This document shows positions 1 to 64,000 of a DNA stretch of 64,000 bases, in pieces; positions within the stretch are counted from its first letter, which is position 1; each line of letters begins with the position of its first letter. A program made the position numbers and the translations under genes. The stretch comes from Pseudoxanthomonas sp. Root65 (GTDB lineage Bacteria; Pseudomonadota; Gammaproteobacteria; Xanthomonadales; Xanthomonadaceae): positions 186,001 through 250,000 of the forward strand of contig NZ_LMHA01000003.1 in assembly GCF_001427635.1 (NCBI RefSeq), in the 5' to 3' direction. Below the pieces are notes generated by a model. The model ran no database searches and was not told the origin of the DNA. It saw nothing but the letters and a program-made list of their open reading frames with translations.

Positions 1-908
1 GCGTGCACGCTGGTGATCACGCCGGAGCGCACCAGGAACGTACCCAGCAGCGACAGCGAGAACGCGGCGATGGCCAACAGCAGGGTCCAGCCGCGGAACG
101 CGCCGCGCTTCTCGGTGACCGCCTGCGAATGGATCAGCGCCGCGCCGACCAGCCACGGCATGAAACTGGCGTTCTCGACCGGATCCCAGAACCACCAGCC
201 GCCCCAGCCCAGTTCGTAGTACGCCCACCAGCTGCCCAGTGCGATGCCCAGCGTCAGGAAGCCCCAGGCGATGTTGGTCCACGGCCGCGTCCAGCGCAGC
301 CAGCGCGCATCCACGTGGCCGTCGAGCAGCGCGGCGATGGCGAACGCGAACGGCACCACGAAACCCACGTAGCCCACGTACAGCAGCGGCGGATGGATGA
401 TCATCCCCGGGTCCTGCAGCAGCGGGTTGAGGTCGCGCCCTTCGCCGGGCGAGGGCAGCAGCCGCACGAACGGATTGGAGGTGAAGATCAGGAAGGCGAG
501 GAAACCGATCGCCACCACGCCCATCACGCCCAGCACGCGCGCCATCACCACGTCCGGCAGGCGGCGCGAGAACAGCGCCACCGCACCGGTCCACAGCGCC
601 AGCACCAGCGCCCACAGCAGCAGCGAACCTTCGTGCGAGCCCCACACCGCGGTGTAGCGGTAGACCATCGGCAGCAGCGAGTTGGAGTTGTCGGCCACGT
701 ACTTGACCGAGAAGTCCTGCGTCACGAACGCCACGGTCAGCGCGATGAAGGCCAGCATCACCAGCCACAGCTGCGCGTAGGCGGCCGGGCGCGCGACCGC
801 CATCCACGCGGCCTTGTTGCGTTGCGCGCCGGCCAGCGGCAGCACCGACTGCAGGATGGCCACCAGCAGCGCCAGGATCAGCGCGATTTGTCCGAGTTCA
901 GGAAGCAT
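1..908 (-). CDS. ccmF: CcmF, cytochrome c heme lyase subunit (partial, N-terminal part)
   Basis: The reading frame enters from the left edge on the minus strand and starts with ATG at 908, so about the first 302 residues are present and the C-terminus is missing. The translation has many hydrophobic segments and the tryptophan-rich WWD signature ([14 protein letters not shown]) followed by a conserved His (AALIHS), which bind heme in CcmF. CcmF works with CcmH to attach heme to apocytochromes c in the periplasm, receiving heme from CcmE. It is the last of six ccm genes read leftwards and is separated from ccmE by a 216-bp repeat-containing gap. Identity is clear from the motif and the neighbours. 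Confidence 0.95.
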
Positions 909-1124
909 GCGTATTCCATCCCCTCTCCCTGCATAGCGGGGAGAGGGTGCCGAAGGCGGGTGAGGGGCGAGCGGAGTCGCTGACGTTCAAACGAGGGTAG
1001 TGCGTCCGCGGGCGCTGGTCGGGATTCGTGCGCATGCGCTGGGAAGCGAAAGCGCCCCTCATCCGGCCTCCGGCCACCTTCTCCCCGCAGGCGGGGAGAA
1101 GGGAAAACCCCGAGCGTGACTGGC
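909..1124. repeat. Intergenic repeat pair between ccmE and ccmF
   Basis: This gap holds two facing copies of the 'CCTCTCCCTGC...GGGGAGAGG' dyad family: one at about 922-985 with the tail 'gggtgaggggcgagcggag', and one in opposite orientation at about 1055-1110 ('cgcccctcatccgg...ggggagaagg'). Related copies occur at 3236, 3380, 6941, 7130, 7790, 7906, 22216 and 22400. No gene is seen here. The element interrupts an otherwise compact ccm operon and could fold in mRNA. Confidence 0.7.
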
Positions 1125-1586
1125 TCAATTCGCCGACCCCGCGGGTGTCGCGGGCACGTCGTGCTTCTGGTGCGCCTTGCCCATCTTGTCGGCGACTTCC
1201 TTCGGCATGTAAGCCTCGTCGTGCTTGGCCAGCACGTCTTCGGCGACGAACACGCCGTCCTGCATGGTGCCGGTGGCGACCACGGCCTGGCCCTCGCGGA
1301 ACAGGTCCGGCAGGATCTTGCCGTAGCGCACGGTCAGCTGCGCATCGCCGTCGGTGACGCGGAAGTGCGAGGTCAGCGAGCCGGCCTCGCGGGCGAACGA
1401 ACCCTTCTCCACCATGCCGCCGAGCCGGAAGCGTGCCTGCTTGGCGTCGCCGCGCAGGACTTCGGCGGGGGTGTAGAGGTAGGCCACGTTGCGTTCCAGC
1501 GCCATCGCGATGAGCGTGGTGGCGATGCCGGCCACCACGACGGCGAGCAGCACGAACAGCAGGCGACGGCGGCGTACGGGGTTCAT
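1125..1586 (-). CDS. ccmE: CcmE, periplasmic heme chaperone
   Basis: 153 residues, the usual CcmE length. It has one N-terminal membrane anchor (about residues 8-29) after an Arg-rich start, then an OB-fold beta-barrel domain. The motif HDEAY places the heme-attaching His at 122 and Tyr at 126, matching the HxxxY signature. It carries heme from the CcmABCD complex to CcmF/CcmH. It lies 3 bp downstream of ccmD and is read in the same direction, so it is presumably co-transcribed. Confidence 0.96.
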
Positions 1587-1589
1587 CGG

Positions 1590-1757
1590 TCAGCGTTCCA
1601 GATCGGCGGGGGCGGCGTGGCGGCGGGCGTCGCGCGCCACGCGCAGGCGGGCGGCGCGCAGTTCGCGGCGCACCTGCAGGCGCGGTGCCAGGAAGTCCCA
1701 GCCCAGCACCACGGCGAACACGGCATAGGCGCCGATGACGTATTCCAGATAGGTCAT
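1590..1757 (-). CDS. ccmD: CcmD, small heme-exporter membrane protein
   Basis: A 55-residue frame begins MTYLEYVIGAYAVF and contains one transmembrane helix (about residues 5-24) followed by an Arg-rich cytoplasmic tail, the standard shape of CcmD. Its ATG (1757-1755) overlaps the ccmC stop (1756-1754) as ATGA, which fixes the start. CcmD helps release holo-CcmE from the CcmABC complex. It is called from position and topology, because CcmD sequences are poorly conserved. Confidence 0.9.
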   Translation of the reverse strand: MTYLEYVIGAYAVFAVVLGWDFLAPRLQVRRELRAARLRVARDARRHAAPADLER

Positions 1758-2512
1758 GGCGCGGTCTCCCGGGTGGCGGCGAGTTTGGCCACCCAGTCCT
1801 TGCCGGCTTCGCGGCGCAGGTTGTCGGCGCGGGCGCGCGCCAGCAGCGAGCCGAGGAACCAGAACTTGGTGGCGATGACCATCAGCACCAGCGGCAGCAG
1901 CATGCTGTCGTCCATGCTGGATTCACCGAACACGCGGATGGTCTGGCCCTGGTGCAGCGAGTTCCACCACACCACCGAGTAGCGGATCACCGGCAGCAGC
2001 GCCACGCCGACGATGGCCAGCAGGCCGGCCGCGCGCGCGGCGCTGCGGCGGTCGTCGATGGCGCCGTACAGGCCCATCACGCCCAGGTAGAGGAACAGCA
2101 GGATCAGTTCGGTGGTCAGGCGCGGGTCCCAGTCCCACCAAGTGCCCCACATCGGCTTGCCCCAGATGCTGCCGGTGGCCAGGGTGATGACGGTGAACGC
2201 GGCGCCGGTGGGCGCGCAGGCCATCGCCAGGATCTCGCACAGCTTGATGCGCCAGATCAGTGCGATGGCGGCGTAGAACGCCATCAGGCCGAACACGAAC
2301 ATGCTCATCCACGCGCTGGGCACGTGGATATAGAGGATGCGGAAGCTGTCGCCCTGCTGGTAGTCGGCCGGCACCACGAACAGCGCCTGCCACAGGCCGA
2401 CGCCGAGCAGCACGAGGGCGGCCAGGTAGCACCACGGCGTCCAGCGCGCCGCGAAGCGGTCGAAGTAGGGCGGTGAACCGAGTTGGTGGAACCAGCGGAC
2501 GAGGGGATTCAT
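1754..2512 (-). CDS. ccmC: CcmC, heme transporter subunit
   Basis: 252 residues with six predicted transmembrane helices. It carries the WWD signature (MWGTWWDWDPRLTTEL, about residues 122-137) and flanking conserved His residues (YIHVPSAW and NSLHQG) that ligate heme. CcmC loads heme covalently onto CcmE with CcmD. It lies 13 bp downstream of ccmB and overlaps ccmD, as expected for one transcript. Confidence 0.96.
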   Translation of the reverse strand: MNPLVRWFHQLGSPPYFDRFAARWTPWCYLAALVLLGVGLWQALFVVPADYQQGDSFRILYIHVPSAWMSMFVFGLMAFYAAIALIWRIKLCEILAMACAPTGAAFTVITLATGSIWGKPMWGTWWDWDPRLTTELILLFLYLGVMGLYGAIDDRRSAARAAGLLAIVGVALLPVIRYSVVWWNSLHQGQTIRVFGESSMDDSMLLPLVLMVIATKFWFLGSLLARARADNLRREAGKDWVAKLAATRETAP

Positions 2513-2525
2513 GCGGCGGCGGTCT

Positions 2526-3212
2526 TCAGGTCAGGGCGATGCGGATCGCCGCGGCGGCCGCCAGCGGCGCCAGCAGCAGCGAGAGCAGCAGGCCGGCGCC
2601 CAGCCAGAGGAGGGCGCCGGAGGCATCCAGCCCTTGTGCGCTGGCGGCGACGGCACCGGCGCCGAACACCAGCACGGGCACGTACAGCGGCAGCGCCAGC
2701 AGGGCCACAAGGATACCAGAGCGCCTCATGCCCACCGTCAGCGCGGCGACCACCGCGCCCAGCAGGCTCAGCAGCGGCGTGCCCAGTGCGAGCGTGGCCA
2801 GCAGCATCGGCAGTTCGCTGCGCGGCAGGTGCAGCATCTCGCCGAGCAGTGGCGCCGCGATCACCAGCGGCAGCGCGGTGGTCGCCCAGTGGGTCAGCAC
2901 CCGCACCAGCACCAGCCATGCCAGCGGCACCGGCGCCAGGATCCACTGTTCCAGCGAGCCGTCTTCGGCATCGCCACGGAACAGCGTGTCCAGCGACAGC
3001 AGGCCGGCCAGCAGCACGGCCACCCACAGCACCGCTGGCGCGACCTTCGACAGCGCTTGCGGCGACGTGCCCAGACCGAGCGCGAACAGCACCACCACCA
3101 GCAGCGCGAACAGCGCCGGCTGCAGCGCGTCGCCGCGACGGCGCCAGAGTAGCTGCACGTCGCGGGTGATCAGCGCGCGGGCGGTCTGGAGGAGGGAGGG
3201 TGCGGTGGTCAT
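2526..3212 (-). CDS. ccmB: CcmB, heme exporter ABC permease
   Basis: 228 residues from ATG 3212 (MTTAPSLLQ). The frame stays open upstream to 3389, but that part translates the intergenic repeat and is rejected. The protein has six hydrophobic segments and the CcmB-like motif FRGDAEDGSLEQWILAP. It is the membrane subunit of the CcmAB ABC transporter that powers release of holo-CcmE. A repeat-rich 244-bp gap separates it from ccmA. Confidence 0.94.
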   Translation of the reverse strand: MTTAPSLLQTARALITRDVQLLWRRRGDALQPALFALLVVVLFALGLGTSPQALSKVAPAVLWVAVLLAGLLSLDTLFRGDAEDGSLEQWILAPVPLAWLVLVRVLTHWATTALPLVIAAPLLGEMLHLPRSELPMLLATLALGTPLLSLLGAVVAALTVGMRRSGILVALLALPLYVPVLVFGAGAVAASAQGLDASGALLWLGAGLLLSLLLAPLAAAAAIRIALT

Positions 3213-3456
3213 GCGTGGGGGGCCATGGAGCAGCCCCTTCCCCCGCGCGAGGGGGAAGGTTGGGATGGGGGCGGAGCGGAGTCGTTTGCAGTGATGGCTG
3301 CAAGGGAATTCCACAGGCGACGTCCCTGCATACGCGAGACTCGATGCAGCGCCGTACCGGCGAATCCATGAGCGCCGGTTTGCCCCCACCCCAGCCCTCC
3401 CCCGTGAACGGGGGCGGGTGCGGTGTGCGGCGAATCCGGGAACACAGGCGCCGCCT
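3213..3456. repeat. Intergenic repeat region between ccmA and ccmB
   Basis: No gene is seen. Two facing copies of a repeat are present: 'cccttcccccgcgcgagggggaagg' near 3234-3258 and 'ccaccccagccctcccccgtgaacggggg' near 3385-3416. Between them is unique sequence. Each half can fold into a G+C-rich hairpin. The spacing inside an operon suggests insertion of a REP-like element after the operon formed. Confidence 0.6.
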
Positions 3457-4107
3457 TCATGCCGCGTCTCCCCGTTCCAGCACCAGCATCCGCGTCTGTA
3501 CCGGCGGCGCGGCGTAGGCGCCGTGGGTGGTCACCAGGGCGGCGCCGCCATCGCGCAGGTGCGCGGAGATCATGCGGTTCACCAGGTTGATGCCGTCCAG
3601 GTCGAGGTTGGCGTAGGGCTCGTCGAGCAGCCACAGCGGCGAGGGCGACAGCCACAGGCGGGCCAGCGACAGGCGCTTCTTCTGGCCGGCGGAGAGCTGG
3701 CGGGCCAGGGCGTCCTCGTAACCGGCCAGGCCCACCATCGCCAGCGCATTGCCGGGCATCTGGCGCGCGCGGCGACCGTGCAGGCCGCAGAGGAAGTTGA
3801 GGTTTTCCAGCGTGTTGAGGTCGGCCTTCAGCGCGGGCAAGTGGCCGAGGTAGGCCATCGCATGCGCCCGGCGCGACGGGCCGGCGGGTTGTCCGTCGAT
3901 GTCGATCTGGCCGGCATCGGCACGCAGCAGGCCGGCCAGCACCCGCAGCAGGGTGGTCTTGCCGACCCCGTTGCCGCCCTGCACCAACAGTGCCTCGCCC
4001 GCGTCCACGTGGAAATCCAGCGGCCCGAACACCGGCTCGTCATTGCGCGAGAACGCCAGGGCGCGGGCAGCCAGCAACGGCGGGTGGCGGGGAGCGGCAT
4101 CGGTCAT
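3457..4107 (-). CDS. ccmA: CcmA, heme exporter ABC ATPase
   Basis: 216 residues with a full ABC ATPase core: Walker [10 protein letters not shown] (about residues 44-52), signature [15 protein letters not shown], Walker B PLWLLDEP, and a switch His in TTHG. It is the cytoplasmic ATPase partner of CcmB in release of heme-loaded CcmE. It is the first gene of the ccm cluster (read right to left), starting at ATG 4107. Confidence 0.95.
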
Positions 4108-4211
4108 CGGATCGGGCGTTCCCGGGCGGGAGGCGGGGGTGTCCTGGAGGCTCAGCCGCCCATTCTAAACGGACGCGCCGGTCCGGCCGCCTGCGACAGA
4201 CGGTCGCGGTG

Positions 4212-4718
4212 TCAGCCCACCCAGTCGGTGTACGGATCGCCATCGGCCTGCGGTGGGCGCGGCCACATCATCCGCAGCCGCACCGGCGCGTCGGCGTGCC
4301 AGAACAGGGTGCCGCCCTGGCCGAACTCGCGCGCCAGGGCGTCGGCCTGTTCCCGCGTGGCGTCCAGCACCAGGCAGCCGTGTTCGACCATGCCGCCCTG
4401 GTTGTTGCAGCCGAGCGCGGGGTGGAAGGCCAGGCCCAGCGTGTGCAGACGGGCATGCAGGCGCTCCTGCGCCGCGTCGTTGACGTGCCGTGGGGCATCG
4501 CCGGGCGGGGGATTCCACGCGGTGATGAACAGATAGCGGGAGGCCATGACCTGCCGCTCGACGTCCGGGGCGGTCATGCCGGTACGGAACAGCCATTCCT
4601 GCCGGCCGACGGTGACGAAGTAGTGCGCGGCGGCCCAAGCGGTTGCCAGCCGCGCGCGTTCCGCCTCGGGAACCTCTCCGAGGCCGGTGCCGTCGGCGGG
4701 AGCGCGGTGGTCGGCCAT
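4212..4718 (-). CDS. DUF3293 domain protein
   Basis: 168 residues from ATG 4718. The frame stays open far upstream, but that part is antisense to the aminotransferase gene. The core LFITAWNPPP, the Asn-containing NDAAQERL and the C-terminal GTLFWH...PVRL pattern match the short cytoplasmic DUF3293 family as remembered. Function is unknown. It diverges from the aminotransferase gene at 4788, leaving about 70 bp for two promoters. Confidence 0.8.
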   Translation of the reverse strand: MADHRAPADGTGLGEVPEAERARLATAWAAAHYFVTVGRQEWLFRTGMTAPDVERQVMASRYLFITAWNPPPGDAPRHVNDAAQERLHARLHTLGLAFHPALGCNNQGGMVEHGCLVLDATREQADALAREFGQGGTLFWHADAPVRLRMMWPRPPQADGDPYTDWVG

Positions 4719-4787
4719 GGCCGCATCATCGCGCGTAACGCCCGGCGCGTACACTCTGCGCTCCCCACGACGAGTCCCCGAACCAGG

Positions 4788-5939
4788 ATGTCCCAGCCGC
4801 AGACCAAGCTGCCCAAGGTGGGCACCACCATCTTCACCGTGATGTCGCAGCTCGCCGCCGAGCACGGCGCGGTCAACCTGGGACAGGGTTTCCCGGACTT
4901 CGCCGTGCCGCAGCGGCTGGTGGACGAACTGGACCGCGCGATGCGCGACGGCCACAACCAGTACGCGCCGATGACCGGCGTGGCCCCGCTGCGCCAAGCC
5001 ATCGCCGAGAAGGTGTTGCGCTGCTATGGGCGCGAGGTGAACCCGGACACCGAGATCACCGTCACCAGCGGCGCCACCGAGGCGCTGTTCAATGCGATCC
5101 ACGCGGTGGTGCGGTCGGGCGAAGAGGTCATCGTGCTGGACCCGGCCTACGACAGCTACGAGCCGGCGATCGACCTGGCCGGCGCGCGCGCCGTGCACGT
5201 GCCGCTGGACCCGCAGACCTTCGCCGTGGACTGGGATCGCGTGCGCGCGGCCGTCACGCCTAAGACCCGGCTCCTGATCATCAACAGCCCGCACAATCCG
5301 TCCGGCGCGATGTTCGACGAAGCCGACATCCGCGCGCTGTCGGCGTTGCTGGAAGGCACCGGCATCTACCTGATCTCGGACGAGGTGTACGAGCACATCG
5401 TGTTCGATGGCCGTCGCCACGAGTCGATCCTGCGCTATCCGGAACTGGCGGCACGTGCGTTCGTCGTGTCCAGCTTCGGCAAGACCTACCACTGCACCGG
5501 CTGGAAGATCGGCTACGCCATCGCACCGCCGGCGCTGAGTGCCGAGTTCCGCAAGGTGCACCAGTACAACGTGTTCTGCACCTTCGCGCCGGCGCAGCAC
5601 GCCTTCGCCGCGATGATCCGCGACGAGCCCGAGCACTACGAGCAGTTGGGCGCGTTCTATCAGGACAAGCGCGACCGCTTCCGCGAGCAGTTGCTGGGTA
5701 CCAAGTTCAAGCCGCTGCCGGTGCCGGGCGGCTACTTCCAGCTGGTCGATTATTCGGCGGTCAGCGACCTGTCGGATGCGGAATTCGTGAAGTGGCTGAC
5801 CATCGAGCACGGTGTCACCGCGATCCCGCTGTCGCCGTTCTACGAAACGCCGCCGGCCGGCCAGCGGTTGGCGCGTCTGTGCTTCGCCAAGAACGAAGCG
5901 ACGCTGGATGCGGCGATCGCGCGGTTGAAAGCGCTGTAA
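4788..5939 (+). CDS. PLP-dependent aminotransferase (methionine/glutamine transaminase, YbdL/KAT type)
   Basis: 383 residues from ATG 4788, a fold-type I (class I/II) aminotransferase. Visible motifs are VNLGQGFPDF near the N-terminus, NSPHNPSG in the substrate loop, the PLP-binding lysine in SSFGKTYHCTGWKIGY, and a C-terminal Arg in ARLCFAKNE. The GQGFPDF and KTYHCTGWK versions are those of methionine aminotransferase YbdL and kynurenine/glutamine transaminase K. The next gene is an omega-amidase, so the pair probably transaminates glutamine or methionine against keto acids and then removes alpha-ketoglutaramate. Exact substrate preference cannot be read from sequence. Confidence 0.88.
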   Translation: MSQPQTKLPKVGTTIFTVMSQLAAEHGAVNLGQGFPDFAVPQRLVDELDRAMRDGHNQYAPMTGVAPLRQAIAEKVLRCYGREVNPDTEITVTSGATEALFNAIHAVVRSGEEVIVLDPAYDSYEPAIDLAGARAVHVPLDPQTFAVDWDRVRAAVTPKTRLLIINSPHNPSGAMFDEADIRALSALLEGTGIYLISDEVYEHIVFDGRRHESILRYPELAARAFVVSSFGKTYHCTGWKIGYAIAPPALSAEFRKVHQYNVFCTFAPAQHAFAAMIRDEPEHYEQLGAFYQDKRDRFREQLLGTKFKPLPVPGGYFQLVDYSAVSDLSDAEFVKWLTIEHGVTAIPLSPFYETPPAGQRLARLCFAKNEATLDAAIARLKAL

Positions 5940-5945
5940 TGATTC

Positions 5946-6038
5946 GTCATTCCGGCGAACGCCGGAATCCATCTGGCTTTTGCTCCAGGTTCCGAGAAAC
6001 GGCAAAGCCAATGGATCCCAGCGTTCGCTGGGATGACG
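5946..6038. repeat. Paired palindromic intergenic element
   Basis: Two short palindromes face each other: 'attccggcgaacgccggaat' at about 5949-5968 and 'atcccagcgttcgctgggat' at about 6014-6034, each followed or preceded by GTCAT/ATGAC. A half copy (cgtcattccgatgg) lies at 6057-6070. This looks like a REP/BIME-type unit between the aminotransferase and amidase genes. It may form paired stem-loops in their shared mRNA. Confidence 0.6.
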
Positions 6039-6090
6039 TGGGAACCATTGCGATCGTCGTCATTCCGATGGCGATCTGGAGACAGAACCC

Positions 6091-6888
6091 ATGCAAGACC
6101 TCCGCATTTCCCTCGTGCAAGGCGAAACACGCTGGCACGACCCGGCAGGCAACCGCGACTATTACGGTGGCTTGATCGCGCCGCTGGCGGGGCAGACCGA
6201 TCTGGTGATCCTGCCGGAGACGTTCACCAGTGGTTTCAGCAACGACGCCATCGACCAGGCCGAGGGCATGGACGGACCCACGATCACCTGGATCCGAGAA
6301 CAGGCGGCGACGCTCGATGCCGCGGTGACGGGCAGCGTGCAGTTGCGGACCGAGGCTGGCGTGTTCAACCGTTTGTTGTTCGCCACGCCCGACGGCGGCC
6401 TGCAGCACTACGACAAGCGTCATCTGTTCCGCTACGCGAACGAGCACAAGCGCTACGCGGCCGGGCGCGACCGGCTGACGGTGGAGTGGAAAGGCTGGCG
6501 GATCAATCCGCTGGTCTGCTACGACCTGCGCTTCCCCGTGTTCGCACGCAACCGCCATGACGTCGAACGTCCGGGGCAGCTGGATTTCGATCTGCAACTG
6601 TTCGTGGCCAACTGGCCGGCGGCGCGCGCGTATCCGTGGAAGACGCTGCTGCGGGCGCGGGCGATCGAAAACCTGTGCTACGTGGCAGCGGTGAATCGTG
6701 CGGGGACGGATGGCAACGGTCTCGAGTACGCGGGCGACAGTGCGGTCATCGACATGCTGGGGCAGCCGGTGGTGGAGTTGCCGGCAGGCGAGGGTGTGGT
6801 GACGACGACGATCTCGGCGCAGGCGCTGGCGGCGCATCGGGAGCGGTTCCCGGCGATGCTGGATGCGGATCGGTTCGAGTTGCGCTGA
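6091..6888 (+). CDS. Omega-amidase (nitrilase superfamily, YafV/Nit2 type)
   Basis: 265 residues with the complete nitrilase Glu-Lys-Cys triad: E43 in LPETFTSGF, K109 in YDKRHLF, and C143 in LVCYDLRFPV. The NPLVCYDLRFPVF and RAIENLCYVAAVNR segments fit the omega-amidase/YafV branch, which hydrolyses alpha-ketoglutaramate and alpha-ketosuccinamate. It lies 151 bp downstream of a glutamine/methionine-type transaminase, its usual functional partner. Cytoplasmic; no signal peptide is seen. Start ATG at 6091. Confidence 0.9.
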   Translation: MQDLRISLVQGETRWHDPAGNRDYYGGLIAPLAGQTDLVILPETFTSGFSNDAIDQAEGMDGPTITWIREQAATLDAAVTGSVQLRTEAGVFNRLLFATPDGGLQHYDKRHLFRYANEHKRYAAGRDRLTVEWKGWRINPLVCYDLRFPVFARNRHDVERPGQLDFDLQLFVANWPAARAYPWKTLLRARAIENLCYVAAVNRAGTDGNGLEYAGDSAVIDMLGQPVVELPAGEGVVTTTISAQALAAHRERFPAMLDADRFELR

Positions 6889-7970
6889 GTATTTGAGCCC
6901 CTTTTCCTGCGGGAGGCGTGGGTGAGTCGTCCGCTTCATGCCCCTCTCCCTGCGGCGACCGAAGGAAGTCCCCGTGGGAGAGAGGGGTTGGGGTGAGGGC
7001 CAACGAAGTCAGCGCGTTCAGGCTTCCCGTGTTGCGACCACATCCACGATGGCTTTTGGTTTTGATGGCCTTGCGGCAGGGGTTTTCTTCTCGGGCACAT
7101 GGCGCCGCTCGCCGCGGGGGCAGACGCTCAAAGCCCCTCTCCCTGCGGGAGAGGGGTTGGGGTGAGGGCTAACGAAGTTAGCGCGCTCAGGCTTCCGTGC
7201 TGCGACCACATCCACGATGGCTTTTGGTTTTGATGGCCTTGCAGCAGGGGTTCTCTTCTCGGACACATGGCGCCGCTCGCCGCGGGGGCATTCCTTTCTT
7301 TGCTTGTGCAAAGAAAGGAATCAAAGAAACACGCCCCAGGCGGCACGCCCTGCGCGCTGCGCGCTCCGGGTCCGCGAGCGGGCCGGGAATTTTCGTAAGG
7401 CACATCCGTGTGCCATACGAAAACGCCGTCATCCATGACGGCGCCCTTCGGGTTTTACCCGACCCACTCGCCGTGCCTCATGGGGGCCCCGAAAAGCAGG
7501 AGCGACGGCACAGCAGGTCGTGTGCGCGGATGCGTCGGCTTTGGCTCTCGGGCCCCCTGAGGTCCCGCCGTGACAGCGCACCCGCTGCGCAGCAGCGGGC
7601 GGACCGCCGGGGTGTGCTTTCTTTGCCTACTTTCTTTGCACAAGCAAAGAAAGGAATGCCCCCGCGGCGAGCGGCGCCATGTGTCGGCGACAGAATGCCT
7701 CGCCCGCAAGGCCATCAAAGGCAAAAGCCCACGGCGGATGTGGCAACCGCCAGAGCGGGCAGAACACATGGGCTCCGTCGGCCCTCACCCCAACCCCTCT
7801 CCCGCAGGGAGAGGGGCTCAACGGAGTCGTCTGCGTTCTGAGCAGAGGGCCATCGCGGATACGGTGGCCGCACAGTAAGCCTGAGGTAAGGGCTTCGTTG
7901 GCCCTCACCCCAACCCCTCTCTCCCACGGGGACTTCCTTCGGTCGCCGCAGGGAGAGGGGCTCAACGGCG
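6889..7970. repeat. 1.1 kb non-coding mosaic of dispersed repeats
   Basis: No convincing gene is seen. All open frames here are short translations of repeats (for example PRRAAPC-type peptides). A 140-bp unit occurs twice as a direct repeat (6982-7122 and 7151-7290, about 90% identical). Part of it returns inverted at about 7627-7760. The inverted arms (about 7260-7320 and 7627-7687) contain the 'ctttctttgc...gcaaagaaagg' motif and flank about 300 bp of unique sequence with further small hairpins. 'CCTCTCCCTGCGGGAGAGGGG' dyads lie near 6941-6990, 7135-7160, 7793-7816 and 7912-7961. Confidence 0.75.
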
Positions 7971-8420
7971 TCAGCCTGCCTTCTGCGGCAGGATCTGGCA
8001 CACCGCTTGGCACATCACCAGCACGCGGCCTGCGTCGTCACGCACCTCGCCGGCGAGGAACAGCTGCGTGCGCGTGCGCTCCACCAACCGTGCGTGGCAC
8101 ACGATGTGCGGCATCTCCTGCGTCACCGGGCGCAGGTATTGCGTATTGAGCGACGTCGTCACGCTGGGGGGCGCGATCAGGTACGAGAAAGGGCCCAGCG
8201 TATTGTCCAGTGCCGCCACGATGAAACCGCCCTGCATGTGCCCGATCGGGTTCTGGTAGCGCGGCAGCACCGGGAAGCGCATCGCCAGCGACTGGCCTTC
8301 CACGTAGTCGACCGGTTCGCCCTGCATGTCGAGCAGGCAGGGCGGCGGGATCTGCAGCGGGGCGCCGGCCGGCAGGCGGGCGCGCAGCAGGGCGTTGATG
8401 TCGTTGGTGGTGTCACTCAT
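7971..8420 (-). CDS. PaaI-like hotdog-fold thioesterase
   Basis: 149 residues from ATG 8420. The hotdog signature is HMQGGFIVAALDNTLGPFS (about residues 61-79), with the conserved Gly-Gly and Asp of PaaI-type acyl-CoA thioesterases, followed by LNTQYLRPV. It probably hydrolyses an acyl-CoA in the cytoplasm; the substrate is unknown. Its ATG overlaps the stop of the upstream gene (ATGA at 8420-8417), so the two are translationally coupled. Confidence 0.85.
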   Translation of the reverse strand: MSDTTNDINALLRARLPAGAPLQIPPPCLLDMQGEPVDYVEGQSLAMRFPVLPRYQNPIGHMQGGFIVAALDNTLGPFSYLIAPPSVTTSLNTQYLRPVTQEMPHIVCHARLVERTRTQLFLAGEVRDDAGRVLVMCQAVCQILPQKAG

Positions 8421-8794
8421 GGCGTGAAGCTCAGCTCGAACGAGGTGAAGAAGGGCGCGCGCGGTGGGGCGGACAGCGTGCTGCCGCGGATCTGCTTCTG
8501 CACGCAGATCGCCAGGGGCGTGCCGCCTTCCCGCCAGGTGCGGACCACCTGGCCGCTCGCATCCAGTTCGGCCACCACCACGAACGGTGAGGTGTCGGCA
8601 GTCGGCGTGGCGCAGCCGGCGATCGCGGCATCCAGCGCGAGCCGCTGCGCGTCGCGCAGTGCGCCGGCCTCGCTGGCGGGCAGCGAGGCTTCGTCGCGGT
8701 CCGCCTGCTGTTTGGCCGCGGCGTAGTCGGTGGGTGACTGCGCCTGCGCCGCCGAGGCAACGCACAGGGCGCAGGCGAGCAGGAGCGTGCGCAT
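8417..8794 (-). CDS. Small secreted protein of unknown function
   Basis: 125 residues from ATG 8794; a GTG one codon earlier is an alternative. A clear signal peptide (MRTLLLACALCVASAAQA, cleavage after AQA) precedes a mature part of about 107 residues with two Cys, which could form a disulfide. I do not recognise the family. It overlaps the thioesterase gene by four bases and lies 13 bp downstream of the sugar dehydrogenase gene, so the three may be one transcript. Confidence 0.7.
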   Translation of the reverse strand: MRTLLLACALCVASAAQAQSPTDYAAAKQQADRDEASLPASEAGALRDAQRLALDAAIAGCATPTADTSPFVVVAELDASGQVVRTWREGGTPLAICVQKQIRGSTLSAPPRAPFFTSFELSFTP

Positions 8795-8807
8795 CACCGG
8801 GCCGTCC

Positions 8808-10016
8808 TCACGGGGCCTTCGGCGGCTCGATGCGCCAGACCTTGCCGTCGTCCTCGTCGGTCACGACGTAGACGCTGCCGTCCGCCGCCACGCGCACGTC
8901 GCGCACGCGTTCGCCGATCTCGTTGAGCAGGCGCTCCTCGCCGACGATCTTGTCGCCGTCCAGGGTGAGGCGGATCAGGTTGCGCTCCGCCAGCGCGCCC
9001 ACGAACACGCTGTCGTTCCACGGGCTGTCGGGCTTGCCGGTAAGGAAGGCCATGCCGGAGACGCCGGGCGACTTCTCCCACAGGTGGAACGGTTGCTCCA
9101 TGCCGTCCTTCGCCTTGCCTTCGGCTTCCGGAATGGGTTGGCCGGAATAGTTGATGCCGTAGGTGATGACCGGCCAGCCGTAGTTCTTGCCGGCCTCCGG
9201 CAGGTTGATCTCGTCGCCGCCGCGCGGGCCGTGCTCGTTCTGCCAGAGCTTGCCGGTGCGCGGATCGCGGGCCATGCCCTGCATGTTGCGGTGGCCGTAG
9301 CTGTAGATCTCCGGGCGTACGTCGGCGCGACCGACGAAGGGGTTGTCCTGCGGCACGCTGCCGTCCAGGTTCAGGCGCACCAGCTTGCCCTGCAGCTTGT
9401 CCAGTTCCTGCGCGGTGGGGCGGTTGTTGCGGTCGCCCTGGCTGATGAAGAGGTGGCCGGCGTCGTCGAACACGATGCGCGAGCCGAAATGGTTGGGGCC
9501 TTCCAGCTTCGGCTCCTGGCGGTAGATGACCTTGACGTCCGCCAGCGTGTCGCCGGACAGCGTCCCGTACGCGACCGCGGTACCGGCGGTGCCGTTTTCA
9601 CCCGCTTCGGCGTAACTCAGGTAGATGCGCTGGCTGCTGGCGAAGTCCGGCGCAGGCACCACGTCGAGCAGGCCGCCCTGGCCGGTGGCCCACACCTTGG
9701 GCACGCCGGCGATCGGCGCGGATACCGCACCGTCCGCACCGACGCGGCGCAGCTGGCCGCTGCGTTCGGTCACCAGCATGGCGCCATCGGGCAGGAAGGC
9801 CAGGCTCCACGGATGATCCAGTCCGCTGGCCACGCGGGTCACGCGGATCTGGCCACGTGCACTGGCCAGTGTCTGCGCGGGCTGTTCCGCCGGTGCCGCC
9901 TGGGCGGTCGCGGGCGTGGCGTCCTTGGCGGCATCGCCATTGGCGGAGGAGTTGCACGCGGCCAGCGGCAGCGCGAGGAGGAGGGCGGTGGCGAGTCGAT
10001 GAGGGGCGTTGCGCAA
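8808..10016 (-). CDS. PQQ-dependent sugar dehydrogenase-like lipoprotein (GSDH/YliI family)
   Basis: 402 residues. No ATG is available upstream of the signal peptide; the start is TTG 10016, preceded by an AGGAG site about seven bases away. The N-terminus is a lipoprotein signal with lipobox LAAC. The mature domain has the beta-propeller motifs of the soluble glucose/sorbosone dehydrogenase family (GLDHPWSLAFLPDG, YSYGHRNMQG, NEHGPRGGDEIN, GKNYGWP). Members oxidise aldoses with PQQ in the periplasm; YliI in E. coli is the close model. The natural substrate is not predictable. Confidence 0.88.
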   Translation of the reverse strand: MRNAPHRLATALLLALPLAACNSSANGDAAKDATPATAQAAPAEQPAQTLASARGQIRVTRVASGLDHPWSLAFLPDGAMLVTERSGQLRRVGADGAVSAPIAGVPKVWATGQGGLLDVVPAPDFASSQRIYLSYAEAGENGTAGTAVAYGTLSGDTLADVKVIYRQEPKLEGPNHFGSRIVFDDAGHLFISQGDRNNRPTAQELDKLQGKLVRLNLDGSVPQDNPFVGRADVRPEIYSYGHRNMQGMARDPRTGKLWQNEHGPRGGDEINLPEAGKNYGWPVITYGINYSGQPIPEAEGKAKDGMEQPFHLWEKSPGVSGMAFLTGKPDSPWNDSVFVGALAERNLIRLTLDGDKIVGEERLLNEIGERVRDVRVAADGSVYVVTDEDDGKVWRIEPPKAP

Positions 10017-10039
10017 CGTCGTGTCTCCTGTGGGGAAAG

Positions 10040-11914
10040 TCAGCGGTAACCGGCGGCCTGCAGCTCGAACAATTCGGCGTAACGGCCGCCGGCGGCCATG
10101 AGGTGTTCGTGCGTGCCGCTCGCTTCCAGGCGTCCCTGGTCGAGGACCAGGATGCGGTCGGCCATGCGGACGCTGGAGAAGCGGTGCGAGATCAGCACCG
10201 CGGTACGATTGTCCGACAATTCCTTGAAGCGTTGGAAGACTTCGAACTCCGAGCGCGCATCCAGCGCGGCAGTCGGTTCATCGAGGATCATCACCTGGGC
10301 GTCACGCATGTAGGCGCGGGCGATGGCGATCTTCTGCCATTGTCCGCCGGACAGGTCCACGCTGTTCTTGAAGCGGCGTCCCACCAGCTGGTCGTAGCCG
10401 CGCGGCAGGCCCGCGATCACCTCGTCGGCCATCGCGCGTGCGGCGGCGGCGCGGATGCGCGCCTGGTCGTCCATCGCTTCGATCCGGCCCACGCCGATGT
10501 TCTCGCCCGCGGTCAGGTGGTAGCGCACGAAGTCCTGGAAGATCACGCCGGTGTTGGCGCGCAGGTCGTCGATGTCGTACTCGCGCAGGTCGCGCCCGTC
10601 CAGCAGGATGCGGCCTTCATCCGGGTCGTACAGCCGCGCGAGCAGCTTGACCAGCGTGGTCTTGCCGGCGCCGTTCTCGCCGACCAGCGCCAGCACTTCA
10701 CCGGCCTGCAGCTCGAAATCCAGATGCCGTACCGCCCAGCGTTCGGCATCGGGATAGCGGAAGCCGACGTTCTCGAACACGAAGCCGCGGGTGATCGGAC
10801 GCGGGATCGGCACCGCGTCGGCGGGCGAGGTGATCTCCGGTTCGATCTCGAAGAACGAGAACAGGTCGTCCAGGTACAGCGCCTGGCCGGCGACCTGCGA
10901 GAAACCGATCAGCAGGCCTTCCAGCAACTGGCGCAGGCGCAGGAAGCTGCCGGCCAGAAAGGTCAGGTCGCCGATGCTGAAGTCGCCGCGCACCGTGCGC
11001 CAGGCGATGTAGCCGTAGGCGACGTAGTAGCCCAGCGTGCCCAGTGCCGCGAGCACCGTGCCCCAGACCGCGCGCCGTCGCGCCAGTGCGCGGTTGGCCA
11101 GGAAGAACTTCTCGGCCAGTCCGCGGTAGCGCTCGATCAGGAAGCGGTGGAGGTTGAAGATCTTCACCTCCTTCGCGGTTTCCACGCTGGCGCCCATCTG
11201 GCGCAGATACTCCAGCTGGCGACGCTCCGGCGTCCACTGGAAGTTGAGCGAATAGCCCAGTGCGTTGAAGTGCGCCTCGCCGACGAAGGCCGGGATCAGC
11301 GCCAGTGCCAGCAGCGCGATCAGCCATGGCGCGTACACCAGCAGGCCGGCGGCGAAGGCGACCACAGTGATCGCATCCTGCACCTGGCCGAACAGCTGGC
11401 TCATCAGGTTCATGCGGCCCATCGTCTGGCGGCGCGCACGGTCCAGCTTGTCCTGCAGGTCGGGGTCTTCGAAGTCCTCCAGGTCGAGCGTGGCGGCGTG
11501 TTCCATCAGCCGCACGCTGGTCGCATTGGTGAACAGCTCCGACAGCAGCGCGTCGGCGTAGCTGACCAGCCGGCCCAGCAGGTCGGAGCCGATGGCCAGC
11601 GCGAACTCCAGCGCCAGCAGCGAGGCCAGTGTGTCGAGCTGCCCGCTGCGCCAGGCATCGCCCAGCGAGCCGAAATCCAGGCCCAGGCCGACCAGGCGGA
11701 TCGCCTCGTCGATGATCAGCTTGGCGATGTACAGCGTGACCACCGGCATGAAGGCCCGCACCAGCCGCAGACCCAGGCTGGCCAGCGTCAGCACGCGGCT
11801 GGTCTGCCAGATCTGGCGCAGGAACGGGCCGAGATTGCGCATCGCGTCGAAGCGCTCGCGCAGGTTGGGGGTGGGGCTGCGTGCGGGCGCGCTGTGCGGG
11901 GAGGACGACGGCAT
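10040..11914 (-). CDS. ABC exporter half-transporter (fused permease and ATPase)
   Basis: 624 residues: an N-terminal six-helix ABC transmembrane domain (about residues 35-330) and a C-terminal ATPase with Walker A GENGAGKTTL, signature LSGGQWQKIAIARAY, Walker B VMILDEPTAALD and switch His in ISHR. It would act as a homodimer exporting an unknown lipid, peptide or drug. It stands alone between a sugar dehydrogenase gene and an RND adaptor gene. No peptidase C39 or other accessory domain is seen. Confidence 0.9.
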   Translation of the reverse strand: MPSSSPHSAPARSPTPNLRERFDAMRNLGPFLRQIWQTSRVLTLASLGLRLVRAFMPVVTLYIAKLIIDEAIRLVGLGLDFGSLGDAWRSGQLDTLASLLALEFALAIGSDLLGRLVSYADALLSELFTNATSVRLMEHAATLDLEDFEDPDLQDKLDRARRQTMGRMNLMSQLFGQVQDAITVVAFAAGLLVYAPWLIALLALALIPAFVGEAHFNALGYSLNFQWTPERRQLEYLRQMGASVETAKEVKIFNLHRFLIERYRGLAEKFFLANRALARRRAVWGTVLAALGTLGYYVAYGYIAWRTVRGDFSIGDLTFLAGSFLRLRQLLEGLLIGFSQVAGQALYLDDLFSFFEIEPEITSPADAVPIPRPITRGFVFENVGFRYPDAERWAVRHLDFELQAGEVLALVGENGAGKTTLVKLLARLYDPDEGRILLDGRDLREYDIDDLRANTGVIFQDFVRYHLTAGENIGVGRIEAMDDQARIRAAAARAMADEVIAGLPRGYDQLVGRRFKNSVDLSGGQWQKIAIARAYMRDAQVMILDEPTAALDARSEFEVFQRFKELSDNRTAVLISHRFSSVRMADRILVLDQGRLEASGTHEHLMAAGGRYAELFELQAAGYR

Positions 11915-11991
11915 GCCCGGATTGTGCCCGTTCGTGGCGTCGCCGTCAGTGAAGGGGCGGCGCGCGGCCCGCGGCCATCGTGGCTGTGGCG

Positions 11992-13107
11992 TCAGTGCAT
12001 CGCCACCGCCGGGCCGGACGGCCCCATCTCGAGCGGCTGGATGTCGAGTCGCTGGCCGGGCTCGACGCGTTCGCCGCCGCGGATCACCAGGCGGTCGCCG
12101 ACGCGGACGCTGCCGGTCACTTCGACCATGCCGTCCATGTCGGCGCCGGTCTTCACCGGCACGCGCTCGGCCTTGCCGGACGCATCCACGCGCACGACGA
12201 AATCGCCTTCCCGGCGCAGCATCACCGCGTCGCGCGGCACCGCCACCACCGTGCGCGTCGCGGCGCTCGGCAGGCCCACGTCCACGGCGGTGCCGACGGG
12301 AATGTCCAGGCCCTGCACCGCGATGCGCAGTTCCAGCTGCCGCGAGGTTTCGTCGCCGACCGGCACCAGGGCGCTGACCCGGTAGGTGCCTTCTTCGCCC
12401 GCGCTGCGCACGCGCACCTCGGTGCCGGCTGCCAGGTGACGGGCCAGGTCCACCGGGGCACGCACGCGCACTTCCTGCGCGCCGGTGTCCACCACCCGTG
12501 CCACCGAACCGCCGGTGACCAGGTATTCGCCGAGTTGCGTATGCCGCTCGGCGACGATGCCGTCGAACGGCGCGCGCACCACCATCTGCGTGCGCTGATG
12601 GCGCGTCTGCGCCAGTTGCGCCAGCACGCCGGCGCGCTCCTGCGCCAGCACGTCGCGGTCAGCACGCAATTGATCGTACTGCGCGCGGGCGATGTTCTGC
12701 TGCGCGGCGAGCTGCGCGTAGCGCTGCTCCTGCCGGTTGGCCAGCGCCAGTTGCGCCTGGATGCGCGCGAGGTCGGCCTGGCCTTCCTGTTCGCGCAGGC
12801 GCAGCGCGGTGTCGTCGAGTACCGCCAGTGCCTGGCCTTTACGCACGCGCTGGCCTACCTCGACCACCTCGACCACGCGCCCCTCCTGCTCGCTTGCCAC
12901 GCGGGCATCGCGGCGGCTGATGATGCTGCCCGGCGACCAGTGGCGCGGGGAGAACGGCGCGTTGATCGCGGGCGCCACACTGACGATGGCAGCGGGCGCG
13001 TCGGCGGTGTCGGCAGGTGCGCTGGCGTCGGCGTCCCGTTTCAGCAGGGGGAGGGCGAGGACGCCGGCCAGCGCGAGGGCGATCAGCAGCTTGTGCAGGG
13101 AACGCAT
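11992..13107 (-). CDS. RND efflux periplasmic adaptor (membrane fusion protein)
   Basis: 371 residues. The N-terminal signal/anchor (about residues 6-22) is followed by a lipoyl-like half (ARVASEQEGRVVEVVEVGQRVRKG is its core), a coiled-coil hairpin rich in Gln/Ala/Leu (about residues 105-165), then MVVRAPFDGIVAERH, the second lipoyl half, and beta-barrel domains. It bridges the inner-membrane pump to an outer-membrane channel. It lies 21 bp downstream of the RND pump gene, the reverse of the common adaptor-first order. No outer-membrane channel gene is nearby. Confidence 0.9.
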   Translation of the reverse strand: MRSLHKLLIALALAGVLALPLLKRDADASAPADTADAPAAIVSVAPAINAPFSPRHWSPGSIISRRDARVASEQEGRVVEVVEVGQRVRKGQALAVLDDTALRLREQEGQADLARIQAQLALANRQEQRYAQLAAQQNIARAQYDQLRADRDVLAQERAGVLAQLAQTRHQRTQMVVRAPFDGIVAERHTQLGEYLVTGGSVARVVDTGAQEVRVRAPVDLARHLAAGTEVRVRSAGEEGTYRVSALVPVGDETSRQLELRIAVQGLDIPVGTAVDVGLPSAATRTVVAVPRDAVMLRREGDFVVRVDASGKAERVPVKTGADMDGMVEVTGSVRVGDRLVIRGGERVEPGQRLDIQPLEMGPSGPAVAMH

Positions 13108-13128
13108 GGGGATTCTCCGGAGCGGGGG

Positions 13129-16100
13129 TCAGGAAGCAGGGTGGGAAAGCGATGCGTCGAGCGCGTCGCGTGCCGGCTGCGGCGTGCGTTCGCCCGCCAG
13201 CCGCAACAGCGCGGGCACCAGCACCACGGTGAACAGCAGGCTCAGGGCGACACCGCCGACCGACACGGCGGCCAGTCCGCGGTAGATCACCGCGCCGGGG
13301 CCGGGGTTGATCGCCATCGGCAGCGCGCCGAGTACACCGGTGAGCGCGGCGATCAGGATCGGCCGCAGGCGCTGGTCCAGTGCCTGCTTCAGCGCGTCGT
13401 CCAGCGAGGCACCGGCGGCCTGCGCGTCGCGTGCCTGCGCCACCAGCAGGATGGCGTTGTTGATCACCATGCCCAGCAGCATGATGAAGCCGATCATCGA
13501 CAGCAGGTCCAGTGTCTGTCCGGCGGCGAGATCCAGCACGCGCAGTCCGGCCACGCCACCCAGCACGGCCATCGGCAGCGTCGCCATGACGAAGGCGCTG
13601 TCGCGCAGCGACTTGAACATCGCCGCCATCAGCATGAACAGCACCACCAGCGCCAGGGCGAAGTTGGCGCCCATGCTGCGCACCACTTCGCCCAGCCGGT
13701 CGGCGCTGCCGGAGATGCGGATGGCCGCGTCCGGCGGCAGGGCGGCGCGCAGCGACGGCACGATCTCGCCGTTGACGATGTCCAGCGCTTCTTCCAGCGA
13801 CATCGCCGCGGGCGGATCCACGGTCAGCGTCACCGTGCGGCGACGGTCGATCCGGCGCAGCTGGTTGGGCGCCAGCACCGTATCCACCTGCGCCAGGTCG
13901 GCCAGGCTCAGCACGCCGCCCTGCGGCGTGGCGAGCGGCGCGGCACCGAGGCGCTCGACATCGTCGTCGCGATTGCTGCGCAGGATGATCGCCAGGCGGC
14001 GGTCGCCGTCGAAGTACTCGCCCAGCCACTGGCCATCGCCCAGTGCACGCACCACCGTGCCCAGCTCCGGACGGCGCCAGCCGACTTCGGCCAGCCGGCG
14101 GTCGTCGGGGTTGATGCGCAGTTCCGGCGTGCCGGCATCCGCATTCGGCCAGGCCTGCACGTTGGCCCCGGCGAAGCGGTCCGACAGCAGCTTGCGGCCC
14201 GCTTCGGCCGCCCGCGCCAGGGCATCGCCGTCGCCATGCTGCAGATGGATGGCGATGGCGCGCGCCGAGCCGCCGAAGCTGCCGAACAGCTCGCCCTCGC
14301 TGGCGAAGGCGCGGGTGTCGGGGAAGCCGACGACGATCTCGTCGCGGACGATACGCTCCAGTTCGCCGATGTCGTCCGGATCCACCACGCGCGCACCCAG
14401 CGAGCCGCCGCCGGGCCACAGGTTGAGGTACCAGTTGCTCAGCTGCGGGCCCTTCTCGCCCTCCATGTACGGGCGCATCCGCTCAAGCACGAGGGGCGCG
14501 ATCTCGCGGTTGACGCGCTCCGGACTCATGCCCGGCGGGAAGTTGAAGAAGGCATCCACGGCCGCGCGCTTGACCGGCGGCAGGTAGTCGATCTGCGGCA
14601 TCAGCAGCGCCGCCAGCAGTGCAGGGGCGAGCACCAGCGCACCGACCCAGGTCCACTGGCGCCTGCGACCCCGGGTGACGCGCAGCGCCCAGTCGCTGAT
14701 GTGCGACCAGGCACGGTGCCGCGCGCCATCGCCCGGCCGCGTGCGCAACCAGGTGCCGGCCGCCGCGGGCAGCACGGTGACCGCCACCAGCAGCGAGATG
14801 CCCACGGCGATGGAGATGGTCAGTGCGAGGTCGGCGAACAGCTGGCCTTCCACGTCGTCCATGAAGATCACCGGCAGGAACACCGCCACCGTGGTCAGCG
14901 TGGACGCGACCAGCGCGCCGCCCACCTGGCGCGTGCCTTCCAGGGCGGCGCGGCCGGCCGGCAGGCCCTGCTCGCGCAGGCGCACGATGTTCTCGGCCAC
15001 CACGACGGCCGCATCCATCACCATGCCCACCGCGAATGCGAGGCCCGCCAGCGAGATGACGTTGAGGCTGCGGCCGGTCAGCTGCAACACGATGAAGGTC
15101 GCCAGCAGCGAAATGGGAATCGCGCAGGCGATCAGCGCGGTGGCGCGCACGTCGCGCAGGAACCACCACAGGCAGCCGATGGCCAGCAGCACGCCGGCGG
15201 TGAGGCTGCCGGACAGCAGGCCGAGCGCACGGTTGATGAAGACCGAGGCGTCGAAACTCTGCGCAATGTCCAGGCCGAGCGGCTTCAGTTCCTGTTCGCG
15301 CACGTCGGCGACGACGCGCTTCACCTCGTCCAGCGTGTCCAGTACATTGGCGCCGCTCTCGCGCAGGATGCGCAGCCCGATCGCCGGATTGCCGTTCTGG
15401 TAGGCGAAGAATCGCTGCTCGGGCCGCTTCACTTCCACCGCGGCGACATCGCGCAGCCGCACGGGCCGGCCGTCGCGCCAGGCGAGGATCAGGTCGCCCA
15501 TCGTCTCGGGCGAATAGCGGCCGGCGAAGCGCAGCACGTATTCGCGGCGACCGGCTTCGACCACGCCACCGGAGACGTCGGTCGCACGGGCGGCAACGGC
15601 GGCGACATCGGGAATCTGGATGCCGAGCGCCGCGGCGCGTTCCAGGTCGAGCGTGATGGTCAGCTCGTCCTCGGCGCCGCCATTGATCTCCACGCCCGCT
15701 ACGCCGTCCACCGACGTCAGCCGCGGCACGATGCGGTCCTCGATCATCTGCCGGTAATCGAGGATGTCGCCGCTCGTGCCCGGCAGCTTCTGCACGAAGA
15801 AATAGGTCAGCGAATTATTGGCGTTGTCGGCGCCGGCCTGCACGACCGGTGGTGTGGCATCGCGCGGCAGCGGCTGCAGGCGGTTCATCCGCGACAGCAC
15901 TTCCACCAGCATCGCATCCATGTCGCTGCCGACGGCGAAGGTCAGGTTGATGAAGCTGTTGCCGGCATTGACGTTGGAGGCAATCTCCTCCAGCCCCGGC
16001 AGGCCCTGCATCACCGCCTCGATGGGCTCGACGATCTCCGACTCCATCTCCTGCGGCGAGGCCGCGCGCCACGCGGTCTGGATCGACATCTGCGGCCGTT

Positions 16101-16221
16101 CGATGTCGGGGAACAACTGCAGCGGCAGCTTCAACAGGCTCATCAGGCCCAAGGCGCAGACCATCGCCACCACTACCGCGACGGCGGCGGGATTGCGCAG
16201 GGAAGCGTCGGTGAGTTTCAT
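13129..16221 (-). CDS. RND-family efflux pump (AcrB/HAE1-like)
   Basis: 1030 residues, the normal RND length, with an N-terminal helix, two large periplasmic loops and two six-helix bundles. The helix-4 segment reads GMVMDAAVVVAENIVR, with a single Asp where AcrB has Asp-Asp. Other RND markers are PDIERPQ near the N-terminus and GMVINNAILLV in the second bundle. It would export hydrophobic compounds using the proton gradient. It comes first in a pump-adaptor pair and is preceded by a two-component system on the same strand, which suggests control by that system. Substrates are unknown. Confidence 0.9.
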   Translation of the reverse strand: MKLTDASLRNPAAVAVVVAMVCALGLMSLLKLPLQLFPDIERPQMSIQTAWRAASPQEMESEIVEPIEAVMQGLPGLEEIASNVNAGNSFINLTFAVGSDMDAMLVEVLSRMNRLQPLPRDATPPVVQAGADNANNSLTYFFVQKLPGTSGDILDYRQMIEDRIVPRLTSVDGVAGVEINGGAEDELTITLDLERAAALGIQIPDVAAVAARATDVSGGVVEAGRREYVLRFAGRYSPETMGDLILAWRDGRPVRLRDVAAVEVKRPEQRFFAYQNGNPAIGLRILRESGANVLDTLDEVKRVVADVREQELKPLGLDIAQSFDASVFINRALGLLSGSLTAGVLLAIGCLWWFLRDVRATALIACAIPISLLATFIVLQLTGRSLNVISLAGLAFAVGMVMDAAVVVAENIVRLREQGLPAGRAALEGTRQVGGALVASTLTTVAVFLPVIFMDDVEGQLFADLALTISIAVGISLLVAVTVLPAAAGTWLRTRPGDGARHRAWSHISDWALRVTRGRRRQWTWVGALVLAPALLAALLMPQIDYLPPVKRAAVDAFFNFPPGMSPERVNREIAPLVLERMRPYMEGEKGPQLSNWYLNLWPGGGSLGARVVDPDDIGELERIVRDEIVVGFPDTRAFASEGELFGSFGGSARAIAIHLQHGDGDALARAAEAGRKLLSDRFAGANVQAWPNADAGTPELRINPDDRRLAEVGWRRPELGTVVRALGDGQWLGEYFDGDRRLAIILRSNRDDDVERLGAAPLATPQGGVLSLADLAQVDTVLAPNQLRRIDRRRTVTLTVDPPAAMSLEEALDIVNGEIVPSLRAALPPDAAIRISGSADRLGEVVRSMGANFALALVVLFMLMAAMFKSLRDSAFVMATLPMAVLGGVAGLRVLDLAAGQTLDLLSMIGFIMLLGMVINNAILLVAQARDAQAAGASLDDALKQALDQRLRPILIAALTGVLGALPMAINPGPGAVIYRGLAAVSVGGVALSLLFTVVLVPALLRLAGERTPQPARDALDASLSHPAS

Positions 16222-16383
16222 CGTGCAGGTCCGCGTGGTGGTCGGCGGAGCGCACGATGCGCGTGTCCTGCGGTGGGGTTATGGCCCGGAAGTCATGCGA
16301 TGCGCGGCGTTGCGGCGAGCGGTGGAGCGCGTGCGATGAACCGAGCGTTGGAAATCCACGTTACGCCGGCTTGGCGTAGCCGA

Positions 16384-16450
16384 TGTGGGAGCGACGTAAG
16401 TCGCGATGGCCGCATCAAGGTCCGTCATCGCGACTTACGTCGCTCCCACA
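16384..16450. repeat. REP-type hairpin with 25-bp perfect arms
   Basis: The arms are 16384-16408 and 16426-16450, a perfect inverted repeat built around GTGGGAGCGACGTAAGTCGCGA with a 17-base loop. A second copy of the same family lies at 23100-23181. It sits between the response-regulator gene and the RND pump gene, about 15 bp past the regulator stop, where it could end or attenuate transcription. Confidence 0.8.
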
Positions 16451-16465
16451 GCAAGCAGGCAACGC

Positions 16466-17302
16466 TCAGAGCAACACCGACAGCTTGTCGCGATGGCTGC
16501 GCGACAGCTTGAGTTCCTGTCCGCAATCCAGTCGCAGGAAGCTCTCGCCGTTGGTGTGGGGGCGCATTTCCACCACGCGGCGCGCATTGACGATGGTGGA
16601 ACGGTGGATGCGCGGGAAGCGCTGCGGGTCCAGCTGCTTTTCCAGGTCGCGCATGGTGGCGCGCAGGATCAGGGTGTTGCCGTTCGGGCCGTCGCCGTCG
16701 GTGTGGATGCACATGTAGTCGCCGGCCGCATCGATCCAGCGGATGCTGTGTAGGTCCACGCGCACGGTGCGGCCGCCGTCGCGCACGGCGAGCTTTTCCT
16801 CGCGGCGCAGCAGGTCCAGCGCATCCGGCTTGAGCGCATCGTCCAGGTCCAGCGGCGGACGGCCGCTGAGTTCGCCCAGCAGACCGAGCAGGTGCGCGCA
16901 ATGGCCGCTGGCCTCGCGCTGCGCGCGGGCCTGGCGCACGCGCGACAGGGCCTGCGCCAGGCGCGATTCCTCCACCGGCTTGAGCAGGTAGTCGGTGGCC
17001 GATGCCTCGAAGGCGCGGATGGCGTAGTGGTCGTAGGCGGTCACGAACACCACCAGCGGCATCTCGCTGGCGGGAATCGCACGCAGCGCCTGGAACCCAT
17101 CCATGCCCGGCATCTGCACGTCGAGGAACATCAGGTCTGGGCGATGCTCGCGCAGGCCGGCGATGGCCGACGCGCCGTCGCCGTAGTGGCCGACGATCTC
17201 CACGTCCGGGTGCGCGGCGAGACGGATCTCCAAGCCGCGGCGGGCGAGCGGTTCGTCGTCCACGATGAGCGCGCGCAGCGGGGTGGAAGCGGCGGTGTCC
17301 AT
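16466..17302 (-). CDS. LytTR-family response regulator
   Basis: 278 residues: an N-terminal receiver domain with acidic pocket VDDEP, phospho-acceptor D61 in MFLDVQMPGMDG, and TAYDHYA and LLKPVE motifs; then a Gln/Arg-rich linker; then a C-terminal LytTR DNA-binding domain (FPRIHRSTIVNARRV is its hallmark). It acts in the cytoplasm as a transcription factor. The kinase gene ends three bases upstream, so the pair is co-transcribed. The nearest likely target is the RND pump operon immediately downstream on the same strand (inference). Confidence 0.93.
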   Translation of the reverse strand: MDTAASTPLRALIVDDEPLARRGLEIRLAAHPDVEIVGHYGDGASAIAGLREHRPDLMFLDVQMPGMDGFQALRAIPASEMPLVVFVTAYDHYAIRAFEASATDYLLKPVEESRLAQALSRVRQARAQREASGHCAHLLGLLGELSGRPPLDLDDALKPDALDLLRREEKLAVRDGGRTVRVDLHSIRWIDAAGDYMCIHTDGDGPNGNTLILRATMRDLEKQLDPQRFPRIHRSTIVNARRVVEMRPHTNGESFLRLDCGQELKLSRSHRDKLSVLL

Positions 17303-17305
17303 GCC

Positions 17306-18421
17306 TCAGTCTCCGCGCGTCTGCGAGGTTTCGAAGGGCAACCGCAGCGTCACCTCGATGCCGCGCTCGCGGTTGTGCACGGCAAAGCCGCTGGCTTCGC
17401 CATACAGCACCTGCAGCCGTTCGCGCGTGTTGCGCAGGCCCACGCCCTTGCCGGGCGGCAGCTGGTCGCCTTCGAGCGCGCTGCAGCCGGGGCCGTCATC
17501 GATCACCCGCAGCACCAGCCGGTCGCCATCGCGCTCGGCCTCGATCCGCAACAGGCCGCCGGCGACCTGCTTGGCCACCGCGTACTTGATGGCGTTCTCC
17601 ACCAGCGGCTGCAGCAACAGGCTGGGCAGCAGCGCGCGCCAGCAGTCCTCGTCGATGGCGGTCTCGATGCGCAGGCGGTCGGCGAAGCGGATCTTCTCGA
17701 TGTCCAGGTACAGGGTCAGCGCGTCCAGCTCCTGCCGCAGCGTGACGCGCTGCATCGGATCGTTGTCCAGCGAGTGGCGCAGGAACGACGACAGGCTCTG
17801 CACCATGCGGTTGGCGGTGGCGTTGTCGCGGTCCAGGATCAGGGTGGAGATGGCGTTGAGCGTGTTGAACAGGAAGTGCGGGTTCAACTGGTAGCGCAGC
17901 ATCTTCAGCTGCGCCTGGTGGGCCATGCTGCGAGCGGCCAGCGTGCGCTGGGTCTGGTCCTGCAGTTGCCGGTAGTACTTCAGGCCGAGATACAGGCCCA
18001 CCCAGGCCAGCACCACGTAGATGTAGCTGAGCGAATGCGCCACGAACTCCAGCCGGTTGGCCGGGGCGCATTCTTCGCAGAACCGCAGCATCACCGCGCG
18101 ACTGGTCAGGTTCATCACGGTCGACGCCGCCAGCATCGGCAACACCATGATCGCCGTCAGCACGGGCGGCGGCAGCGACCAGCAGGCACGCAGCAGCTGG
18201 CGCAGTCCCAGGGTCGCGACGAAGCCGGTGCAGGCGGCGGTAAACGGCACGATCCAGTAGCCGGACGGCTTGCCGTAGGCGAGCGCCTGCAGCGAGCCGA
18301 GCGTGAAGTAGGCGATCCAGCCGCCCACCTGCAGCATCCAGAACGGTTGCTTGCGGGTCAGGTCGAGCGGATGCGAGGACGCGATGGCCATGAGGGAGGA
18401 AGTGGACGCAGGTGCCGCCAT
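17306..18421 (-). CDS. LytS/YehU-type sensor histidine kinase
   Basis: About 371 residues from ATG 18421; the frame is open a further 17 codons upstream and a second ATG lies at 18391, so the start is uncertain. Four predicted membrane helices (about residues 25-165) lead to a His_kinase (PF06580) domain with the phospho-acceptor motif NPHFLFNTLN, N-box LVENAIKYAV and G-box GKGVGLRNTRERL. There is no periplasmic sensor domain of size, so sensing is probably within or at the membrane. Its partner is the LytTR regulator directly downstream. Confidence 0.9.
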   Translation of the reverse strand: MAAPASTSSLMAIASSHPLDLTRKQPFWMLQVGGWIAYFTLGSLQALAYGKPSGYWIVPFTAACTGFVATLGLRQLLRACWSLPPPVLTAIMVLPMLAASTVMNLTSRAVMLRFCEECAPANRLEFVAHSLSYIYVVLAWVGLYLGLKYYRQLQDQTQRTLAARSMAHQAQLKMLRYQLNPHFLFNTLNAISTLILDRDNATANRMVQSLSSFLRHSLDNDPMQRVTLRQELDALTLYLDIEKIRFADRLRIETAIDEDCWRALLPSLLLQPLVENAIKYAVAKQVAGGLLRIEAERDGDRLVLRVIDDGPGCSALEGDQLPPGKGVGLRNTRERLQVLYGEASGFAVHNRERGIEVTLRLPFETSQTRGD

Positions 18422-18517
18422 GCTAACGCCGTCGGTCCGCGCGGGCGGCTCGGCTCGACGGGCGGCAGGCACGCTTTGGCGCAGCCGCGGCCTGTCCGAC
18501 CGAGCAGCGCTGCCCGG

Positions 18518-19162
18518 TCACTGCAATGGCCCGGGCGGCTCGCCTTCGCCGCCGGACTGCAGGGCGACCGGCAGGTGCCAGCCGTAGGTCACCGCCATCA
18601 TCCGCAGGCCGAAGCACAGCCCGGCGCCGACCAGAGCGCAGGGCAGCGCTGGCAACGACAGCCAGTGGCCCAGCGCCACCACCAGCGCACCGGCCAGCGC
18701 CGCGACCGCATACAGTTCGGCCCGCAGCACCAGCGGCACCTGCGCCAGCAGCAGATCGCGGGCGATCCCGCCGCCGATGCCGGTCAGCATGCCCATGCCG
18801 GCGGCCATCGGCGGCCAGATGCCGTATTCCAGTGCCTTCTGCGTGCCGGCCACGGCGAACAGCGCCAGCCCCATCGCATCGAACATGCGCACGGGGTGGT
18901 GCAGCTTCTCGATCAACGGGGCACGGAAGAACGTCACGATGCCGGCGGCCAGCGAGGTCACCGGATAGCGCCAGTCGCTGAGAGCGGCCGGCGGCGTCGC
19001 CCCGATCAGCAGGTCGCGGGTGATGCCGCCGGCGGTCGCGGCGATGAACGACAGCACCAGCACGCCGAAGATGTCCAGGCGGCGGCGCACGCCCAGCGTG
19101 GCGCCGCTGAGGGCGAACACGAAGGTGCCCACCAGGTCGAGGATGAGGACGAGGGTATCCAT
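18518..19162 (-). CDS. UPF0126/YicG-family membrane protein
   Basis: 214 residues from ATG 19162 (MDTLVLILDLVGTFVFALSG). There are seven hydrophobic helices arranged as two related halves; DLVGTFVFALSGA and ATAGGITRDLLIGATPP recur in spirit as AMGLALFAVAGTQKA and GIGGGIARDLLLAQVP. The internal duplication and the GGGxxRD motifs define the family, whose members have been linked to glycine uptake and share a TRIC-like fold. Start choice is by the first hydrophobic helix; upstream frame is repeat-like. Confidence 0.85.
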   Translation of the reverse strand: MDTLVLILDLVGTFVFALSGATLGVRRRLDIFGVLVLSFIAATAGGITRDLLIGATPPAALSDWRYPVTSLAAGIVTFFRAPLIEKLHHPVRMFDAMGLALFAVAGTQKALEYGIWPPMAAGMGMLTGIGGGIARDLLLAQVPLVLRAELYAVAALAGALVVALGHWLSLPALPCALVGAGLCFGLRMMAVTYGWHLPVALQSGGEGEPPGPLQ

Positions 19163-19208
19163 GCCGGCATTGTGCCGCCGGCATGGCGGGCCTGCGAGGG
19201 CTGGGCGA

Positions 19209-19655
19209 TCAGGGCAGGATGGGCTGCATGCCCACGCCCAGGCGGTTCCAGGCATTGATCGTGGCCACGGCCATGGTCAGTTCGGCAATGCCGGCCTCGT
19301 CGAAGTGGTCTTTCAGTGCCTCGTAGGTGGCATCGGCCGGTGCGCCCGCCGGCAAGGTGGTCAGCTGTTCGGCCCAGGCCAGCGCAACGCCTTCGCGGGC
19401 ATCGAAAAATCGGCTGTCGCGCCAGCCGGCCAGCGTATCCAGCTTGCGCGGCTCCACCCCGGCCTTGCGCAACGCGCCGCCGTGCATGTCCATGCAGTAG
19501 GCGCAGCCGTTGATCTGCGAGACGCGCAGGAAGATCAGCTCGAGGAACTCCTTGCCCAGTGCACCGTTGTGTAGGGCGGTGCTGGTGGCATACAGGCCGC
19601 GGAAGGCTTCAGGGACGTGCTTCGGATAGTCGACGCGATGGAACTTCATGCTCAT
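19209..19655 (-). CDS. Carboxymuconolactone decarboxylase/AhpD-family protein
   Basis: 148 residues from ATG 19655 with the AhpD-like redox motif: C51 and C54 with H58 in GCAYCMDMH. Family members are often alkylhydroperoxidase-like disulfide reductases. The ECF41 sigma gene ends 37 bp upstream on the same strand. Genes of this family are a standard partner and target of ECF41 sigma factors, so it is probably the effector of this small regulon. No signal peptide. Confidence 0.9.
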   Translation of the reverse strand: MSMKFHRVDYPKHVPEAFRGLYATSTALHNGALGKEFLELIFLRVSQINGCAYCMDMHGGALRKAGVEPRKLDTLAGWRDSRFFDAREGVALAWAEQLTTLPAGAPADATYEALKDHFDEAGIAELTMAVATINAWNRLGVGMQPILP

Positions 19656-19692
19656 GGCAGTGCCTCAATGGCGACCACGATGGCCACCTTCA

Positions 19693-20580
19693 CTACCAGG
19701 ACGCACCACCGTCCTTCGCCGTGACAGCCGTACCCAACTTGTCGGGGTTGGCGACGGTGAACAGCTCGCTGATGCGCTCGCCATCGCTCACCGCCACCAT
19801 CACCGCCACCAGCACGCCGTCGCGGTAACGCAGGATCGCCGGCTCGCCATTGACCGCGCCCATGCGCCACGCAATGGCGGGGTCATGCCGGCGGTAGGCG
19901 GCCCAGAACAGGCGGGCGATGCGCACCGCACCCAGCAGCGGTCGCGTCACCGCCAGCGCCTTGCCGCCGCCATCGGACACCAGTCGCGCGTCTTCGCTCA
20001 GCAGGGCCGTGATCGCCGGCTGGTCGCCGCGCTGCGCCGCACGCATGAAGCGCTCGAGCAGCTGGCGATGGTGTTCCGGCGCCACCTCGAAGCGCGGGCG
20101 GCCCGCCTGCACGCGTTCGCGGGCGCGATGCACCATCTGCCGGCAGTTCGCTTCGCTCTGTCCCAGCAGCGGGGCGATCTGTGCGTAGTCGTAGTCGAAG
20201 GCTTCCTTCAGCAGGAAGGCCGCGCGCTCTTCCGGGCCCAGTCGCTCCAGCACGGCAAGGAAAGCCAGCGACACCTGCTCGGCGACTTCTGCGGACCGTT
20301 CCGGCGTGGGGGATTCGTCGATCTCCGACGGCGCCGGCAGCCATGGGCCGGTGTAGTGCTCGCGCTGCACGCGGGCGGCACGCAGGCGGTCGATGCCCAG
20401 GCGCGTGACGGCGGTGACCAGCCAGGCTTCCGGGTCGCGGATGCCGGTCGTGTCGGCCTGCTGCCAGCGCAGCCAGGTGTCCTGCACCACGTCTTCGGCG
20501 TCGCTGCGGCTGCCGAGCAGCCGGTAGGACAGTCCGAACAGGCGGCCACGATGGGTCTCGAAGGTGGTTTCGGCGTTCAT
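19693..20580 (-). CDS. ECF41-type RNA polymerase sigma factor with C-terminal SnoaL-like domain
   Basis: 295 residues from ATG 20580. Sigma-2 (DAEDVVQDTWLRW) and sigma-4 regions fill about residues 1-165, and an NTF2/SnoaL-like extension the rest. The three ECF41 markers are present: WLPAP at 80-84 in the linker, DGGGK at 203-207 and NPDKL at 278-282. In this group the fused domain replaces a separate anti-sigma factor and controls activity. The downstream carboxymuconolactone decarboxylase-like gene is the typical target, and an ECF41-like promoter lies just upstream, suggesting autoregulation. Confidence 0.93.
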   Translation of the reverse strand: MNAETTFETHRGRLFGLSYRLLGSRSDAEDVVQDTWLRWQQADTTGIRDPEAWLVTAVTRLGIDRLRAARVQREHYTGPWLPAPSEIDESPTPERSAEVAEQVSLAFLAVLERLGPEERAAFLLKEAFDYDYAQIAPLLGQSEANCRQMVHRARERVQAGRPRFEVAPEHHRQLLERFMRAAQRGDQPAITALLSEDARLVSDGGGKALAVTRPLLGAVRIARLFWAAYRRHDPAIAWRMGAVNGEPAILRYRDGVLVAVMVAVSDGERISELFTVANPDKLGTAVTAKDGGASW

Positions 20581-20589
20581 GCGACCAAA

Positions 20590-20616
20590 GACGGGGCAGG
20601 GTGACGTGGCGTGACA
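20590..20616 (-). promoter_or_regulatory. Candidate ECF41-dependent promoter
   Basis: On the minus strand TGTCACG (20616-20610) and CGTC (20593-20590) are separated by exactly 16 bases, matching the remembered ECF41 consensus TGTCACA-N16-CGTC except for the last base of the -35. The -10 lies 9 bases before the sigma-factor ATG at 20580, so the transcript would have almost no leader. It would drive the sigma gene and the decarboxylase-like gene together. Confidence 0.65.
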
Positions 20617-20693
20617 GCCGGGCGAGGGGCCACTTTGGCCTAAAATGGCGGCTTCCGCCCGCGACCCCACCGGCAGCCCCGGCTTTTCGTCCC

Positions 20694-22211
20694 ATGACCT
20701 CGATCAAGCAGGAAGACCTCATCCAGTCCATCGCCGATGGCCTGCAGTACATCAGCTACTACCATCCCGTCGATTACATCAAGAGCCTCGCCGCCGCCTA
20801 CGAGCGCGAGGAGTCCCCGGCGGCGAAGGACGCCATCGCCCAGATCCTGATCAATTCGCGCATGTGCGCCGAGGGCCATCGCCCGATCTGCCAGGACACC
20901 GGCATCGTCACCGTTTTCCTCGAGATCGGCATGGACGTGCGCTGGGATGACGCCACGATGGGCGTGGAGGACATGGTCCACGAAGGCGTGCGCCGTGCCT
21001 ACAACCACCCGGACAACAAGCTGCGCGCCAGCGTGCTGGCCGATCCTGCCGGCAAGCGCACCAACACGAAGGACAACACGCCGGGCGTGGTCAACGTCAA
21101 GGTCGTCCCGGGCAACACGGTCGAGGTGATCGTCGCCGCGAAGGGCGGCGGCTCCGAGGCGAAGTCGAAGTTCGCCATGCTCAACCCCTCCGATTCCATC
21201 GTCGACTGGGTGCTGAAGACCGTGCCGACCATGGGCGCCGGCTGGTGCCCGCCGGGCATGCTCGGCATCGGCATCGGCGGCACCGCCGAGAAGGCGATGC
21301 TGCTGGCCAAGGAATCGCTGATGGAGCCGATCGACATCACCGAGCTGCAGGCCCGCGGCGCCAGCAACCGTGCCGAAGAACTGCGGCTGGAACTGTACGA
21401 GAAGGTCAACGCGCTCGGCATCGGCGCGCAGGGGCTGGGCGGCCTGACCACCGTGCTCGACATCAAGGTCAGGGATTACCCGACCCACGCGGCCAACCTG
21501 CCCGTGGCGATGATCCCGAACTGCGCCGCCACCCGCCATGCGCACTTCACCCTCGACGGCAGCGGCCCGGTGATGCTGGATCCGCCGTCGCTGGAAGACT
21601 GGCCGGAACTGACCTACGACGCCTCCAAGGGCCGTCGCGTCGATCTCGACACGCTGACCCGCGAGGACGTGGCCAGCTGGAAGCCCGGCGAAGTACTGCT
21701 GCTCAACGGCAAGCTGCTGACCGGCCGCGATGCCGCGCACAAGCGCATGGTCGACATGCTCAACAAGGGCGAGCCGCTGCCAGTCGATCTGAAAGGCCGC
21801 TTCATCTACTACGTCGGCCCGGTCGATCCGGTGCGCGACGAAGTCGTCGGCCCCGCCGGCCCGACCACCGCCACGCGCATGGACAAGTTCACCGAGCAGG
21901 TGCTGGCGCAGACCGGCCTGCTGGGCATGGTCGGCAAGGCTGAGCGCGGCCCGGCCGCCATCGAGGCGATCCGCAAGCACCAGTCGGCCTACCTGATGGC
22001 GGTCGGTGGCGCGGCGTACCTGGTGTCGAAGGCGATCAAGGCGGCGAAGGTCGTCGGTTTCGCCGACCTGGGCATGGAAGCCATCTACGAGTTCACCGTG
22101 CAGGACATGCCGGTGACAGTAGCCGTCGATTCGCAGGGCACCTCGGTGCACAACACCGGTCCGAAGGAGTGGCAGGCGCGGATCGGGAAGATCCCGGTGG
22201 TGGTGGCGTAA
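20694..22211 (+). CDS. fumA: Class I fumarate hydratase (iron-sulfur, FumA/B type)
   Basis: 505 residues, the two-domain single-chain class I enzyme. The three cluster-binding Cys are recognisable in RPICQDTG, GAGWCPPGM and MIPNCAATRH. The C-terminal beta domain has GRDAAHKRM and GPTTATRMDKF. It interconverts fumarate and malate in the TCA cycle with a [4Fe-4S] cluster, making it oxygen-sensitive. It is divergent from the ECF41 sigma gene. A TAAAAT box at 20641-20646 could be its -10. Confidence 0.95.
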   Translation: MTSIKQEDLIQSIADGLQYISYYHPVDYIKSLAAAYEREESPAAKDAIAQILINSRMCAEGHRPICQDTGIVTVFLEIGMDVRWDDATMGVEDMVHEGVRRAYNHPDNKLRASVLADPAGKRTNTKDNTPGVVNVKVVPGNTVEVIVAAKGGGSEAKSKFAMLNPSDSIVDWVLKTVPTMGAGWCPPGMLGIGIGGTAEKAMLLAKESLMEPIDITELQARGASNRAEELRLELYEKVNALGIGAQGLGGLTTVLDIKVRDYPTHAANLPVAMIPNCAATRHAHFTLDGSGPVMLDPPSLEDWPELTYDASKGRRVDLDTLTREDVASWKPGEVLLLNGKLLTGRDAAHKRMVDMLNKGEPLPVDLKGRFIYYVGPVDPVRDEVVGPAGPTTATRMDKFTEQVLAQTGLLGMVGKAERGPAAIEAIRKHQSAYLMAVGGAAYLVSKAIKAAKVVGFADLGMEAIYEFTVQDMPVTVAVDSQGTSVHNTGPKEWQARIGKIPVVVA

Positions 22212-22449
22212 CGCTGTTCCCTTCTCCCTGCGGGAGAAGGTGCCCGTAGGGCGGATGAGGGTGTGCCACGCCGGCGTTCCCGAGCCGGGGTTAAGAACGA
22301 GCCACAGCGAGCAGATTGAGTTGAACAGCCGATAGTTCGCCGTCACGACGCGCTGCGGCTCGTTCCTGGAGGTCGGGTTCGATACGCTACGGTGGCGCCC
22401 CCAACCCCTCTCCCGCAGGGAGAGGGGCTTTGACTCCAGGAGCCACTGC
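22212..22449. repeat. Repeat-rich gap between fumarase and GST genes
   Basis: No gene. A 'cccttctccctgcgggagaagg' dyad directly follows the fumarase stop (22219-22240) and probably serves as its terminator. A 'cccaacccctctcccgcagggagaggggct' copy lies at 22400-22429. Between them is an imperfect inverted repeat, 'gaacgagccacagcg' at about 22297-22311 versus 'cgctgcggctcgttc' at about 22350-22365. Confidence 0.6.
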
Positions 22450-23085
22450 ATGTCGACAACGCTCTACTACTCCCGCAGCACCGCCAGCCTGGTCGTCCAC
22501 TGGCTGCTCATCGAGCTGGGCATCCCCCATGAGCTGCACGAGCTGGACTTCGACAAGCGCGACCAGAAATCCGACGACTACCTGAAACTCAATCCCGCCG
22601 GCGTGGTGCCCACGCTGATGATGGACGGGCAGGTGATCACCGAAACCGCCGCGATCCTGATGCATCTGGCCGATACGCATCCGCGCGCGGAACTGGCACC
22701 GGCCGTGGCCACCACCCAGCGCGCCCAGTACTACCGCTGGATGCTGTTCTGCGCCAACACGCTGATGCCGGCGTACCGCGCCTGGTTCTATTCGGACGAG
22801 ATCGCCGGCGAGCCCAACGTTCAAGCCACACGGGAGCATGCCCGGGCGAAGCTGGAGAAGGCGTGGGGCCAGGTCGCCGACCATCTGGAGGCGCACGGCC
22901 CCTACCTGCTGGGCGCGCAGCGCAGTGCCGCGGACTTCCTGCTGACCATGCTGATGCGCTGGTCGCGCAACATGCCGAAGCCGACCGATACCTGGCCGGC
23001 GCTGCACGCCCATGCCCAGCGCATGAAGGCGCTGCCGAGCTTCAGGGAAGTCTATGCCCGCGAGGGGCTGACGGACTGGACTTGA
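22450..23085 (+). CDS. Glutathione S-transferase family protein
   Basis: 211 residues: an N-terminal thioredoxin-fold domain (LYYSRSTASLVVHWLL, cis-Pro in GVVPTLMMDG, then the glutathione-binding ITETAAILMHLAD) and an all-helical C-terminal domain with N-capping SAADFLLTMLM. The Ser in YYSRSTASL is the likely catalytic position. Cytoplasmic; the substrate is not known. It is a single gene between two repeat-containing gaps. Confidence 0.9.
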   Translation: MSTTLYYSRSTASLVVHWLLIELGIPHELHELDFDKRDQKSDDYLKLNPAGVVPTLMMDGQVITETAAILMHLADTHPRAELAPAVATTQRAQYYRWMLFCANTLMPAYRAWFYSDEIAGEPNVQATREHARAKLEKAWGQVADHLEAHGPYLLGAQRSAADFLLTMLMRWSRNMPKPTDTWPALHAHAQRMKALPSFREVYAREGLTDWT

Positions 23086-23099
23086 CCGGGGTGTGTCTT

Positions 23100-23181
23100 G
23101 TGGGAGCGACGTAAGTCGCGAAGTCCCGAGATTGAATCCACGCGCGCCGATGGAAAAGCTCGCGACTTACGTCGCTCCCAC
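23100..23181. repeat. REP-type hairpin, second copy
   Basis: The arms GTGGGAGCGACGTAAGTCGCGA (23100-23121) and its perfect reverse complement (23160-23181) flank 38 bases. It is the same family as the 16384-16450 element but with a longer loop of different sequence. It lies between the ends of two convergent genes (GST and the hydroxylase), a typical REP position. Confidence 0.8.
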
Positions 23182-23199
23182 ATCGGTCAACGCACTCGC

Positions 23200-24309
23200 T
23201 CAGTCCACGTATTCGTCGAACTTCCGGCCACCCTGGAACGGCATCAGGTGCTGGCGCACGATGCCGCGCGGCACGGTCTCCAGCTTCATCACGCCGTATT
23301 CCTCCGGCCAGTCTTCCTGCTTCGGCGGCAGCTTGAACGTGCCCATCAGCATGTCCACCAGCGGCAGGTGGATGGCGTAGTTCACGTCCAGGTAGTCCTT
23401 GTGGCGTGCGTGGTGCCAGTGGTGGTAGCGTGGCAGCACCAGCAGGTACTCCAGCCAGCCGAAGCGGATGCCCAGATTGGCGTGCGCCAGCACGGCCTGC
23501 AGGCCGACCAGGATCACGTACGCGTTCACCGCCGGCGTCGAGAAGCCCAGCACCAGCAGCGGCAGCAGCACCGCGCTGCGGGTCAGCACGATCTCCACGA
23601 TATGGATGCGCGAGCCGGCCAGCCAGTCCATCTCGCGGCTGGAGTGGTGCACGGCATGGAAGCGCCAGAGCCACGGAATGTTGTGGTACGCGCGGTGCAG
23701 CAGTGCCTGCGCCAGGTCGGCCACGAACACCGCGATCAGGAACTGCGCCCACACCGGCAGCGACTGGATCGCATTCTTCAACGCGGGGAACGCCGCCAGC
23801 CCTGCGATGGTCGAGGTCGATGCGGTCACCAGGATCAGGATGAACTGCACCAGCATGTGGCTCATGAAGAAGTAGCTGACGTCGGTGCGCCAGCCGGGCC
23901 GCAGCGGCGAGATGCGGCGCTTGCCCAGGTAGTGTTCCAGCGGCACGAACACCAGCGCCGAGAAGAACAGCGAGATGACGAACCAGTCCAGCCCGAGCGA
24001 GTACGGCGTCTTGCCGATCGCGTCGAACTGCACGTTGGTGCCGCCGAACAACACGGCCAGCGTGGCACTGCCTACGCCGACCAGCGCGATGCGCTTGTTG
24101 CGGTCGCGCAGGATCGCCCAGGTACCCATCGCGAACGCGGCGGCCAGTCCGACCAGCAGCAGGTGGCGGGCGAACTGCTCGTTGTAGGCCGCGCGGAACT
24201 CCTTGCTGGTGAGCAGTTCCGGGAAATGGAAGCAGGCCACGGCCATCAGGCTCAGCAGCCCGAGCAGGGCGGATGAGTACGCGAAGAACGAGCGGCGCTG
24301 GCGTGACAT
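23200..24309 (-). CDS. Membrane fatty acid hydroxylase/sterol desaturase family protein
   Basis: 369 residues from ATG 24309. Several membrane helices surround three diiron-binding His clusters: HRAYH, HAVHHS and HHWHH, in the order and spacing of the FA_hydroxylase family (PF04116). It probably hydroxylates or desaturates a lipid at the cytoplasmic face of the inner membrane. The substrate (fatty acid, carotenoid or hopanoid-type) cannot be told. An upstream in-frame extension to 24399 overlaps arsC and is rejected. Confidence 0.88.
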   Translation of the reverse strand: MSRQRRSFFAYSSALLGLLSLMAVACFHFPELLTSKEFRAAYNEQFARHLLLVGLAAAFAMGTWAILRDRNKRIALVGVGSATLAVLFGGTNVQFDAIGKTPYSLGLDWFVISLFFSALVFVPLEHYLGKRRISPLRPGWRTDVSYFFMSHMLVQFILILVTASTSTIAGLAAFPALKNAIQSLPVWAQFLIAVFVADLAQALLHRAYHNIPWLWRFHAVHHSSREMDWLAGSRIHIVEIVLTRSAVLLPLLVLGFSTPAVNAYVILVGLQAVLAHANLGIRFGWLEYLLVLPRYHHWHHARHKDYLDVNYAIHLPLVDMLMGTFKLPPKQEDWPEEYGVMKLETVPRGIVRQHLMPFQGGRKFDEYVD

Positions 24310-24355
24310 GGTGCTTCCCTGGCAGGCGATGGGGATTCCTGCGCGGGATATTACG

Positions 24356-24775
24356 TCAGCGGATGCGGTTTCCGGCCGCATCGATGACCGCTTCGCCATC
24401 TTCCTTGTTGAAGGCTCCGCGTTGCGGCTGCGGCAGGATGTCCAGGACAGCTTCGGAAGGACGGCACAGTTTCGTGCCCAGGGCGGTCACCACGATCGGC
24501 CGGTTGATCAGCACCGGATGCGCCAGCATCGCGTCGACCAGTGCGTCGTCACCAGCATCGGCCAGGCGGAGTTCGGCGTAGAGGGGTTCCTTCGCCCGGA
24601 CGACATCGCGCACGGGCACCTGCATGGCATCGATCAGCGACCGCAACGTGGCGCGGTCCGGCGGCCACTGCAGATACTCGATCACCTGCGGCTCGATACC
24701 GGCGTTGCGGATCAGTCCCAGCGTATTTCGCGAGGTGCCGCAGGCGGGGTTGTGGTAGATCGTCACCTCGTCCAT
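24356..24775 (-). CDS. arsC: ArsC-family arsenate reductase (glutaredoxin-dependent type)
   Basis: 139 residues. The active-site Cys is C12 in HNPACGTSRN, and the conserved Arg lies in LINRPIVVT, as in plasmid R773-type ArsC, which reduces arsenate to arsenite with glutathione and glutaredoxin. There is no arsB, acr3 or arsR in the window, so it is an orphan copy. ATG 24775 touches the pldA stop, so it is probably translated from the pldA transcript. Confidence 0.92.
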   Translation of the reverse strand: MDEVTIYHNPACGTSRNTLGLIRNAGIEPQVIEYLQWPPDRATLRSLIDAMQVPVRDVVRAKEPLYAELRLADAGDDALVDAMLAHPVLINRPIVVTALGTKLCRPSEAVLDILPQPQRGAFNKEDGEAVIDAAGNRIR

Positions 24776-25962
24776 TAGTACCAGTCCAGCAGCGAGATAC
24801 CCAAGCCGACGTAGGTAGCCTTGTGGTTGTAGTCGATCAGGCTCTCGCCGTAGCCATGGAATACCTGCACATGGCCGCGGAACGCGCGGTTGATCGGGAA
24901 GCCGTAGTCCAGTTGCAGCGCGCCATGCGATTCATCGCCGCCCCGCAGCGAATGCCGGCCGAGCACGGTGAAGATGTGGCCGTCGCGCGCGTAGGTCAGC
25001 ATCGCGTCGCCGCGGCCGATGTAGTTCTCGATATCGGGGTTGTCGTCGTCGTTGCCGTCCGGCACGCGGTACCAGGGGCGCACCACGAAGGCCCAGTTGT
25101 CGCGGTCCAGGCCGATGGTGGCGATGACGCGGTTCCAGCTGCGCGACAGCGGGTCGCTGCGGCCGTTGGACTGGTGGTTGATGCCGATGCCGGCCATCCG
25201 TCCCTTCCAGCCGGCGATGCTGTAGTTGTTGCGGAACACCAGCATCACTTCCGGTTCGTAGTTGGTCTCGCGGAACGGACGCGATTCCTCGCCGTTGTAG
25301 ACCTGCCAGCGCGAGCTCTGGGTGTAGGCGCCCCAGATGTCGCCGTTGTCGCCGAACACGTTCTCCGCGAACTTGGTCTTGAAGCTCAGCTGGAACTTGG
25401 CTTCGATGTCCTGCAGTTCCTGCGCTTCGGTGACCGTATTGTCCGGATTGGGAGACGAGGGGGTCTCGTTGACCTGGCTGGTCCAGAACGCCGGCAACAG
25501 GTACATCGGCTTGTACGCACGCAACTGGAACACGCCCAGCTTGGAGTCCTTGGCCAGCTCCCAGCGGCTGTCGAGCAGCGAACCGCGGCCGGCGTTGGCG
25601 ATCAGGTCGGCCTCGGCCGCGTCATCGACACGGAACCAGACCCCCATGCGTCGGCGCGCACGTTCGCTCAACGGCAGGTCGGCCGCCTTGGCCGCTTCGG
25701 CTTCGGCGCGGGCGTCGGCGCGCGCCTTGGCCCGGGCTTCGGCTTCGGCCTCCTTCGCCGCCAGTGCCTCCTGGTCGGCACGACGGGTGTCGGCGGCCGT
25801 TCGCCCCAGCGCGCTGTCGTAGCAGGCCAGGCGCGCGGCATCGTTTTCCAGCAGCAAGCAGGCTTCGGCCGATGCCGCAGCGGGCGGGCTTTCCTGCGCC
25901 TGGCTGGCGAAGGAAACAGTGACGCCGATGACCAGCGGCAGCAGTCGGGTGCGTTGCATCAT
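24775..25962 (-). CDS. pldA: Outer-membrane phospholipase A (PldA/OMPLA)
   Basis: 395 residues, about 100 longer than E. coli PldA. After the signal peptide (ending SQAQ) comes an extension with LENDAARLACYDSALG and an Ala/Glu/Arg-rich predicted coiled coil (about residues 60-95), then the 12-strand barrel. The catalytic signature GINHQSNGRS gives H263 and S265, and N277 lies 12 residues further, exactly the H142-S144-N156 spacing of OMPLA. It hydrolyses phospholipids in the outer leaflet when activated as a calcium-dependent dimer. The extension is an unusual periplasmic addition. Confidence 0.93.
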   Translation of the reverse strand: MMQRTRLLPLVIGVTVSFASQAQESPPAAASAEACLLLENDAARLACYDSALGRTAADTRRADQEALAAKEAEAEARAKARADARAEAEAAKAADLPLSERARRRMGVWFRVDDAAEADLIANAGRGSLLDSRWELAKDSKLGVFQLRAYKPMYLLPAFWTSQVNETPSSPNPDNTVTEAQELQDIEAKFQLSFKTKFAENVFGDNGDIWGAYTQSSRWQVYNGEESRPFRETNYEPEVMLVFRNNYSIAGWKGRMAGIGINHQSNGRSDPLSRSWNRVIATIGLDRDNWAFVVRPWYRVPDGNDDDNPDIENYIGRGDAMLTYARDGHIFTVLGRHSLRGGDESHGALQLDYGFPINRAFRGHVQVFHGYGESLIDYNHKATYVGLGISLLDWY

Positions 25963-26029
25963 GCGGGGACTCGGTCGGGGGAGGGCGACATTCTGCCAGT
26001 CGGGCGGGACGGCGCGCGTGCAGGCACGC

Positions 26030-26515
26030 TCAGAAGATCCAGGCGAACACGAACAGGCCGACCATCGCGAAGGTCAGGCCCAGCTTCAGCACCACGCCCA
26101 GCACGATGCCCAGCCAGGTACCCAGGCCCACCTTGGTCGCCTGCCGCAGTTCACGCCCGTGCCACAGCTCGCCGAGCAGCGCACCGACGAAGGGGCCCGC
26201 CAGCAGGCCGATCGGCATGAAGAACAGGCCGGCGAACGTACCGATCACCGTGCCCCACAGCGCCTTGCGGCTGGCGCCGACGCGCTGCGCCCCGATGGCC
26301 GTGGAAAAGATGTCCGCGGCGAACGACAGCGCGGTCAGCAGGCCCAGCACCACCAACGTCACCCAGCCGATCTGCTGGAAGTCGCCGGCCCAGGCGGCCA
26401 GCAGCATGCCCGCGAACACCAGCGGCAGGCCGGGCAGGGCCGGCAGCACCACCCCGGCGATGCCCACCAGGATCAACACCACCGCCAGGGCGTAATAGAG
26501 CATCTGGATGTCCAA
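26030..26515 (-). CDS. DUF456 membrane protein
   Basis: 161 residues with Gly/Leu-rich transmembrane helices and the family-like segments GIAGVVLPALPGLPLVFAGM and FFMPIGLLAGPFVGALLGEL. It is an inner-membrane protein of unknown function. It stands alone between pldA and the cold-shock gene, with which it diverges. Confidence 0.88.
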   Translation of the reverse strand: MDIQMLYYALAVVLILVGIAGVVLPALPGLPLVFAGMLLAAWAGDFQQIGWVTLVVLGLLTALSFAADIFSTAIGAQRVGASRKALWGTVIGTFAGLFFMPIGLLAGPFVGALLGELWHGRELRQATKVGLGTWLGIVLGVVLKLGLTFAMVGLFVFAWIF

Positions 26516-26551
26516 TCAAATCTCCTAGGGAATCAAGGGGTTGCCGGGGGC

Positions 26552-26744
26552 TTGACTTTTCCGTTCAAGCGTTTGCATTTTGCAAAATGCCGGGTTACTG
26601 TGCGGCCGCTGCCGTTGCCAAGGTCACCGTGAATCGTGGCCTGATGGGGTAGATCCATGATCCGCTGCATCCTTGTACCTCGCTTCCTCCTTGCAACCAG
26701 CCGCCCAGCAGGCGTATCCACCACCCGTTTCAAGGAGCAAGTAG
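26552..26744 (+). promoter_or_regulatory. Putative promoter and long 5' leader of the cold-shock gene
   Basis: A TTGACT box at 26552-26557 is followed about 17-18 bases later by an AT-rich stretch (GCATTTT near 26575-26581) inside a TTTGCATTTTGCAAAATGC dyad. If this is the promoter, the mRNA leader is about 150 bases, as is usual for cspA-type genes with thermosensing leaders. An AAGGAG site lies about seven bases before the ATG. The -10 is weak, so the exact start is a guess. Confidence 0.4.
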
Positions 26745-26954
26745 ATGTCTGATCGTGAAACCGGAACCGTCAAATGGTTCAACGATGCCAAGGGCTTCGG
26801 CTTCATCAGCCGCGAGAATGGTGAAGACGTGTTCGTGCATTTCCGCGCCATCCAGACCCAGGGCTTCAAGAGCCTGAAGGAAGGCCAGAAGGTCAGCTTC
26901 ACCGTCGTGCAGGGCCAGAAGGGCCTGCAGGCCGATGCGGTGCAGCCGGTCTGA
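26745..26954 (+). CDS. CspA-family cold-shock protein
   Basis: 69 residues, a single cold-shock OB-fold domain. The RNA-binding motifs [12 protein letters not shown] (RNP1) and DVFVHF (RNP2) are intact. It binds single-stranded RNA/DNA as an RNA chaperone in the cytoplasm. The preceding long leader suggests post-transcriptional control. A strong terminator follows at 26995-27022. Confidence 0.97.
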
Positions 26955-26994
26955 GTCTAAATCGCCGAACCGCGCCCCGGCGCGTGCTCCCATG

Positions 26995-27022
26995 AAAAAG
27001 CCCGGCTGACGCCGGGCTTTTT
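26995..27022. terminator. Bidirectional Rho-independent terminator
   Basis: A perfect 12-bp stem (AAAAAGCCCGGC / GCCGGGCTTTTT) with a TGAC loop has A-tracts on one side and T-tracts on the other. It lies between the convergent cold-shock gene (ends 26954) and lipoprotein gene (ends 27047), so it can end both transcripts. Confidence 0.92.
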
Positions 27023-27046
27023 CTTTGCGCTGGGAAATGGATGCAA

Positions 27047-27523
27047 TCAGCGGATCACCACGCGCCCGTTCTGGACGCGGACGTACGTGTTCTCGCGTAC
27101 GCCACCCAAGTCGCGCTGGCTGATCGTCACCCGCCGACCATCGTCCATGCGGACGGTGACGTTGTAGGTGTCGCCGGTGGTTCGGTTCTGGATGGCGTTG
27201 CCTGCCGCCGCGCCAGCGACTGCACCGGCCACGGTGGAGACATTCTTGTTGCCTTCGCTGCCGCCGGTGCGATCCGAGATCTGGCGGCCGGCGACGGCAC
27301 CGACGATGCCGCCCAGCACCGCGCCGGTGGCCGACGGCGCCGTGCGACCGGACGGCACCACGTCGATGCGCTCGACGATGCCGCAGTCGGCGCAATAGCG
27401 GTTGGCCGGTGCGCTGTTGTAGCCGCCGCCGTAGCCGCTGTTGCCGTAGCCGGGAGAAGTGCTGGCGCAGCCGGCGAGGGCGACGGTGGCGGTCAGGCCG
27501 ATGGCGAGCAGACGCATGTTCAT
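27047..27523 (-). CDS. Glycine-zipper outer-membrane lipoprotein (SlyB/YcfJ-like)
   Basis: 158 residues from ATG 27523, preceded by AGGAGG five bases away. A lipoprotein signal ends at LAGC. The mature part has a Gly/Tyr-rich stretch, then a glycine-zipper two-helix segment (TGAVLGGIVGAVAGRQI ... VAGAVAGAAAGNAIQN), then a small beta domain (VTVRMDDGRRVTI). This is the SlyB/17-kDa antigen layout, an envelope protein often tied to stress. Upstream in-frame sequence lacks a plausible start. Confidence 0.88.
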   Translation of the reverse strand: MNMRLLAIGLTATVALAGCASTSPGYGNSGYGGGYNSAPANRYCADCGIVERIDVVPSGRTAPSATGAVLGGIVGAVAGRQISDRTGGSEGNKNVSTVAGAVAGAAAGNAIQNRTTGDTYNVTVRMDDGRRVTISQRDLGGVRENTYVRVQNGRVVIR

Positions 27524-27664
27524 GGGTGCCTCCTGTGGGTGGTGGGGCTGCCGATACCGGCCAGCGCTTCGTCGCGCATGCTCCACAGGCGGGCGTGAAC
27601 ATGATGACAATCGGGCCGCTTGCGCGGCCCGGATGTCAGGTGCGATTCAGTCGCGCGCCGCGTC

Positions 27665-28105
27665 CTATCCGCGGAAGTCCTGATGACAGGCCTTGCAGTC
27701 CGCCCCCACTTTTTCGACCAGCGCACCGGCGGCGGCGCAGTCGGTCGGCGGTGCGCTCAGGGCGGCATCGAGATCCGCACGGAACTGGCTGGTGTGGGTC
27801 TTGAACCGCTGGTCGTCCGCGATCCCGGGAAACGCCATCTCCAGATCGTTCGCCATCGCCCGCAACGTGCGCACATGCGGAATGGTGTCGGTGGCGGCGC
27901 AGCGGTTCTGCTTCACCTTGTCGGCCAACAGCCCGGAGTGCTTGGCCATCACCTGCATCACGCTGCCGGGGAACCGGTCCTGCTTCGCCTGGATGGCACG
28001 CAGTGCCATCACCGTGCAGATGGCGCCCACCACCAGGCCGATCAGGAACAGGAACAGGTAACGCGAAGCGGCGGAAGGCTTCTTGGTCTCGGGCTGGCTG
28101 GCCAT
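27665..28105 (-). CDS. Membrane-anchored c-type cytochrome (cytochrome c'/c556-like)
   Basis: 146 residues from ATG 28105. An N-terminal uncleaved-looking helix (YLFLFLIGLVVGAICTV, about residues 16-32) precedes a helical domain ending in a CxxCH heme site, C137-K-A-C140-H141, five residues from the C-terminus. The C-terminal heme site is the hallmark of the four-helix cytochrome c'/c556 family. It would be matured by the Ccm system at the start of this window. The redox partner is unknown. Confidence 0.82.
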   Translation of the reverse strand: MASQPETKKPSAASRYLFLFLIGLVVGAICTVMALRAIQAKQDRFPGSVMQVMAKHSGLLADKVKQNRCAATDTIPHVRTLRAMANDLEMAFPGIADDQRFKTHTSQFRADLDAALSAPPTDCAAAGALVEKVGADCKACHQDFRG

Positions 28106-28181
28106 GCGGCGGGCTCCTTGTGGATGACGCAGTGATGGTACGACGGCCGTCACGGTTTGCGCCACGGCTTACACTGGTGCG

Positions 28182-28991
28182 ATGAAGAAAGAACTCAGGG
28201 ACCGGTTCGCCGGCATCGATCGTCTGTATGGCGTAGGCACGGTGGAGCGCCATGCGGCTGCGCGCGTGGCGGTAGTAGGCATGGGCGGCGTCGGATCGTG
28301 GGTGGTGGAAGCACTGGCGCGTTCGGGCGTCGGCCATCTGACCCTGATCGATGCCGACGACATCTGCGTGTCCAACACCAACCGCCAGTTGCCTGCCCTG
28401 GAAGGCCTCTACGGACGCAACAAGGCCGAGGCGATGGCCGAGCGCTGCCGCGCGATCAATCCGCTGATGGACGTCGACGTCGTACCTCAGTTCCTCACTC
28501 CCGCCAACATGCCGGACCTGCTGGATCGTGGGTTCGATCTGGTGCTGGATGCCTGCGACAGTTTCCGAGTCAAGGTCGAGATGATCGCCTGGTGCCGGCG
28601 CCGCAAGCTGCCGATCGTGGTGTCGGGATCGGCCGGCGGCCGCACCGACCCCACCCAGATCCGTCTGCGCGACCTGTCCCGCACCGAGCACGACGCGCTG
28701 CTGGCGCTGGTGCGTAAGAAGTTGCGCGCCGAGTTCAACTTCCCGAAGAACAAGGAACGCTACTTCGGCGTGCAGGCCGTCTATTCGCTGGAAAACGTCA
28801 AGTATCCGCAAGCCGATGGCACTGTCTGCGGCCTGCGCCCGCAGCTTGGCGCAGACGCGGCCCTGAAGCTGGATTGCGGCGTCGGGCTGGGGGCCGCCAC
28901 CCATATCACCGGCGCATTCGCATTCGCGATGGTGGGCAAGGCGTTGGAACTGCTGTCGAAACCGCGCAGGTCGCTCGCCGCCGACGCGTGA
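28182..28991 (+). CDS. tcdA: TcdA, tRNA threonylcarbamoyladenosine dehydratase
   Basis: 269 residues. The E1-like adenylation fold has the nucleotide loop GMGGVGSWVVEAL (about residues 33-45), DADDICVSNTNRQ, and the basic motif SGSAGGRTDPTQI. TcdA (CsdL/YgdL) cyclises t6A37 to ct6A in tRNAs reading ANN codons, using ATP. The length and motifs separate it from MoeB/ThiF. It is divergent from the cytochrome gene. Confidence 0.94.
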   Translation: MKKELRDRFAGIDRLYGVGTVERHAAARVAVVGMGGVGSWVVEALARSGVGHLTLIDADDICVSNTNRQLPALEGLYGRNKAEAMAERCRAINPLMDVDVVPQFLTPANMPDLLDRGFDLVLDACDSFRVKVEMIAWCRRRKLPIVVSGSAGGRTDPTQIRLRDLSRTEHDALLALVRKKLRAEFNFPKNKERYFGVQAVYSLENVKYPQADGTVCGLRPQLGADAALKLDCGVGLGAATHITGAFAFAMVGKALELLSKPRRSLAADA

Positions 28992-29103
28992 CCGGCCGAG
29001 CCGGCTCGCCCCGGCGCGCGGGAGGGACGTTCCGGCGCAAGCCATCTGTGCAGGGCCACCGCGCGGCGGGATAGTGCGCGCCCGTTCCCAGCGTCCGCCC
29101 CGC

Positions 29104-30516
29104 ATGTATACCCGTTTTCTGCTGATGTTCGCCGGCCTGCTGCCCGTCGTCGCCGCAGCCCAGGCGTGTCCCGTCGTTCCCGATACCATGCTTGCCGCCC
29201 GCATCCACGCCGCCGGAGGCCCTGAAGCATTGCGCGTGGAGCGCGTGCCGGTGCCGGTCGCGGCCGCAGACGACGTGGTGGTGCGCGTGCACTATGCGAG
29301 CGTCAACCCCGTCGACTGGAAGCTGCAGGAGGCCGGCCGCCTGCCGTTTCCCGCGACACCGGGCGGCGATTTCGCCGGCGAGGTCGTGGCGGTGGCACCG
29401 GGCGTGACAGCGTTCGCCTGCGGTGATCTCGTCGCCGGAATCGTCGATCCGCGGGAACGTTCCGGCAGCTATGCGGAATACGTGGCGGCGCCGGTCGCCG
29501 CCCTCGCGCCTGCGCCCGTCACGTTCACGCTACAGGAAGCCGCGGCCTATCCGACGGTGGCGGTCGCGGCGTGGCGCTACGTGGTCGGTGCGGCCGATGT
29601 CCGGCCCGGAGACCGGGTGCTGGTGCACGGGGGCGCGGGCGGCGTCGGATCCATGGTGGTGCAACTGGCGAAAGCGCGCGGTGCGCACGTGACCGCCACT
29701 GCGTCAGCGCGAAACCACGACTACCTGCGGGGGCTGGGCGCCGAAGCAGTGATCGACTACCGCAGCGTCCGCTTCGAGGAGGTGGTGCGCGACATGGACG
29801 TCGTCGTCGACACGGTGGGAGGCGACACGCTGATGCGTTCGCCGGGCGTGCTCCGCGATGGGGGACGGCTCGTCACGCTGGTCGGCCAGGTGCCCGCGGC
29901 GTTGTGCACCTCCGGTCGCATCGTCTGCCCTGCGGTGCCTGCATGGGACGTGCAGGCCGGGCTGGCCGGCATGGTGCCGCTGATCGCGGCGGGGCAGCTG
30001 CGTCTCCACGTCGACGGACTCTATCCGCTCTCGCAGATCGTGCAGGCGCAACAGCACAATCGCGCCGGTACGACCCGCGGCAAGGTGGTCGTGGCCGTCG
30101 CAGCGGACAATGTCGCCAGCGCCAGCGGCGATGATGTGGCTGGCGTGCGCGTGCCGTTGCAGGCGTACCTGGATGGGCATGCGACCGGCCAGCGCCGGCA
30201 CTTCGAGCGGGCCTTCGCCGAGGATGCGGTGCTGGTGGGAGTGAAGGACGGGCGCTACCGTCACTGGCCCGCGCGCGACTACATCTTGGCCTCGTCGAGC
30301 GGCCGCGTGCCAGCGGACGAGGCGCAGCGTACGCGCCGCATCCGGCAGATCACCGTGACCGGCGACGTCGCGACCGCCGTGATCGAACTGGACTATCCGG
30401 ACATGAAGGCGCTGGATCACATGACTCTGCTACGTCGTGGCGGCGCATGGCACATCGTGGTCAAGGCCTACCACGCGTGGACTCCCGGGCTGGCCGACGG
30501 CGCGGTGGCGCGCTGA
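29104..30516 (+). CDS. Exported zinc-less MDR oxidoreductase fused to a lumazine-binding/SnoaL-like domain
   Basis: 470 residues from ATG 29104. A signal peptide (MYTRFLLMFAGLLPVVAAAQA) is followed by a quinone-oxidoreductase-type MDR domain (about residues 25-335) with ASVNPVDWKL, PGGDFAGEV and the dinucleotide loop VHGGAGGVGSMVVQLAK. The last 115 residues (PLQAYLDGHATG, HWPARDYI, IVVKAYHAW) resemble the NTF2-like lumazine-binding family. NAD(P)-dependent enzymes are rarely exported, so the signal peptide and fusion are both odd. The frame is continuous with no stop between the parts. Function is not assigned. Confidence 0.75.
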   Translation: MYTRFLLMFAGLLPVVAAAQACPVVPDTMLAARIHAAGGPEALRVERVPVPVAAADDVVVRVHYASVNPVDWKLQEAGRLPFPATPGGDFAGEVVAVAPGVTAFACGDLVAGIVDPRERSGSYAEYVAAPVAALAPAPVTFTLQEAAAYPTVAVAAWRYVVGAADVRPGDRVLVHGGAGGVGSMVVQLAKARGAHVTATASARNHDYLRGLGAEAVIDYRSVRFEEVVRDMDVVVDTVGGDTLMRSPGVLRDGGRLVTLVGQVPAALCTSGRIVCPAVPAWDVQAGLAGMVPLIAAGQLRLHVDGLYPLSQIVQAQQHNRAGTTRGKVVVAVAADNVASASGDDVAGVRVPLQAYLDGHATGQRRHFERAFAEDAVLVGVKDGRYRHWPARDYILASSSGRVPADEAQRTRRIRQITVTGDVATAVIELDYPDMKALDHMTLLRRGGAWHIVVKAYHAWTPGLADGAVAR

Positions 30517-30519
30517 GTT

Positions 30520-31290
30520 TCAGCTGGTGGCGGGCAGCGCGAAAAGACGTTCGGCGTTGCGCGTCGTGGCGCGGGCCAGTTCGTCGGCGGGGATGCCACG
30601 CAGCGCTGCGATGACGTCAAGGACCCGTGGCAGTCGTGCGGGCTCGTTGCGTTGGCCACGGATGCCTGCATCCGGCTGGTCAGGCGCATCGGTTTCCAGC
30701 AGCAGGAATTCGAGCGGCATCGTGCGCGCGAGCATGCGCAAGCGGTTCGCGCGTTCGTAGGTGACGGGCCCGCCGAGGCCTATCAGGAAGCCCAGGTCCC
30801 ACAACTGGCGCGCCTGCTCCGGACTGCCGGAAAAACTGTGCACCACGCCGCGCAGGCCGGCTGTGCGCCTGATGGCGCCGATCACGGCATCCACCGCGCG
30901 TCGCGCGTGCACGATCAGCGGCAGCTCGAACTCGCGCGCCAACCGCAGCTGGCCATCGAAGTAGGCGTGCTGTCGGTCGCGGTCCAAGCCGTCGACGAAA
31001 TAGTCCAGCCCGCATTCACCAACCGCCACCGGCCGTTCCCGTTCGATCCAAGCGTTCAGCTCATCCAGGTGCTCCGGTCGGTGGTCTGCCAGGAACATGG
31101 GATGCAGTCCGTAGGCGGGAAACAGGCCGGAGTCCTGGGCGCAGACATCGCGGAGCTTCGGCCAACTCGCAGCCGACACCGCGGGCACGACTTGCCGGGT
31201 GACGCCTGCCGCCCGCGCGCGCGCCAGCGCGGCCGCGCGGTCGCTGTCGAACTCCGGCGCATCGAAATGGCTGTGGCTGTCGACCAGCAT
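30520..31290 (-). CDS. TatD-family metal-dependent hydrolase/DNase
   Basis: 256 residues. Metal ligands of the TIM-barrel amidohydrolase fold are clear: DSHSHFD near the N-terminus, GECGLDYF, PLIVHAR, GVVHSFSG and LLETDAPD. TatD proteins are Mg-dependent 3'-5' exonucleases acting in DNA repair and RNA turnover. It is convergent with the upstream oxidoreductase gene, their stops being only a few bases apart, and lies 3 bp downstream of the small DUF6116-type gene. Confidence 0.92.
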   Translation of the reverse strand: MLVDSHSHFDAPEFDSDRAAALARARAAGVTRQVVPAVSAASWPKLRDVCAQDSGLFPAYGLHPMFLADHRPEHLDELNAWIERERPVAVGECGLDYFVDGLDRDRQHAYFDGQLRLAREFELPLIVHARRAVDAVIGAIRRTAGLRGVVHSFSGSPEQARQLWDLGFLIGLGGPVTYERANRLRMLARTMPLEFLLLETDAPDQPDAGIRGQRNEPARLPRVLDVIAALRGIPADELARATTRNAERLFALPATS

Positions 31291-31293
31291 GTG

Positions 31294-31512
31294 TCAGCGC
31301 TGGGACGGTTCGATGGCCGGCGGCGGGTCCTTGCGACGCTTCCAGTTGGCCAGCAGCAACGTGCCGAGGCCGAACAGGATTTCATCCACGAAAGGAAACG
31401 GATCAGGCAGGAACAGCGTGACCGCAAACAAGGCGGCGGTGATCTTGAACAACGTGGGGTAACGCAGCTTTCGCGCCCAGTCGAGCAATGGCAGCAACAA
31501 GGGGTTTGGCAT
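31294..31512 (-). CDS. Small membrane protein, DUF6116-like
   Basis: 72 residues from ATG 31512. An amphipathic start (PNPLLLPLLDWARKLRYPTLF) precedes two hydrophobic helices (ITAALFAVTLFLP and VDEILFGLGTLLLANW) and a basic, Pro-rich tail. It resembles the small DUF6116 family known from Xanthomonadaceae. It is directly followed by the TatD gene and probably co-transcribed with it. Function unknown. Confidence 0.75.
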   Translation of the reverse strand: MPNPLLLPLLDWARKLRYPTLFKITAALFAVTLFLPDPFPFVDEILFGLGTLLLANWKRRKDPPPAIEPSQR

Positions 31513-31686
31513 GACGGCGCTCGCTCTCCGCAGAGTGGAATATCGGCACGCTAGCATGATCGACATGTCACCGAAGCGTTCATTTTTTGTTCGCTTTCGC
31601 GCGTCTTCGCGGGTGCTTTGTTCAGGTTGGCAATGGTGCAATGATGACCAAGATGAATCGGGGACCGCCCCGACATGGAGGCAGCG

Positions 31687-32502
31687 ATGAAGAGCAATAC
31701 CACTACGATCCTGGTCGCCGTCGGCGCGCTGCTGGTGGGCGGTGTCGCCACGGCCGCCTTCCTCAAGGGCGGCGACAAGAGCCCGGCCGACCAGAACGGC
31801 CTGGTCACGACGGCAGATGGCGCGCTGGTCGGGGATGATGCGGCGGCGACCGACAACGAAATACCGATGGGTACGTTGCAGTACGCCACGGTGGTGAAGG
31901 CCGATCCGGTCACCAGCTCCGAGAAGCTGTATGCCACGGTGATCGGCACCGAACCGGTCCGCGAGACCACCACCACCAGCACGCCGCGCGAAGTCTGCGA
32001 GGACGTGGTGGTGCAGGAGCGCCTGCCGGAACGCGACGGCAACGTCGGTGGTACGGTCGCCGGTGCCGTGATCGGCGGCCTGCTCGGCAACCAGGTGGGC
32101 GGCGGCAGCGGCAAGAAGGCCGCCACTGTCGCCGGTGCGGTGGCCGGCGGCGCCATCGGCAACACGGTGGACAAGCGCCATGTGGGCGGCCGAGTTGTCA
32201 ACCGTACCGAGCGCCAGTGCCATACCGAGAACGCCACGTCCGAGTCCTCGCGCGTCACCGGTTACAACGTGACCTACCGCAACCCGGACGGCAGCACCGG
32301 CACCATGCGTATGGACAGCAAGCCGGGCACCCGCATCGCGCTGGGCACCACCGACAAGGTGATCGGTTACGACGTGACCTATCGCTTCGAAGGCCAGGAC
32401 AAGACCATCCGCCTGGACCAGAAGCCGGGTGAGCGCCTGCCGGTGATCGATGGCCAGGTGGTGACGCAGACCGCCAGCGTGGACGCCCCCGACCAGGGCT
32501 GA
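31687..32502 (+). CDS. Glycine-zipper 2TM-domain envelope protein
   Basis: 271 residues from ATG 31687, chosen because GGAGG lies five bases upstream; an earlier ATG at 31675 lacks a site. An N-terminal anchor or signal (TTILVAVGALLVGGVATAAFL) leads to a glycine zipper (GTVAGAVIGGLLGNQVGGGSG ... VAGAVAGGAIG, about residues 120-158). Then come two copies of a short beta motif, GYNVTYRNPDGSTGTMRMD and GYDVTYRFEGQDKTIRLD, each ending in a KPG turn. It is an envelope protein of unknown function. Confidence 0.85.
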   Translation: MKSNTTTILVAVGALLVGGVATAAFLKGGDKSPADQNGLVTTADGALVGDDAAATDNEIPMGTLQYATVVKADPVTSSEKLYATVIGTEPVRETTTTSTPREVCEDVVVQERLPERDGNVGGTVAGAVIGGLLGNQVGGGSGKKAATVAGAVAGGAIGNTVDKRHVGGRVVNRTERQCHTENATSESSRVTGYNVTYRNPDGSTGTMRMDSKPGTRIALGTTDKVIGYDVTYRFEGQDKTIRLDQKPGERLPVIDGQVVTQTASVDAPDQG

Positions 32503-32542
32503 TGGCCGGCCGGCAACGGCCTGCGTTTCAACGTGGCACCCC

Positions 32543-32571
32543 GCAAAGGCCGGCATTTCGCCGGCCTTTGC
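32543..32571 (+). terminator. Rho-independent terminator after the glycine-zipper gene
   Basis: A perfect 12-bp stem GCAAAGGCCGGC / GCCGGCCTTTGC with a five-base loop lies 40 bases after the stop at 32502 and is followed by TTTG. It separates this gene from glutaryl-CoA dehydrogenase downstream. Confidence 0.85.
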
Positions 32572-32647
32572 TTTGCGGACTGGCGCTTACCGGCGCCGAG
32601 GGCCACCGCATACAATGCGGTGAATGACTCCTGCCGGTTGAAGCGCA

Positions 32648-33811
32648 ATGGCCCTGAACCCGTATGACCTGTTCGATGTACGTTCCCTCCTGAGCGAAGA
32701 GGAGCGCGCCGTGCAGGATGCGGTGGCCCGCTTCACCGACGAACGCGTGCGCCCCATCATCGGCGACGCCTTCGACCAGGCCCGCTTTCCGAAGGAGCTG
32801 GTGCCGGAGATCGCCGAACTCGGCCTGCTGGGTTCCTCGCTGCCCGAGAAGTACGGCTGCGCCGGCCTCAATGCGGTCAGCTACGGCCTGATCTGCCAGG
32901 AACTCGAGCGCGGCGACAGCGGCATCCGCAGCTTCGTCAGCGTGCAGTCCTCGCTGTGCATGTATCCCATCTATGCCTACGGCAGCGAGGAACAGCGCCA
33001 GCGCTGGTTGCCCGACATGGCCGCGGGCAAGGTCATAGGCTGCTTCGGCCTGACCGAACCGCACGGCGGTTCCGACCCGGCAAACATGAAGACCACCGCG
33101 CGCCGCGACGGCGACGACTGGGTCATCAATGGTTCCAAGATGTGGATCACCAACGGCAACCTGGCCGACATCGCCATCGTCTGGGCACAGACCGACGACG
33201 GCATCCAGGGTTTCCTGATCGAGAAGGGCACGCCGGGTTTCACTGCGCAGGAGATCAAGCACAAGATGAGCCTGCGTGCGTCAGTGACCAGCGCGCTGTT
33301 CTTCGACAACGTACGCCTGCCCGACAGCAGCCGCCTGCCCAACGTAAAGGGCCTGAAGGGTCCGCTGGGCTGCCTGACGCAGGCGCGTTACGGCATCACC
33401 TGGGGCCCCATCGGCGCCGCGATCGCCTGCCTCGATGAGGTGTTGGGCTACACCAAGGAACGCATCCTGTTCGACCGTCCCGTCGCCGCCACCCAGAGTG
33501 CGCAGATCAAAATGGCCGAGATGGCGCGCCGCATCACCCTGGCGCAGCTGCTGTCGCTGCAGCTGGGCCGCCTGAAGGACGCCGGCACCATGGCGCCCGC
33601 GCAGGTGTCGCTGGCGAAGTGGAACAACTGCCGCATGGCCATCGACATCGCGCGCGAATGCCGCGACCTGCTGGGCGGTGCCGGCATCACCACCGAACAC
33701 GCCGCCATCCGCCACGCACTCAACCTGGAATCGGTGATCACCTACGAAGGCACGGAGACCGTGCACCAGCTGGTGATCGGCCGCGAACTGACGGGCATCA
33801 ACGCGTTCTGA
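32648..33811 (+). CDS. gcdH: Glutaryl-CoA dehydrogenase (acyl-CoA dehydrogenase family)
   Basis: 387 residues in the three-domain acyl-CoA dehydrogenase fold. FAD-binding segments GCFGLTEPHGGSDP and WITNGNLADI and the C-terminal YEGTETVHQLVIGRELTG, with the catalytic Glu at about 367, fit glutaryl-CoA dehydrogenase, as does RSFVSVQSSL near residue 100. It converts glutaryl-CoA to crotonyl-CoA in lysine and tryptophan breakdown, passing electrons to ETF. No other genes of the pathway are adjacent. Confidence 0.93.
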   Translation: MALNPYDLFDVRSLLSEEERAVQDAVARFTDERVRPIIGDAFDQARFPKELVPEIAELGLLGSSLPEKYGCAGLNAVSYGLICQELERGDSGIRSFVSVQSSLCMYPIYAYGSEEQRQRWLPDMAAGKVIGCFGLTEPHGGSDPANMKTTARRDGDDWVINGSKMWITNGNLADIAIVWAQTDDGIQGFLIEKGTPGFTAQEIKHKMSLRASVTSALFFDNVRLPDSSRLPNVKGLKGPLGCLTQARYGITWGPIGAAIACLDEVLGYTKERILFDRPVAATQSAQIKMAEMARRITLAQLLSLQLGRLKDAGTMAPAQVSLAKWNNCRMAIDIARECRDLLGGAGITTEHAAIRHALNLESVITYEGTETVHQLVIGRELTGINAF

Positions 33812-33903
33812 GGCTGACGGCTTCCGTGGCGGGAGCGAAGGTGCAGGGGAGTCGAGCGTCATCGCTCGTCGTGTCCGGTTTCTGGTGGGATGGTGTGACG
33901 TCG

Positions 33904-34455
33904 ATGGACCTTTCCAATTTCCAGCTCGAAACTCCACGTCTCCTGCTGCGCCTGCCGCGAAGGGACGACTACGAATCCTGGGCGACGTTTGGCGCCGATG
34001 AGGAAGCCACGCGCTACATCGGTGGCATGCAGGCGCGCTCGCCGGCGTGGCGCAGCCTCGCGGCGACGCTGGGAAGCTGGCATCTGCAGGGCTTCGGGAT
34101 GTTCTCGGTGATCGAGAAGGCGAGTGGTCGCTGGGTGGGTCGGGTCGGGCCATGGCAGCCGGAAGGCTGGCCGGGCACCGAGGTCGGCTGGAGCATCGCG
34201 CGGGAGGCGTGGGGCAGGGGCTATGCGCCCGAAGCCGCGGCGGCCAGCGTCGAATGGGCGTTCGACCATCTGTGCTGGAGCGAGGTGATCCACACCATCG
34301 ATCCGCAGAACGCCAACTCGAAGTCGGTGGCCGCCAAGCTCGGCTCCACCTACCTGCGCATGGATCGCCTGCCCGAACCGCACCACGAGAAACCGGTCGA
34401 GGTCTGGGGCCAGACGCGCGCGCAATGGCACACACGCAGGGCCGGGCAAGCGTGA
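33904..34455 (+). CDS. GNAT-family acetyltransferase (RimJ/RimL type)
   Basis: 183 residues from ATG 33904. The order TPRLLLRLPRRDDYESW, GRWVGRVGPW, VGWSIAREAWGRGYAPEAA (acetyl-CoA loop) and IDPQNANSKSVAAKLG is that of RimJ/RimL-like N-acetyltransferases. The substrate is unknown. Its stop overlaps the next start (GTGA), and a third gene overlaps again, so the three genes 33904-35583 form a tight operon. Confidence 0.88.
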   Translation: MDLSNFQLETPRLLLRLPRRDDYESWATFGADEEATRYIGGMQARSPAWRSLAATLGSWHLQGFGMFSVIEKASGRWVGRVGPWQPEGWPGTEVGWSIAREAWGRGYAPEAAAASVEWAFDHLCWSEVIHTIDPQNANSKSVAAKLGSTYLRMDRLPEPHHEKPVEVWGQTRAQWHTRRAGQA

Positions 34456-34937
34456 CCCCGACGTCCGCGCTGCATGCAGGCTTGCACGAGGCCCTGCCGC
34501 AGATGGCGCGGACATTCCGCGATCCCTGGTGGATCATCGGCAGTGCCGCGATGACGCTGGCCGGCGTTGCCGGCGTCGTGCCGCAGGACATCGACGTGCT
34601 GTGCAGCCGTCAGGATGCGCTGCGCCTGGGCGAGGCATGGAGCGACCATGTCGATACGGACTACCGTCCCGCCGATGAAGCCCGCTTCCGTTCCGCTTTC
34701 GCGCGTTTCGTCCATCTGCCGATGCCGCTGGAAGTCATGGGCGGCTTGGAACTGATGACAGAAGCGGGATGGCAGCCCGTGCGGGTGCACGACGACATGC
34801 GTGTCGATATCGCAGGCGTCGCCGTTCGCATTCCGACGCGGCGGGAGCAACGTCGCATCCTGCTCGCGTTCGGTCGCGGTAAAGATCTCGCCAAGGCCGC
34901 CCGCCTGTCCGTTCCAGAGCATCCGCATGTCGCCTGA
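34452..34937 (+). CDS. Hypothetical protein with nucleotidyltransferase-like fold
   Basis: 161 residues from GTG 34452, which overlaps the acetyltransferase stop; ATG 34425 is an in-frame alternative. WWIIGSAAMTL followed by PQDIDVLC resembles the GS-x-D-x-D core of minimal nucleotidyltransferases of the kind annotated as nucleotidyltransferase/AbiEii-like. The second half is less recognisable. The fold assignment rests on this short motif only. It overlaps the GST start by 11 bases. Confidence 0.55.
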   Translation: MTPTSALHAGLHEALPQMARTFRDPWWIIGSAAMTLAGVAGVVPQDIDVLCSRQDALRLGEAWSDHVDTDYRPADEARFRSAFARFVHLPMPLEVMGGLELMTEAGWQPVRVHDDMRVDIAGVAVRIPTRREQRRILLAFGRGKDLAKAARLSVPEHPHVA

Positions 34938-35583
34938 TCCCGTCACCGTCCACGGCATGTCCAGCTCGGGCAACTGCCACAAGGTACGCTTGCTGCTGGA
35001 GCAGCTCGGCCGTCCCTACGCGTGGGTCGAAGTCGACAGCGCCCATGGCGACACGCGCACGCCCGCTTATCTGGCGAAGAACCCGAACGGCAAGGTGCCG
35101 ATGCTGGAACGCGCCGACGGCTCCATCCTCGTCGAGTCGAATGCCATCCTCTGCTGGCTGGCCGAAGGCAGTCCGTATCTGCCAGCCGATGCCTGGCAGC
35201 GTGCACAGGCGCTCAGCTGGCTCTTCTTCGAGCAGTACAGCCACGAGCCGTACGTCGCCGTGGCGCGCTTCATCCGCGGCTGGACGCCGCTGGATTCGCC
35301 GCGCCGCGCCGAGCTGCCGCGCCTGCAGGAGCGGGGCGAGCAGGCGCTGGCCGTCATGGAAAAGCATCTCGAACATGCGGCCTGGTTCACCGGCCCCGCC
35401 TATGGCGTGGCCGACATTGCGCTGTTCGCCTACACCCACTGCGCGGAGGATGGCGGCTTCGATCTTTCCGCCTGTCCGCGCATCACCGACTGGCTGGTGC
35501 GCGTGCGCGCCACGCCGGGTTTCGTTCCCATGCCGGGCGTGAGCGATGAAGTTGCCGCGCGCCTGGCGGCTTCCCGATCCTGA
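34927..35583 (+). CDS. Glutathione S-transferase family protein
   Basis: 218 residues from ATG 34927. The thioredoxin-like domain has GMSSSGNCHKVRLLLEQLG (Ser/Cys at the catalytic loop), NPNGKVPMLE with cis-Pro, and LVESNAILCWLAE for glutathione binding. The helical domain has YGVADIALFAYTH. It is the last gene of the acetyltransferase operon and ends eight bases before the E1 dehydrogenase gene. Cytoplasmic; substrate unknown. Confidence 0.9.
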   Translation: MSPDPVTVHGMSSSGNCHKVRLLLEQLGRPYAWVEVDSAHGDTRTPAYLAKNPNGKVPMLERADGSILVESNAILCWLAEGSPYLPADAWQRAQALSWLFFEQYSHEPYVAVARFIRGWTPLDSPRRAELPRLQERGEQALAVMEKHLEHAAWFTGPAYGVADIALFAYTHCAEDGGFDLSACPRITDWLVRVRATPGFVPMPGVSDEVAARLAASRS

Positions 35584-35591
35584 GCGAGCAC

Positions 35592-37856
35592 ATGACTGCA
35601 CATCATCCGATTCCCGCCCGCATGAAGGGCCTCAACCGTGCCGAGATCTGCGACCAGAACTTCATCGAATTCGTGAAGGCGTGGAGCGGGCGTGTCGGCG
35701 CGAAGCCTGCGGCTGGTGATGCGGTACTACCGGGCAGCAGGCTGGACGCGGAGGGTTTCATCGAATTGCTGGAATCCCAGCTGATCTCGCGGCATCTCGA
35801 TCTGATGGCGCGGGTGCTGCGCGTGCAGAACAAGGTCTTCTACACCATCGGCAGCTCGGGGCACGAGGGCAATGCGATGGTCGCGCGGCTGACGCGGCAT
35901 ACCGACCCCGCCTTCCTGCATTACCGCAGCGGCGGCTTCATGGCCGAGCGGTTCCGCAAGCTGCCGGGGATGGATCCGGTGATGGACTCGGCGCTGAGCT
36001 TTGCCGCGAGCGCGGACGATCCCGCCTCCGGTGGTCGCCACAAGGTGTGGGGCAGCAAGCCGTTGTGGGTGTTGCCGCAGACCTCGACCATCGCCTCGCA
36101 CCTGCCGAAGGCGCTGGGCACCGCCGTGGCGATCGAACAGGCGCGCCGCATCGGCCACGCACTGCCGATCCCGGACGACAGCATCGCGATCTGCTCGTTC
36201 GGCGACGCCTCCAGCAACCACGCCTCCGCGCAGACCGCGTTCAATGCGGCGGCATGGACCGCGTACCAGAAGCTGCCGGCCCCCGTGCTGTTCGTCTGCG
36301 AGGACAACGGCATCGGTATTTCGGTGAAGACGCCGGAGGGATGGATCGGACGGAACTTCCGCGACCGCAAGGACCTGGACTACTTCCATGCCGACGGCCT
36401 GGACCTGGCGACCGGCTACGGCCAAGTGCAGGCGGCCGTCGAGCATTGCCGCCGCACGCGTCGCCCGACCTTCCTGCACCTGCGCACCACGCGGATCATG
36501 GGTCACGCCGGTACCGACTTCGAGATCGAATGGCGTCCGCTTGAGGAACTCTGCGCGGTGGAAGCCACCGACCCGCTGCTGCGTTCGGCGGCGATCGCGC
36601 TGGAGTCCGGGCTGCTGTCGAAGGACGCGCTGCTGGACCTGTACGAAGCCACGCGCAGGCGTTGCTTCGCCGCCGCCGAGGACGCCGACCGCCGACCGCG
36701 CATCACCACGCTCGAACACGTGATGGCACCCGTGGCGCCCTACACGCCGGATGCCGTGGCGAAGGAAGCGGCGCGCACCGCACCACACGAGAAGCGCGTC
36801 GCCGCGTTCGGCAGCGAGGACAAGCTGCCGGAGAAGCTGCCGCCGCGTCACCTCGCCATCCAGATCAACAATGCGCTGCACGACCTGCTCTGCAAGTACC
36901 CGGAAACCCTGCTGTTCGGCGAAGACGTGGCGCAGAAGGGCGGCGTGTACACGGTGACCAAGGGCCTGCAGAAGGCGTTCAAGGGCACGCGTGTGTTCAA
37001 CACGCTGCTCGACGAAACCATGATCCTCGGCCTGGCGCAGGGCTATGCCAACCTGGGCATGCTGCCGATCCCGGAGATCCAGTACCTCGCGTACTTCCAC
37101 AACGCCTGCGACCAGATCCGTGGCGAGGCTGCCAGCCTGCAGTTCTTCAGCAACAACCAGTACCGCAACCCGATGGTGGTGCGCATCGCCGGTCTGGGCT
37201 ACCAGCGCGGCTTCGGTGGCCATTTCCACAACGACAATTCGATCACTGCGCTACGCGACATCCCGGGCCTGGTCGTCGGTTGTCCGTCGCGTGGCGACGA
37301 TGCGGCGATGATGCTGCGCACGCTGGCCGCGCTGGCCAAGGTCGATGGCCGCGTGTCGATCTTCCTGGAGCCGATCGCGCTGTACATGACCAAGGATCTG
37401 CACGAGGCCGGCGACGGCCAGTGGCTGTTCCCGTATCCCGCGCAGGACGCAGCGATGCCGCTGGGCGAAGGCCGGCTGTACAACGAGGATGCGGACGACC
37501 TGGTCATCTTCACCTACGGCAACGGCGTACCTATGAGCCTGCGTGCGGCGCGCGGCATCGAGAACAAGCATGGCTGGAAGGTTCGCGTGGTGGACCTGCG
37601 CTGGCTGGTGCCGCTCAATGCGACCTTCATTGCGGCGCAGGCGAAGACCGCCAGGCGCATCCTGGTCGTCGATGAGGGGCGCCATGCCGCCGGCGTCGGC
37701 GAGGGCGTCATCACCGCCATCGCCGAAGCCGGTTATGCGGCCCGGCCGTTCCAGCGCGTGGTCGGCGCGGACACGTACACGCCGTTAGCGAGCGCGGCCT
37801 TCCTGGTGCTGCCCGGTGACGAGGACATCGTCGCGGCGGCCGACCGGCTGGCATGA
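35592..37856 (+). CDS. Fused E1 alpha-beta 2-oxoacid dehydrogenase (branched-chain type)
   Basis: 754 residues. Residues about 60-370 form the E1 alpha domain with the thiamine diphosphate motif GDASSNHASAQTAFN starting at 204. Residues about 410-750 form E1 beta with LFGEDVAQKGGVYTVTKGL, IPEIQYLAYF and the C-terminal VVDEGRHAAGVGEG. Most bacteria encode the two chains separately; this single chain would be a homodimer. It decarboxylates a branched-chain or similar 2-oxoacid and feeds an E2 lipoyl subunit, but no E2 or E3 gene is adjacent. Confidence 0.88.
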   Translation: MTAHHPIPARMKGLNRAEICDQNFIEFVKAWSGRVGAKPAAGDAVLPGSRLDAEGFIELLESQLISRHLDLMARVLRVQNKVFYTIGSSGHEGNAMVARLTRHTDPAFLHYRSGGFMAERFRKLPGMDPVMDSALSFAASADDPASGGRHKVWGSKPLWVLPQTSTIASHLPKALGTAVAIEQARRIGHALPIPDDSIAICSFGDASSNHASAQTAFNAAAWTAYQKLPAPVLFVCEDNGIGISVKTPEGWIGRNFRDRKDLDYFHADGLDLATGYGQVQAAVEHCRRTRRPTFLHLRTTRIMGHAGTDFEIEWRPLEELCAVEATDPLLRSAAIALESGLLSKDALLDLYEATRRRCFAAAEDADRRPRITTLEHVMAPVAPYTPDAVAKEAARTAPHEKRVAAFGSEDKLPEKLPPRHLAIQINNALHDLLCKYPETLLFGEDVAQKGGVYTVTKGLQKAFKGTRVFNTLLDETMILGLAQGYANLGMLPIPEIQYLAYFHNACDQIRGEAASLQFFSNNQYRNPMVVRIAGLGYQRGFGGHFHNDNSITALRDIPGLVVGCPSRGDDAAMMLRTLAALAKVDGRVSIFLEPIALYMTKDLHEAGDGQWLFPYPAQDAAMPLGEGRLYNEDADDLVIFTYGNGVPMSLRAARGIENKHGWKVRVVDLRWLVPLNATFIAAQAKTARRILVVDEGRHAAGVGEGVITAIAEAGYAARPFQRVVGADTYTPLASAAFLVLPGDEDIVAAADRLA

Positions 37857-37885
37857 TGGCGGTCCCCACCCGCTGAGGAACGGAC

Positions 37886-38431
37886 ATGGCCACGCGTCGT
37901 ATCGGCGTCATCATCGGCAGCCTGCGCGCCGGTTCCTTCAATCGCCAGCTCGCGGGTGCCGTGCAGGCACTGGCGGGCGACCGCTTCGTGTTCGAGCACA
38001 TCGGCATCGGCGACCTGCCGCTCTACAACCAGGACAACGATGCCGATTTCCCCGCCGCTGGCCTGCGCTTCAAGCACCAGGTGGAAGCCTGCGATGCCCT
38101 GCTGTTCGTCACCCCGGAGTACAACCGCTCCATTCCGGGCGTGCTGAAGAACGCCATCGACCTCGGTACTCGCCCCGGCGGCAGCAATTCGTTCGCTGGC
38201 AAGCGTGCGGCGGTGATCGGCACCTCGCCGGGCGCGCATGGCACGGTCTCGGCCCAGCAGCATTTGCGCAACGTGCTGGCCGCCGTGGATGTCGCGGTGC
38301 TGCCGCAGCCAGAGATCGCCATCCAGTACCGCGAAGGCCAGATCGACGCTGAGGGCACCATCACCGATGAACGCCTGCGCAAGCGGCTGCAGCTGTTCCT
38401 CGACCGGTTCGAGGCCTGGCTGTCCCCGTAG
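37886..38431 (+). CDS. NADPH-dependent FMN reductase family protein
   Basis: 181 residues of flavodoxin-like fold: GVIIGSLRAGSFNRQLA (FMN phosphate loop), LFVTPEYNRSIPGVLKNAIDL (isoalloxazine contact) and GTSPGAHG. It is the ChrR/YieF-like branch of NAD(P)H:quinone or FMN reductases. Its TAG stop (38429-38431) lies inside the left arm of a long hairpin shared with the convergent downstream gene. Confidence 0.9.
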   Translation: MATRRIGVIIGSLRAGSFNRQLAGAVQALAGDRFVFEHIGIGDLPLYNQDNDADFPAAGLRFKHQVEACDALLFVTPEYNRSIPGVLKNAIDLGTRPGGSNSFAGKRAAVIGTSPGAHGTVSAQQHLRNVLAAVDVAVLPQPEIAIQYREGQIDAEGTITDERLRKRLQLFLDRFEAWLSP

Positions 38432-38500
38432 CGTGCGCCGTGCGCACGTCGCGGGATAGGTCAATCGTTCATGAGGTCGTGCGCGCAGCGCACGCTACGG
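38426..38500. terminator. Hairpin between convergent genes with stop codons in its arms
   Basis: CCGTAGCGTGCGC (38426-38438) and GCGCACGCTACGG (38488-38500) are perfect reverse complements. The FMN reductase stop and the UbiH-family stop (38495-38497) are both inside the arms. There is no T-tract, so it is at best a Rho-dependent or mRNA-stabilising structure. Confidence 0.55.
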
Positions 38501-39685
38501 CCGGCGGTCCCGCGGGCGCTCGTCCGCCAGGGTGCGTGCCAGCATGCGCCGGAACGGCGTGGCCCGCTGGCCGACACGCAGGACGGTTTCGCGCAGCAGG
38601 CGGACGGGCGCGCGATCGTCGGTGTACATCGCCACGATGGCGCGCGTGGCGAGGTAGAGCGGCCGCGCTCCGCGACGGTGGCGGCGCTCGTAGCGGATCA
38701 ATCCTTCGGCGCCGCCCAGATCGCCGTCGCCTTGCAATGCTTCGCGCGCCACGACGGCCAGCCGTTCCACGCTGGCGAGTCCCAGATTGAAGCCATGCGC
38801 CGTCACCGGATGCATGCCTACGGCGGCATCGCCGACCAGCGCGAAACGGCGCCCGACGAAGCGGCGCGCAAACACGCCGACCAAGGGATACACGTGACGG
38901 CTGCTCGCGAGCCGCATGCATCCCAGGCGATGCGCGTACTGCTGTTCGATCTCGTCGGCGAACGCATCCACGTGGAGCGTCGCGAGGCGCTTCGCCGCGC
39001 TGTCGGGCAGGGTGACGACGACGGATGACAGATGGTCCCGCAGCGGCAACAGCGCCAGCGTCTGGCCGTGGCCGAACCATTCCCACGCAATGCGGTGGTT
39101 CGGTTGCTCGTGATGCATCCGGCAGACCAGCATGCTCTTGCCGAAGTCGTACTGGTTCGCCGCGATGCCCATTGCGCGGCGTGTCTCGGAGAAGCGGCTG
39201 TCGGCCGCGACCAGCAGCGAAGCCTGCAGCCTCAGGCCGCCACCCAGGATGGCCTCGGCATGGTCGTCGGTCGTGCGGACCGCATGGATGCGGGCGTCGT
39301 CGAACAGATCCAGGCCGGGCTGCTCGCAGACCGTCTTCCAGGCAGCCTCGCGGATGCGGTGGTTCGGCACCAGCATGCCGAGTTCCGGCTTGTCGGCCAA
39401 GCTCGCGTCGATACGCATGTCGTGCAGGCCGTCGCCGTCCATCACCCGGGCCGTGCGCAGCGGCGAGCAGGCAGCCTCCGGCAGGTGTTGCCAGATGCCG
39501 AGGTCGTGCAGCAAGCGCATCGATGCGTGCGTCAACGCGATCTCGCGGCCATCGAAGGCGGGCTCGGCGATGGCGGCGCGCGGCTCACGCTCCACCAGTG
39601 CCACCTTCAGGTCGAGGTCGCACAGCGCCTTGGCCAGGCACAGCCCGACGGGGCCGGCGCCGATGATGATGACGTCATGCTGCAT
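38495..39685 (-). CDS. UbiH/UbiF/Coq6-family FAD monooxygenase (ubiquinone hydroxylase, possibly UbiM)
   Basis: 396 residues from ATG 39685. FAD-binding GAGPVGLCLAKAL at the N-terminus, the second FAD motif FALVGDAAVGMHPVTAHGFNLGL, and the family's GREIALTHAS identify a class A flavoprotein hydroxylase of ubiquinone synthesis. Which ring position it acts on cannot be told from motifs; the UbiM group fits the phylogenetic setting as remembered. It acts at the inner face of the membrane. It lies upstream of no other ubi gene here. Confidence 0.85.
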   Translation of the reverse strand: MQHDVIIIGAGPVGLCLAKALCDLDLKVALVEREPRAAIAEPAFDGREIALTHASMRLLHDLGIWQHLPEAACSPLRTARVMDGDGLHDMRIDASLADKPELGMLVPNHRIREAAWKTVCEQPGLDLFDDARIHAVRTTDDHAEAILGGGLRLQASLLVAADSRFSETRRAMGIAANQYDFGKSMLVCRMHHEQPNHRIAWEWFGHGQTLALLPLRDHLSSVVVTLPDSAAKRLATLHVDAFADEIEQQYAHRLGCMRLASSRHVYPLVGVFARRFVGRRFALVGDAAVGMHPVTAHGFNLGLASVERLAVVAREALQGDGDLGGAEGLIRYERRHRRGARPLYLATRAIVAMYTDDRAPVRLLRETVLRVGQRATPFRRMLARTLADERPRDRRP

Positions 39686-39773
39686 GCGCAGGCTCCTGTC
39701 CGGATCGGGCAGCAGTCTCGGGTTGCGGCGCCAGCACGTCATTGACGTGGATCAATCGACGCGCTCAAAAACC

Positions 39774-40637
39774 TCAGCGGCGCAGGCCGTCCTGCAGCGG
39801 ATGCCGGACGAGCCGGTGGCCATCGGCAACCAGGCCGGCACCGGCATGCTCCAGCGGCATCACCGCCAGCAACACGCTGCCGCTGCGTTCCTGTGCCACG
39901 CAGACCACTTCGCCGACATCGCGTTCGTCTTCGCGCACCGGCATGCCGTCGGCAACGGTGCCCCCGGCGGTGAAGCACTGCAACGAACGCTTGGCCTTGC
40001 CGAGGAAGTGCGTGCGCGCGACGATTTCCTGGCCCGGGTAGCAGCCCTTCTTGACGCTGTAGGCGGAAAGGCGATCCAGCGCGAGTTGTTGCGGGGTCCA
40101 CTGTTCGCGCTGCGCGGACGACAGGCGGGGCAGGCCGTGGCGCAGGTCGGCGACCTGCCAGGCGGCTTGCGCTGCCGGATCTTCCTTGGCGGGAGGGCCG
40201 ATGCGCCACGTGCGCGGCCCGCCGTCGCCTCCCACATCCAGTTCGAGCACGCCGTCGGCGTCGTCCAGCGCGGCGCCCTTCGCACGGACCGGCGCGGCGA
40301 ACGCCCCGCCAACCGCGAGGTCGCCCGGCACGTCAATCTTCAACTTTCGTCTAAAGACGAACCTGCGCAGCGCTTCGGCGAACGCCTCGGCGGGATGGTC
40401 GGGCAACACCAGCCACAGGCGATCGGCGGAAAGCCTTGCCAACGCGAACACCGCAATCACACGCCCCTTGGGCGTCAGCCACGCATTCCACTGCCAGTGT
40501 CCCGGGGCCAGCGCGACCACATCGTTGGCGAACTGGGCGTGGGCGAAAGCCACGGCGTCCGGGCCTTCCAGCGTCACCAGCGCGTGGTCGGGCAGGCTGA
40601 AAACCGGTGCGGTGGTAGGAGAAAGGTTGTAAGCCAC
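39774..40637 (-). CDS. ygfZ: YgfZ/GcvT-like folate-binding protein
   Basis: 287 residues from GTG 40637; no ATG gives the family's N-terminus (FSLPDHALVTLEGPDAVAFAHAQFANDV), and upstream sequence is promoter-like. The YgfZ signature KGCYPGQE is at 197-204 within VKKGCYPGQEIVARTHFLG. YgfZ is a folate-dependent helper for assembly or repair of some Fe-S enzymes. Its placement beside the sdh genes, whose SdhB needs Fe-S clusters, is fitting. It is divergent from the DUF1674 gene. Confidence 0.88.
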   Translation of the reverse strand: MAYNLSPTTAPVFSLPDHALVTLEGPDAVAFAHAQFANDVVALAPGHWQWNAWLTPKGRVIAVFALARLSADRLWLVLPDHPAEAFAEALRRFVFRRKLKIDVPGDLAVGGAFAAPVRAKGAALDDADGVLELDVGGDGGPRTWRIGPPAKEDPAAQAAWQVADLRHGLPRLSSAQREQWTPQQLALDRLSAYSVKKGCYPGQEIVARTHFLGKAKRSLQCFTAGGTVADGMPVREDERDVGEVVCVAQERSGSVLLAVMPLEHAGAGLVADGHRLVRHPLQDGLRR

Positions 40638-40676
40638 GGGGGCGAGGATTAAAATTTTGTGCGTTGCGAGACCGCC

Positions 40677-40862
40677 ATGATAGGTCAAACTCCCCCGGTT
40701 CCCGACCCCGATCCCAGAACACAGCCGTCCGATACCCCACCGCCGACACCTGGCGAAGGGGCAGCAGACACGGCCGTGCAGAAGGAGATCGGTGGCCGCG
40801 ACGGGCCCGAGCCCACGCGTTACGGGGATTGGGAAAAGAACGGGCGCTGCATCGATTTCTGA
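40677..40862 (+). CDS. DUF1674 protein, SDHAF4-like succinate dehydrogenase assembly factor
   Basis: 61 residues from ATG 40677. A Pro/Asp-rich N-terminus leads to the conserved C-terminal block EIGGRDGPEPTRYGDW followed by EKNGRCIDF, which defines DUF1674/Sdh8-SDHAF4 proteins. In mitochondria SDHAF4 binds flavinylated SDHA before it joins SDHB. Here the gene lies 58 bp upstream of sdhC in the same direction, supporting the same role in bacteria. Confidence 0.85.
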   Translation: MIGQTPPVPDPDPRTQPSDTPPPTPGEGAADTAVQKEIGGRDGPEPTRYGDWEKNGRCIDF

Positions 40863-40920
40863 GCAACGCACGTAAAGCCAACGCGGTCCAACCGCCCAGC
40901 CGAGACAACGAGCGCAACGA

Positions 40921-41313
40921 ATGGCGACTCCACAACGTCCGCTTTCTCCCCATCTGCAGGTCTACCGTTGGCAGATCCAGATGGTGACCTCCATCCTCCA
41001 TCGCGCCACCGGCGTCGTGCTTGCCGCCGGTGCCTTGCTGATCACGGCGGGCCTGGTCACGCTGATGGTCGGCCCTGATGCCTGGAACTGCTTCACCGTT
41101 CATGCCGGCGCCTGGTACGGACAGGTCTTCCTGTTCGGCTGGACTTGGGCCTTTGCCTATCACCTGTGCAACGGCATCCGCCACATCGTGCAGGACTTCG
41201 CCATCGGCTATCGCATCGCCACGTTCGTGCGCAGCAGCTGGCTGTCGGTGATCGGCAGCCTGGTCATCACCGCCCTGGTGTGGGCCTATGTGCTGCTGGG
41301 AGGTGGCGCGTGA
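40921..41313 (+). CDS. sdhC: SdhC, succinate dehydrogenase cytochrome b556 subunit
   Basis: 130 residues with three transmembrane helices. The N-terminal [27 protein letters not shown] holds the SPH and SxxHR quinone-site motifs, and [12 protein letters not shown] carries the heme b axial His. It anchors SdhAB to the membrane and reduces ubiquinone with SdhD. Its stop overlaps the sdhD start by four bases (GTGA). Confidence 0.96.
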
Positions 41314-41693
41314 GCAACTTCCGTACGCCTATCAAGAATGCGCGCGGCCTGGGCTCGGCGAAGACCGGTACCGAACACTTCGTTCACCAGCGCCTGACCG
41401 CCACTGCGCTGGTCGCGCTGACGATCTGGTTCCTGGTGTTCGTGCTGGGCCTGGCCGGCGCCGACTACGTCACCGCCACCGCCGCCATCGCCAAGCCGTG
41501 GAATGCGATGCTGCTGGTCGGCTTTCTGGTCGCCATGTTCTGGCATGCGCAACTGGGCCTTCAGGTCATCCTGGAGGACTACATCCACAACTCGCTGCTC
41601 GCCCTCGCCGTGCAGACCACCGTCAAGTTCATCGCCGTGCTGGGCGCCATCGTGAGCGTCTTCGCCGTGGCCCGCATCGCGCTGGGGAATTGA
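41310..41693 (+). CDS. sdhD: SdhD, succinate dehydrogenase membrane anchor subunit
   Basis: 127 residues from GTG 41310, which has GGAGG eight bases upstream and overlaps the sdhC stop. There are three membrane helices; [12 protein letters not shown] near the N-terminus and [16 protein letters not shown] contain the heme/quinone-site residues of SdhD. It forms the membrane domain of complex II with SdhC. Confidence 0.95.
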
Positions 41694-41698
41694 GCCAC

Positions 41699-43489
41699 AT
41701 GTCCGCTTACAAGATCACCGAACACAAGTACGACATGGTCGTGGTGGGCGCCGGCGGCGCCGGCCTGCGCGCGACCTTCGGCCTGGCCGCCAAGGGCCTG
41801 CAGACCGTCTGCCTGACCAAGGTCTTCCCGACCCGCTCGCACACCGTGGCGGCGCAGGGCGGCATTTCCGCCGCGCTGGGCAACATGGGCGAGGACGACT
41901 GGCGCTACCACTTCTACGACACCATCAAGGGCTCGGACTGGCTGGGCGACCAGGACGCCATCGAGTACATGTGCCGCGAGGCCATCCCCGCGATCATCGA
42001 GTTGGAGCACTACGGCGTGCCCTTCTCGCGCACCGAGGAGGGCAAGATCTACCAGCGCCCGTTCGGTGGCATGACCACCAAGTACGGTGAGGGCCCGCCG
42101 GCGCAGCGCACCTGCGCCGCCGCCGACCGCACCGGCCACGCCATGCTGCACACGCTGTACCAGCAGTCCCTGGCGCACGATGCGCGCTTCATGGTCGAGT
42201 ACTTCGCGCTGGACCTGATCTTCGACGAGGAAGGCGCCTGCCGTGGCGTGCTCGCCCTGGACATGGCCACCGGCACGCTGCATCTGTTCCGCGCCCATGG
42301 CGTGGTGCTGGCGACCGGCGGCTACGGCCGCGCGTATTTCTCGGCCACCTCGGCCCATACCTGCACCGGCGACGGCGGCGGCATGGTGATGCGCGCCGGC
42401 CTGCCGATGCAGGACATGGAGTTCGTGCAGTTCCATCCCACCGGCATCTACGGCGCCGGCTGCCTGATCACCGAAGGCGTACGCGGTGAAGGCGGCATCC
42501 TGCGCAACAGCAACGGCGAGCGCTTCATGGAGCGCTACGCGCCGCATTACAAGGATCTGGCCTCGCGCGACGTGGTCAGCCGCTCGATGACCATCGAGAT
42601 CCGCGAAGGCCGCGGCGTGGGCGAGCACAAGGACCACATCCTGCTCGACCTGACCCACCTGGGTCCCGAAGTCATCAACGAGAAGCTGCCCGGCATCGCC
42701 GAGAGCGCCCACATCTTCGCCGGCGTGGACGTGGCCAAGCAGCCGATCCCGGTCATCCCGACCGTGCACTACAACATGGGCGGCATCCCGACCAACTACC
42801 ACGGCGAAGTGGTGCGCAAGGTCGGCGACAACCCGGATGCCGTGGTGCCCGGCCTGTACGCGATCGGCGAAGCCGCCTGCGTGTCGGTGCACGGCGCCAA
42901 CCGCCTGGGCTCCAACTCGCTGCTCGACCTGGTGGTGTTCGGTCGCGCGGTGGCCAATCGCTGCGCCGAGACCATCAAGAGCGGCTCGTCGCACAAGCCG
43001 CTCGCCGGCGACGCCTGCGACAAGGCGCTGTCGCACCTGGACAAGCTGCGCAACGCGAACGGCGACACGCCCACCTCCGTGATCCGCGACAACATGCAGC
43101 GCACGATGCAGTCCGACGCTGCCGTGTTCCGCACCAGCAAGACGCTGAAGGAAGGCTGCGACAAGATGGCCGACATCTTCTCCAGCTTCCAGGACGTCAA
43201 GGTCAGCGACCGCTCGCTGATCTGGAACTCGGACCTGATCGAGACCTACGAGCTGCACAACCTGCTGCTCAGTGCCGTCGCCACGATCAACTCGGCCGAA
43301 CAGCGCCACGAAAGCCGCGGTGCGCATGCGCACGAGGACTTCCCCGAGCGCGACGACGTCAACTGGCAGAAGCACACGCTGGTCAACGTCGCCGACGACG
43401 GCACGTGCAGCTTCGACTTCCGCCCCGTGCACATGTACACGCTCAGCAGCGACGTGGACGTGGTGCCGCCCAAGCCGCGCGTTTACTGA
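41699..43489 (+). CDS. sdhA: SdhA, succinate dehydrogenase flavoprotein subunit
   Basis: 596 residues from ATG 41699. The FAD-binding [16 protein letters not shown], the flavinylation His in [12 protein letters not shown], substrate residues in QFHPTG and [14 protein letters not shown], and the C-terminal [16 protein letters not shown] are all intact. It oxidises succinate to fumarate with covalent FAD, attachment of which needs SdhE (44813). It lies six bases after sdhD. Confidence 0.98.
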
Positions 43490-43494
43490 TGAAG

Positions 43495-43587
43495 CCGGGA
43501 TTCGGGATTCGTGAGTCGGGATTCGCCAACGCCAACGGCGTAGCGCCCGATATGGACGAATCCCGATTCCCCAATCCCGAATCCCGG
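43495..43587. repeat. Inverted repeat inside the sdh operon
   Basis: CGGGATTCGGGATTC-type sequence (43495-43525) pairs with GAATCCCGATTCCCC-type sequence (43557-43587), giving an about 30-bp arm with two mismatches and a 31-base loop. The 'GGGATTCGGGATTC' unit itself is internally repeated. It fills most of the gap between sdhA and sdhB, so it is transcribed in the operon mRNA. Confidence 0.75.
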
Positions 43588-43597
43588 ATCTAAAGCC

Positions 43598-44380
43598 ATG
43601 GCCGAATTTTCACTCCCGAAGAACTCGCGCGTCACCAAGGGCAAGCACTTCCCCGCGAAGGGCGCCAAGAACGTGCGCACCTTCAAGGTGTATCGCTGGA
43701 ACCCGGACGACGGCGCCAACCCGCGCACGGATACCTACGAGATCGATCTCGACAAGTGCGGCCCGATGGTCCTGGACGCGCTGATCAAGATCAAGAACGA
43801 GATCGACCCCACGCTGACGTTCCGCCGCTCCTGCCGCGAAGGCATCTGCGGATCGTGCGCGATGAACATCGATGGCACCAACACGCTGGCCTGCACCAAG
43901 GCCATCGGCGATTGCGGCAAGGCCGAAGTGCCGATCTATCCGCTGCCGCACATGGACGTGGTGAAGGACCTGGTGCCGGACCTGACCCACTTCTACGCGC
44001 AGTACGCCTCGATCAAGCCGTGGATCCGCACGCAGACCCCGGCACCGCCGGACCGCGAGCGCCTGCAGTCGCCGGAAGACCGCAAGAAGCTCGACGGACT
44101 GTACGAGTGCATCCTGTGCGCCTGCTGCTCGACCAGCTGCCCGAGCTACTGGTGGAATGGCGAGCGTTATCTGGGTCCGGCGATCCTGCTGCAGGCCTAC
44201 CGCTGGATCATCGATTCGCGCGACGAGGACACCGGTGCGCGCCTGGACGATCTGGAAGATCCGTTCAAGCTCTATCGCTGCCACACCATCATGAACTGCG
44301 CCCGGACCTGCCCGAAGGGCCTGAACCCGGCGCTGGCGATCGCCGAGATCAAGAAGCTGATGATGGCGCGACGCGCCTGA
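43598..44380 (+). CDS. sdhB: SdhB, succinate dehydrogenase iron-sulfur subunit
   Basis: 260 residues. The N-terminal ferredoxin domain has [12 protein letters not shown] and a further Cys in TLACTKA for [2Fe-2S]; the C-terminal domain has [16 protein letters not shown] and [11 protein letters not shown] for the [4Fe-4S] and [3Fe-4S] clusters. It relays electrons from SdhA to quinone. It starts at ATG 43598 after the hairpin-containing gap. Confidence 0.98.
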
Positions 44381-44384
44381 TCCC

Positions 44385-44816
44385 ATGAGCGACTCAACTG
44401 CCACGGCGATCCTCTGGCCCGCGGTGGCGATGGCCGGCCTGACCTTCCTGGTTTGGGTCCGGCTCTACCAGCTGCGACTGGGTGAAATGGCGCGCAAGCG
44501 CATCGATGCGCAGGCGCTCGCCAGTGTGGCGGATTCGGTGCGACTGCTGGTCGATACGCGGGCGTCGGACAACTTCCGCAACATGTTCGAGCTGCCGGTC
44601 CTGTTCTACGCCGGCGTGTTGCTGGCGGCGCAGCTCGGCGTCTCCGACGGCGTCTCGCTCGCCTTGGCCTGGGCTTTCGTCGCCTTGCGTGCCGTGCACA
44701 GTCTGGTCCACTGCACGTTCAATCACGTCATGACCCGCTTCGTGGCCTATGCGCTGGCCACACTGGTGCTGATCGCTTTCTGGGTGCGGCTGGCGCTGGC
44801 CATGGTGGCGGCATGA
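44385..44816 (+). CDS. MAPEG-family membrane protein
   Basis: 143 residues with four hydrophobic helices. [18 protein letters not shown] and the following [12 protein letters not shown] are the usual MAPEG signatures (eicosanoid/glutathione-metabolism family). Bacterial members are poorly characterised and may be glutathione-linked. It sits between sdhB (four bases upstream) and sdhE (overlap of four bases), so it is part of the sdh transcript. Confidence 0.88.
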
Positions 44817-45061
44817 GCGACGATCCCGAACTCAAGCGCATCCGCTGGCGCTGCCGGCGCGGCATGCGCGAACTGGACCAGTTGTTCGGCCGCTATCTGG
44901 ACCGCTGCTGGGCGACCGAATCCGAGCCGCAGCGGGTGGTTTTCCTACGCCTGCTCGATTGCGAGGACGATAAGCTCTGGCGCTGGTTCATGGGCTACGA
45001 GGACTGTCCCGATGCGGAACTCGCCGCGCTGGTGGAACGGATCCGTCAACTGCCGGCTTGA
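44813..45061 (+). CDS. sdhE: SdhE, FAD assembly factor for succinate dehydrogenase
   Basis: 82 residues, the normal length. The conserved [10 protein letters not shown] near the N-terminus contains the Arg-Gly-x-x-Glu motif needed to bind SdhA, and [12 protein letters not shown] is the other conserved patch. It promotes covalent flavinylation of SdhA. It overlaps the MAPEG gene start-stop as ATGA, and the next gene starts inside it. Confidence 0.95.
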
Positions 45062-45467
45062 GTGGCGGCCGTCGCGTCTGCTGCAGGCGTTACTGATCCT
45101 GCTGGGAGCGCTGGCGGCGGTCTCGGTGCTGGCGAGCGAAATGCCGCGCCCGTTCGCGTGGCCCGTCGCCATCGCCGCACTCGCGTTTGGCGTGTGGCGC
45201 GCACGCAGGGAAGGGCGGAAGCCCCGTCTGGCGTTCTGGTTTCCCGGCGACGACCGCATGCCCACCGTCGATGGCGAACCGATGCGCGAGGCGTCCCTGC
45301 AATGGCGGGGCCCGTTGGCGTTCCTGCGCTGGCGTCAGCGCCCTGGCGGCCCTTGGCGCCACGCGGCGTGGTGGCCCGACACGCTGCCGGCCCTGCAGCG
45401 GCGTGAACTCCGGCTTGCTGCGGGCGAGGGGGATGCTGGGCGGCATCGGAGGGATCGGGCACCATAG
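45012..45467 (+). CDS. YgfX-like membrane protein
   Basis: 151 residues if ATG 45012, which overlaps the last 50 bases of sdhE, is used. [13 protein letters not shown] and two hydrophobic segments ([15 protein letters not shown] and [13 protein letters not shown]) precede a soluble Trp-rich part with [11 protein letters not shown] and [10 protein letters not shown]. This is the layout of YgfX, the membrane protein encoded with sdhE(ygfY) in E. coli and described there as a toxin partner. Sequence similarity is weak, so position is a large part of the call. Confidence 0.6.
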
Positions 45468-45471
45468 GCGG

Positions 45472-46719
45472 ATGTTCAAACCCATCCCTGTCGCCATCGG
45501 CCTGCGCTATCTCCGCGCCAAGCGCCGCAACGGTTTCATTTCCTTCATCTCGCTCGCCTCCGTGCTCGGCATCGCGCTGGGCGTGATGATCCTGATCACC
45601 ACCCTGTCGGTGATGAGCGGCTTCCAGCGCGAGATCCGTGACCGCCTGCTGCAGGCCACCGCGCATGCCACCGTCATGGGCGCAGGCGAGGCGATGCAGG
45701 ATTGGCCCCAGGCCACCAGGACCGCCATGGCCGACCCCCGGGTGTCGGGGGCCGCACCCTTCATCCACGTGCAGGCCATGCTGACGGGCAACGCCGACCC
45801 TCAGGGCGCGCTGGTCACCGGCATCCTGCCGGGCGAGGAGCCCAAGGTCTCGGTGATCGGCGACAAGATGAAATCCGGCACGCTGGATTCGCTGCAACCG
45901 GGCGGGTTCCACATTCTGCTCGGGCAGGAACTGGCGGCCTGGCTGCGGGTCGGCGTCGGCGACAGCGTCGTGGTGACCGCCGGCGATTTCCAGGGTACGC
46001 CGATGGGCGCGATGCCCAAGATCAAGCGCTTCACCGTCAGCGGCATCTTCTCGGTCGGCCACAACGACGTGGACCGGAATCTCGCACTGGTCCACATGGG
46101 CGACCTGCAGCGCGTGCTGCGGATGGGCGACGGCGTCACCGGCGTGCGCCTGAAACTGCACGACATGTACCAGTCCTGGGACGTCGCGCGCGACCTGGCG
46201 CTGCGGTTGCAGGGCCCGTACCGCATCAGCGACTGGACCAGCGAGAACGCCAACCTCTACCACTCGCTGAAGATGGAAAAGACGGTGATGGGCATCCTGC
46301 TGTCCTTCATCATCCTGATGGGTGCGTTCTCGCTGGTGAACTCGCAGGTGATGCTGGTGACCGACAAGCAGGCCGACATCGCCATTCTGCGCACGCTGGG
46401 CCTGACGCCGCGCGGGGTGATGCAGGTGTTCATGGTGCAGGGCGTGCTGATCGGCGTGATGGGCACGGTGCTGGGCGTGGTCGGCGGCATCCTGCTGACC
46501 ATCAACCTAGAATACATCCTGGCCGCCATCGAGGCGGTGTTCAAGGTGACGCTGCTCCCGCCCGACGTGTACTACATCACCGGCCTGCCGTACGAACTGA
46601 GCGGCAGCGAAGTCGTGACGATCGCGGCCGTGGCCCTGACGATGAGTTTCCTGGCCACGCTGTATCCGGCGTGGCGCGCCGCCCGCACCCAGCCCGCGGA
46701 GGCGCTGCGCTATGAATGA
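45472..46719 (+). CDS. lolC: Lipoprotein-releasing ABC permease (LolC/LolE/LolF family)
   Basis: 415 residues from ATG 45472: an N-terminal helix in the [18 protein letters not shown] motif, a large periplasmic domain, and three C-terminal helices with [24 protein letters not shown] and [14 protein letters not shown]. Only one permease gene accompanies lolD here, so it may act as a LolF-type homodimer rather than LolCE. It moves mature lipoproteins to LolA for delivery to the outer membrane. Confidence 0.92.
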
Positions 46720-47419
46720 GGTCATCCGTTCCGCCGTGGTCCATGCCGAAGCGCTGGGCAAGACCTACGCCGAAGGCTCGCTGCGTACGCCGGTGTTCGA
46801 TGGCCTGGAACTCAACGTGCAGCCCGGCGAGACCGTCGCCATCGTCGGTGCCTCCGGCGCGGGCAAGAGTACGCTGCTGCACCTGCTCGGTGGCCTGGAC
46901 ACGCCGACGGCCGGCGAGGTGTATGTCGCCGGCAAGAAAATGTCGTCGCTCTCCGATGCCGCGCGCGGCCAACTGCGCAACCAGGCCCTCGGTTTCGTCT
47001 ACCAGTTCCACCACCTGCTGCCGGAGTTCACCGCGCTGGAGAACGTCATGATGCCGGTGATGCTCGGTGGTGCCGGGGTGGAAGCCGCGTCGGGCAAGGC
47101 AAGGCTGTTGCTGGAATCGGTCGGTCTCGGCCACCGTCTGGCGCACAAGCCGGGCGAGCTGTCAGGTGGCGAGCGCCAGCGTGCGGCGGTGGCACGCGCG
47201 CTGGTCAACCAGCCGGCCTGCGTGCTGGGCGACGAGCCGACCGGCAACCTGGATGAAAAGACGGCGGCGACGGTGTTCGAGCTGATGCTCGACCTCAACC
47301 GGGCGCACAAGACGAGCCTGGTGCTGGTGACCCACGACCGTCGCCTGGCGCGCCGGCTGGACCGCGTGCTGGAGCTGCACGAAGGCAAGCTGCGCGAACT
47401 GGCCCACGACGCCGTCTGA
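46712..47419 (+). CDS. lolD: LolD, lipoprotein-releasing ABC ATPase
   Basis: 235 residues. Walker [11 protein letters not shown], the Q-loop in [16 protein letters not shown] (a LolD feature), signature [15 protein letters not shown], Walker [12 protein letters not shown], and THDRRLA are all present. It overlaps the permease gene by eight bases. It is the last gene before the region that leads to the integron. Confidence 0.96.
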
Positions 47420-47446
47420 GCGTCGCCGGGCAGCCCGCCTCGGGCA

Positions 47447-47875
47447 TCAATTGATGCGGGAACGGCGCATACGGGCGCCGATCCAGGCGGCCAGCCACGC
47501 CATCGGCAGGTAGGCGAGCAGCAGGTCGATGGCCTTGAACCACGTGGGCGCCGGGATCATCAAGCTCGTGGCAATCCCGCCGCACAGGAACAGCACGCCG
47601 ATCACCCAGGCGAACAGCGTCTTGCGGCTGCCGGCGATCCCGTAGGCCAGCAGCGCCCCGACCAGCGTGCCCAATGCGTGGGCGAGGAAGGGCGCGATGA
47701 AGTGCTTCGGCTGCAGCAGGGGCATGGCCTGTTGCAGGCCTTCGGCAGTGGTCATGTCGACGCCAGGCGGCGGCGAAACCAGCGCGGGCCCGAGCATGAC
47801 GATCGCCATGTTCACCACGCTGCCCAAGACCAGGCCGATGGCGACGGCCGCGATGTTGCGCAGGATGTTGGGCAT
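47447..47875 (-). CDS. Small membrane protein of unknown function
   Basis: 142 residues from ATG 47875, supported by GGGAG seven bases upstream; ATG 47893 is an alternative. Four hydrophobic helices run throughout, with HFIAPFLAHALGTLVGALLA in the middle and an Arg-rich C-terminus (GARMRRSRI). I do not recognise a named family. GC is chromosomal. It is convergent with lolD and is the last chromosomal-type gene before the integron. Confidence 0.75.
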   Translation of the reverse strand: MPNILRNIAAVAIGLVLGSVVNMAIVMLGPALVSPPPGVDMTTAEGLQQAMPLLQPKHFIAPFLAHALGTLVGALLAYGIAGSRKTLFAWVIGVLFLCGGIATSLMIPAPTWFKAIDLLLAYLPMAWLAAWIGARMRRSRIN

Positions 47876-48027
47876 GGTGGCGCTCCCGGTCATGTGGCCC
47901 GCATCTTACGCTTGCGGATGGGCGGGAGAGGGGTGGCGGGTATCGTTTGGGCGGAAGGCGTTGCTGCTGACTGGCGTAGCGCAGGCACGAGCCCGATGCC
48001 ACGAAGCAGGGTGGCTTGAACGACGTG

Positions 48028-48504
48028 TCAGGCCTTGGCCACGACGGGCCGAAAATCATCCACCAACCGTTTCCTGCTGCTCCGCTCGTACTCGGCAGGC
48101 GAAAAGGGCATGGCCGAATCAGCGTAGTCGTCGATGAGTGCCAGGAGTTCTTCTTTCGAGATGTTGGCAGGAAAAGAAATGCTGCAGTTCGCCGTGATGT
48201 CTATCAGCCTTTCTTGAAGAATCTCCTTTCTTGCTATCCCAACTCCCGTTGAAGGATCAGCGACGCAGAGTCCGAAGGTGCCATTGAAGAAGTAGGGGAG
48301 ATAGCCCTGGATCTTTGCTTCTATGGCTTCCTTGGTACCGCAATGAGCTGCCAGGGAAGATCTGAGCTCTTCGACCAGTTCCGCCAGCACGGCTGCCCGC
48401 TCCGATCCTGCTGGAGCCTGATCGGCAATCCTGACCCACCGGATGCATTCAGGCCTGTAGTACTCGCCTGTCAACGAGTCCTCGATCGGTGTTTCTCCGA
48501 ACAC
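48028..48504 (-). CDS. DUF6058-like protein, probably 5'-truncated
   Basis: 158 residues from GTG 48504, but the frame is open upstream to about 48690 with family-like sequence (VSIERLDQLTVANAIPG) and no ATG. EYYRPECIRWVR, FFNGTFGLCVADP and PAEYERSSRKRLVDDF resemble remembered DUF6058 proteins, which are usually longer at the N-terminus. No ribosome-binding site is seen at the GTG. It overlaps the last cassette gene in another frame, as if the cassette junction cut off its start. GC is lower than the chromosome. Confidence 0.5.
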   Translation of the reverse strand: MFGETPIEDSLTGEYYRPECIRWVRIADQAPAGSERAAVLAELVEELRSSLAAHCGTKEAIEAKIQGYLPYFFNGTFGLCVADPSTGVGIARKEILQERLIDITANCSISFPANISKEELLALIDDYADSAMPFSPAEYERSSRKRLVDDFRPVVAKA

Positions 48505-48566
48505 GGCGGAAGAAATCGAAGCTCCGTCACAGGTGTAGGTGGCGCCTGGAATTGCGTTGGCTACGG

Positions 48567-49001
48567 TCAGTTGGTCAAGACGTTCAATCGAGACGCCGGC
48601 GACCGAGCTCCCGTCAGTGACTCTCCAGCGTTTAGGGCCTTGTTGACGGCATCCACAACGGAACTTTGTGCTGCCAGACCACTAAAGAGATGCTTTGGGC
48701 CATTGTGGTAGGTGAGCGAAGCAAACTCCAACGCGTCGCCGAAGACCAGCTCTTTGGAGAAAGGGATCTCCATCCATTCTCCGGAGCGATCTTTAGCCAC
48801 AAAGGTCTTGGGCAAAGTGATGTCTGCCATGTGGCCAATAAGAATCAAGCCGAACGCCTCAGGGAGCCAGTCAATGATGCGGCGAGCTAAGTCAGGGTCG
48901 CCAGCTAGATCGGCAACAGCGCTCTCGTACTTCTCGGTTGTGAGTCCAGAAACAGCGAGCTCACCGATCTTGGATAGAGTTTCGATGGAAACCTGTCGCA
49001 T
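48567..49001 (-). CDS. Cassette 22 (distal end): hypothetical protein
   Basis: 144 residues from ATG 49001, directly after attC 49003-49062. There is no signal peptide or membrane helix. WLPEAFGLILIGHMADITLP and EWMEIPFSKELVFGDALEFA are the most distinctive parts. I do not recognise the family. No attC follows, so it is the last cassette and has lost its own recombination site, or its attC was removed with the downstream junction. It can be mobilised only if that site exists elsewhere. Confidence 0.75.
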   Translation of the reverse strand: MRQVSIETLSKIGELAVSGLTTEKYESAVADLAGDPDLARRIIDWLPEAFGLILIGHMADITLPKTFVAKDRSGEWMEIPFSKELVFGDALEFASLTYHNGPKHLFSGLAAQSSVVDAVNKALNAGESLTGARSPASRLNVLTN

Positions 49002-49002
49002 G

Positions 49003-49062
49003 GCCTAACACCGGAATTAAGCCGACCCGCGAAGCGGGTTCGGCTTGAATTAATTGTTAGGC
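49003..49062 (-). repeat. attC site of cassette 21
   Basis: 60 bp between GCCTAAC and GTTAGGC boxes. The stem is AAGCCGACCCGC/GCGGGTTCGGCTT with one extrahelical A, and the spacer starts CACCG. It has GAATTAATTG where most sites have GAATGAATTG, a change shared only with the site at 50234. Confidence 0.95.
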
Positions 49063-49365
49063 CGCGCCACCACGATCCCGAGCACGTTTGACCAGGAAAT
49101 TCGTAGCAACTAGACCAATCACAAAAAAGAGCGCAAGGATAGCCAGCGCTGCGATCACGTAAGTAGTGTCTCCCATTGAGGCTCGGCGCTGTCGAAGTGG
49201 CCAGGACACGATAAAAATAGAAGCGAACCATAGCGCAGTACGAATGCCATAGGTTTGACGCTCTACTGATGGCGCTTGAGCACTGAAAAATCCGCGCCGC
49301 CACAGGCCATAGCCCCAAAGAGCTAATGCAACCGCAAGCATCCCCAAAACTGCATATGCACTCAT
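49057..49365 (-). CDS. Cassette 21: small membrane protein
   Basis: 102 residues with three hydrophobic helices (VLGMLAVALALWGYGLW, TALWFASIFIVSW, IAALAILALFFVIGLVATNF) and a basic end (KRARDRGGAA). The TAA stop is formed by the attC core. Unknown function. Confidence 0.78.
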   Translation of the reverse strand: MSAYAVLGMLAVALALWGYGLWRRGFFSAQAPSVERQTYGIRTALWFASIFIVSWPLRQRRASMGDTTYVIAALAILALFFVIGLVATNFLVKRARDRGGAA

Positions 49366-49370
49366 GAGCG

Positions 49371-49430
49371 GCCTAACACCTGAGTTAAGTCGCGCCGCGA
49401 AGCGGCGTCGACTTGAATGAATTGTTAGGT
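49371..49430 (-). repeat. attC site of cassette 20 (variant stem)
   Basis: 60 bp with boxes GCCTAAC and GTTAGGT. The stem differs from the majority: AAGTCGCGCCGC pairs with GCGGCGTCGACTT, with compensating changes on both arms and the same extrahelical A kept. Confidence 0.95.
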
Positions 49431-49819
49431 GGCACCTCGCGGAATAGATCGCCCAACGTGAGCTGATCGTGCCAAACCTCCGCTAATGCGATGCCATGTC
49501 TGTCGTGGAGATCCTGCTCGAGTGCTTCGAACTCAAGCGCATCTGGGAGCAATCGAGATGGATACCGCGCGCGGTATATCGCAAGCAACTCATCATCTGG
49601 ACTGAATTTGAGAGCGTGTCGTGATTTTATGGCGAAAGATGACGCGAATAGGTCCAAGAATTGGCGAATGGATTGCTTTGAGGAGTCTGGGAAGCGGCGT
49701 CGCCACTCACGACCTTGGCAATGGCGCTTACGATACACGCGCGGCATACCTGTATCGAATAACCCTGCTGCAACGAGCGCGACTGCGCCTAGAGCGAGTA
49801 GTAAGGTGTCAGTTTGCAT
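49385..49819 (-). CDS. Cassette 20: membrane-anchored protein with attC-encoded tail
   Basis: 144 residues from ATG 49819. An N-terminal helix (LLLALGAVALVAAGLF) anchors a soluble domain (residues 30-125) rich in charged residues and ending LTLGDLFREV. The frame then enters the attC and adds PPNNSFKSTPLRGAT before the TAA in the attC. No family recognised. Confidence 0.75.
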   Translation of the reverse strand: MQTDTLLLALGAVALVAAGLFDTGMPRVYRKRHCQGREWRRRFPDSSKQSIRQFLDLFASSFAIKSRHALKFSPDDELLAIYRARYPSRLLPDALEFEALEQDLHDRHGIALAEVWHDQLTLGDLFREVPPNNSFKSTPLRGAT

Positions 49820-49834
49820 GAACCCTCCAGTGCC

Positions 49835-49894
49835 GCCTAACACCTGAATTAAGCCGCGCCACGAAGTGGCGTCGGCTTGAATGAATTGTTAGAG
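49835..49894 (-). repeat. attC site of cassette 19 (variant stem and core)
   Basis: 60 bp. The stem is AAGCCGCGCCAC/GTGGCGTCGGCTT, the third stem type, also seen at 53913. The right-hand box is GTTAGAG instead of GTTAGGC, matching its left neighbour CTCTAAC at 50234, as expected if the core's last bases travel with the cassette junction. Confidence 0.92.
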
Positions 49895-50221
49895 CTCATA
49901 CTCGTATCCGCACAGACCATAGCCCTTATAAAAAAAGTGAAACAAATCTTGGGCCTGAGCTCTTGTGGCTAGCGTGACGTCCTCTAGGCTAAGAAGGACT
50001 TGGGCAGATAGCTCGCTCAAGTTGTATGTGACGTTGTTAACCCTTTGAATGCCCGAAAATTCGGGTACCACCAGTGGCATTACGCCATTGTCAGGAAAGA
50101 GGAATGAAATGTTCTCTCCAACACGAGGGACAAATGGTAGCTCCATCGTTCCCGCGACGTTGCCGTACGCCGTGCCGTCAGCTAAGAAGACAGAGAAATC
50201 GATGTGACAGGGAATGGGCAT
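49889..50221 (-). CDS. Cassette 19: hypothetical soluble protein
   Basis: 110 residues from ATG 50221 (MPIPCHIDFSVFLADG). It is predicted mostly beta in the first half and helical in the second (LATRAQAQDLFHFFYKGYG). There is no signal peptide. The stop is in the attC core. Family unknown. Confidence 0.75.
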   Translation of the reverse strand: MPIPCHIDFSVFLADGTAYGNVAGTMELPFVPRVGENISFLFPDNGVMPLVVPEFSGIQRVNNVTYNLSELSAQVLLSLEDVTLATRAQAQDLFHFFYKGYGLCGYEYEL

Positions 50222-50233
50222 GTTGGAAATGAG

Positions 50234-50293
50234 CTCTAACACCGGAATTAAGCCGACCCGCGAAGCGGGTTCGGCTTGAATTAATTGTTAGGT
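50234..50293 (-). repeat. attC site of cassette 18
   Basis: 60 bp, left box CTCTAAC and right box GTTAGGT. It has the majority stem, spacer CACCG, and GAATTAATTG as in the 49003 site. Confidence 0.93.
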
Positions 50294-50653
50294 GCCACCC
50301 ACATGACCGTTACGGCACCGTGCTTTTTTGGTGCCTGCCCGCGTAACTGCTAGGACGAGCGAACAAACTCCCACCACGCTAGAAAAGTACAGCCATCCCC
50401 CGGCAGCGTCCATGTAGCCCACGTCAAAGGCCCACCACATCAATGGAGCATGAGCGATCAGGAAAGTAAGGATGAATGCCAGGGCGCCCTTTGGGAAAAA
50501 GTAGGCAAGCCCCGCCAGGAGGATGGAGATCGCGGCTGCTGGAGCGCCAATGAAGAGTACAAAGAGAGGCGTTGGGTCCGATGCCAGAGCAATGCCCGGC
50601 ACGGCAGCGAGGCCGAAAGTGGCAAACAATCTTTGAAATGCAAGGGCGCTCAT
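50288..50653 (-). CDS. Cassette 18: membrane protein
   Basis: 121 residues from ATG 50653 with four hydrophobic helices (including LFVLFIGAPAAAISILLAGLA-type and GALAFILTFLIAHAPLMWW). The C-terminal tail is basic (GTKKARCRNGH). The stop is within the attC core. Unknown function. Confidence 0.76.
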   Translation of the reverse strand: MSALAFQRLFATFGLAAVPGIALASDPTPLFVLFIGAPAAAISILLAGLAYFFPKGALAFILTFLIAHAPLMWWAFDVGYMDAAGGWLYFSSVVGVCSLVLAVTRAGTKKARCRNGHVGGT

Positions 50654-50658
50654 GTGGC

Positions 50659-50718
50659 ACCTAACACCTGAATTAAGCCGACCCGCGAAGCGGGTTCGGC
50701 TTGAATGAATTGTTAGGT
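50659..50718 (-). repeat. attC site of cassette 17
   Basis: 60 bp, boxes ACCTAAC and GTTAGGT, majority stem, spacer CACCT, right spacer GAATGAATTG. Confidence 0.95.
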
Positions 50719-51119
50719 GGCGTACCGCGATATGCCAGCACTACGAAAGAAATGCCTGTCGCTGCGGAGATTAGTATCGGCACCCACATGAGTCCCTGAT
50801 ATAGCCCGCCGACAAGAAGTAGGAAAACACTGGGAAGCATTGCAATGAAAAGGGCGACAGCCGGCCCAGCAACGCGTATCCGCAGGCAGTACCACATGAG
50901 GGGAAGGGCATAAACCAGGAGTACCAATGCCGCGAACATGTATGCAATCAACGACGTAAACAACGAGTCCACGACAAGATTCGCCGCCTGCGACCAAGAC
51001 GATGAATGAAATGCCGCGAGAAGGATGGAGTACAGGAGGCTCCCCGCGAACACGCCAATCAGCGTGGAAATGAACAGGTTGCGGTACGGACGATTGGGTT
51101 GCCGGGTTACAAGACTCAC
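50673..51119 (-). CDS. Cassette 17: four-helix membrane protein with attC-encoded tail
   Basis: About 148 residues from GTG 51119; the frame continues into the upstream attC without ATG. There are four hydrophobic helices (FISTLIGVFAGSLLYSILLA, IAYMFAALVLLVYALPLMW, ALFIAMLPSVFLLLVGGLY, PILISAATGISFVVLAY). The last residues, PPNNSFKPNPLRGSA, are encoded by the attC. Unknown function. Confidence 0.72.
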   Translation of the reverse strand: MSLVTRQPNRPYRNLFISTLIGVFAGSLLYSILLAAFHSSSWSQAANLVVDSLFTSLIAYMFAALVLLVYALPLMWYCLRIRVAGPAVALFIAMLPSVFLLLVGGLYQGLMWVPILISAATGISFVVLAYRGTPPNNSFKPNPLRGSA

Positions 51120-51125
51120 ATAGCC

Positions 51126-51185
51126 CCCTAACACCTGAATTAAGCCGACCCGCGAAGCGGGTTCGGCTTGAATGAATTGTTAGGT
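51126..51185 (-). repeat. attC site of cassette 16
   Basis: 60 bp, boxes CCCTAAC and GTTAGGT, majority stem, spacer CACCT. Confidence 0.95.
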
Positions 51186-51550
51186 GCCGCCCGCCCTAGC
51201 AACCCGGCAACCGCACCACCTTTTGCAGCGGCCATTTCTCGTGGGGTCTCGCCAAACTCCGACCGGATGTCAGGGTTTGCACCCGCCTCCAGAAGCGCCT
51301 CGACGAGCCCGAGATTCTCCTGGCGAACGGCGATATGCAGAGGGGTCTCACCCATGTCGCTGATGACATTTGGTGCGGCACCTGCCGCGACCAGAAACTT
51401 CGCCCCCGCAGAGTCCCCTCGCCTGACCAAGACATGCAAGGCCGTATCTCCGTCGCAGTCTTGGCTGTCGAGGGAGACCTTGCGCTCCCCCAGCTCTGCA
51501 GGGAACAAGGCGTCTGAAGTGGACTGGAGGATTTCCTGCAGGGTTCGCAT
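51140..51550 (-). CDS. Cassette 16: ankyrin-repeat protein with attC-encoded tail
   Basis: 136 residues from ATG 51550. Three ankyrin units are visible: DGDTALHVLVRRGDSAGAKFL, MGETPLHIAVRQENLGLVEAL-like, and FGETPREMAAAKGG. They are typical protein-binding repeats. The frame reads into the attC and ends APNNSFKPNPLRGSA. It is probably a cytoplasmic interaction protein; the partner is unknown. Confidence 0.85.
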   Translation of the reverse strand: MRTLQEILQSTSDALFPAELGERKVSLDSQDCDGDTALHVLVRRGDSAGAKFLVAAGAAPNVISDMGETPLHIAVRQENLGLVEALLEAGANPDIRSEFGETPREMAAAKGGAVAGLLGRAAPNNSFKPNPLRGSA

Positions 51551-51563
51551 ATCCGCTTGCGGC

Positions 51564-51623
51564 ACCTAACACCTGAATTAAGCCGACCCGCGAAGCGGGT
51601 TCGGCTTGAATGAATTGTTAGGC
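51564..51623 (-). repeat. attC site of cassette 15
   Basis: 60 bp, boxes ACCTAAC and GTTAGGC, majority stem, spacer CACCT. Confidence 0.95.
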
Positions 51624-51632
51624 CGCGGCCGA

Positions 51633-51914
51633 CTATGCAGCATGTGCGGCCAGTACTATCAGCAGCACAGAAATGGCAACGACTGCCGCCAGCAGCAGCC
51701 ACTCTCGCAGGTTGAAGTCAGTGATCGGAAAGCTGGCTGGGTTGATGAGTGACCTAAAGATTGGCTTACCAACGCGGCGGTAATGAAGTGCAAACACGCC
51801 ATTACCCGCAAGAATTGTGAAGGCAAAGAAAAGCACGACCAACGCTGTTTGTGATGCGGGCATGAAACGCAGACTATCTAGAATCATTTGCCAGGGTTGT
51901 GAATTTGTATCCAT
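51633..51914 (-). CDS. Cassette 15: small membrane protein
   Basis: 93 residues from ATG 51914. Two hydrophobic helices (TALVVLFFAFTILAGNGVFAL and WLLLAAVVAISVLLIVLA) are joined by a basic loop (HYRRVGKPIFRS). The stop TAG precedes the attC by ten bases. Unknown function. Confidence 0.76.
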   Translation of the reverse strand: MDTNSQPWQMILDSLRFMPASQTALVVLFFAFTILAGNGVFALHYRRVGKPIFRSLINPASFPITDFNLREWLLLAAVVAISVLLIVLAAHAA

Positions 51915-51917
51915 GCG

Positions 51918-51977
51918 GTCTAACACCGGAATTAAGCCGACTCGCGAAGCGGGTTCGGCTTGAATGAATTGTTAGGC
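51918..51977 (-). repeat. attC site of cassette 14 (one stem mismatch)
   Basis: 60 bp, boxes GTCTAAC and GTTAGGC. The left arm reads CCGACTCGCG instead of CCGACCCGCG, an uncompensated C-to-T that leaves a G-T type wobble. Confidence 0.93.
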
Positions 51978-52301
51978 CGCGTCGCCATCTGCCGCGTCCT
52001 TGTGTGGATAGTAGACCAGAGCGGCCCCCGAACTCAGAGCTTCTTCATAGAAGCCAGCGAATCCCCGATAGAGGTCCGTGTTTAGGACGTCAATCTGGAG
52101 CTTGCCGCCGCGCATGTTTTCAATATTTGTAAAGCCGTATCGGCCACACTCGTCTAGCGCTGCCTCGAAGTCGTAGGCCTCAGATTGCTGCCTGAGGAAG
52201 AGCATGCATTTGTGAGTGGCACCAACGTCGGGGTGGCTCCAGGTGTACTTGGAATCACCGGAAAAGCGACCTTGGAACCCGTAGAGCATTACAACTGTCA
52301 T
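51972..52301 (-). CDS. Cassette 14: hypothetical soluble protein
   Basis: 109 residues from ATG 52301 (MTVVMLYGFQGRFSGDSKYTW begins it). ALDECGRYGFTNIENMRGGK and YRGFAGFYEEALSSGAAL are distinctive, and I recall similar cassette proteins in Xanthomonads without a known role. No helix or signal. Stop in the attC core. Confidence 0.78.
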   Translation of the reverse strand: MTVVMLYGFQGRFSGDSKYTWSHPDVGATHKCMLFLRQQSEAYDFEAALDECGRYGFTNIENMRGGKLQIDVLNTDLYRGFAGFYEEALSSGAALVYYPHKDAADGDAA

Positions 52302-52306
52302 CAGCG

Positions 52307-52366
52307 GCCTAACACCGGAATTAAGCCGACCCGCGAAGCGGGTTCGGCTTGAATGAATTGTTAGGG
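52307..52366 (-). repeat. attC site of cassette 13
   Basis: 60 bp, boxes GCCTAAC and GTTAGGG, majority stem, spacer CACCG. The terminal G instead of C or T matches the CCCTAAC box of the next site at 52746. Confidence 0.94.
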
Positions 52367-52740
52367 CCCGCCCATGCAAGCTTACGGACCGTGGCAGCGA
52401 TTGGAACTGAGAACCCGATGACGAATAGCGCCAGCGGCGGAAGGATGGCCGCGGCAATTGCGGCTGGCAAGGCTGCAGCTCCAAGTACGTTGAGCCATGT
52501 TGCCTTTCCGCGACGAGCCAGCGCAACAGATACGGGCACGCCGTAGAGCAAGACGACCGGCGCTCCTATAACTAGACTCCAAGTAAGCACTAGGTTGCCA
52601 GAAGCGGTCAGCCCAAACGCACTTACCGGCTGGAACCGCGAGTCAAAGAGGGAGACGCCATAGGCGAGAGCCAGTGCGCAGATCACCAAGGATGCGGTGG
52701 CGATAAGCGCAACTTGCATCAGATGGCGGATGAGTGTCAT
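52321..52740 (-). CDS. Cassette 13: membrane protein with attC-encoded tail
   Basis: 139 residues from ATG 52740. Helices are VALIATASLVICALALAYG, NLVLTWSLVIGAPVVLLYG, and a long Ala/Leu/Pro-rich segment (LGAAALPAAIAAAILPPLAL). The C-terminus GPNNSFKPNPLRGSA is encoded by the attC. Unknown function. Confidence 0.75.
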   Translation of the reverse strand: MTLIRHLMQVALIATASLVICALALAYGVSLFDSRFQPVSAFGLTASGNLVLTWSLVIGAPVVLLYGVPVSVALARRGKATWLNVLGAAALPAAIAAAILPPLALFVIGFSVPIAATVRKLAWAGPNNSFKPNPLRGSA

Positions 52741-52745
52741 GCGGG

Positions 52746-52805
52746 CCCTAACACCTGAGTTAAGCCGACCCGCGAAGCGGGTTCGGCTTGAATGAACTGT
52801 TAGCT
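52746..52805 (-). repeat. attC site of cassette 12
   Basis: 60 bp, boxes CCCTAAC and GTTAGCT, majority stem. The spacer is CACCTGAGTT and the right spacer GAATGAACTG. The AGCT end matches the AGCTAAC box at 53163. Confidence 0.93.
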
Positions 52806-52817
52806 GGCAGCCGTTGC

Positions 52818-53129
52818 TCACTGGCCATCTTGAGTCGAAGGCTCGCATTTGAACCAAATGCGACGCTCCATGGTGCAGAAGGCGGGGTGCTGGTCCTCCT
52901 CTCGGACAATGGAGTATGCGCCACCGCATTGAGCATGCATTTTTTTATAGGCGTCATCTCGGCGCGCATCTCGAACACTTTTTGCTCCTGCATTGCAGTA
53001 GCTAATCTCTCCAGTTACCCCGCGCTCATTGACTGGCGCATATGCGCTATTGGATGGCCCTCGAACATTGACGTTGCTCGCGCTACAGGAGGTAAGCAAG
53101 AGAGTAAGCAATGTGATTAGGTATTTCAT
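52818..53129 (-). CDS. Cassette 12: small lipoprotein
   Basis: 103 residues from ATG 53129. The signal MKYLITLLTLLLTSC has a lipobox-like LTSC. The mature domain has four more Cys (SYCNAG, AQCGG, FCTME, FKCEP), suggesting two disulfides in the periplasm. Overlapping frames are shadows. Unknown function. Confidence 0.76.
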   Translation of the reverse strand: MKYLITLLTLLLTSCSASNVNVRGPSNSAYAPVNERGVTGEISYCNAGAKSVRDARRDDAYKKMHAQCGGAYSIVREEDQHPAFCTMERRIWFKCEPSTQDGQ

Positions 53130-53162
53130 GAGTCCCCCAGACCCGTCGCTATTGCTGTTGCC

Positions 53163-53222
53163 AGCTAACACCTGAATTAAGCCGACCCGCGAAGCGGGTT
53201 CGGCTTGAATGAATTGTTAGGT
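53163..53222 (-). repeat. attC site of cassette 11
   Basis: 60 bp, boxes AGCTAAC and GTTAGGT, majority stem, spacer CACCT. Confidence 0.95.
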
Positions 53223-53223
53223 C

Positions 53224-53904
53224 TCACCACGGACGCCACCACCGACGCTCGCCTTTGAAGGTGGGCTCATCACGAACGTACGAGGTCCAGACGTCAGCGC
53301 CAAGCACGCTGGAAAGCTGCGCAATAATTGTCCTCGTGCGATGTCTGAGCTCCTGGACCTGGTGGACCAGTGCATCCCTAGGAACGGAAATTGCCAAGTG
53401 AGTTTCGTCAGAGTCTGGATCGCCCTCCAAGAAGTGAAGGTAGCCATCCTGAGCGTAGGTTTGAAGCTCCCAGCCTTGCTCCATGTCGTGATAAATGAGG
53501 CCAGAATCAGTCTCGACGATCGTCGCCAAGTACCTCTCTATTTCCGAGAAGCTGTCGTACCAAGGAAATGAAATGTGAACCTCGTGCTCTGAGTTCCAGA
53601 GCCAGAGTCTTAGCCAAAAGTACTGCCGTATAGATTTAAACGGACGCTTGTGGCGGCGCGCCATCCGAACAATTTGCTCATAGTATGCTGCCAATTCTAG
53701 CTCCTGCCCTACAGCCTCAGAGGTTCTAACCAGCGACGGGACCGCCAATTGAATCTTCGGAGGGGTGAGCTTATCCGCTAGCCTTTCACGGTCAGAGATG
53801 TCGGAGAATCTATCAGGACCATAGTAGAACGTTTCTTGGAGTTGGAAGCAGACCTCGGCCTGTAACGAGGGAACTGTTCTTGTTTCTGAGAGCCAGGATT
53901 GCAT
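53224..53904 (-). CDS. Cassette 11: largest cassette gene, hypothetical protein
   Basis: 226 residues from ATG 53904. It is soluble and rich in aromatic residues. Distinctive parts are YYEQIVRMARRHKRPFKSIRQ, HEVHISFPWYDSFSEIE and WELQTYAQDGYLHFLEGD, with a helical C-terminus ending GERRWWRPW. GC is low for the genome. I do not recognise the family. As the largest cassette gene it is the best candidate here for an enzyme or defence function, but no motif supports either. Confidence 0.78.
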   Translation of the reverse strand: MQSWLSETRTVPSLQAEVCFQLQETFYYGPDRFSDISDRERLADKLTPPKIQLAVPSLVRTSEAVGQELELAAYYEQIVRMARRHKRPFKSIRQYFWLRLWLWNSEHEVHISFPWYDSFSEIERYLATIVETDSGLIYHDMEQGWELQTYAQDGYLHFLEGDPDSDETHLAISVPRDALVHQVQELRHRTRTIIAQLSSVLGADVWTSYVRDEPTFKGERRWWRPW

Positions 53905-53912
53905 GCTGTGAG

Positions 53913-53972
53913 ACCTAACGCCTGAATTAAGCCGCGCCACGAAGTGGCGTCGGCTTGAATGAATTGTTAGGC
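53913..53972 (-). repeat. attC site of cassette 10 (variant stem)
   Basis: 60 bp, boxes ACCTAAC and GTTAGGC. The stem is AAGCCGCGCCAC/GTGGCGTCGGCTT, the type shared with 49835, and the spacer is CGCCT rather than CACCT. Confidence 0.95.
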
Positions 53973-53975
53973 GCG

Positions 53976-54212
53976 CTACCCATGTCGTGCACGCCAGCCG
54001 ATCCTGACAAGGAAAGCTCCGATTGCTGCCCATGCGGCGATGTAAACCCAGTAGAGAAATGGACTGTCTGCTGCTGAAACGGAAAACGATCTTCGCTTGC
54101 TAGGGAACTCAACGGCTCCGTTTACTACGCCGTCAATGGCGAAGTAGAAGCCGACAAATCCCAAGGCAATGATAGCGACTGCGGCCAGCCACCAGACAAA
54201 ATTGCTTGACAG
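53976..54212 (-). CDS. Cassette 10: small membrane protein, start uncertain
   Basis: About 78 residues. The frame has no ATG. A CTG at 54212 gives a protein starting SSNFVWWLAAVAIIALGFVGF, with a full first helix; a TTG at 54164 would cut that helix. A second helix (YWVYIAAWAAIGAFLVRIGW) follows. The whole frame is open from the attC core. Stop TAG at 53976. Start is chosen by helix completeness. Confidence 0.55.
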   Translation of the reverse strand: MSSNFVWWLAAVAIIALGFVGFYFAIDGVVNGAVEFPSKRRSFSVSAADSPFLYWVYIAAWAAIGAFLVRIGWRARHG

Positions 54213-54234
54213 TTGCCTTGTTCTTGCCGTGCGC

Positions 54235-54294
54235 GCCTAACACCAGAATTAAGCCGACCCGCGAAGCGGGTTCGGCTTGAATGAATTGTTAGGC
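54235..54294 (-). repeat. attC site of cassette 9
   Basis: 60 bp, boxes GCCTAAC and GTTAGGC, majority stem, spacer CACCA. It is the first of four neighbouring sites (54235-55394) with A at this spacer position. Confidence 0.95.
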
Positions 54295-54573
54295 CGATGG
54301 TAGCTCAATAGTGCTCCAGCGTACCTCTAGCCCGGTATCAGGACTGTCCTGCCGCCGACGGAACTCTGCCGCTGCCAAGATCTTGGGAGACGCGTCTGCA
54401 TCTCCAAGCCGACTAAGCTCAAAAATATCCGCAGACTCGAAGTCGTCCCAATACTCCGTGACGTCAAGCATCCGAGAGCGAAATGCGTGCGGGACGCCGC
54501 GATAAAGGGCGATACCAGCCCGAGGGCCGTCGTACCAGTCGTCTAGTTGCAAGACTTCTTCGAACTCTCGCAT
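54289..54573 (-). CDS. Cassette 9: small acidic hypothetical protein
   Basis: 94 residues from ATG 54573. EVLQLDDWYDGPRAGIALYRG followed by VPHAFRSRM and EYWDDFESADIFEL make it markedly acidic and Trp-rich. I recall similar small proteins elsewhere without a role. Stop in attC core. Confidence 0.78.
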   Translation of the reverse strand: MREFEEVLQLDDWYDGPRAGIALYRGVPHAFRSRMLDVTEYWDDFESADIFELSRLGDADASPKILAAAEFRRRQDSPDTGLEVRWSTIELPSA

Positions 54574-54578
54574 CGTAG

Positions 54579-54638
54579 GCCTAACACCAGAATTAAGCCG
54601 ACCCGCGAAGCGGGTTCGGCTTGAATGAATTGTTAGGC
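54579..54638 (-). repeat. attC site of cassette 8
   Basis: 60 bp, boxes GCCTAAC and GTTAGGC, majority stem, spacer CACCA. Confidence 0.95.
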
Positions 54639-54654
54639 GGCATCCCAGTCCGCC

Positions 54655-54864
54655 TCACCAGAAGATCACCACTAGAACGAACGTCACCAACAGGAAGCAC
54701 CCGGCGAAAAGCAGCGACAGAAATGTTCTGCCCCCGGCGCAGTCTTTGCAGTAGCGACCGGACGCGCCGGCACTCCCGAGCAGGAAGAACGCAAAAATGG
54801 AGTACCAATGAGGTGCGGTAGTAACAGCAGGGCGTTCGTTGCATTGGCTACAGAGCTCGCTCAT
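54655..54864 (-). CDS. Cassette 8: zinc-ribbon plus membrane-helix protein
   Basis: 69 residues from ATG 54864. ELCSQCNERPAV and RYCKDCAGG are two CxxC knuckles around a hydrophobic stretch (WYSIFAFFLLGSAG), with a C-terminal helix (FLSLLFAGCFLLVTFVLVVIFW). This is a compact membrane-bound zinc-ribbon. An 83-residue frame on the same strand that ends in the attC overlaps it but has no domain features. Confidence 0.75.
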   Translation of the reverse strand: MSELCSQCNERPAVTTAPHWYSIFAFFLLGSAGASGRYCKDCAGGRTFLSLLFAGCFLLVTFVLVVIFW

Positions 54865-54909
54865 ATCGCCTCATCGAAGTATCTCAAGCCATACAGAACT
54901 CCACATGCC

Positions 54910-54969
54910 GCCTAACACCAGAATTAAGCCGACCCGCGAAGCGGGTTCGGCTTGAATGAATTGTTAGCG
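54910..54969 (-). repeat. attC site of cassette 7
   Basis: 60 bp, boxes GCCTAAC and GTTAGCG, majority stem, spacer CACCA. The AGCG end matches the CGCTAAC box at 55335. Confidence 0.94.
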
Positions 54970-55329
54970 CCCAGCCGCGGCCTTACGAGCGCGAAGATGA
55001 GCGAGGTTACCTGCTTTGAGTGACTTGTACTGCGGCAGGAACCCTTCTGCCGCGTCCCACTGAGATGCTATCGCATCTAGATCCGCCAGCGTCTTGGACG
55101 CCAGAAAACTTTCTAGCGGCTCTAAGCCAAGATCCATGCCCTCGCTGGAGCAATCCGGACACATAGGCCAGTCTGCCGACATGGTGCCGGCAGGGAACTG
55201 AGTGAAGCACACAGGGCAGACTGTCTCTACTGCCAGTGCATTCTCGATCACCCCCTGTGCGGCCGGGACGTAAGTCCGACGAAACTCCTGAAACGGCATT
55301 CTGGGTTGCTTCTTGCGGAATGGCCACAT
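54964..55329 (-). CDS. Cassette 7: zinc-ribbon protein
   Basis: 121 residues from ATG 55329. After a basic start (MWPFRKKQPRM) comes a CPVC...CPDC zinc ribbon (about residues 38-59) and a helical C-terminal half (LADLDAIASQWDAAEGFL). Soluble. Stop in the attC core. Unknown function. Confidence 0.76.
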   Translation of the reverse strand: MWPFRKKQPRMPFQEFRRTYVPAAQGVIENALAVETVCPVCFTQFPAGTMSADWPMCPDCSSEGMDLGLEPLESFLASKTLADLDAIASQWDAAEGFLPQYKSLKAGNLAHLRARKAAAGR

Positions 55330-55334
55330 ATAGG

Positions 55335-55394
55335 CGCTAACGCCAGAATTAAGCCGACCCGCGAAGCGGGTTCGGCTTGAATGAATTGTTAGGC
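55335..55394 (-). repeat. attC site of cassette 6
   Basis: 60 bp, boxes CGCTAAC and GTTAGGC, majority stem, spacer CGCCA. Confidence 0.94.
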
Positions 55395-55955
55395 ATCACT
55401 TGCGCGGCTGTCCTTGCCGCGAGGAATGCCCGCGAAACCACGAACGATCCAGCCTATGCAGCAGACCAAAACCCAGAATACGACAAGCCCAATTGCCAAG
55501 TAACCAAGTGATTGCAGCCAGTTCTTGCGGTAGCGCTTAGAAATCTCCTGGTCAGCCCACTGAGCATCAGAGCTTGAGAGTGCAAAGCGCTTTTCAATCT
55601 CGCGCTCATAAACATCTACTTCACTGCTGTAAGAAGCGGCGCCCCAGACCATTCCGGCCTGATCAATTTTGTAAGGGACGAGTTGCTCGGAATCCTTGCC
55701 AAATGGCATGGTCAAGAGGCAAAGATCAATGCCGACAGAATGATCATTTGGTGTATTTGTAGAGAAGTAGTGCCGCCCGGCGCTTGTAGGGCACGGCTCA
55801 TCCGTTCTGACCGGCGGTAAGTCAGGGCGAGACACGTGGTAGTCAACAGATAAGTACGGATCGCTCGTGCCCGTAACGAGCAGAACAACAATTGTTGTGA
55901 GCGCGGCAAGAATCAGTGCAATCCGACGAGCGCCCTCAAAAACATTGATCCGCAT
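55389..55955 (-). CDS. Cassette 6: two-helix envelope protein
   Basis: 188 residues from ATG 55955. An N-terminal helix (IALILAALTTIVVLLVTG) and a C-terminal one (LGYLAIGLVVFWVLVCCIGWIV) flank a 115-residue domain with EPCPTSAGRHYFSTNTPN and VDVYEREIEKRF, probably periplasmic. The C-terminus is basic. Unknown function; the second longest cassette gene. Confidence 0.78.
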   Translation of the reverse strand: MRINVFEGARRIALILAALTTIVVLLVTGTSDPYLSVDYHVSRPDLPPVRTDEPCPTSAGRHYFSTNTPNDHSVGIDLCLLTMPFGKDSEQLVPYKIDQAGMVWGAASYSSEVDVYEREIEKRFALSSSDAQWADQEISKRYRKNWLQSLGYLAIGLVVFWVLVCCIGWIVRGFAGIPRGKDSRASDA

Positions 55956-55979
55956 GATTGCCTCGTTGGTCGGTGTGAT

Positions 55980-56039
55980 GCCTAACACCTGAATTAAGCC
56001 GACCCGCGAAGCGGGTTCGGCTTGAATGAATTGTTAGGC
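55980..56039 (-). repeat. attC site of cassette 5
   Basis: 60 bp, boxes GCCTAAC and GTTAGGC, majority stem, spacer CACCT. Confidence 0.95.
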
Positions 56040-56347
56040 GCCGCCACTCGTAGTGGGTGCGCCGGATTGTCCCGGATGAACGCCTCAACGTCCGCTAGCC
56101 TATCAGGCAGTGACGGGCCGGAAGTGCTGCGATAGCTAAAGAACCGGAAGCCGGCTGCGAAGAGAGCCTGGACCTTTGACCATTGCTCAAGATCTTTGGC
56201 GGGAGGCGCTTTGAACGAGCGACCCATCTCATAGACTGTCCCGCCGCAGCTTGGGCAGACGGCAACTGAGTCTGGGCGGGGCACAACCTTGAAGCTCTTG
56301 CGACAGTCGAAGCAGGCATGGGCAATCAAGTATTGTGGACTTGGCAT
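55994..56347 (-). CDS. Cassette 5: zinc-ribbon protein with attC-encoded tail
   Basis: 117 residues from ATG 56347 (ATG 56362 also possible). HACFDCRKSFKV and AVCPSCGGTVYEM form a rubredoxin-like zinc ribbon, followed by helical WSKVQALFAAGFRFF. The frame enters the attC and ends APNNSFKPNPLRGSA. Unknown function. Confidence 0.78.
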   Translation of the reverse strand: MPSPQYLIAHACFDCRKSFKVVPRPDSVAVCPSCGGTVYEMGRSFKAPPAKDLEQWSKVQALFAAGFRFFSYRSTSGPSLPDRLADVEAFIRDNPAHPLRVAAPNNSFKPNPLRGSA

Positions 56348-56366
56348 GCGATTGACCTGCATAGGC

Positions 56367-56426
56367 GCCTAACACCGGAATTAAGCCGACCCGCGAAGCG
56401 GGTTCGGCTTGAATGAACTGTTAGGC
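56367..56426 (-). repeat. attC site of cassette 4
   Basis: 60 bp, boxes GCCTAAC and GTTAGGC, majority stem, spacer CACCG, right spacer GAATGAACTG. Confidence 0.95.
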
Positions 56427-56780
56427 CTACAAGCCCGGGATCGTGCGGACATACGCTCCGTCCATCGAGTACACCTGAATCTCATGGTTCCCGGGCGCGA
56501 AGCCACATTTAGGAGGATCGCCGTGTACCCGAGCGAAGACGACCATAACAGTAATGTCTTTATTGACAGTGTTGCGAGCGGTAAATTCGCACTGTGTGTC
56601 GGCGCGATGGCACCGTGCTTGCAGCCGTTGCCTTGCCGCAGCCACGGCTTTCCGCTCGCTGGGCGAGCGAGTCCCTTCCGGCTCGCCAGTTGGAAAGCAA
56701 GCCGGCGCTACCGCTGGCGGTGCTTTACCGCATCCCGCCAACATGATCAGTGCGAATGCCGTTGTGATGACTCTTTCCAT
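56427..56780 (-). CDS. Cassette 4: lipoprotein
   Basis: 117 residues from ATG 56780. The signal MERVITTAFALIMLAGC has lipobox LAGC. The mature part has four Cys (PACFP, QARCHRA, TQCEF, PKCGF). The C-terminal NHEIQVYSMDGAYVRTIPG is beta-rich. The stop TAG directly abuts the attC. Unknown function. Confidence 0.77.
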   Translation of the reverse strand: MERVITTAFALIMLAGCGKAPPAVAPACFPTGEPEGTRSPSERKAVAAARQRLQARCHRADTQCEFTARNTVNKDITVMVVFARVHGDPPKCGFAPGNHEIQVYSMDGAYVRTIPGL

Positions 56781-56783
56781 GTG

Positions 56784-56843
56784 GCCTAACACCGGAATTA
56801 AGCCGACCCGCGAAGCGGGTTCGGCTTGAATGAATTGTTAGGT
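56784..56843 (-). repeat. attC site of cassette 3
   Basis: 60 bp, boxes GCCTAAC and GTTAGGT, majority stem, spacer CACCG. Confidence 0.95.
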
Positions 56844-57128
56844 TGCAACGCCGCCAAGCCTGCGCGCAACCGCTAGAACAATGATGGAGACAAGATTAAG
56901 GCAGCGGAATACGCCGGCTATTTGCGGGATGCCAAATGCAATGGCCGCGATGGCAGCGGCACCTACAAGAATGAGAGCGGCCTTGCCAATGAAGGACGAA
57001 CGCCACAGAAAGGCATTGCGCCTCAGGGCAAGTGTCGCGCGGATTGGAAGTAGCGAAATGCCGAACAACCCAATAAATCCCAGGGCGTAGATGGACGAGG
57101 CAAACAGCAGATAGGGCCAATCTGTCAT
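56838..57128 (-). CDS. Cassette 3: small membrane protein
   Basis: 96 residues from ATG 57128. Helices YLLFASSIYALGFIGLFGIS and GKAALILVGAAAIAAIAFGI are joined by a basic loop (RATLALRRNAFLWR), with a third weaker segment near the end. Stop in attC core. Unknown function. Confidence 0.76.
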   Translation of the reverse strand: MTDWPYLLFASSIYALGFIGLFGISLLPIRATLALRRNAFLWRSSFIGKAALILVGAAAIAAIAFGIPQIAGVFRCLNLVSIIVLAVARRLGGVAT

Positions 57129-57132
57129 CGCA

Positions 57133-57192
57133 ACCTAACACCTGAATTAAGCCGACCCGCGAAGCGGGTTCGGCTTGAATGAATTGTTAGGC
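57133..57192 (-). repeat. attC site of cassette 2
   Basis: 60 bp, boxes ACCTAAC and GTTAGGC, majority stem, spacer CACCT. Confidence 0.95.
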
Positions 57193-57216
57193 GCCAACAC
57201 CGTCATGATGAATCGC

Positions 57217-57528
57217 CTAGTCCTCGAAGTACGGCTCGCCGGACCGGAAGTAGAAATCATACTTGTCTCGCAATGCAGCGAGTACTCCGTCAATGTTGGC
57301 CGCCAGCTGCAGTGCTTGAACAGAATCAGCGCCATAAGTGGTGTCTGAGACTTTTTCCGGCAGCCCCTCAAGCTCCCAGCGGCATCCGGCCACGACGCCA
57401 TCAACCTCGAAGTTGACGCTACCGACGGGGACAATGAAGGGCGAAAAGATGCGGATCACCAAATCTTTGCGCTGACCACCGCCTCGAACGGCGTACTGGA
57501 GCGATCGCTCTGCAATTCTTTCCGTCAT
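57217..57528 (-). CDS. Cassette 2: DUF6968-like protein
   Basis: 103 residues from ATG 57528. IAERSLQYAVRGGGQRKDLVI, AGCRWELEGLP and GADSVQALQLAANIDGVL match the pattern of the small DUF6968 family as remembered. Cytoplasmic, function unknown. Unlike most cassettes its stop lies 25 bases before the attC. Confidence 0.7.
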   Translation of the reverse strand: MTERIAERSLQYAVRGGGQRKDLVIRIFSPFIVPVGSVNFEVDGVVAGCRWELEGLPEKVSDTTYGADSVQALQLAANIDGVLAALRDKYDFYFRSGEPYFED

Positions 57529-57546
57529 TAAGCAGTCTCTATTGGC

Positions 57547-57606
57547 GCCTAACACCGGAATTAAGCCGACCCGCGAAGCGGGTTCGGCTTGAATGAATTG
57601 TTAGGC
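57547..57606 (-). repeat. attC site of cassette 1
   Basis: 60 bp, boxes GCCTAAC and GTTAGGC, majority stem, spacer CACCG. It is nearest to attI. Confidence 0.95.
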
Positions 57607-57885
57607 CGCAACCGACAAAACGCGACCTGTCCCTTTGTTGCCATTCTCCCAGACTGTGAAATCAGAACCCACAGAAAAGTACCTAAGTGCATCTGGAACT
57701 AGTAGCTGCGCCGTGGCATGAAAGGTATCGCCGGGTCCAGGACTGTCCGCAAAAGTAAGGCGGGCTGACCAGTGCTCGTTGCCGATGCCTAGAATGGTGC
57801 GCCACTCACCAGATGCCAACGGAGTTGATCGACTGCCGGTCTCAATCGGTAGAAGATGGATCTCGGCAACAAAGTGAGCTTTCAT
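57601..57885 (-). CDS. Cassette 1: EF-Tu beta-barrel-like small protein
   Basis: 94 residues from ATG 57885, four bases from the attI core. VAEIHLLPIETGSRSTPLASG, SARLTF and RYFSVGSDFTVWENGNKGTG resemble the isolated EF-Tu domain-like barrels found as small stand-alone proteins. It is in first position and so most exposed to the cassette promoter. The stop is the TAA of the attC core. Confidence 0.75.
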   Translation of the reverse strand: MKAHFVAEIHLLPIETGSRSTPLASGEWRTILGIGNEHWSARLTFADSPGPGDTFHATAQLLVPDALRYFSVGSDFTVWENGNKGTGRVLSVAA

Positions 57886-57889
57886 TGCG

Positions 57890-57932
57890 GCCTAACTACT
57901 TTGTAGACCCCACTAAGGGGGTGATAACGCCG
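57890..57932 (-). other. attI recombination site
   Basis: The core GTTAGGC (57896-57890 on the minus strand) joins unique sequence (CTACAAAGTA) on its intI side to cassette 1 on the other. Here the attC-like left arm is absent, which marks the fixed end of the array. A small CCCC-ACTAA-GGGG dyad lies at 57908-57921. The outer limit of attI is not determined. Confidence 0.8.
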
Positions 57933-57961
57933 AGTATTCAGCCAGTACCGGCATGCGTCAA
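57933..57961 (-). promoter_or_regulatory. Candidate cassette promoter Pc
   Basis: On the minus strand TTGACG (57961-57956) and AATACT (57938-57933) are 17 bases apart, a good sigma-70 spacing with 5/6 and 4/6 matches. The predicted start is about 40 bases before the ATG of cassette 1, so it points into the array. Confidence 0.55.
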
Positions 57962-58052
57962 TCGGGATTTTCTTATGTGAGAACAATGCCTTGCCTGATG
58001 GCTCGCAGTCATCCCCCATGCGACGTTGTCGGCATTATTCGCATGGAACGCG

Positions 58053-59066
58053 ATGGCCATGGATTATCAGCCGGAGGACGGGGCGGTATCGGGTGGGGAT
58101 GCGGGGGTAGGGGAAGAACGCTTGCTGGAGGCCGTGGTCCGCAAGTTGCGGGTCGGTCACTACAGCTTGCGGACGGAGCGGGCGTATCTGGGGTGGATTC
58201 GGCGGTTCATCCTGGTCAACGGGAGACGTCATCCGCGTGAGTTGGGCGCGCCGCGGGTCGAGGCGTTCCTGACCGGACTGGCGGTGGAAGGCAAGGTTGC
58301 GGCCAGTACGCAGAACCAGGCGTTGTCGGCGCTGCTGTTCCTCTATCGCGAAGTGCTGGGACTGAAGTTGCCGTGGATGGACGACGTGGTGCGTGCCAAG
58401 CGGCCGCTGCGCGTGCCGACCGTGCTGTCGCAAACCGAAGTGCGGACCCTGCTGGCCCACATGGACGGCCGCATGGCCCTGCTGGCGCGGCTGCTCTACG
58501 GCACCGGCATGCGCTTGATGGAAGGCGTGCGCCTGCGGGTGAAGGACGTGGACTTTGCCCGCAACGAGATCACCGTGCGCGAAGGCAAGGGCGGCAAGGA
58601 CCGGCGGACGGTGTTGCCTGCATCGCTGGTGCCGGCGCTGCAGGCGGAAGTGGAACGCGTGCACGTGCTGCACCGCCAGGACCTGGCGCGCGGCGCCGGC
58701 GAGGTGTGGTTGCCGCATGCACTGTCGCGCAAGTATCCCTCGGCGGCGCGCGAGCTGGGATGGCAGTACGTGTTTCCCGCGCGGACCATCAGCCTGGACC
58801 CGCGCGATGGACGATGGCGGCGCCATCACCTGGACGAAGCGATGCTGTCGCGGGCGCTGAAGCGCGCCCAGGGCGAGGCGGGCATCGTCAAGCCGGTGAC
58901 CGCGCATACGCTGCGGCATTCGTTCGCCACCCACCTGATCGAGAGCGGCTACGACATCCGTACCGTGCAGGAACTGCTGGGGCACAAGGATGTCGCCACC
59001 ACGCAGATCTATACGCACGTCCTGAACCGCGGCGCCGGCGCCGTGCTCAGTCCGCTGGATCGCTGA
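58053..59066 (+). CDS. intI: Integron integrase IntI
   Basis: 337 residues from ATG 58053 (an in-frame ATG at 58059 and a TTG at 58026 are alternatives). The tyrosine recombinase tetrad is R144 (GTGMRLMEG), H275-x-x-R278 (HTLRH), H301 and Y310 ([16 protein letters not shown]). The extra patch [21 protein letters not shown] is the integron-specific domain between motifs that separates IntI from XerC/D. The gene is intact with no frameshift and chromosomal GC. It recombines attC with attI. No LexA box is seen upstream. Confidence 0.96.
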
Positions 59067-59067
59067 C

Positions 59068-61455
59068 GTGGGCCCGGTGCAGCAGAACGTACCGGCGCCA
59101 TTGGGGCTGGCGTGCGTGGCGGCCCTGCTGTTCGGCATGGTCGCCATGCTGTGGCAACCGGCGTTGCCGGCAGCGATCGTGCTGTGGCTGTTGTTGGTGG
59201 CCGGGATGGCGGGGTGGTGGGCCTCGTCCCGCTGGCGCTGGATGGGTGCGTTGCTCGCGGGGGCGGCATGGGCAGGACTGCATGCCAGCTGGAGCTTGGG
59301 CGCGCAGTTGCCGGTGCCGTGGGAAGGTCGCGAGGTCGTGGTCAGCGGGCAGGTGGTGGCCTTGCCGGAGCCGCAGGCGCGGCGGACGCGGTTCCTGTTC
59401 CGGGTCGATGATGCGGCGGAACAGCCGGCGCCCTTGCGGGGACGCTTGCTGCGGCTGGCGTGGTACGACGATTTCGGCGCCACCGAGCCCGGGCCGCGCG
59501 TGCAGGTGGGCGCGGGCGAACGCTGGCAGTTCCAGATCCGCGTGCGCGCGCCGCGTGGCCTGGCCAATCCCGGCGGCGTGCCCACCGAGCGCTACGCCGC
59601 GGCGCAGCGGATCAGTGCCACCGGCTATGTGCGTGAGGCGACGCGTGCGCGCCGGCTGTCGGCAGGGCAGGGCGTGGATGCGTGGCGCAGTCGCATGGCG
59701 GCGCGGATCGCGCAGGAGGTGCCGGATCGTCATGCGCGCTTCGTGCAGGCGCTGGCCCTGGGCGACACGCGCGGCCTCGACGACGTGGACTGGCAGGTGC
59801 TCCGGGCCACGGGACTCACGCACCTGATCGCGATTTCCGGGTTCCACGTCGGCATAGTGGCCGGCGCATGCGCGCTGCTGGCCGCCGCGTTGTGGTGGCT
59901 GTTCCCGGCGCTGGCGCGCCGCGTGCCGCGTCCGCAGGCGGCGGGCGCCGCGGCCTTGCTGGGCGCGGTGGCGTATGCGGCGGTGGCGGGATTCGCGCTG
60001 CCGACGGTGCGCACCGTGCTGATGATCGCGGTGGTGGTGGCGGCGCGCCTGTCGCGACGCCATGTCCGGGTCGTGGACACGCTGGCGCTGGCAATGCTGG
60101 CCGTGATGGTGTTCGATCCGCTGTCGCTGCTGGCCGCCGGCTTCTGGCTGAGCTTCGGCGGCGTGGCCTGGCTGGCCTGGTGCCTGCCGGCATCGCTGCA
60201 CTGGGCGAAGGCGTTCCTGCCGGCGCAGGCCGTCGCGACTATCGGGCTGCTGCCGTTCACCGCGGTGCTGTTCGGGCAGGCCTCGCTGGCCGGTCCGGTG
60301 GCGAACCTGCTCGCGATCCCGTGGTGGAGCCTGGTGATCGTGCCGCTGTCGCTGCTGGGTACCGGCATGGAAGCGGTCCATGCCGGCGCCGGTGCCTGGG
60401 CGTGGCGGGTGGCGTCGGCCTGCTTCGCGCCTAGCTGGCAGCTGTTCGAGCACGTCGCGGCGCACCCGTACGCGCTGTGGTGGCTGCCGGAGAGTCCGGC
60501 GTGGGCATTGTGGCTGGCGCTGGCCGGTGGCTTCTGGCTGCTGCTGCCGCGCGGCGTGCCCGGCAAGTCGCTGGCCTTGCTGCTGTGGTTGCCGCTGCTG
60601 TGGCCGGACCGAGAACGGCCCCGCGTCGGCGAAGTGGAGCTGGTGGTGATCGACGTGGGGCAGGGGCTGTCCGCGCTGGTGCGCACGGTGAACCACACCC
60701 TGCTGTTCGATGCAGGACCCGCCGTCGAAGAGGGATTCGATGCCGGCGAGCGTGCCGTGGTGCCGGCGCTGCGCGCGCTTGGCGTGCCCCGCCTCGACGC
60801 GCTGGTGGTCAGCCATGGCGACAACGACCACGTTGGTGGCGTCGATGCGGTGCGCGGCAGCCTGCCGGTGCGCACCGTACTGGCGCCGCCCGGCAGTCCG
60901 GTGGACGCGCACGCGGCCTGCCTCACCGGCGCCACCTGGACATGGGACGGCGTGCGTTTCCGTTTCCTGCATCCCGGCCTGTACTTCCCCTACCTGGGCA
61001 ACGAAGCCAGCTGCGTGTTGAAGGTGGAGACCGCCCACGGCGGCCTGATGCTGCCCGGGGACATCGGCGCCATCGTCGAGCGCGGGCTGGTCCATCGCGA
61101 TGCGGCGGCCCTGCGCGCCGACGTGGTCGTGCTGCCGCACCACGGCAGTGCCGGGTCTTCCGATCCTGCGTTCGTGGCCGCGACCTCGCCGCGGCTGGTG
61201 CTGAACGCCAGCGGCGCCGGCAACCGCTTCGGCCATCCGCGCGCCGAGGTGGTGGCGCGCTGGCGAAGGCAGGGTGCCGAGGTCCTGGACACCCAGTCCG
61301 GCGGCGCGCTGCGCGTGTGGCTGGGCGCCGAGGGCCTGCAGGTGCGTGAGCGGCGTCACGACCGGGCGCACTGGTGGGACGCCGTGCGGCGCCAGCGGGC
61401 CGGTGGGCTATCCTATCGGCTGGAAGACGAACGGCCCGATGCGCCGGAGGACTGA
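59068..61455 (+). CDS. comEC: ComEC/Rec2 DNA uptake channel
   Basis: 795 residues from GTG 59068, one base after the intI stop. There is an N-terminal DUF4131-type segment, a Competence membrane domain with LTHLIAISGFHVGIVAG, and a C-terminal metallo-beta-lactamase-like domain with SHGDNDHVGG and LPHHGSAGSSD. It transports single-stranded DNA across the inner membrane in natural transformation. Being next to an integron, it could supply DNA substrate for IntI (inference). Confidence 0.94.
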   Translation: MGPVQQNVPAPLGLACVAALLFGMVAMLWQPALPAAIVLWLLLVAGMAGWWASSRWRWMGALLAGAAWAGLHASWSLGAQLPVPWEGREVVVSGQVVALPEPQARRTRFLFRVDDAAEQPAPLRGRLLRLAWYDDFGATEPGPRVQVGAGERWQFQIRVRAPRGLANPGGVPTERYAAAQRISATGYVREATRARRLSAGQGVDAWRSRMAARIAQEVPDRHARFVQALALGDTRGLDDVDWQVLRATGLTHLIAISGFHVGIVAGACALLAAALWWLFPALARRVPRPQAAGAAALLGAVAYAAVAGFALPTVRTVLMIAVVVAARLSRRHVRVVDTLALAMLAVMVFDPLSLLAAGFWLSFGGVAWLAWCLPASLHWAKAFLPAQAVATIGLLPFTAVLFGQASLAGPVANLLAIPWWSLVIVPLSLLGTGMEAVHAGAGAWAWRVASACFAPSWQLFEHVAAHPYALWWLPESPAWALWLALAGGFWLLLPRGVPGKSLALLLWLPLLWPDRERPRVGEVELVVIDVGQGLSALVRTVNHTLLFDAGPAVEEGFDAGERAVVPALRALGVPRLDALVVSHGDNDHVGGVDAVRGSLPVRTVLAPPGSPVDAHAACLTGATWTWDGVRFRFLHPGLYFPYLGNEASCVLKVETAHGGLMLPGDIGAIVERGLVHRDAAALRADVVVLPHHGSAGSSDPAFVAATSPRLVLNASGAGNRFGHPRAEVVARWRRQGAEVLDTQSGGALRVWLGAEGLQVRERRHDRAHWWDAVRRQRAGGLSYRLEDERPDAPED

Positions 61456-61457
61456 AC

Positions 61458-62123
61458 GTGCTGGAACTGGTGAAGGCCGGCGGTTGGCCGATGATCCCGC
61501 TGCTGCTGCTCGGCGTGCTGGCCCTGGCCCTCGTGGTGGAACGGTTCTGGTCGTTGCGGCGCAAGGAGATCCTGCCGCCCGGACTGGGCGAGGAAGTCCG
61601 TGCCTGGGCCGGCCGCGGCCAGCTGGAGCCGGCCCACATCGAGTCCCTGCGCCGCAATTCGCCCTTGGGTGAAGTCCTGGCGGCGGCGCTGGACGTGCGC
61701 AACAAGCCGCGCGACCAGATCCGCGAGCGCATCGAGGACACCGGGCGCCACGTGGTGCACCGCATGGAGAAGTTCCTCAATGCGCTGGGCAGCATCGCCT
61801 CGGCCGGTCCGCTGCTGGGCCTACTGGGCACCGTGGTCGGCATGATCCAGATGTTCCTGGGCATCCAGGACAGCGGCCTCGGCGACGTCAATGCGCTGGC
61901 CGGCGGCATCGGCAAGGCGCTCGTGTGCGCGGCGGCCGGCATGATCGTGGCGATCCCGGCGCTGCTGTTCCACCGCTATTTCCGCGGCCGGGTCACCGGC
62001 TACGTGATGGAGATGGAGAAGGAAGCCACGGCGCTGGTCGACGCGCTGGAAGCCCGCCATCCGCGTCCTGCCGCACGCCCTGCCGGCACGGTCGCGCCGG
62101 TCGCGGCGCCGACCAGCGCCTGA
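61458..62123 (+). CDS. exbB: ExbB/TolQ-family proton channel protein
   Basis: 221 residues from GTG 61458, supported by GGAGG seven bases upstream. There are three membrane helices; GSIASAGPLLGLLGTVVGMIQMF and GIGKALVCAAAGMIVAIPALL are the family's conserved pore helices. With ExbD it uses the proton gradient to energise an outer-membrane or periplasmic process. In Xanthomonads this pair lies with msbA, away from tonB. Confidence 0.92.
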   Translation: MLELVKAGGWPMIPLLLLGVLALALVVERFWSLRRKEILPPGLGEEVRAWAGRGQLEPAHIESLRRNSPLGEVLAAALDVRNKPRDQIRERIEDTGRHVVHRMEKFLNALGSIASAGPLLGLLGTVVGMIQMFLGIQDSGLGDVNALAGGIGKALVCAAAGMIVAIPALLFHRYFRGRVTGYVMEMEKEATALVDALEARHPRPAARPAGTVAPVAAPTSA

Positions 62124-62132
62124 GGCCGGCGC

Positions 62133-62555
62133 ATGCGCATCCGCGACGACCGTTCGCAGGAAGAACCCGAGATCAACCTGGTGCCGTTGATCGACGTGAT
62201 CCTGGTGCTGATCATCTTCTTCGTCATCACCACCACCTTCGACACCCGTTCGATGCTGCAGCTGCAGCTGCCCAGCGCGACCGGCGAACCGGTCGCCGCG
62301 CAGGTCAAGGCGCTCAGCGTGCTGGTCAATGCCGACGGGCGCTACTTCGTCGACGAACAGGAAGTGCTGCGCCCGGACATCGACGCCCTGAAGCAGACCC
62401 TGCAGCAGGTCGCCGGCAGCGACCGCAGCCGGCCAGTGCTGCTGCGCGCCGACGCCCGCACGCCGCACCAGGCGGTGGTGACCGCGCTGGATGCGCTGGG
62501 CCAGCTGGGCTTCCGCAAGATCAACATCGCCACCGCGCCGGAGGCGCAGAAGTGA
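62133..62555 (+). CDS. exbD: ExbD/TolR-family protein
   Basis: 140 residues. EINLVPLIDVILVLIIFFVI gives the single helix with the essential Asp, followed by a periplasmic domain ending LGFRKINIAT. It partners ExbB. Its stop overlaps the msbA GTG start (GTGA), so exbB-exbD-msbA form one unit. Confidence 0.94.
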   Translation: MRIRDDRSQEEPEINLVPLIDVILVLIIFFVITTTFDTRSMLQLQLPSATGEPVAAQVKALSVLVNADGRYFVDEQEVLRPDIDALKQTLQQVAGSDRSRPVLLRADARTPHQAVVTALDALGQLGFRKINIATAPEAQK

Positions 62556-64000
62556 GCGGAATGGAATCGCCGTGGCAGGTCTACAAGCGGCTGATGGGTT
62601 TCGCGCGTCCTTACCGTGGCCTGCTGGTGCTGGCCGCCCTGGGCATGCTGATCGAAGCGGCGGCAGGCGGCGCCTTCAGCAAGCTGATGGAGCCGGTGGT
62701 CAACGAGACCTTCATCGACCGCGACAAGTCCAAGAGCCTGCTGCTGCCGCTGGCGATCGTCGGCCTGTTCGTGATCCGCGGCATTGCCGGCTACGTCACC
62801 GACATGGGCATGGGCAAGGCGGCGCGCAGCATCGCCCGCGACGTCCGGGTCAACGTGCTGGGCAAGTACCTGCGCCTGCCGGGTCTGCGCTTCGACACCG
62901 AGCCGGTGCCGGCGATGCTGGTGCGGCTGGGGTCCGATGCCGACCAGATGGCGCAGGCCGCCGTCGATGCGATGAAGGTGATGCTGCAGCAGGTGCTGCA
63001 GATCATCGCCGCGCTGGTGGTGATGTTCTGGACCAGCTGGCAGGTCACGCTGGCGATCCTGATCATGGCACCGCCGCTGGCATGGATCATGGACAAGGTG
63101 GCCAAGCGCTACCGGCGCATCAGCCATCGCATCCAGGAGAGCGGCGCCGAGATGATGCAGGCCGCCGACCAGACGCTGTCCAACCAGCAGGAAGTAAAGG
63201 TCTACGGCGCGCAGGGCAGCGAACTGGCGCGCTACGAAAGCCTGGCGAACGCCAACCTGAGGCTGGCGATGAAGGTCGAAGCCACGCGCAGCGTGTCCTC
63301 GGCGATGGTGCAGCTGATGGGCGCCATCGGCCTGGCGCTGCTGCTGTTCTTCGCCGGCCGCGAGGCGATAGCGGGCCGGCTGACGGCGGGCGGTTTCGTC
63401 ACGCTGATGATATCGATGATGGCGATCATCCCGGCGCTCAAGCAGCTGACCAACGTGCAGAACATGCTGCAGCGGGGCGTCGCCTCGGCGCAGCGCCTGT
63501 TCTCGGTGCTGGATGCCGACGACGAGAAGGACACCGGCACGCGTCCGCTCGACCGCGCGCGGGGCCTGCTGGAGTTCCGCGACATCACCACCCGCTATCC
63601 CGGCCAGAGCCGGCCCGCGCTGGAAGGCATCAGCTTCACCGCGCGCCCGGGGACCGTCACCGCGATCGTCGGCCGCTCCGGCAGCGGCAAGTCGACGCTG
63701 ATCAAGCTGATACCCCGGTTCTACGAATACGAATCCGGCCAGATCCTGCTCGACGGCCATCCGCTGCAGGACTACCGCCTGGCCGACCTGCGCCGGCAGG
63801 TCGCGCTGGTGGGCCAGCAGGTGATGCTGTTCGACGGCACCGTTGCGGCCAACGTGGCCTACGGTGAACTGCAGGGCGCCGAAGCGGTGGCGATGGAAGA
63901 GGCCGTGCGCGGGGCCAACGCCATGGAATTCGTGAACGAGATGCCGGACGGCCTGCAGGCGCCGATCGGCAACAAGGGCGGTCGCCTGTCCGGTGGCCAG
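62552..64000 (+). CDS. msbA: MsbA, lipid A flippase ABC exporter (partial)
   Basis: 483 residues from GTG 62552, cut by the right edge. GTG is preferred over ATG 62561 because GGAGG is about eight bases before it. The six-helix domain is followed by an ATPase with Walker A GRSGSGKSTL and the start of the signature LSGGQ at the last bases. TLSNQQEVKVYGAQ and the VASAQRLFSVLD segment fit MsbA. It flips lipid A-core across the inner membrane. Confidence 0.93.
   Translation, partial: MSGMESPWQVYKRLMGFARPYRGLLVLAALGMLIEAAAGGAFSKLMEPVVNETFIDRDKSKSLLLPLAIVGLFVIRGIAGYVTDMGMGKAARSIARDVRVNVLGKYLRLPGLRFDTEPVPAMLVRLGSDADQMAQAAVDAMKVMLQQVLQIIAALVVMFWTSWQVTLAILIMAPPLAWIMDKVAKRYRRISHRIQESGAEMMQAADQTLSNQQEVKVYGAQGSELARYESLANANLRLAMKVEATRSVSSAMVQLMGAIGLALLLFFAGREAIAGRLTAGGFVTLMISMMAIIPALKQLTNVQNMLQRGVASAQRLFSVLDADDEKDTGTRPLDRARGLLEFRDITTRYPGQSRPALEGISFTARPGTVTAIVGRSGSGKSTLIKLIPRFYEYESGQILLDGHPLQDYRLADLRRQVALVGQQVMLFDGTVAANVAYGELQGAEAVAMEEAVRGANAMEFVNEMPDGLQAPIGNKGGRLSGGQ

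What the first reader, a model, noticed from the sequence alone, without database searches (positions are those of the whole stretch)
48028..59066. Intact sedentary chromosomal integron with about 22 mostly unknown cassettes
Seen: intI with a full catalytic tetrad, a divergent array of 21 attC sites of exactly 60 bp, and almost every cassette carrying one minus-strand ORF ending at its attC. Known: chromosomal integrons occur in Xanthomonads and hold largely unstudied genes. Inference: intact IntI, intact attI and near-identical attC suggest the array is still functional.
Basis: partly seen in the sequence, partly recalled or inferred. Interest (0 to 1): 0.85.

Follow-up and report, generated by a model that had tools for sequence, protein, structure and literature searches.

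The report
One integrase, several integron cassette arrays
The window holds a complete bacterial gene-cassette-collecting element (an integron), and the same genome has a second cassette array with its own insertion site and promoter-like sequence but no integrase gene, so one enzyme probably feeds several gene collections in this bacterium.

Summary
In detail: 58059-59066 is a complete integron integrase gene beside a divergent array of 21 canonical 60-bp attC sites (49003-57606); most cassettes are unknown. The host is most likely a Pseudoxanthomonas. Four cassettes are 93-98% identical to cassettes of species whose intI is only 72-84% identical, so cassettes moved recently. Corrections: the attI has a 1-nt longer spacer than every other attI aligned, and the distal 22nd site is degenerate. 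Beyond the finding: the genome has a second cluster (13 attC matches) headed by a consensus attI and cassette promoter, without intI. In 10 genus genomes an orphan attI lies behind the same histidine-kinase gene. Within genomes, intI-linked and orphan arrays share near-identical cassettes (8 of 1450 pairs at >=96%, against 2 of 19665 between genomes), and 7 of these 8 shared blocks end at the recombination points. I read this as a distributed integron: one integrase acting in trans on several platforms. Ten searches of the paper library did not show a description of it. Separately, a comEC start codon lies -10 to +9 nt from the intI stop in 19 of 19 linked loci examined, so integrase and DNA-uptake channel may be co-expressed.

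The parts
58059..59066 (+). intI, integron integrase, 335 aa
   Evidence: TIGR02249 473 bits; aligned to 2a3v; ATG 58059 conserved in 11 of 11
57890..58000 (-). attI region: R box 57890-57896, CCCC..GGGG hairpin, upstream CATCAGGCAAGGCATTG motif (57984-58000); spacer before the R box 1 nt longer than in other attI
   Evidence: outer boundary approximate
57933..57961 (-). predicted cassette promoter Pc, TTGACG-17-AATACT
   Evidence: hexamers largely conserved while spacer varies
57547..57606 (-). attC 1
57133..57192 (-). attC 2
56784..56843 (-). attC 3
56367..56426 (-). attC 4
55980..56039 (-). attC 5
55335..55394 (-). attC 6
54910..54969 (-). attC 7
54579..54638 (-). attC 8
54235..54294 (-). 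attC 9
53913..53972 (-). attC 10
53163..53222 (-). attC 11
52746..52805 (-). attC 12
52307..52366 (-). attC 13
51918..51977 (-). attC 14
51564..51623 (-). attC 15
51126..51185 (-). attC 16
50659..50718 (-). attC 17
50234..50293 (-). attC 18
49835..49894 (-). attC 19
49371..49430 (-). attC 20
49003..49062 (-). attC 21
57553..57895 (-). cassette 1, ORF 57601-57885: stand-alone EF-Tu domain 3-like barrel; 97.9% identical copy in the second array
57139..57552 (-). cassette 2, ORF 57217-57528, DUF6968
56790..57138 (-). cassette 3, ORF 56838-57128, unknown; rearranged 97% copy in the second array
56373..56789 (-). cassette 4, ORF 56427-56780, unknown
55986..56372 (-). cassette 5, ORF 55994-56362, weak zinc ribbon (below cut-off); 83% homologue in G018
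55341..55985 (-). cassette 6, ORF 55389-55955, unknown
54916..55340 (-). cassette 7, ORF 54964-55329, unknown; 94% homologue in G023
54585..54915 (-). cassette 8, ORF 54655-54864, unknown
54241..54584 (-). cassette 9, ORF 54289-54573, unknown; 97% homologue in G027
53919..54240 (-). cassette 10, ORF 53976-54164, unknown
53169..53918 (-). cassette 11, ORF 53224-53904, unknown, 226 aa
52752..53168 (-). cassette 12, ORF 52818-53129, unknown
52313..52751 (-). cassette 13, ORF 52321-52740, unknown
51924..52312 (-). cassette 14, ORF 51972-52301, unknown; 98% homologue in G023
51570..51923 (-). cassette 15, ORF 51633-51914, unknown; 93% homologue in G013
51132..51569 (-). cassette 16, ORF 51140-51565, ankyrin repeats; 90% homologue in an orphan array of G017
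50665..51131 (-). cassette 17, ORF 50673-51134 (start uncertain), unknown
50240..50664 (-). cassette 18, ORF 50288-50653, unknown
49841..50239 (-). cassette 19, ORF 49889-50221, unknown
49377..49840 (-). cassette 20, ORF 49385-49819, unknown
49009..49376 (-). cassette 21, ORF 49057-49365, unknown
48029..49008 (-). terminal unit, ORFs 48567-49001 (unknown) and 48028-48504 (DUF6058)
47985..48035 (-). degenerate terminal attC remnant, no attC fold
59068..61455 (+). comEC, possible start codon 1 nt after the intI stop; followed by exbB-like, exbD-like and msbA-like ORFs
   Evidence: exbB/exbD/msbA named by eye from the translations, not by a search
46712..47419 (+). lolD, host gene at the distal flank

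Best explanation
The window carries the integrase-bearing platform of a distributed chromosomal integron. IntI (58059-59066) excises and inserts promoterless cassettes by recombining single-stranded attC hairpins with attI, and Pc in the attI region reads into the array. The same enzyme, acting in trans, also serves at least one further chromosomal platform made only of an attI-Pc unit and a cassette array, without intI. That second platform lies behind a hybrid histidine-kinase gene in 10 of the 38 genus genomes searched (the locus was not examined in the rest). Cassettes pass between the platforms of one genome and, more rarely, between species. Shown here: the anatomy, the recurrence of orphan platforms at one locus, the cassette sharing within genomes with block edges at the recombination points, and the attI similarity within genomes. 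Inferred: that IntI is the agent, that the orphan promoters work, and that orphan platforms arose by copying a platform followed by loss of intI.
For: Integron parts. One full intI in the genome but a second cluster with 13 attC matches on another contig, headed by an attI-Pc unit that matches the pattern with 0 mismatches, no intI nearby. Genus scan for the attI: 12 of 38 genomes match, 10 of them with 2-5 copies; the reversed pattern matches in 0 of 38. Of 27 places, 11 sit beside a full intI and 16 do not (one of the 16 keeps an intI fragment); 13 of the 16 have attC downstream (first at 268-1365 nt, up to 20), and the 3 without have 1535, 591 and 87 nt held. The same histidine kinase lies upstream of the orphan in 9 genomes and in G028. 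Cassettes at >=96% between linked and orphan arrays: same genome 8 of 1450 pairs, different genomes 2 of 19665, Fisher 1.9e-8 (pairs are not independent, and two of the 8 involve one orphan cassette). In 7 of the 8 the shared block ends at R boxes on both sides. Linked and orphan attI of one genome are more alike than permuted: 0.886 vs 0.762, 0 of 5000; without G011 0.844 vs 0.786, 2 of 5000.
Against: No excision or insertion was observed. Same-genome sharing was found in 4 of 7 genomes with cassettes held from both kinds of array; in G013, G017 and G032 none was found, with only part of the arrays held. The eighth shared block (cassette 3) breaks off inside the cassette, in a stretch of the second array that contains an N and an internal repeat. 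The attI similarity weakens when close relatives and duplicates are left out (four genomes out: 86 of 5000, core alone 167 of 5000). Some orphans have few or no attC (G009 none in 1.5 kb, G017:C7 one); outside the first set, 8 of 14 orphan attI had none by the pattern used. A changed -10 box is seen in one orphan (G018:C6). The linked attI of this genome is itself deviant. CALINs mobilised in trans are already stated in print (PMC12444791, passage).
Confidence: 0.74

Rival explanations
1. The orphan arrays are ordinary CALINs: remains of former integrons that lost intI and are no longer served. The attI survived by chance and shared cassettes are old duplicates.
For: CALINs are described as proposed degraded integrons (PMC9024848, passage). 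The third attC cluster of this genome (C1:1330242-1332773) is degenerate. G011:C2 keeps an intI fragment beside its attI. One orphan -10 box (G018:C6) is changed. 8 of 14 further orphan attI showed no attC downstream by the pattern used.
Against: Among 12 aligned orphans the hairpin, CTA-TAGG-GTTAG core and -35 box are kept in nearly all. Orphan arrays reach 17, 19 and 20 attC. At the histidine-kinase locus only 3 of 82 cassettes held in 7 genomes have a homologue at the same locus of another genome, so the arrays have turned over. Shared cassettes within a genome are up to 100% identical and 7 of 8 blocks end at recombination points.
Confidence: 0.17
2. The window is a self-contained ordinary sedentary chromosomal integron, and nothing elsewhere in the genome matters for it.
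For: All canonical parts are present; the 21 attC are near identical.
Against: Cassettes 1 and 3 have 97-98% copies in the second array of the same genome; the only attI in the genome that matches the genus pattern without mismatch lies there.
Confidence: 0.07
3. The abutting intI-comEC arrangement is functional: transcription from PintI co-expresses the integrase with the channel that imports single-stranded DNA, the form in which attC sites recombine.
For: 19 of 19 linked loci examined have an in-frame comEC start codon -10 to +9 nt from the intI stop. Linked intI are not one clade (p 3.4e-83 on a quick tree; at least 4 changes forced by well supported branches). All 15 genus genomes whose ComEC is at least 71% identical to the window's keep intI or its 3' end at comEC. 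DprA and ComEA matches occur in this genome.
Against: No expression data and no promoter test; the true comEC start is unknown. At least 7 of 120 intI-bearing genomes in the family sample are linked (the ComEC list was cut), so linkage is uncommon outside this clade. intI replacement at an inherited locus would give the same pattern, and the IntI and ComEC trees both correlate (r 0.67) and conflict.
Confidence: 0.35

Closest known systems
Sedentary chromosomal integrons of Xanthomonadales (Xanthomonas ilvD-intI integrons; PMC12444791, abstract and passages)
   Same: intI, attI, Pc, divergent array, mostly unknown cassettes, intI swapped by recombination at a stable locus
   Different: Locus is lolD-comEC instead of ilvD; intI abuts comEC; a second attI platform without intI at a recurrent locus
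[quoted passage not shown]
   Same: attC array without a nearby intI, recurrent chromosomal position, said to be mobilisable in trans
   Different: Begins with an attI and Pc, up to 20 attC, shares recent cassettes with the resident integron. attI at CALINs is not mentioned in the passages read, and PMC9024848 says attI outside class 1 are not detected by IntegronFinder
Extended R'/R'' pairing of gene cassettes (PMC2727003, Introduction passage)
   Same: Pairing of 9-11 nt between cassette ends is already stated there
   Different: Here measured on 564 cassettes with own-against-other controls and a sharp end at 11 nt

Membership tests
Sedentary chromosomal integron | IntI-type tyrosine recombinase with the integron-specific insert and catalytic residues | tested here: met
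Sedentary chromosomal integron | Array of attC sites with R/L boxes, palindromic fold, extrahelical bases | tested here: met
   (3 sites folded)
Sedentary chromosomal integron | attI site next to intI | tested here: met
   present, but its spacer is 1 nt longer than in all others aligned
Sedentary chromosomal integron | Cassette promoter Pc reading into the array | tested here: inconclusive
   predicted and conserved, activity not measured
Sedentary chromosomal integron | Chromosomal, fixed locus, no transposon or plasmid context | tested here: met
   host genes lolD and comEC flank it, here and in sister genomes; no separate search for transposons was made
Sedentary chromosomal integron | Cassette excision and insertion | not testable with these tools
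   only indirect evidence
CALIN (second array, G000:C1:1530493-1535158) | At least two attC, no integrase nearby | tested here: met
   13 attC matches; no IntI match
CALIN (second array, G000:C1:1530493-1535158) | Degraded remnant of an integron | tested here: inconclusive
   attI and Pc sequence kept, attC up to 92.8 bits, but distal sites score lower (49.8 bits) and origin by intI loss is possible

The most novel reading that the evidence does not exclude
Integrons of Pseudoxanthomonas and relatives are networks: one integrase, kept in the comEC operon, drives several dispersed attI-promoter platforms that co-evolve in sequence with the resident integrase and trade cassettes, so the number of expressed first positions is multiplied without more integrases, and cassette capture is tied to DNA uptake.
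Probability: 0.4. Interest if true: 0.84.

Novelty: new variant of a known kind. Interest (0 to 1): 0.72.

Why it matters
The papers seen here describe an integron as having typically one attI close to its integrase, and propose that integrase-less arrays are decay (PMC9024848, passages). If orphan attI platforms are live, the number of expressed cassettes per genome and the origin of CALINs need recounting. Xanthomonadales are a predicted source of many resistance cassettes (PMC8352920, abstract start and passages). The attI sequence defined here can be searched for directly.

Tried and rejected
Private terminal inverted repeats as a discovery: each cassette's first 11 nt tend to pair with its own last 11 nt (564 cassettes; match 0.57 at position 11 against 0.26 for other pairs, 0.23 at position 12). 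Dropped as a novelty because PMC2727003 already states 9-11 nt. Outside the family's arrays, of the two arrays with at least 8 cassettes one showed it and one did not beyond the core.

Cassette functions: PADLOC gave 2 families over 23 ORFs, one match each, one named Ankyrin; ten ORFs scanned singly gave none, so the other match was not assigned. PHROGs gave 3 unnamed families. NCBIfam gave 5 families, one match each, three of them ankyrin-type effector models and one an anti-phage model (MzaA); the member was not resolved, and I take them for the ankyrin ORF. No defence claim is made.

Mini-hairpin GCGAAGC in the attC tip: seen in most attC of this length, noted only, since a mini-hairpin role is already discussed in PMC11641012 (passage).

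A single clade for the comEC-linked integrases: rejected by the AU test, but an ancestral locus with swapped intI is not excluded. No intI remnant was found beside comEC in 14 other genus genomes, in the upstream sequence held.
Full report
What is in the window. The integrase gene most likely starts at ATG 58059 and ends at 59066. It scores 473 bits against TIGR02249 and aligns with the solved integron integrase 2a3v over residues 25-335 (which residues are catalytic, and the integron-specific segment, are recalled). The search of the whole genome found no second integron integrase; the other three matches are short and weak. dN/dS against 13 relatives is 0.08-0.32, and 0.08-0.18 against the nine closest. 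On its left lies an array of 21 attC sites, each 60 bp, in one orientation, all found again by a covariance model built from them. Three were folded as single-stranded DNA and form the canonical hairpin on both strands.

Cassettes. The 21 cassettes run from 57895 to 49009 (which lists all 21; later scripts counted 20 because they took only cassettes between two attC). Of 23 ORFs (two in the terminal unit), Pfam at E 0.01 hits four, three above the curated cut-off: DUF6968, ankyrin repeats and DUF6058. The first cassette encodes a protein whose predicted structure (mean pLDDT 89.9) matches EF-Tu chains (TM about 0.75); by sequence the weak match (E 0.042) covers residues 303-391 of EF-Tu, its third domain (domain name recalled). 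The terminal unit ends in a site that no longer folds as an attC.

Host and locus. The seven nearest named records by IntI are all Pseudoxanthomonas, so the genus is inferred. The integron sits between lolD and comEC. In six genus genomes without an integron there, the two lie 128-226 nt apart by alignment ends (G029, G010, G024, G004, G006, G014); in others they are 0.7-3.5 kb apart or in different places. intI is present in 26 of 38 genus genomes; by position it directly precedes comEC in 17 of the 26. In 19 of 19 linked loci examined, an in-frame comEC start codon lies -10 to +9 nt from the intI stop. G012 has lost all but the last 47 codons of intI, and these still abut comEC.

Is it active? 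Of 22 cassettes (terminal unit included), 5 have DNA homologues in the other arrays fetched, in four genomes, with no adjacent pair shared; with the orphan arrays the number rises to 7 (cassettes 1 and 16 added). Four of the first five are 93-98% identical, while intI is 72-84% and comEC 74-81% identical between the same genomes; the fifth, at 83-84%, is hardly closer than intI. This points to recent cassette exchange. No experiment is available.

A second platform. Searching the genome with the attC model gave a second cluster of 13 matches at C1:1530493-1535158 and a decayed one at C1:1330242-1332773 (150 of 2839 first-look candidates were scored). One of the 13 is a partial site next to an N in the assembly. 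The second cluster starts with TTGACG, GAATACT, a CCCC..GGGG hairpin and CTACTAGGTGTTAG: the attI-Pc unit seen next to intI in sister species. No intI match is nearby. The window's own attI has a spacer before the R box 1 nt longer than 10 of 10 and 23 of 23 others; its hairpin loop is also longer than in the 23, but G007 and G028, not in that set, share the longer loop (L156, L154). Two other linked attI also vary, at the R box (GTTAT in G009 and G016). Cassettes 1 and 3 of the window recur in the second array at 97-98%.

How general. The attI pattern with up to 3 mismatches matches in 12 of 38 genus genomes, 10 of them with two to five copies; the reversed control pattern gives none. Of the 27 places, 11 are next to a full intI and 16 are not. 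In 9 genomes the orphan lies behind the same histidine-kinase gene (the eight others 94-96% identical to the window genome's; its end 110-327 nt before the attI, 984 in G018), and the gene is also upstream in G028. A looser pattern matches 33 of 179 family genomes, nine with two or more copies, control 0. I looked at 14 further orphan attI (13 from eight genomes, and a third site of this genome): 6 have two or more attC downstream by a pattern tuned to this genus (G312:2446, which also shows an intI fragment, G306 twice, G348, G382, G028) and 8 have none (G379 three times, G299 twice, G312:2028, G432:C2, G000:C1:1218987); four of the 8 have under 1 kb held. Beside the last, the attC model gives one weak match (25.6 bits). 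G432 has CACC/GGTG instead of CCCC/GGGG in both of its copies, which suggests that the hairpin matters and that copies change together.

Trans exchange. Taking the cassettes held (linked arrays of 12 genomes, orphan arrays of 9; 8 of the 13 orphan attC of this genome were caught by the script), cassettes at 96% or more are shared between linked and orphan arrays in 8 of 1450 same-genome pairs and 2 of 19665 between-genome pairs. By genome, 4 of 7 share within themselves (G000, G018, G019, G027) and 2 of 101 cross pairs share. The pairs are not independent, so the p-values are indicative. In 7 of 8 the shared block begins and ends at R boxes, so it is one cassette with its attC; the eighth (cassette 3) breaks off inside the cassette. 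In four of the eight the script's units differ in length, so an attC was missed or DNA was added beside the shared block. The attI sequences of one genome are also more alike than permuted ones (0 of 5000; 2 of 5000 without G011, whose five copies are near identical), weakening to 86 of 5000 when four genomes are left out. At the histidine-kinase locus, 3 of 82 cassettes held in 7 genomes have a homologue at that locus in another genome, all one family (G000, G013, G019).

Literature. Papers were seen as listings, abstracts or passages only. Xanthomonas CALINs at conserved loci are described, with the statement that CALINs can be mobilised in trans (PMC12444791). Xanthomonadales-like attC are reported in Pseudoxanthomonas (PMC8352920), though another survey puts Pseudoxanthomonas attC in a marine clade (PMC11089894). 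IntegronFinder's authors write that integrons typically have one attI close to the integrase and that attI outside class 1 are poorly described (PMC9024848). In these searches I saw no paper on several attI platforms in one genome, nor on intI beside comEC; most subscription papers are not in this library.

Conclusion. The larger result is that it belongs to a set of platforms sharing one integrase. Function in trans is inferred, at about three in four.

Noticed in passing
G000:C1:1530493-1535600 (L249, L254, L294): Second cassette array with consensus attI and Pc, no intI; 13 attC matches, cassettes shared with the window. Became the main result.
   Followed up: yes
window 59064-59070: intI stop and a possible comEC start are 1 nt apart; a similarly tight junction in 19 of 19 linked loci examined.
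   Followed up: partly
G000:C1:1330242-1332773 and C1:1218987: A decayed third attC cluster, and a further attI-like site (2 mismatches) with at most one weak attC match beside it.
   Followed up: partly
window 57601-57885: First cassette encodes a stand-alone EF-Tu domain 3-like barrel; 75 relatives found, the closest 95-97% identical, many on short contigs.
   Followed up: partly
attC of window, L005-L084 and L142-L177: The bottom-strand tip reads GAAGC in 359 of the 385 attC of this length, with covarying stems: the GCGAAGC mini-hairpin (its stability is recalled).
   Followed up: partly
window 51140, 52321, 55994 and other cassette ORFs: Several cassette ORFs end in the same attC-encoded tail PNNSFKPNPLRGSA; others take their stop TAA from R''.
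   Followed up: partly
L057: Pseudoxanthomonas spadix array holds a series of near-identical cassettes of about 236 nt, an apparent amplification.
   Followed up: no
L148 (G012): Array of attC beside comEC where intI is reduced to its last 47 codons.
   Followed up: partly
window 26619-27025: cspA thermoregulator (Rfam RF01766, 80.2 bits).
   Followed up: no
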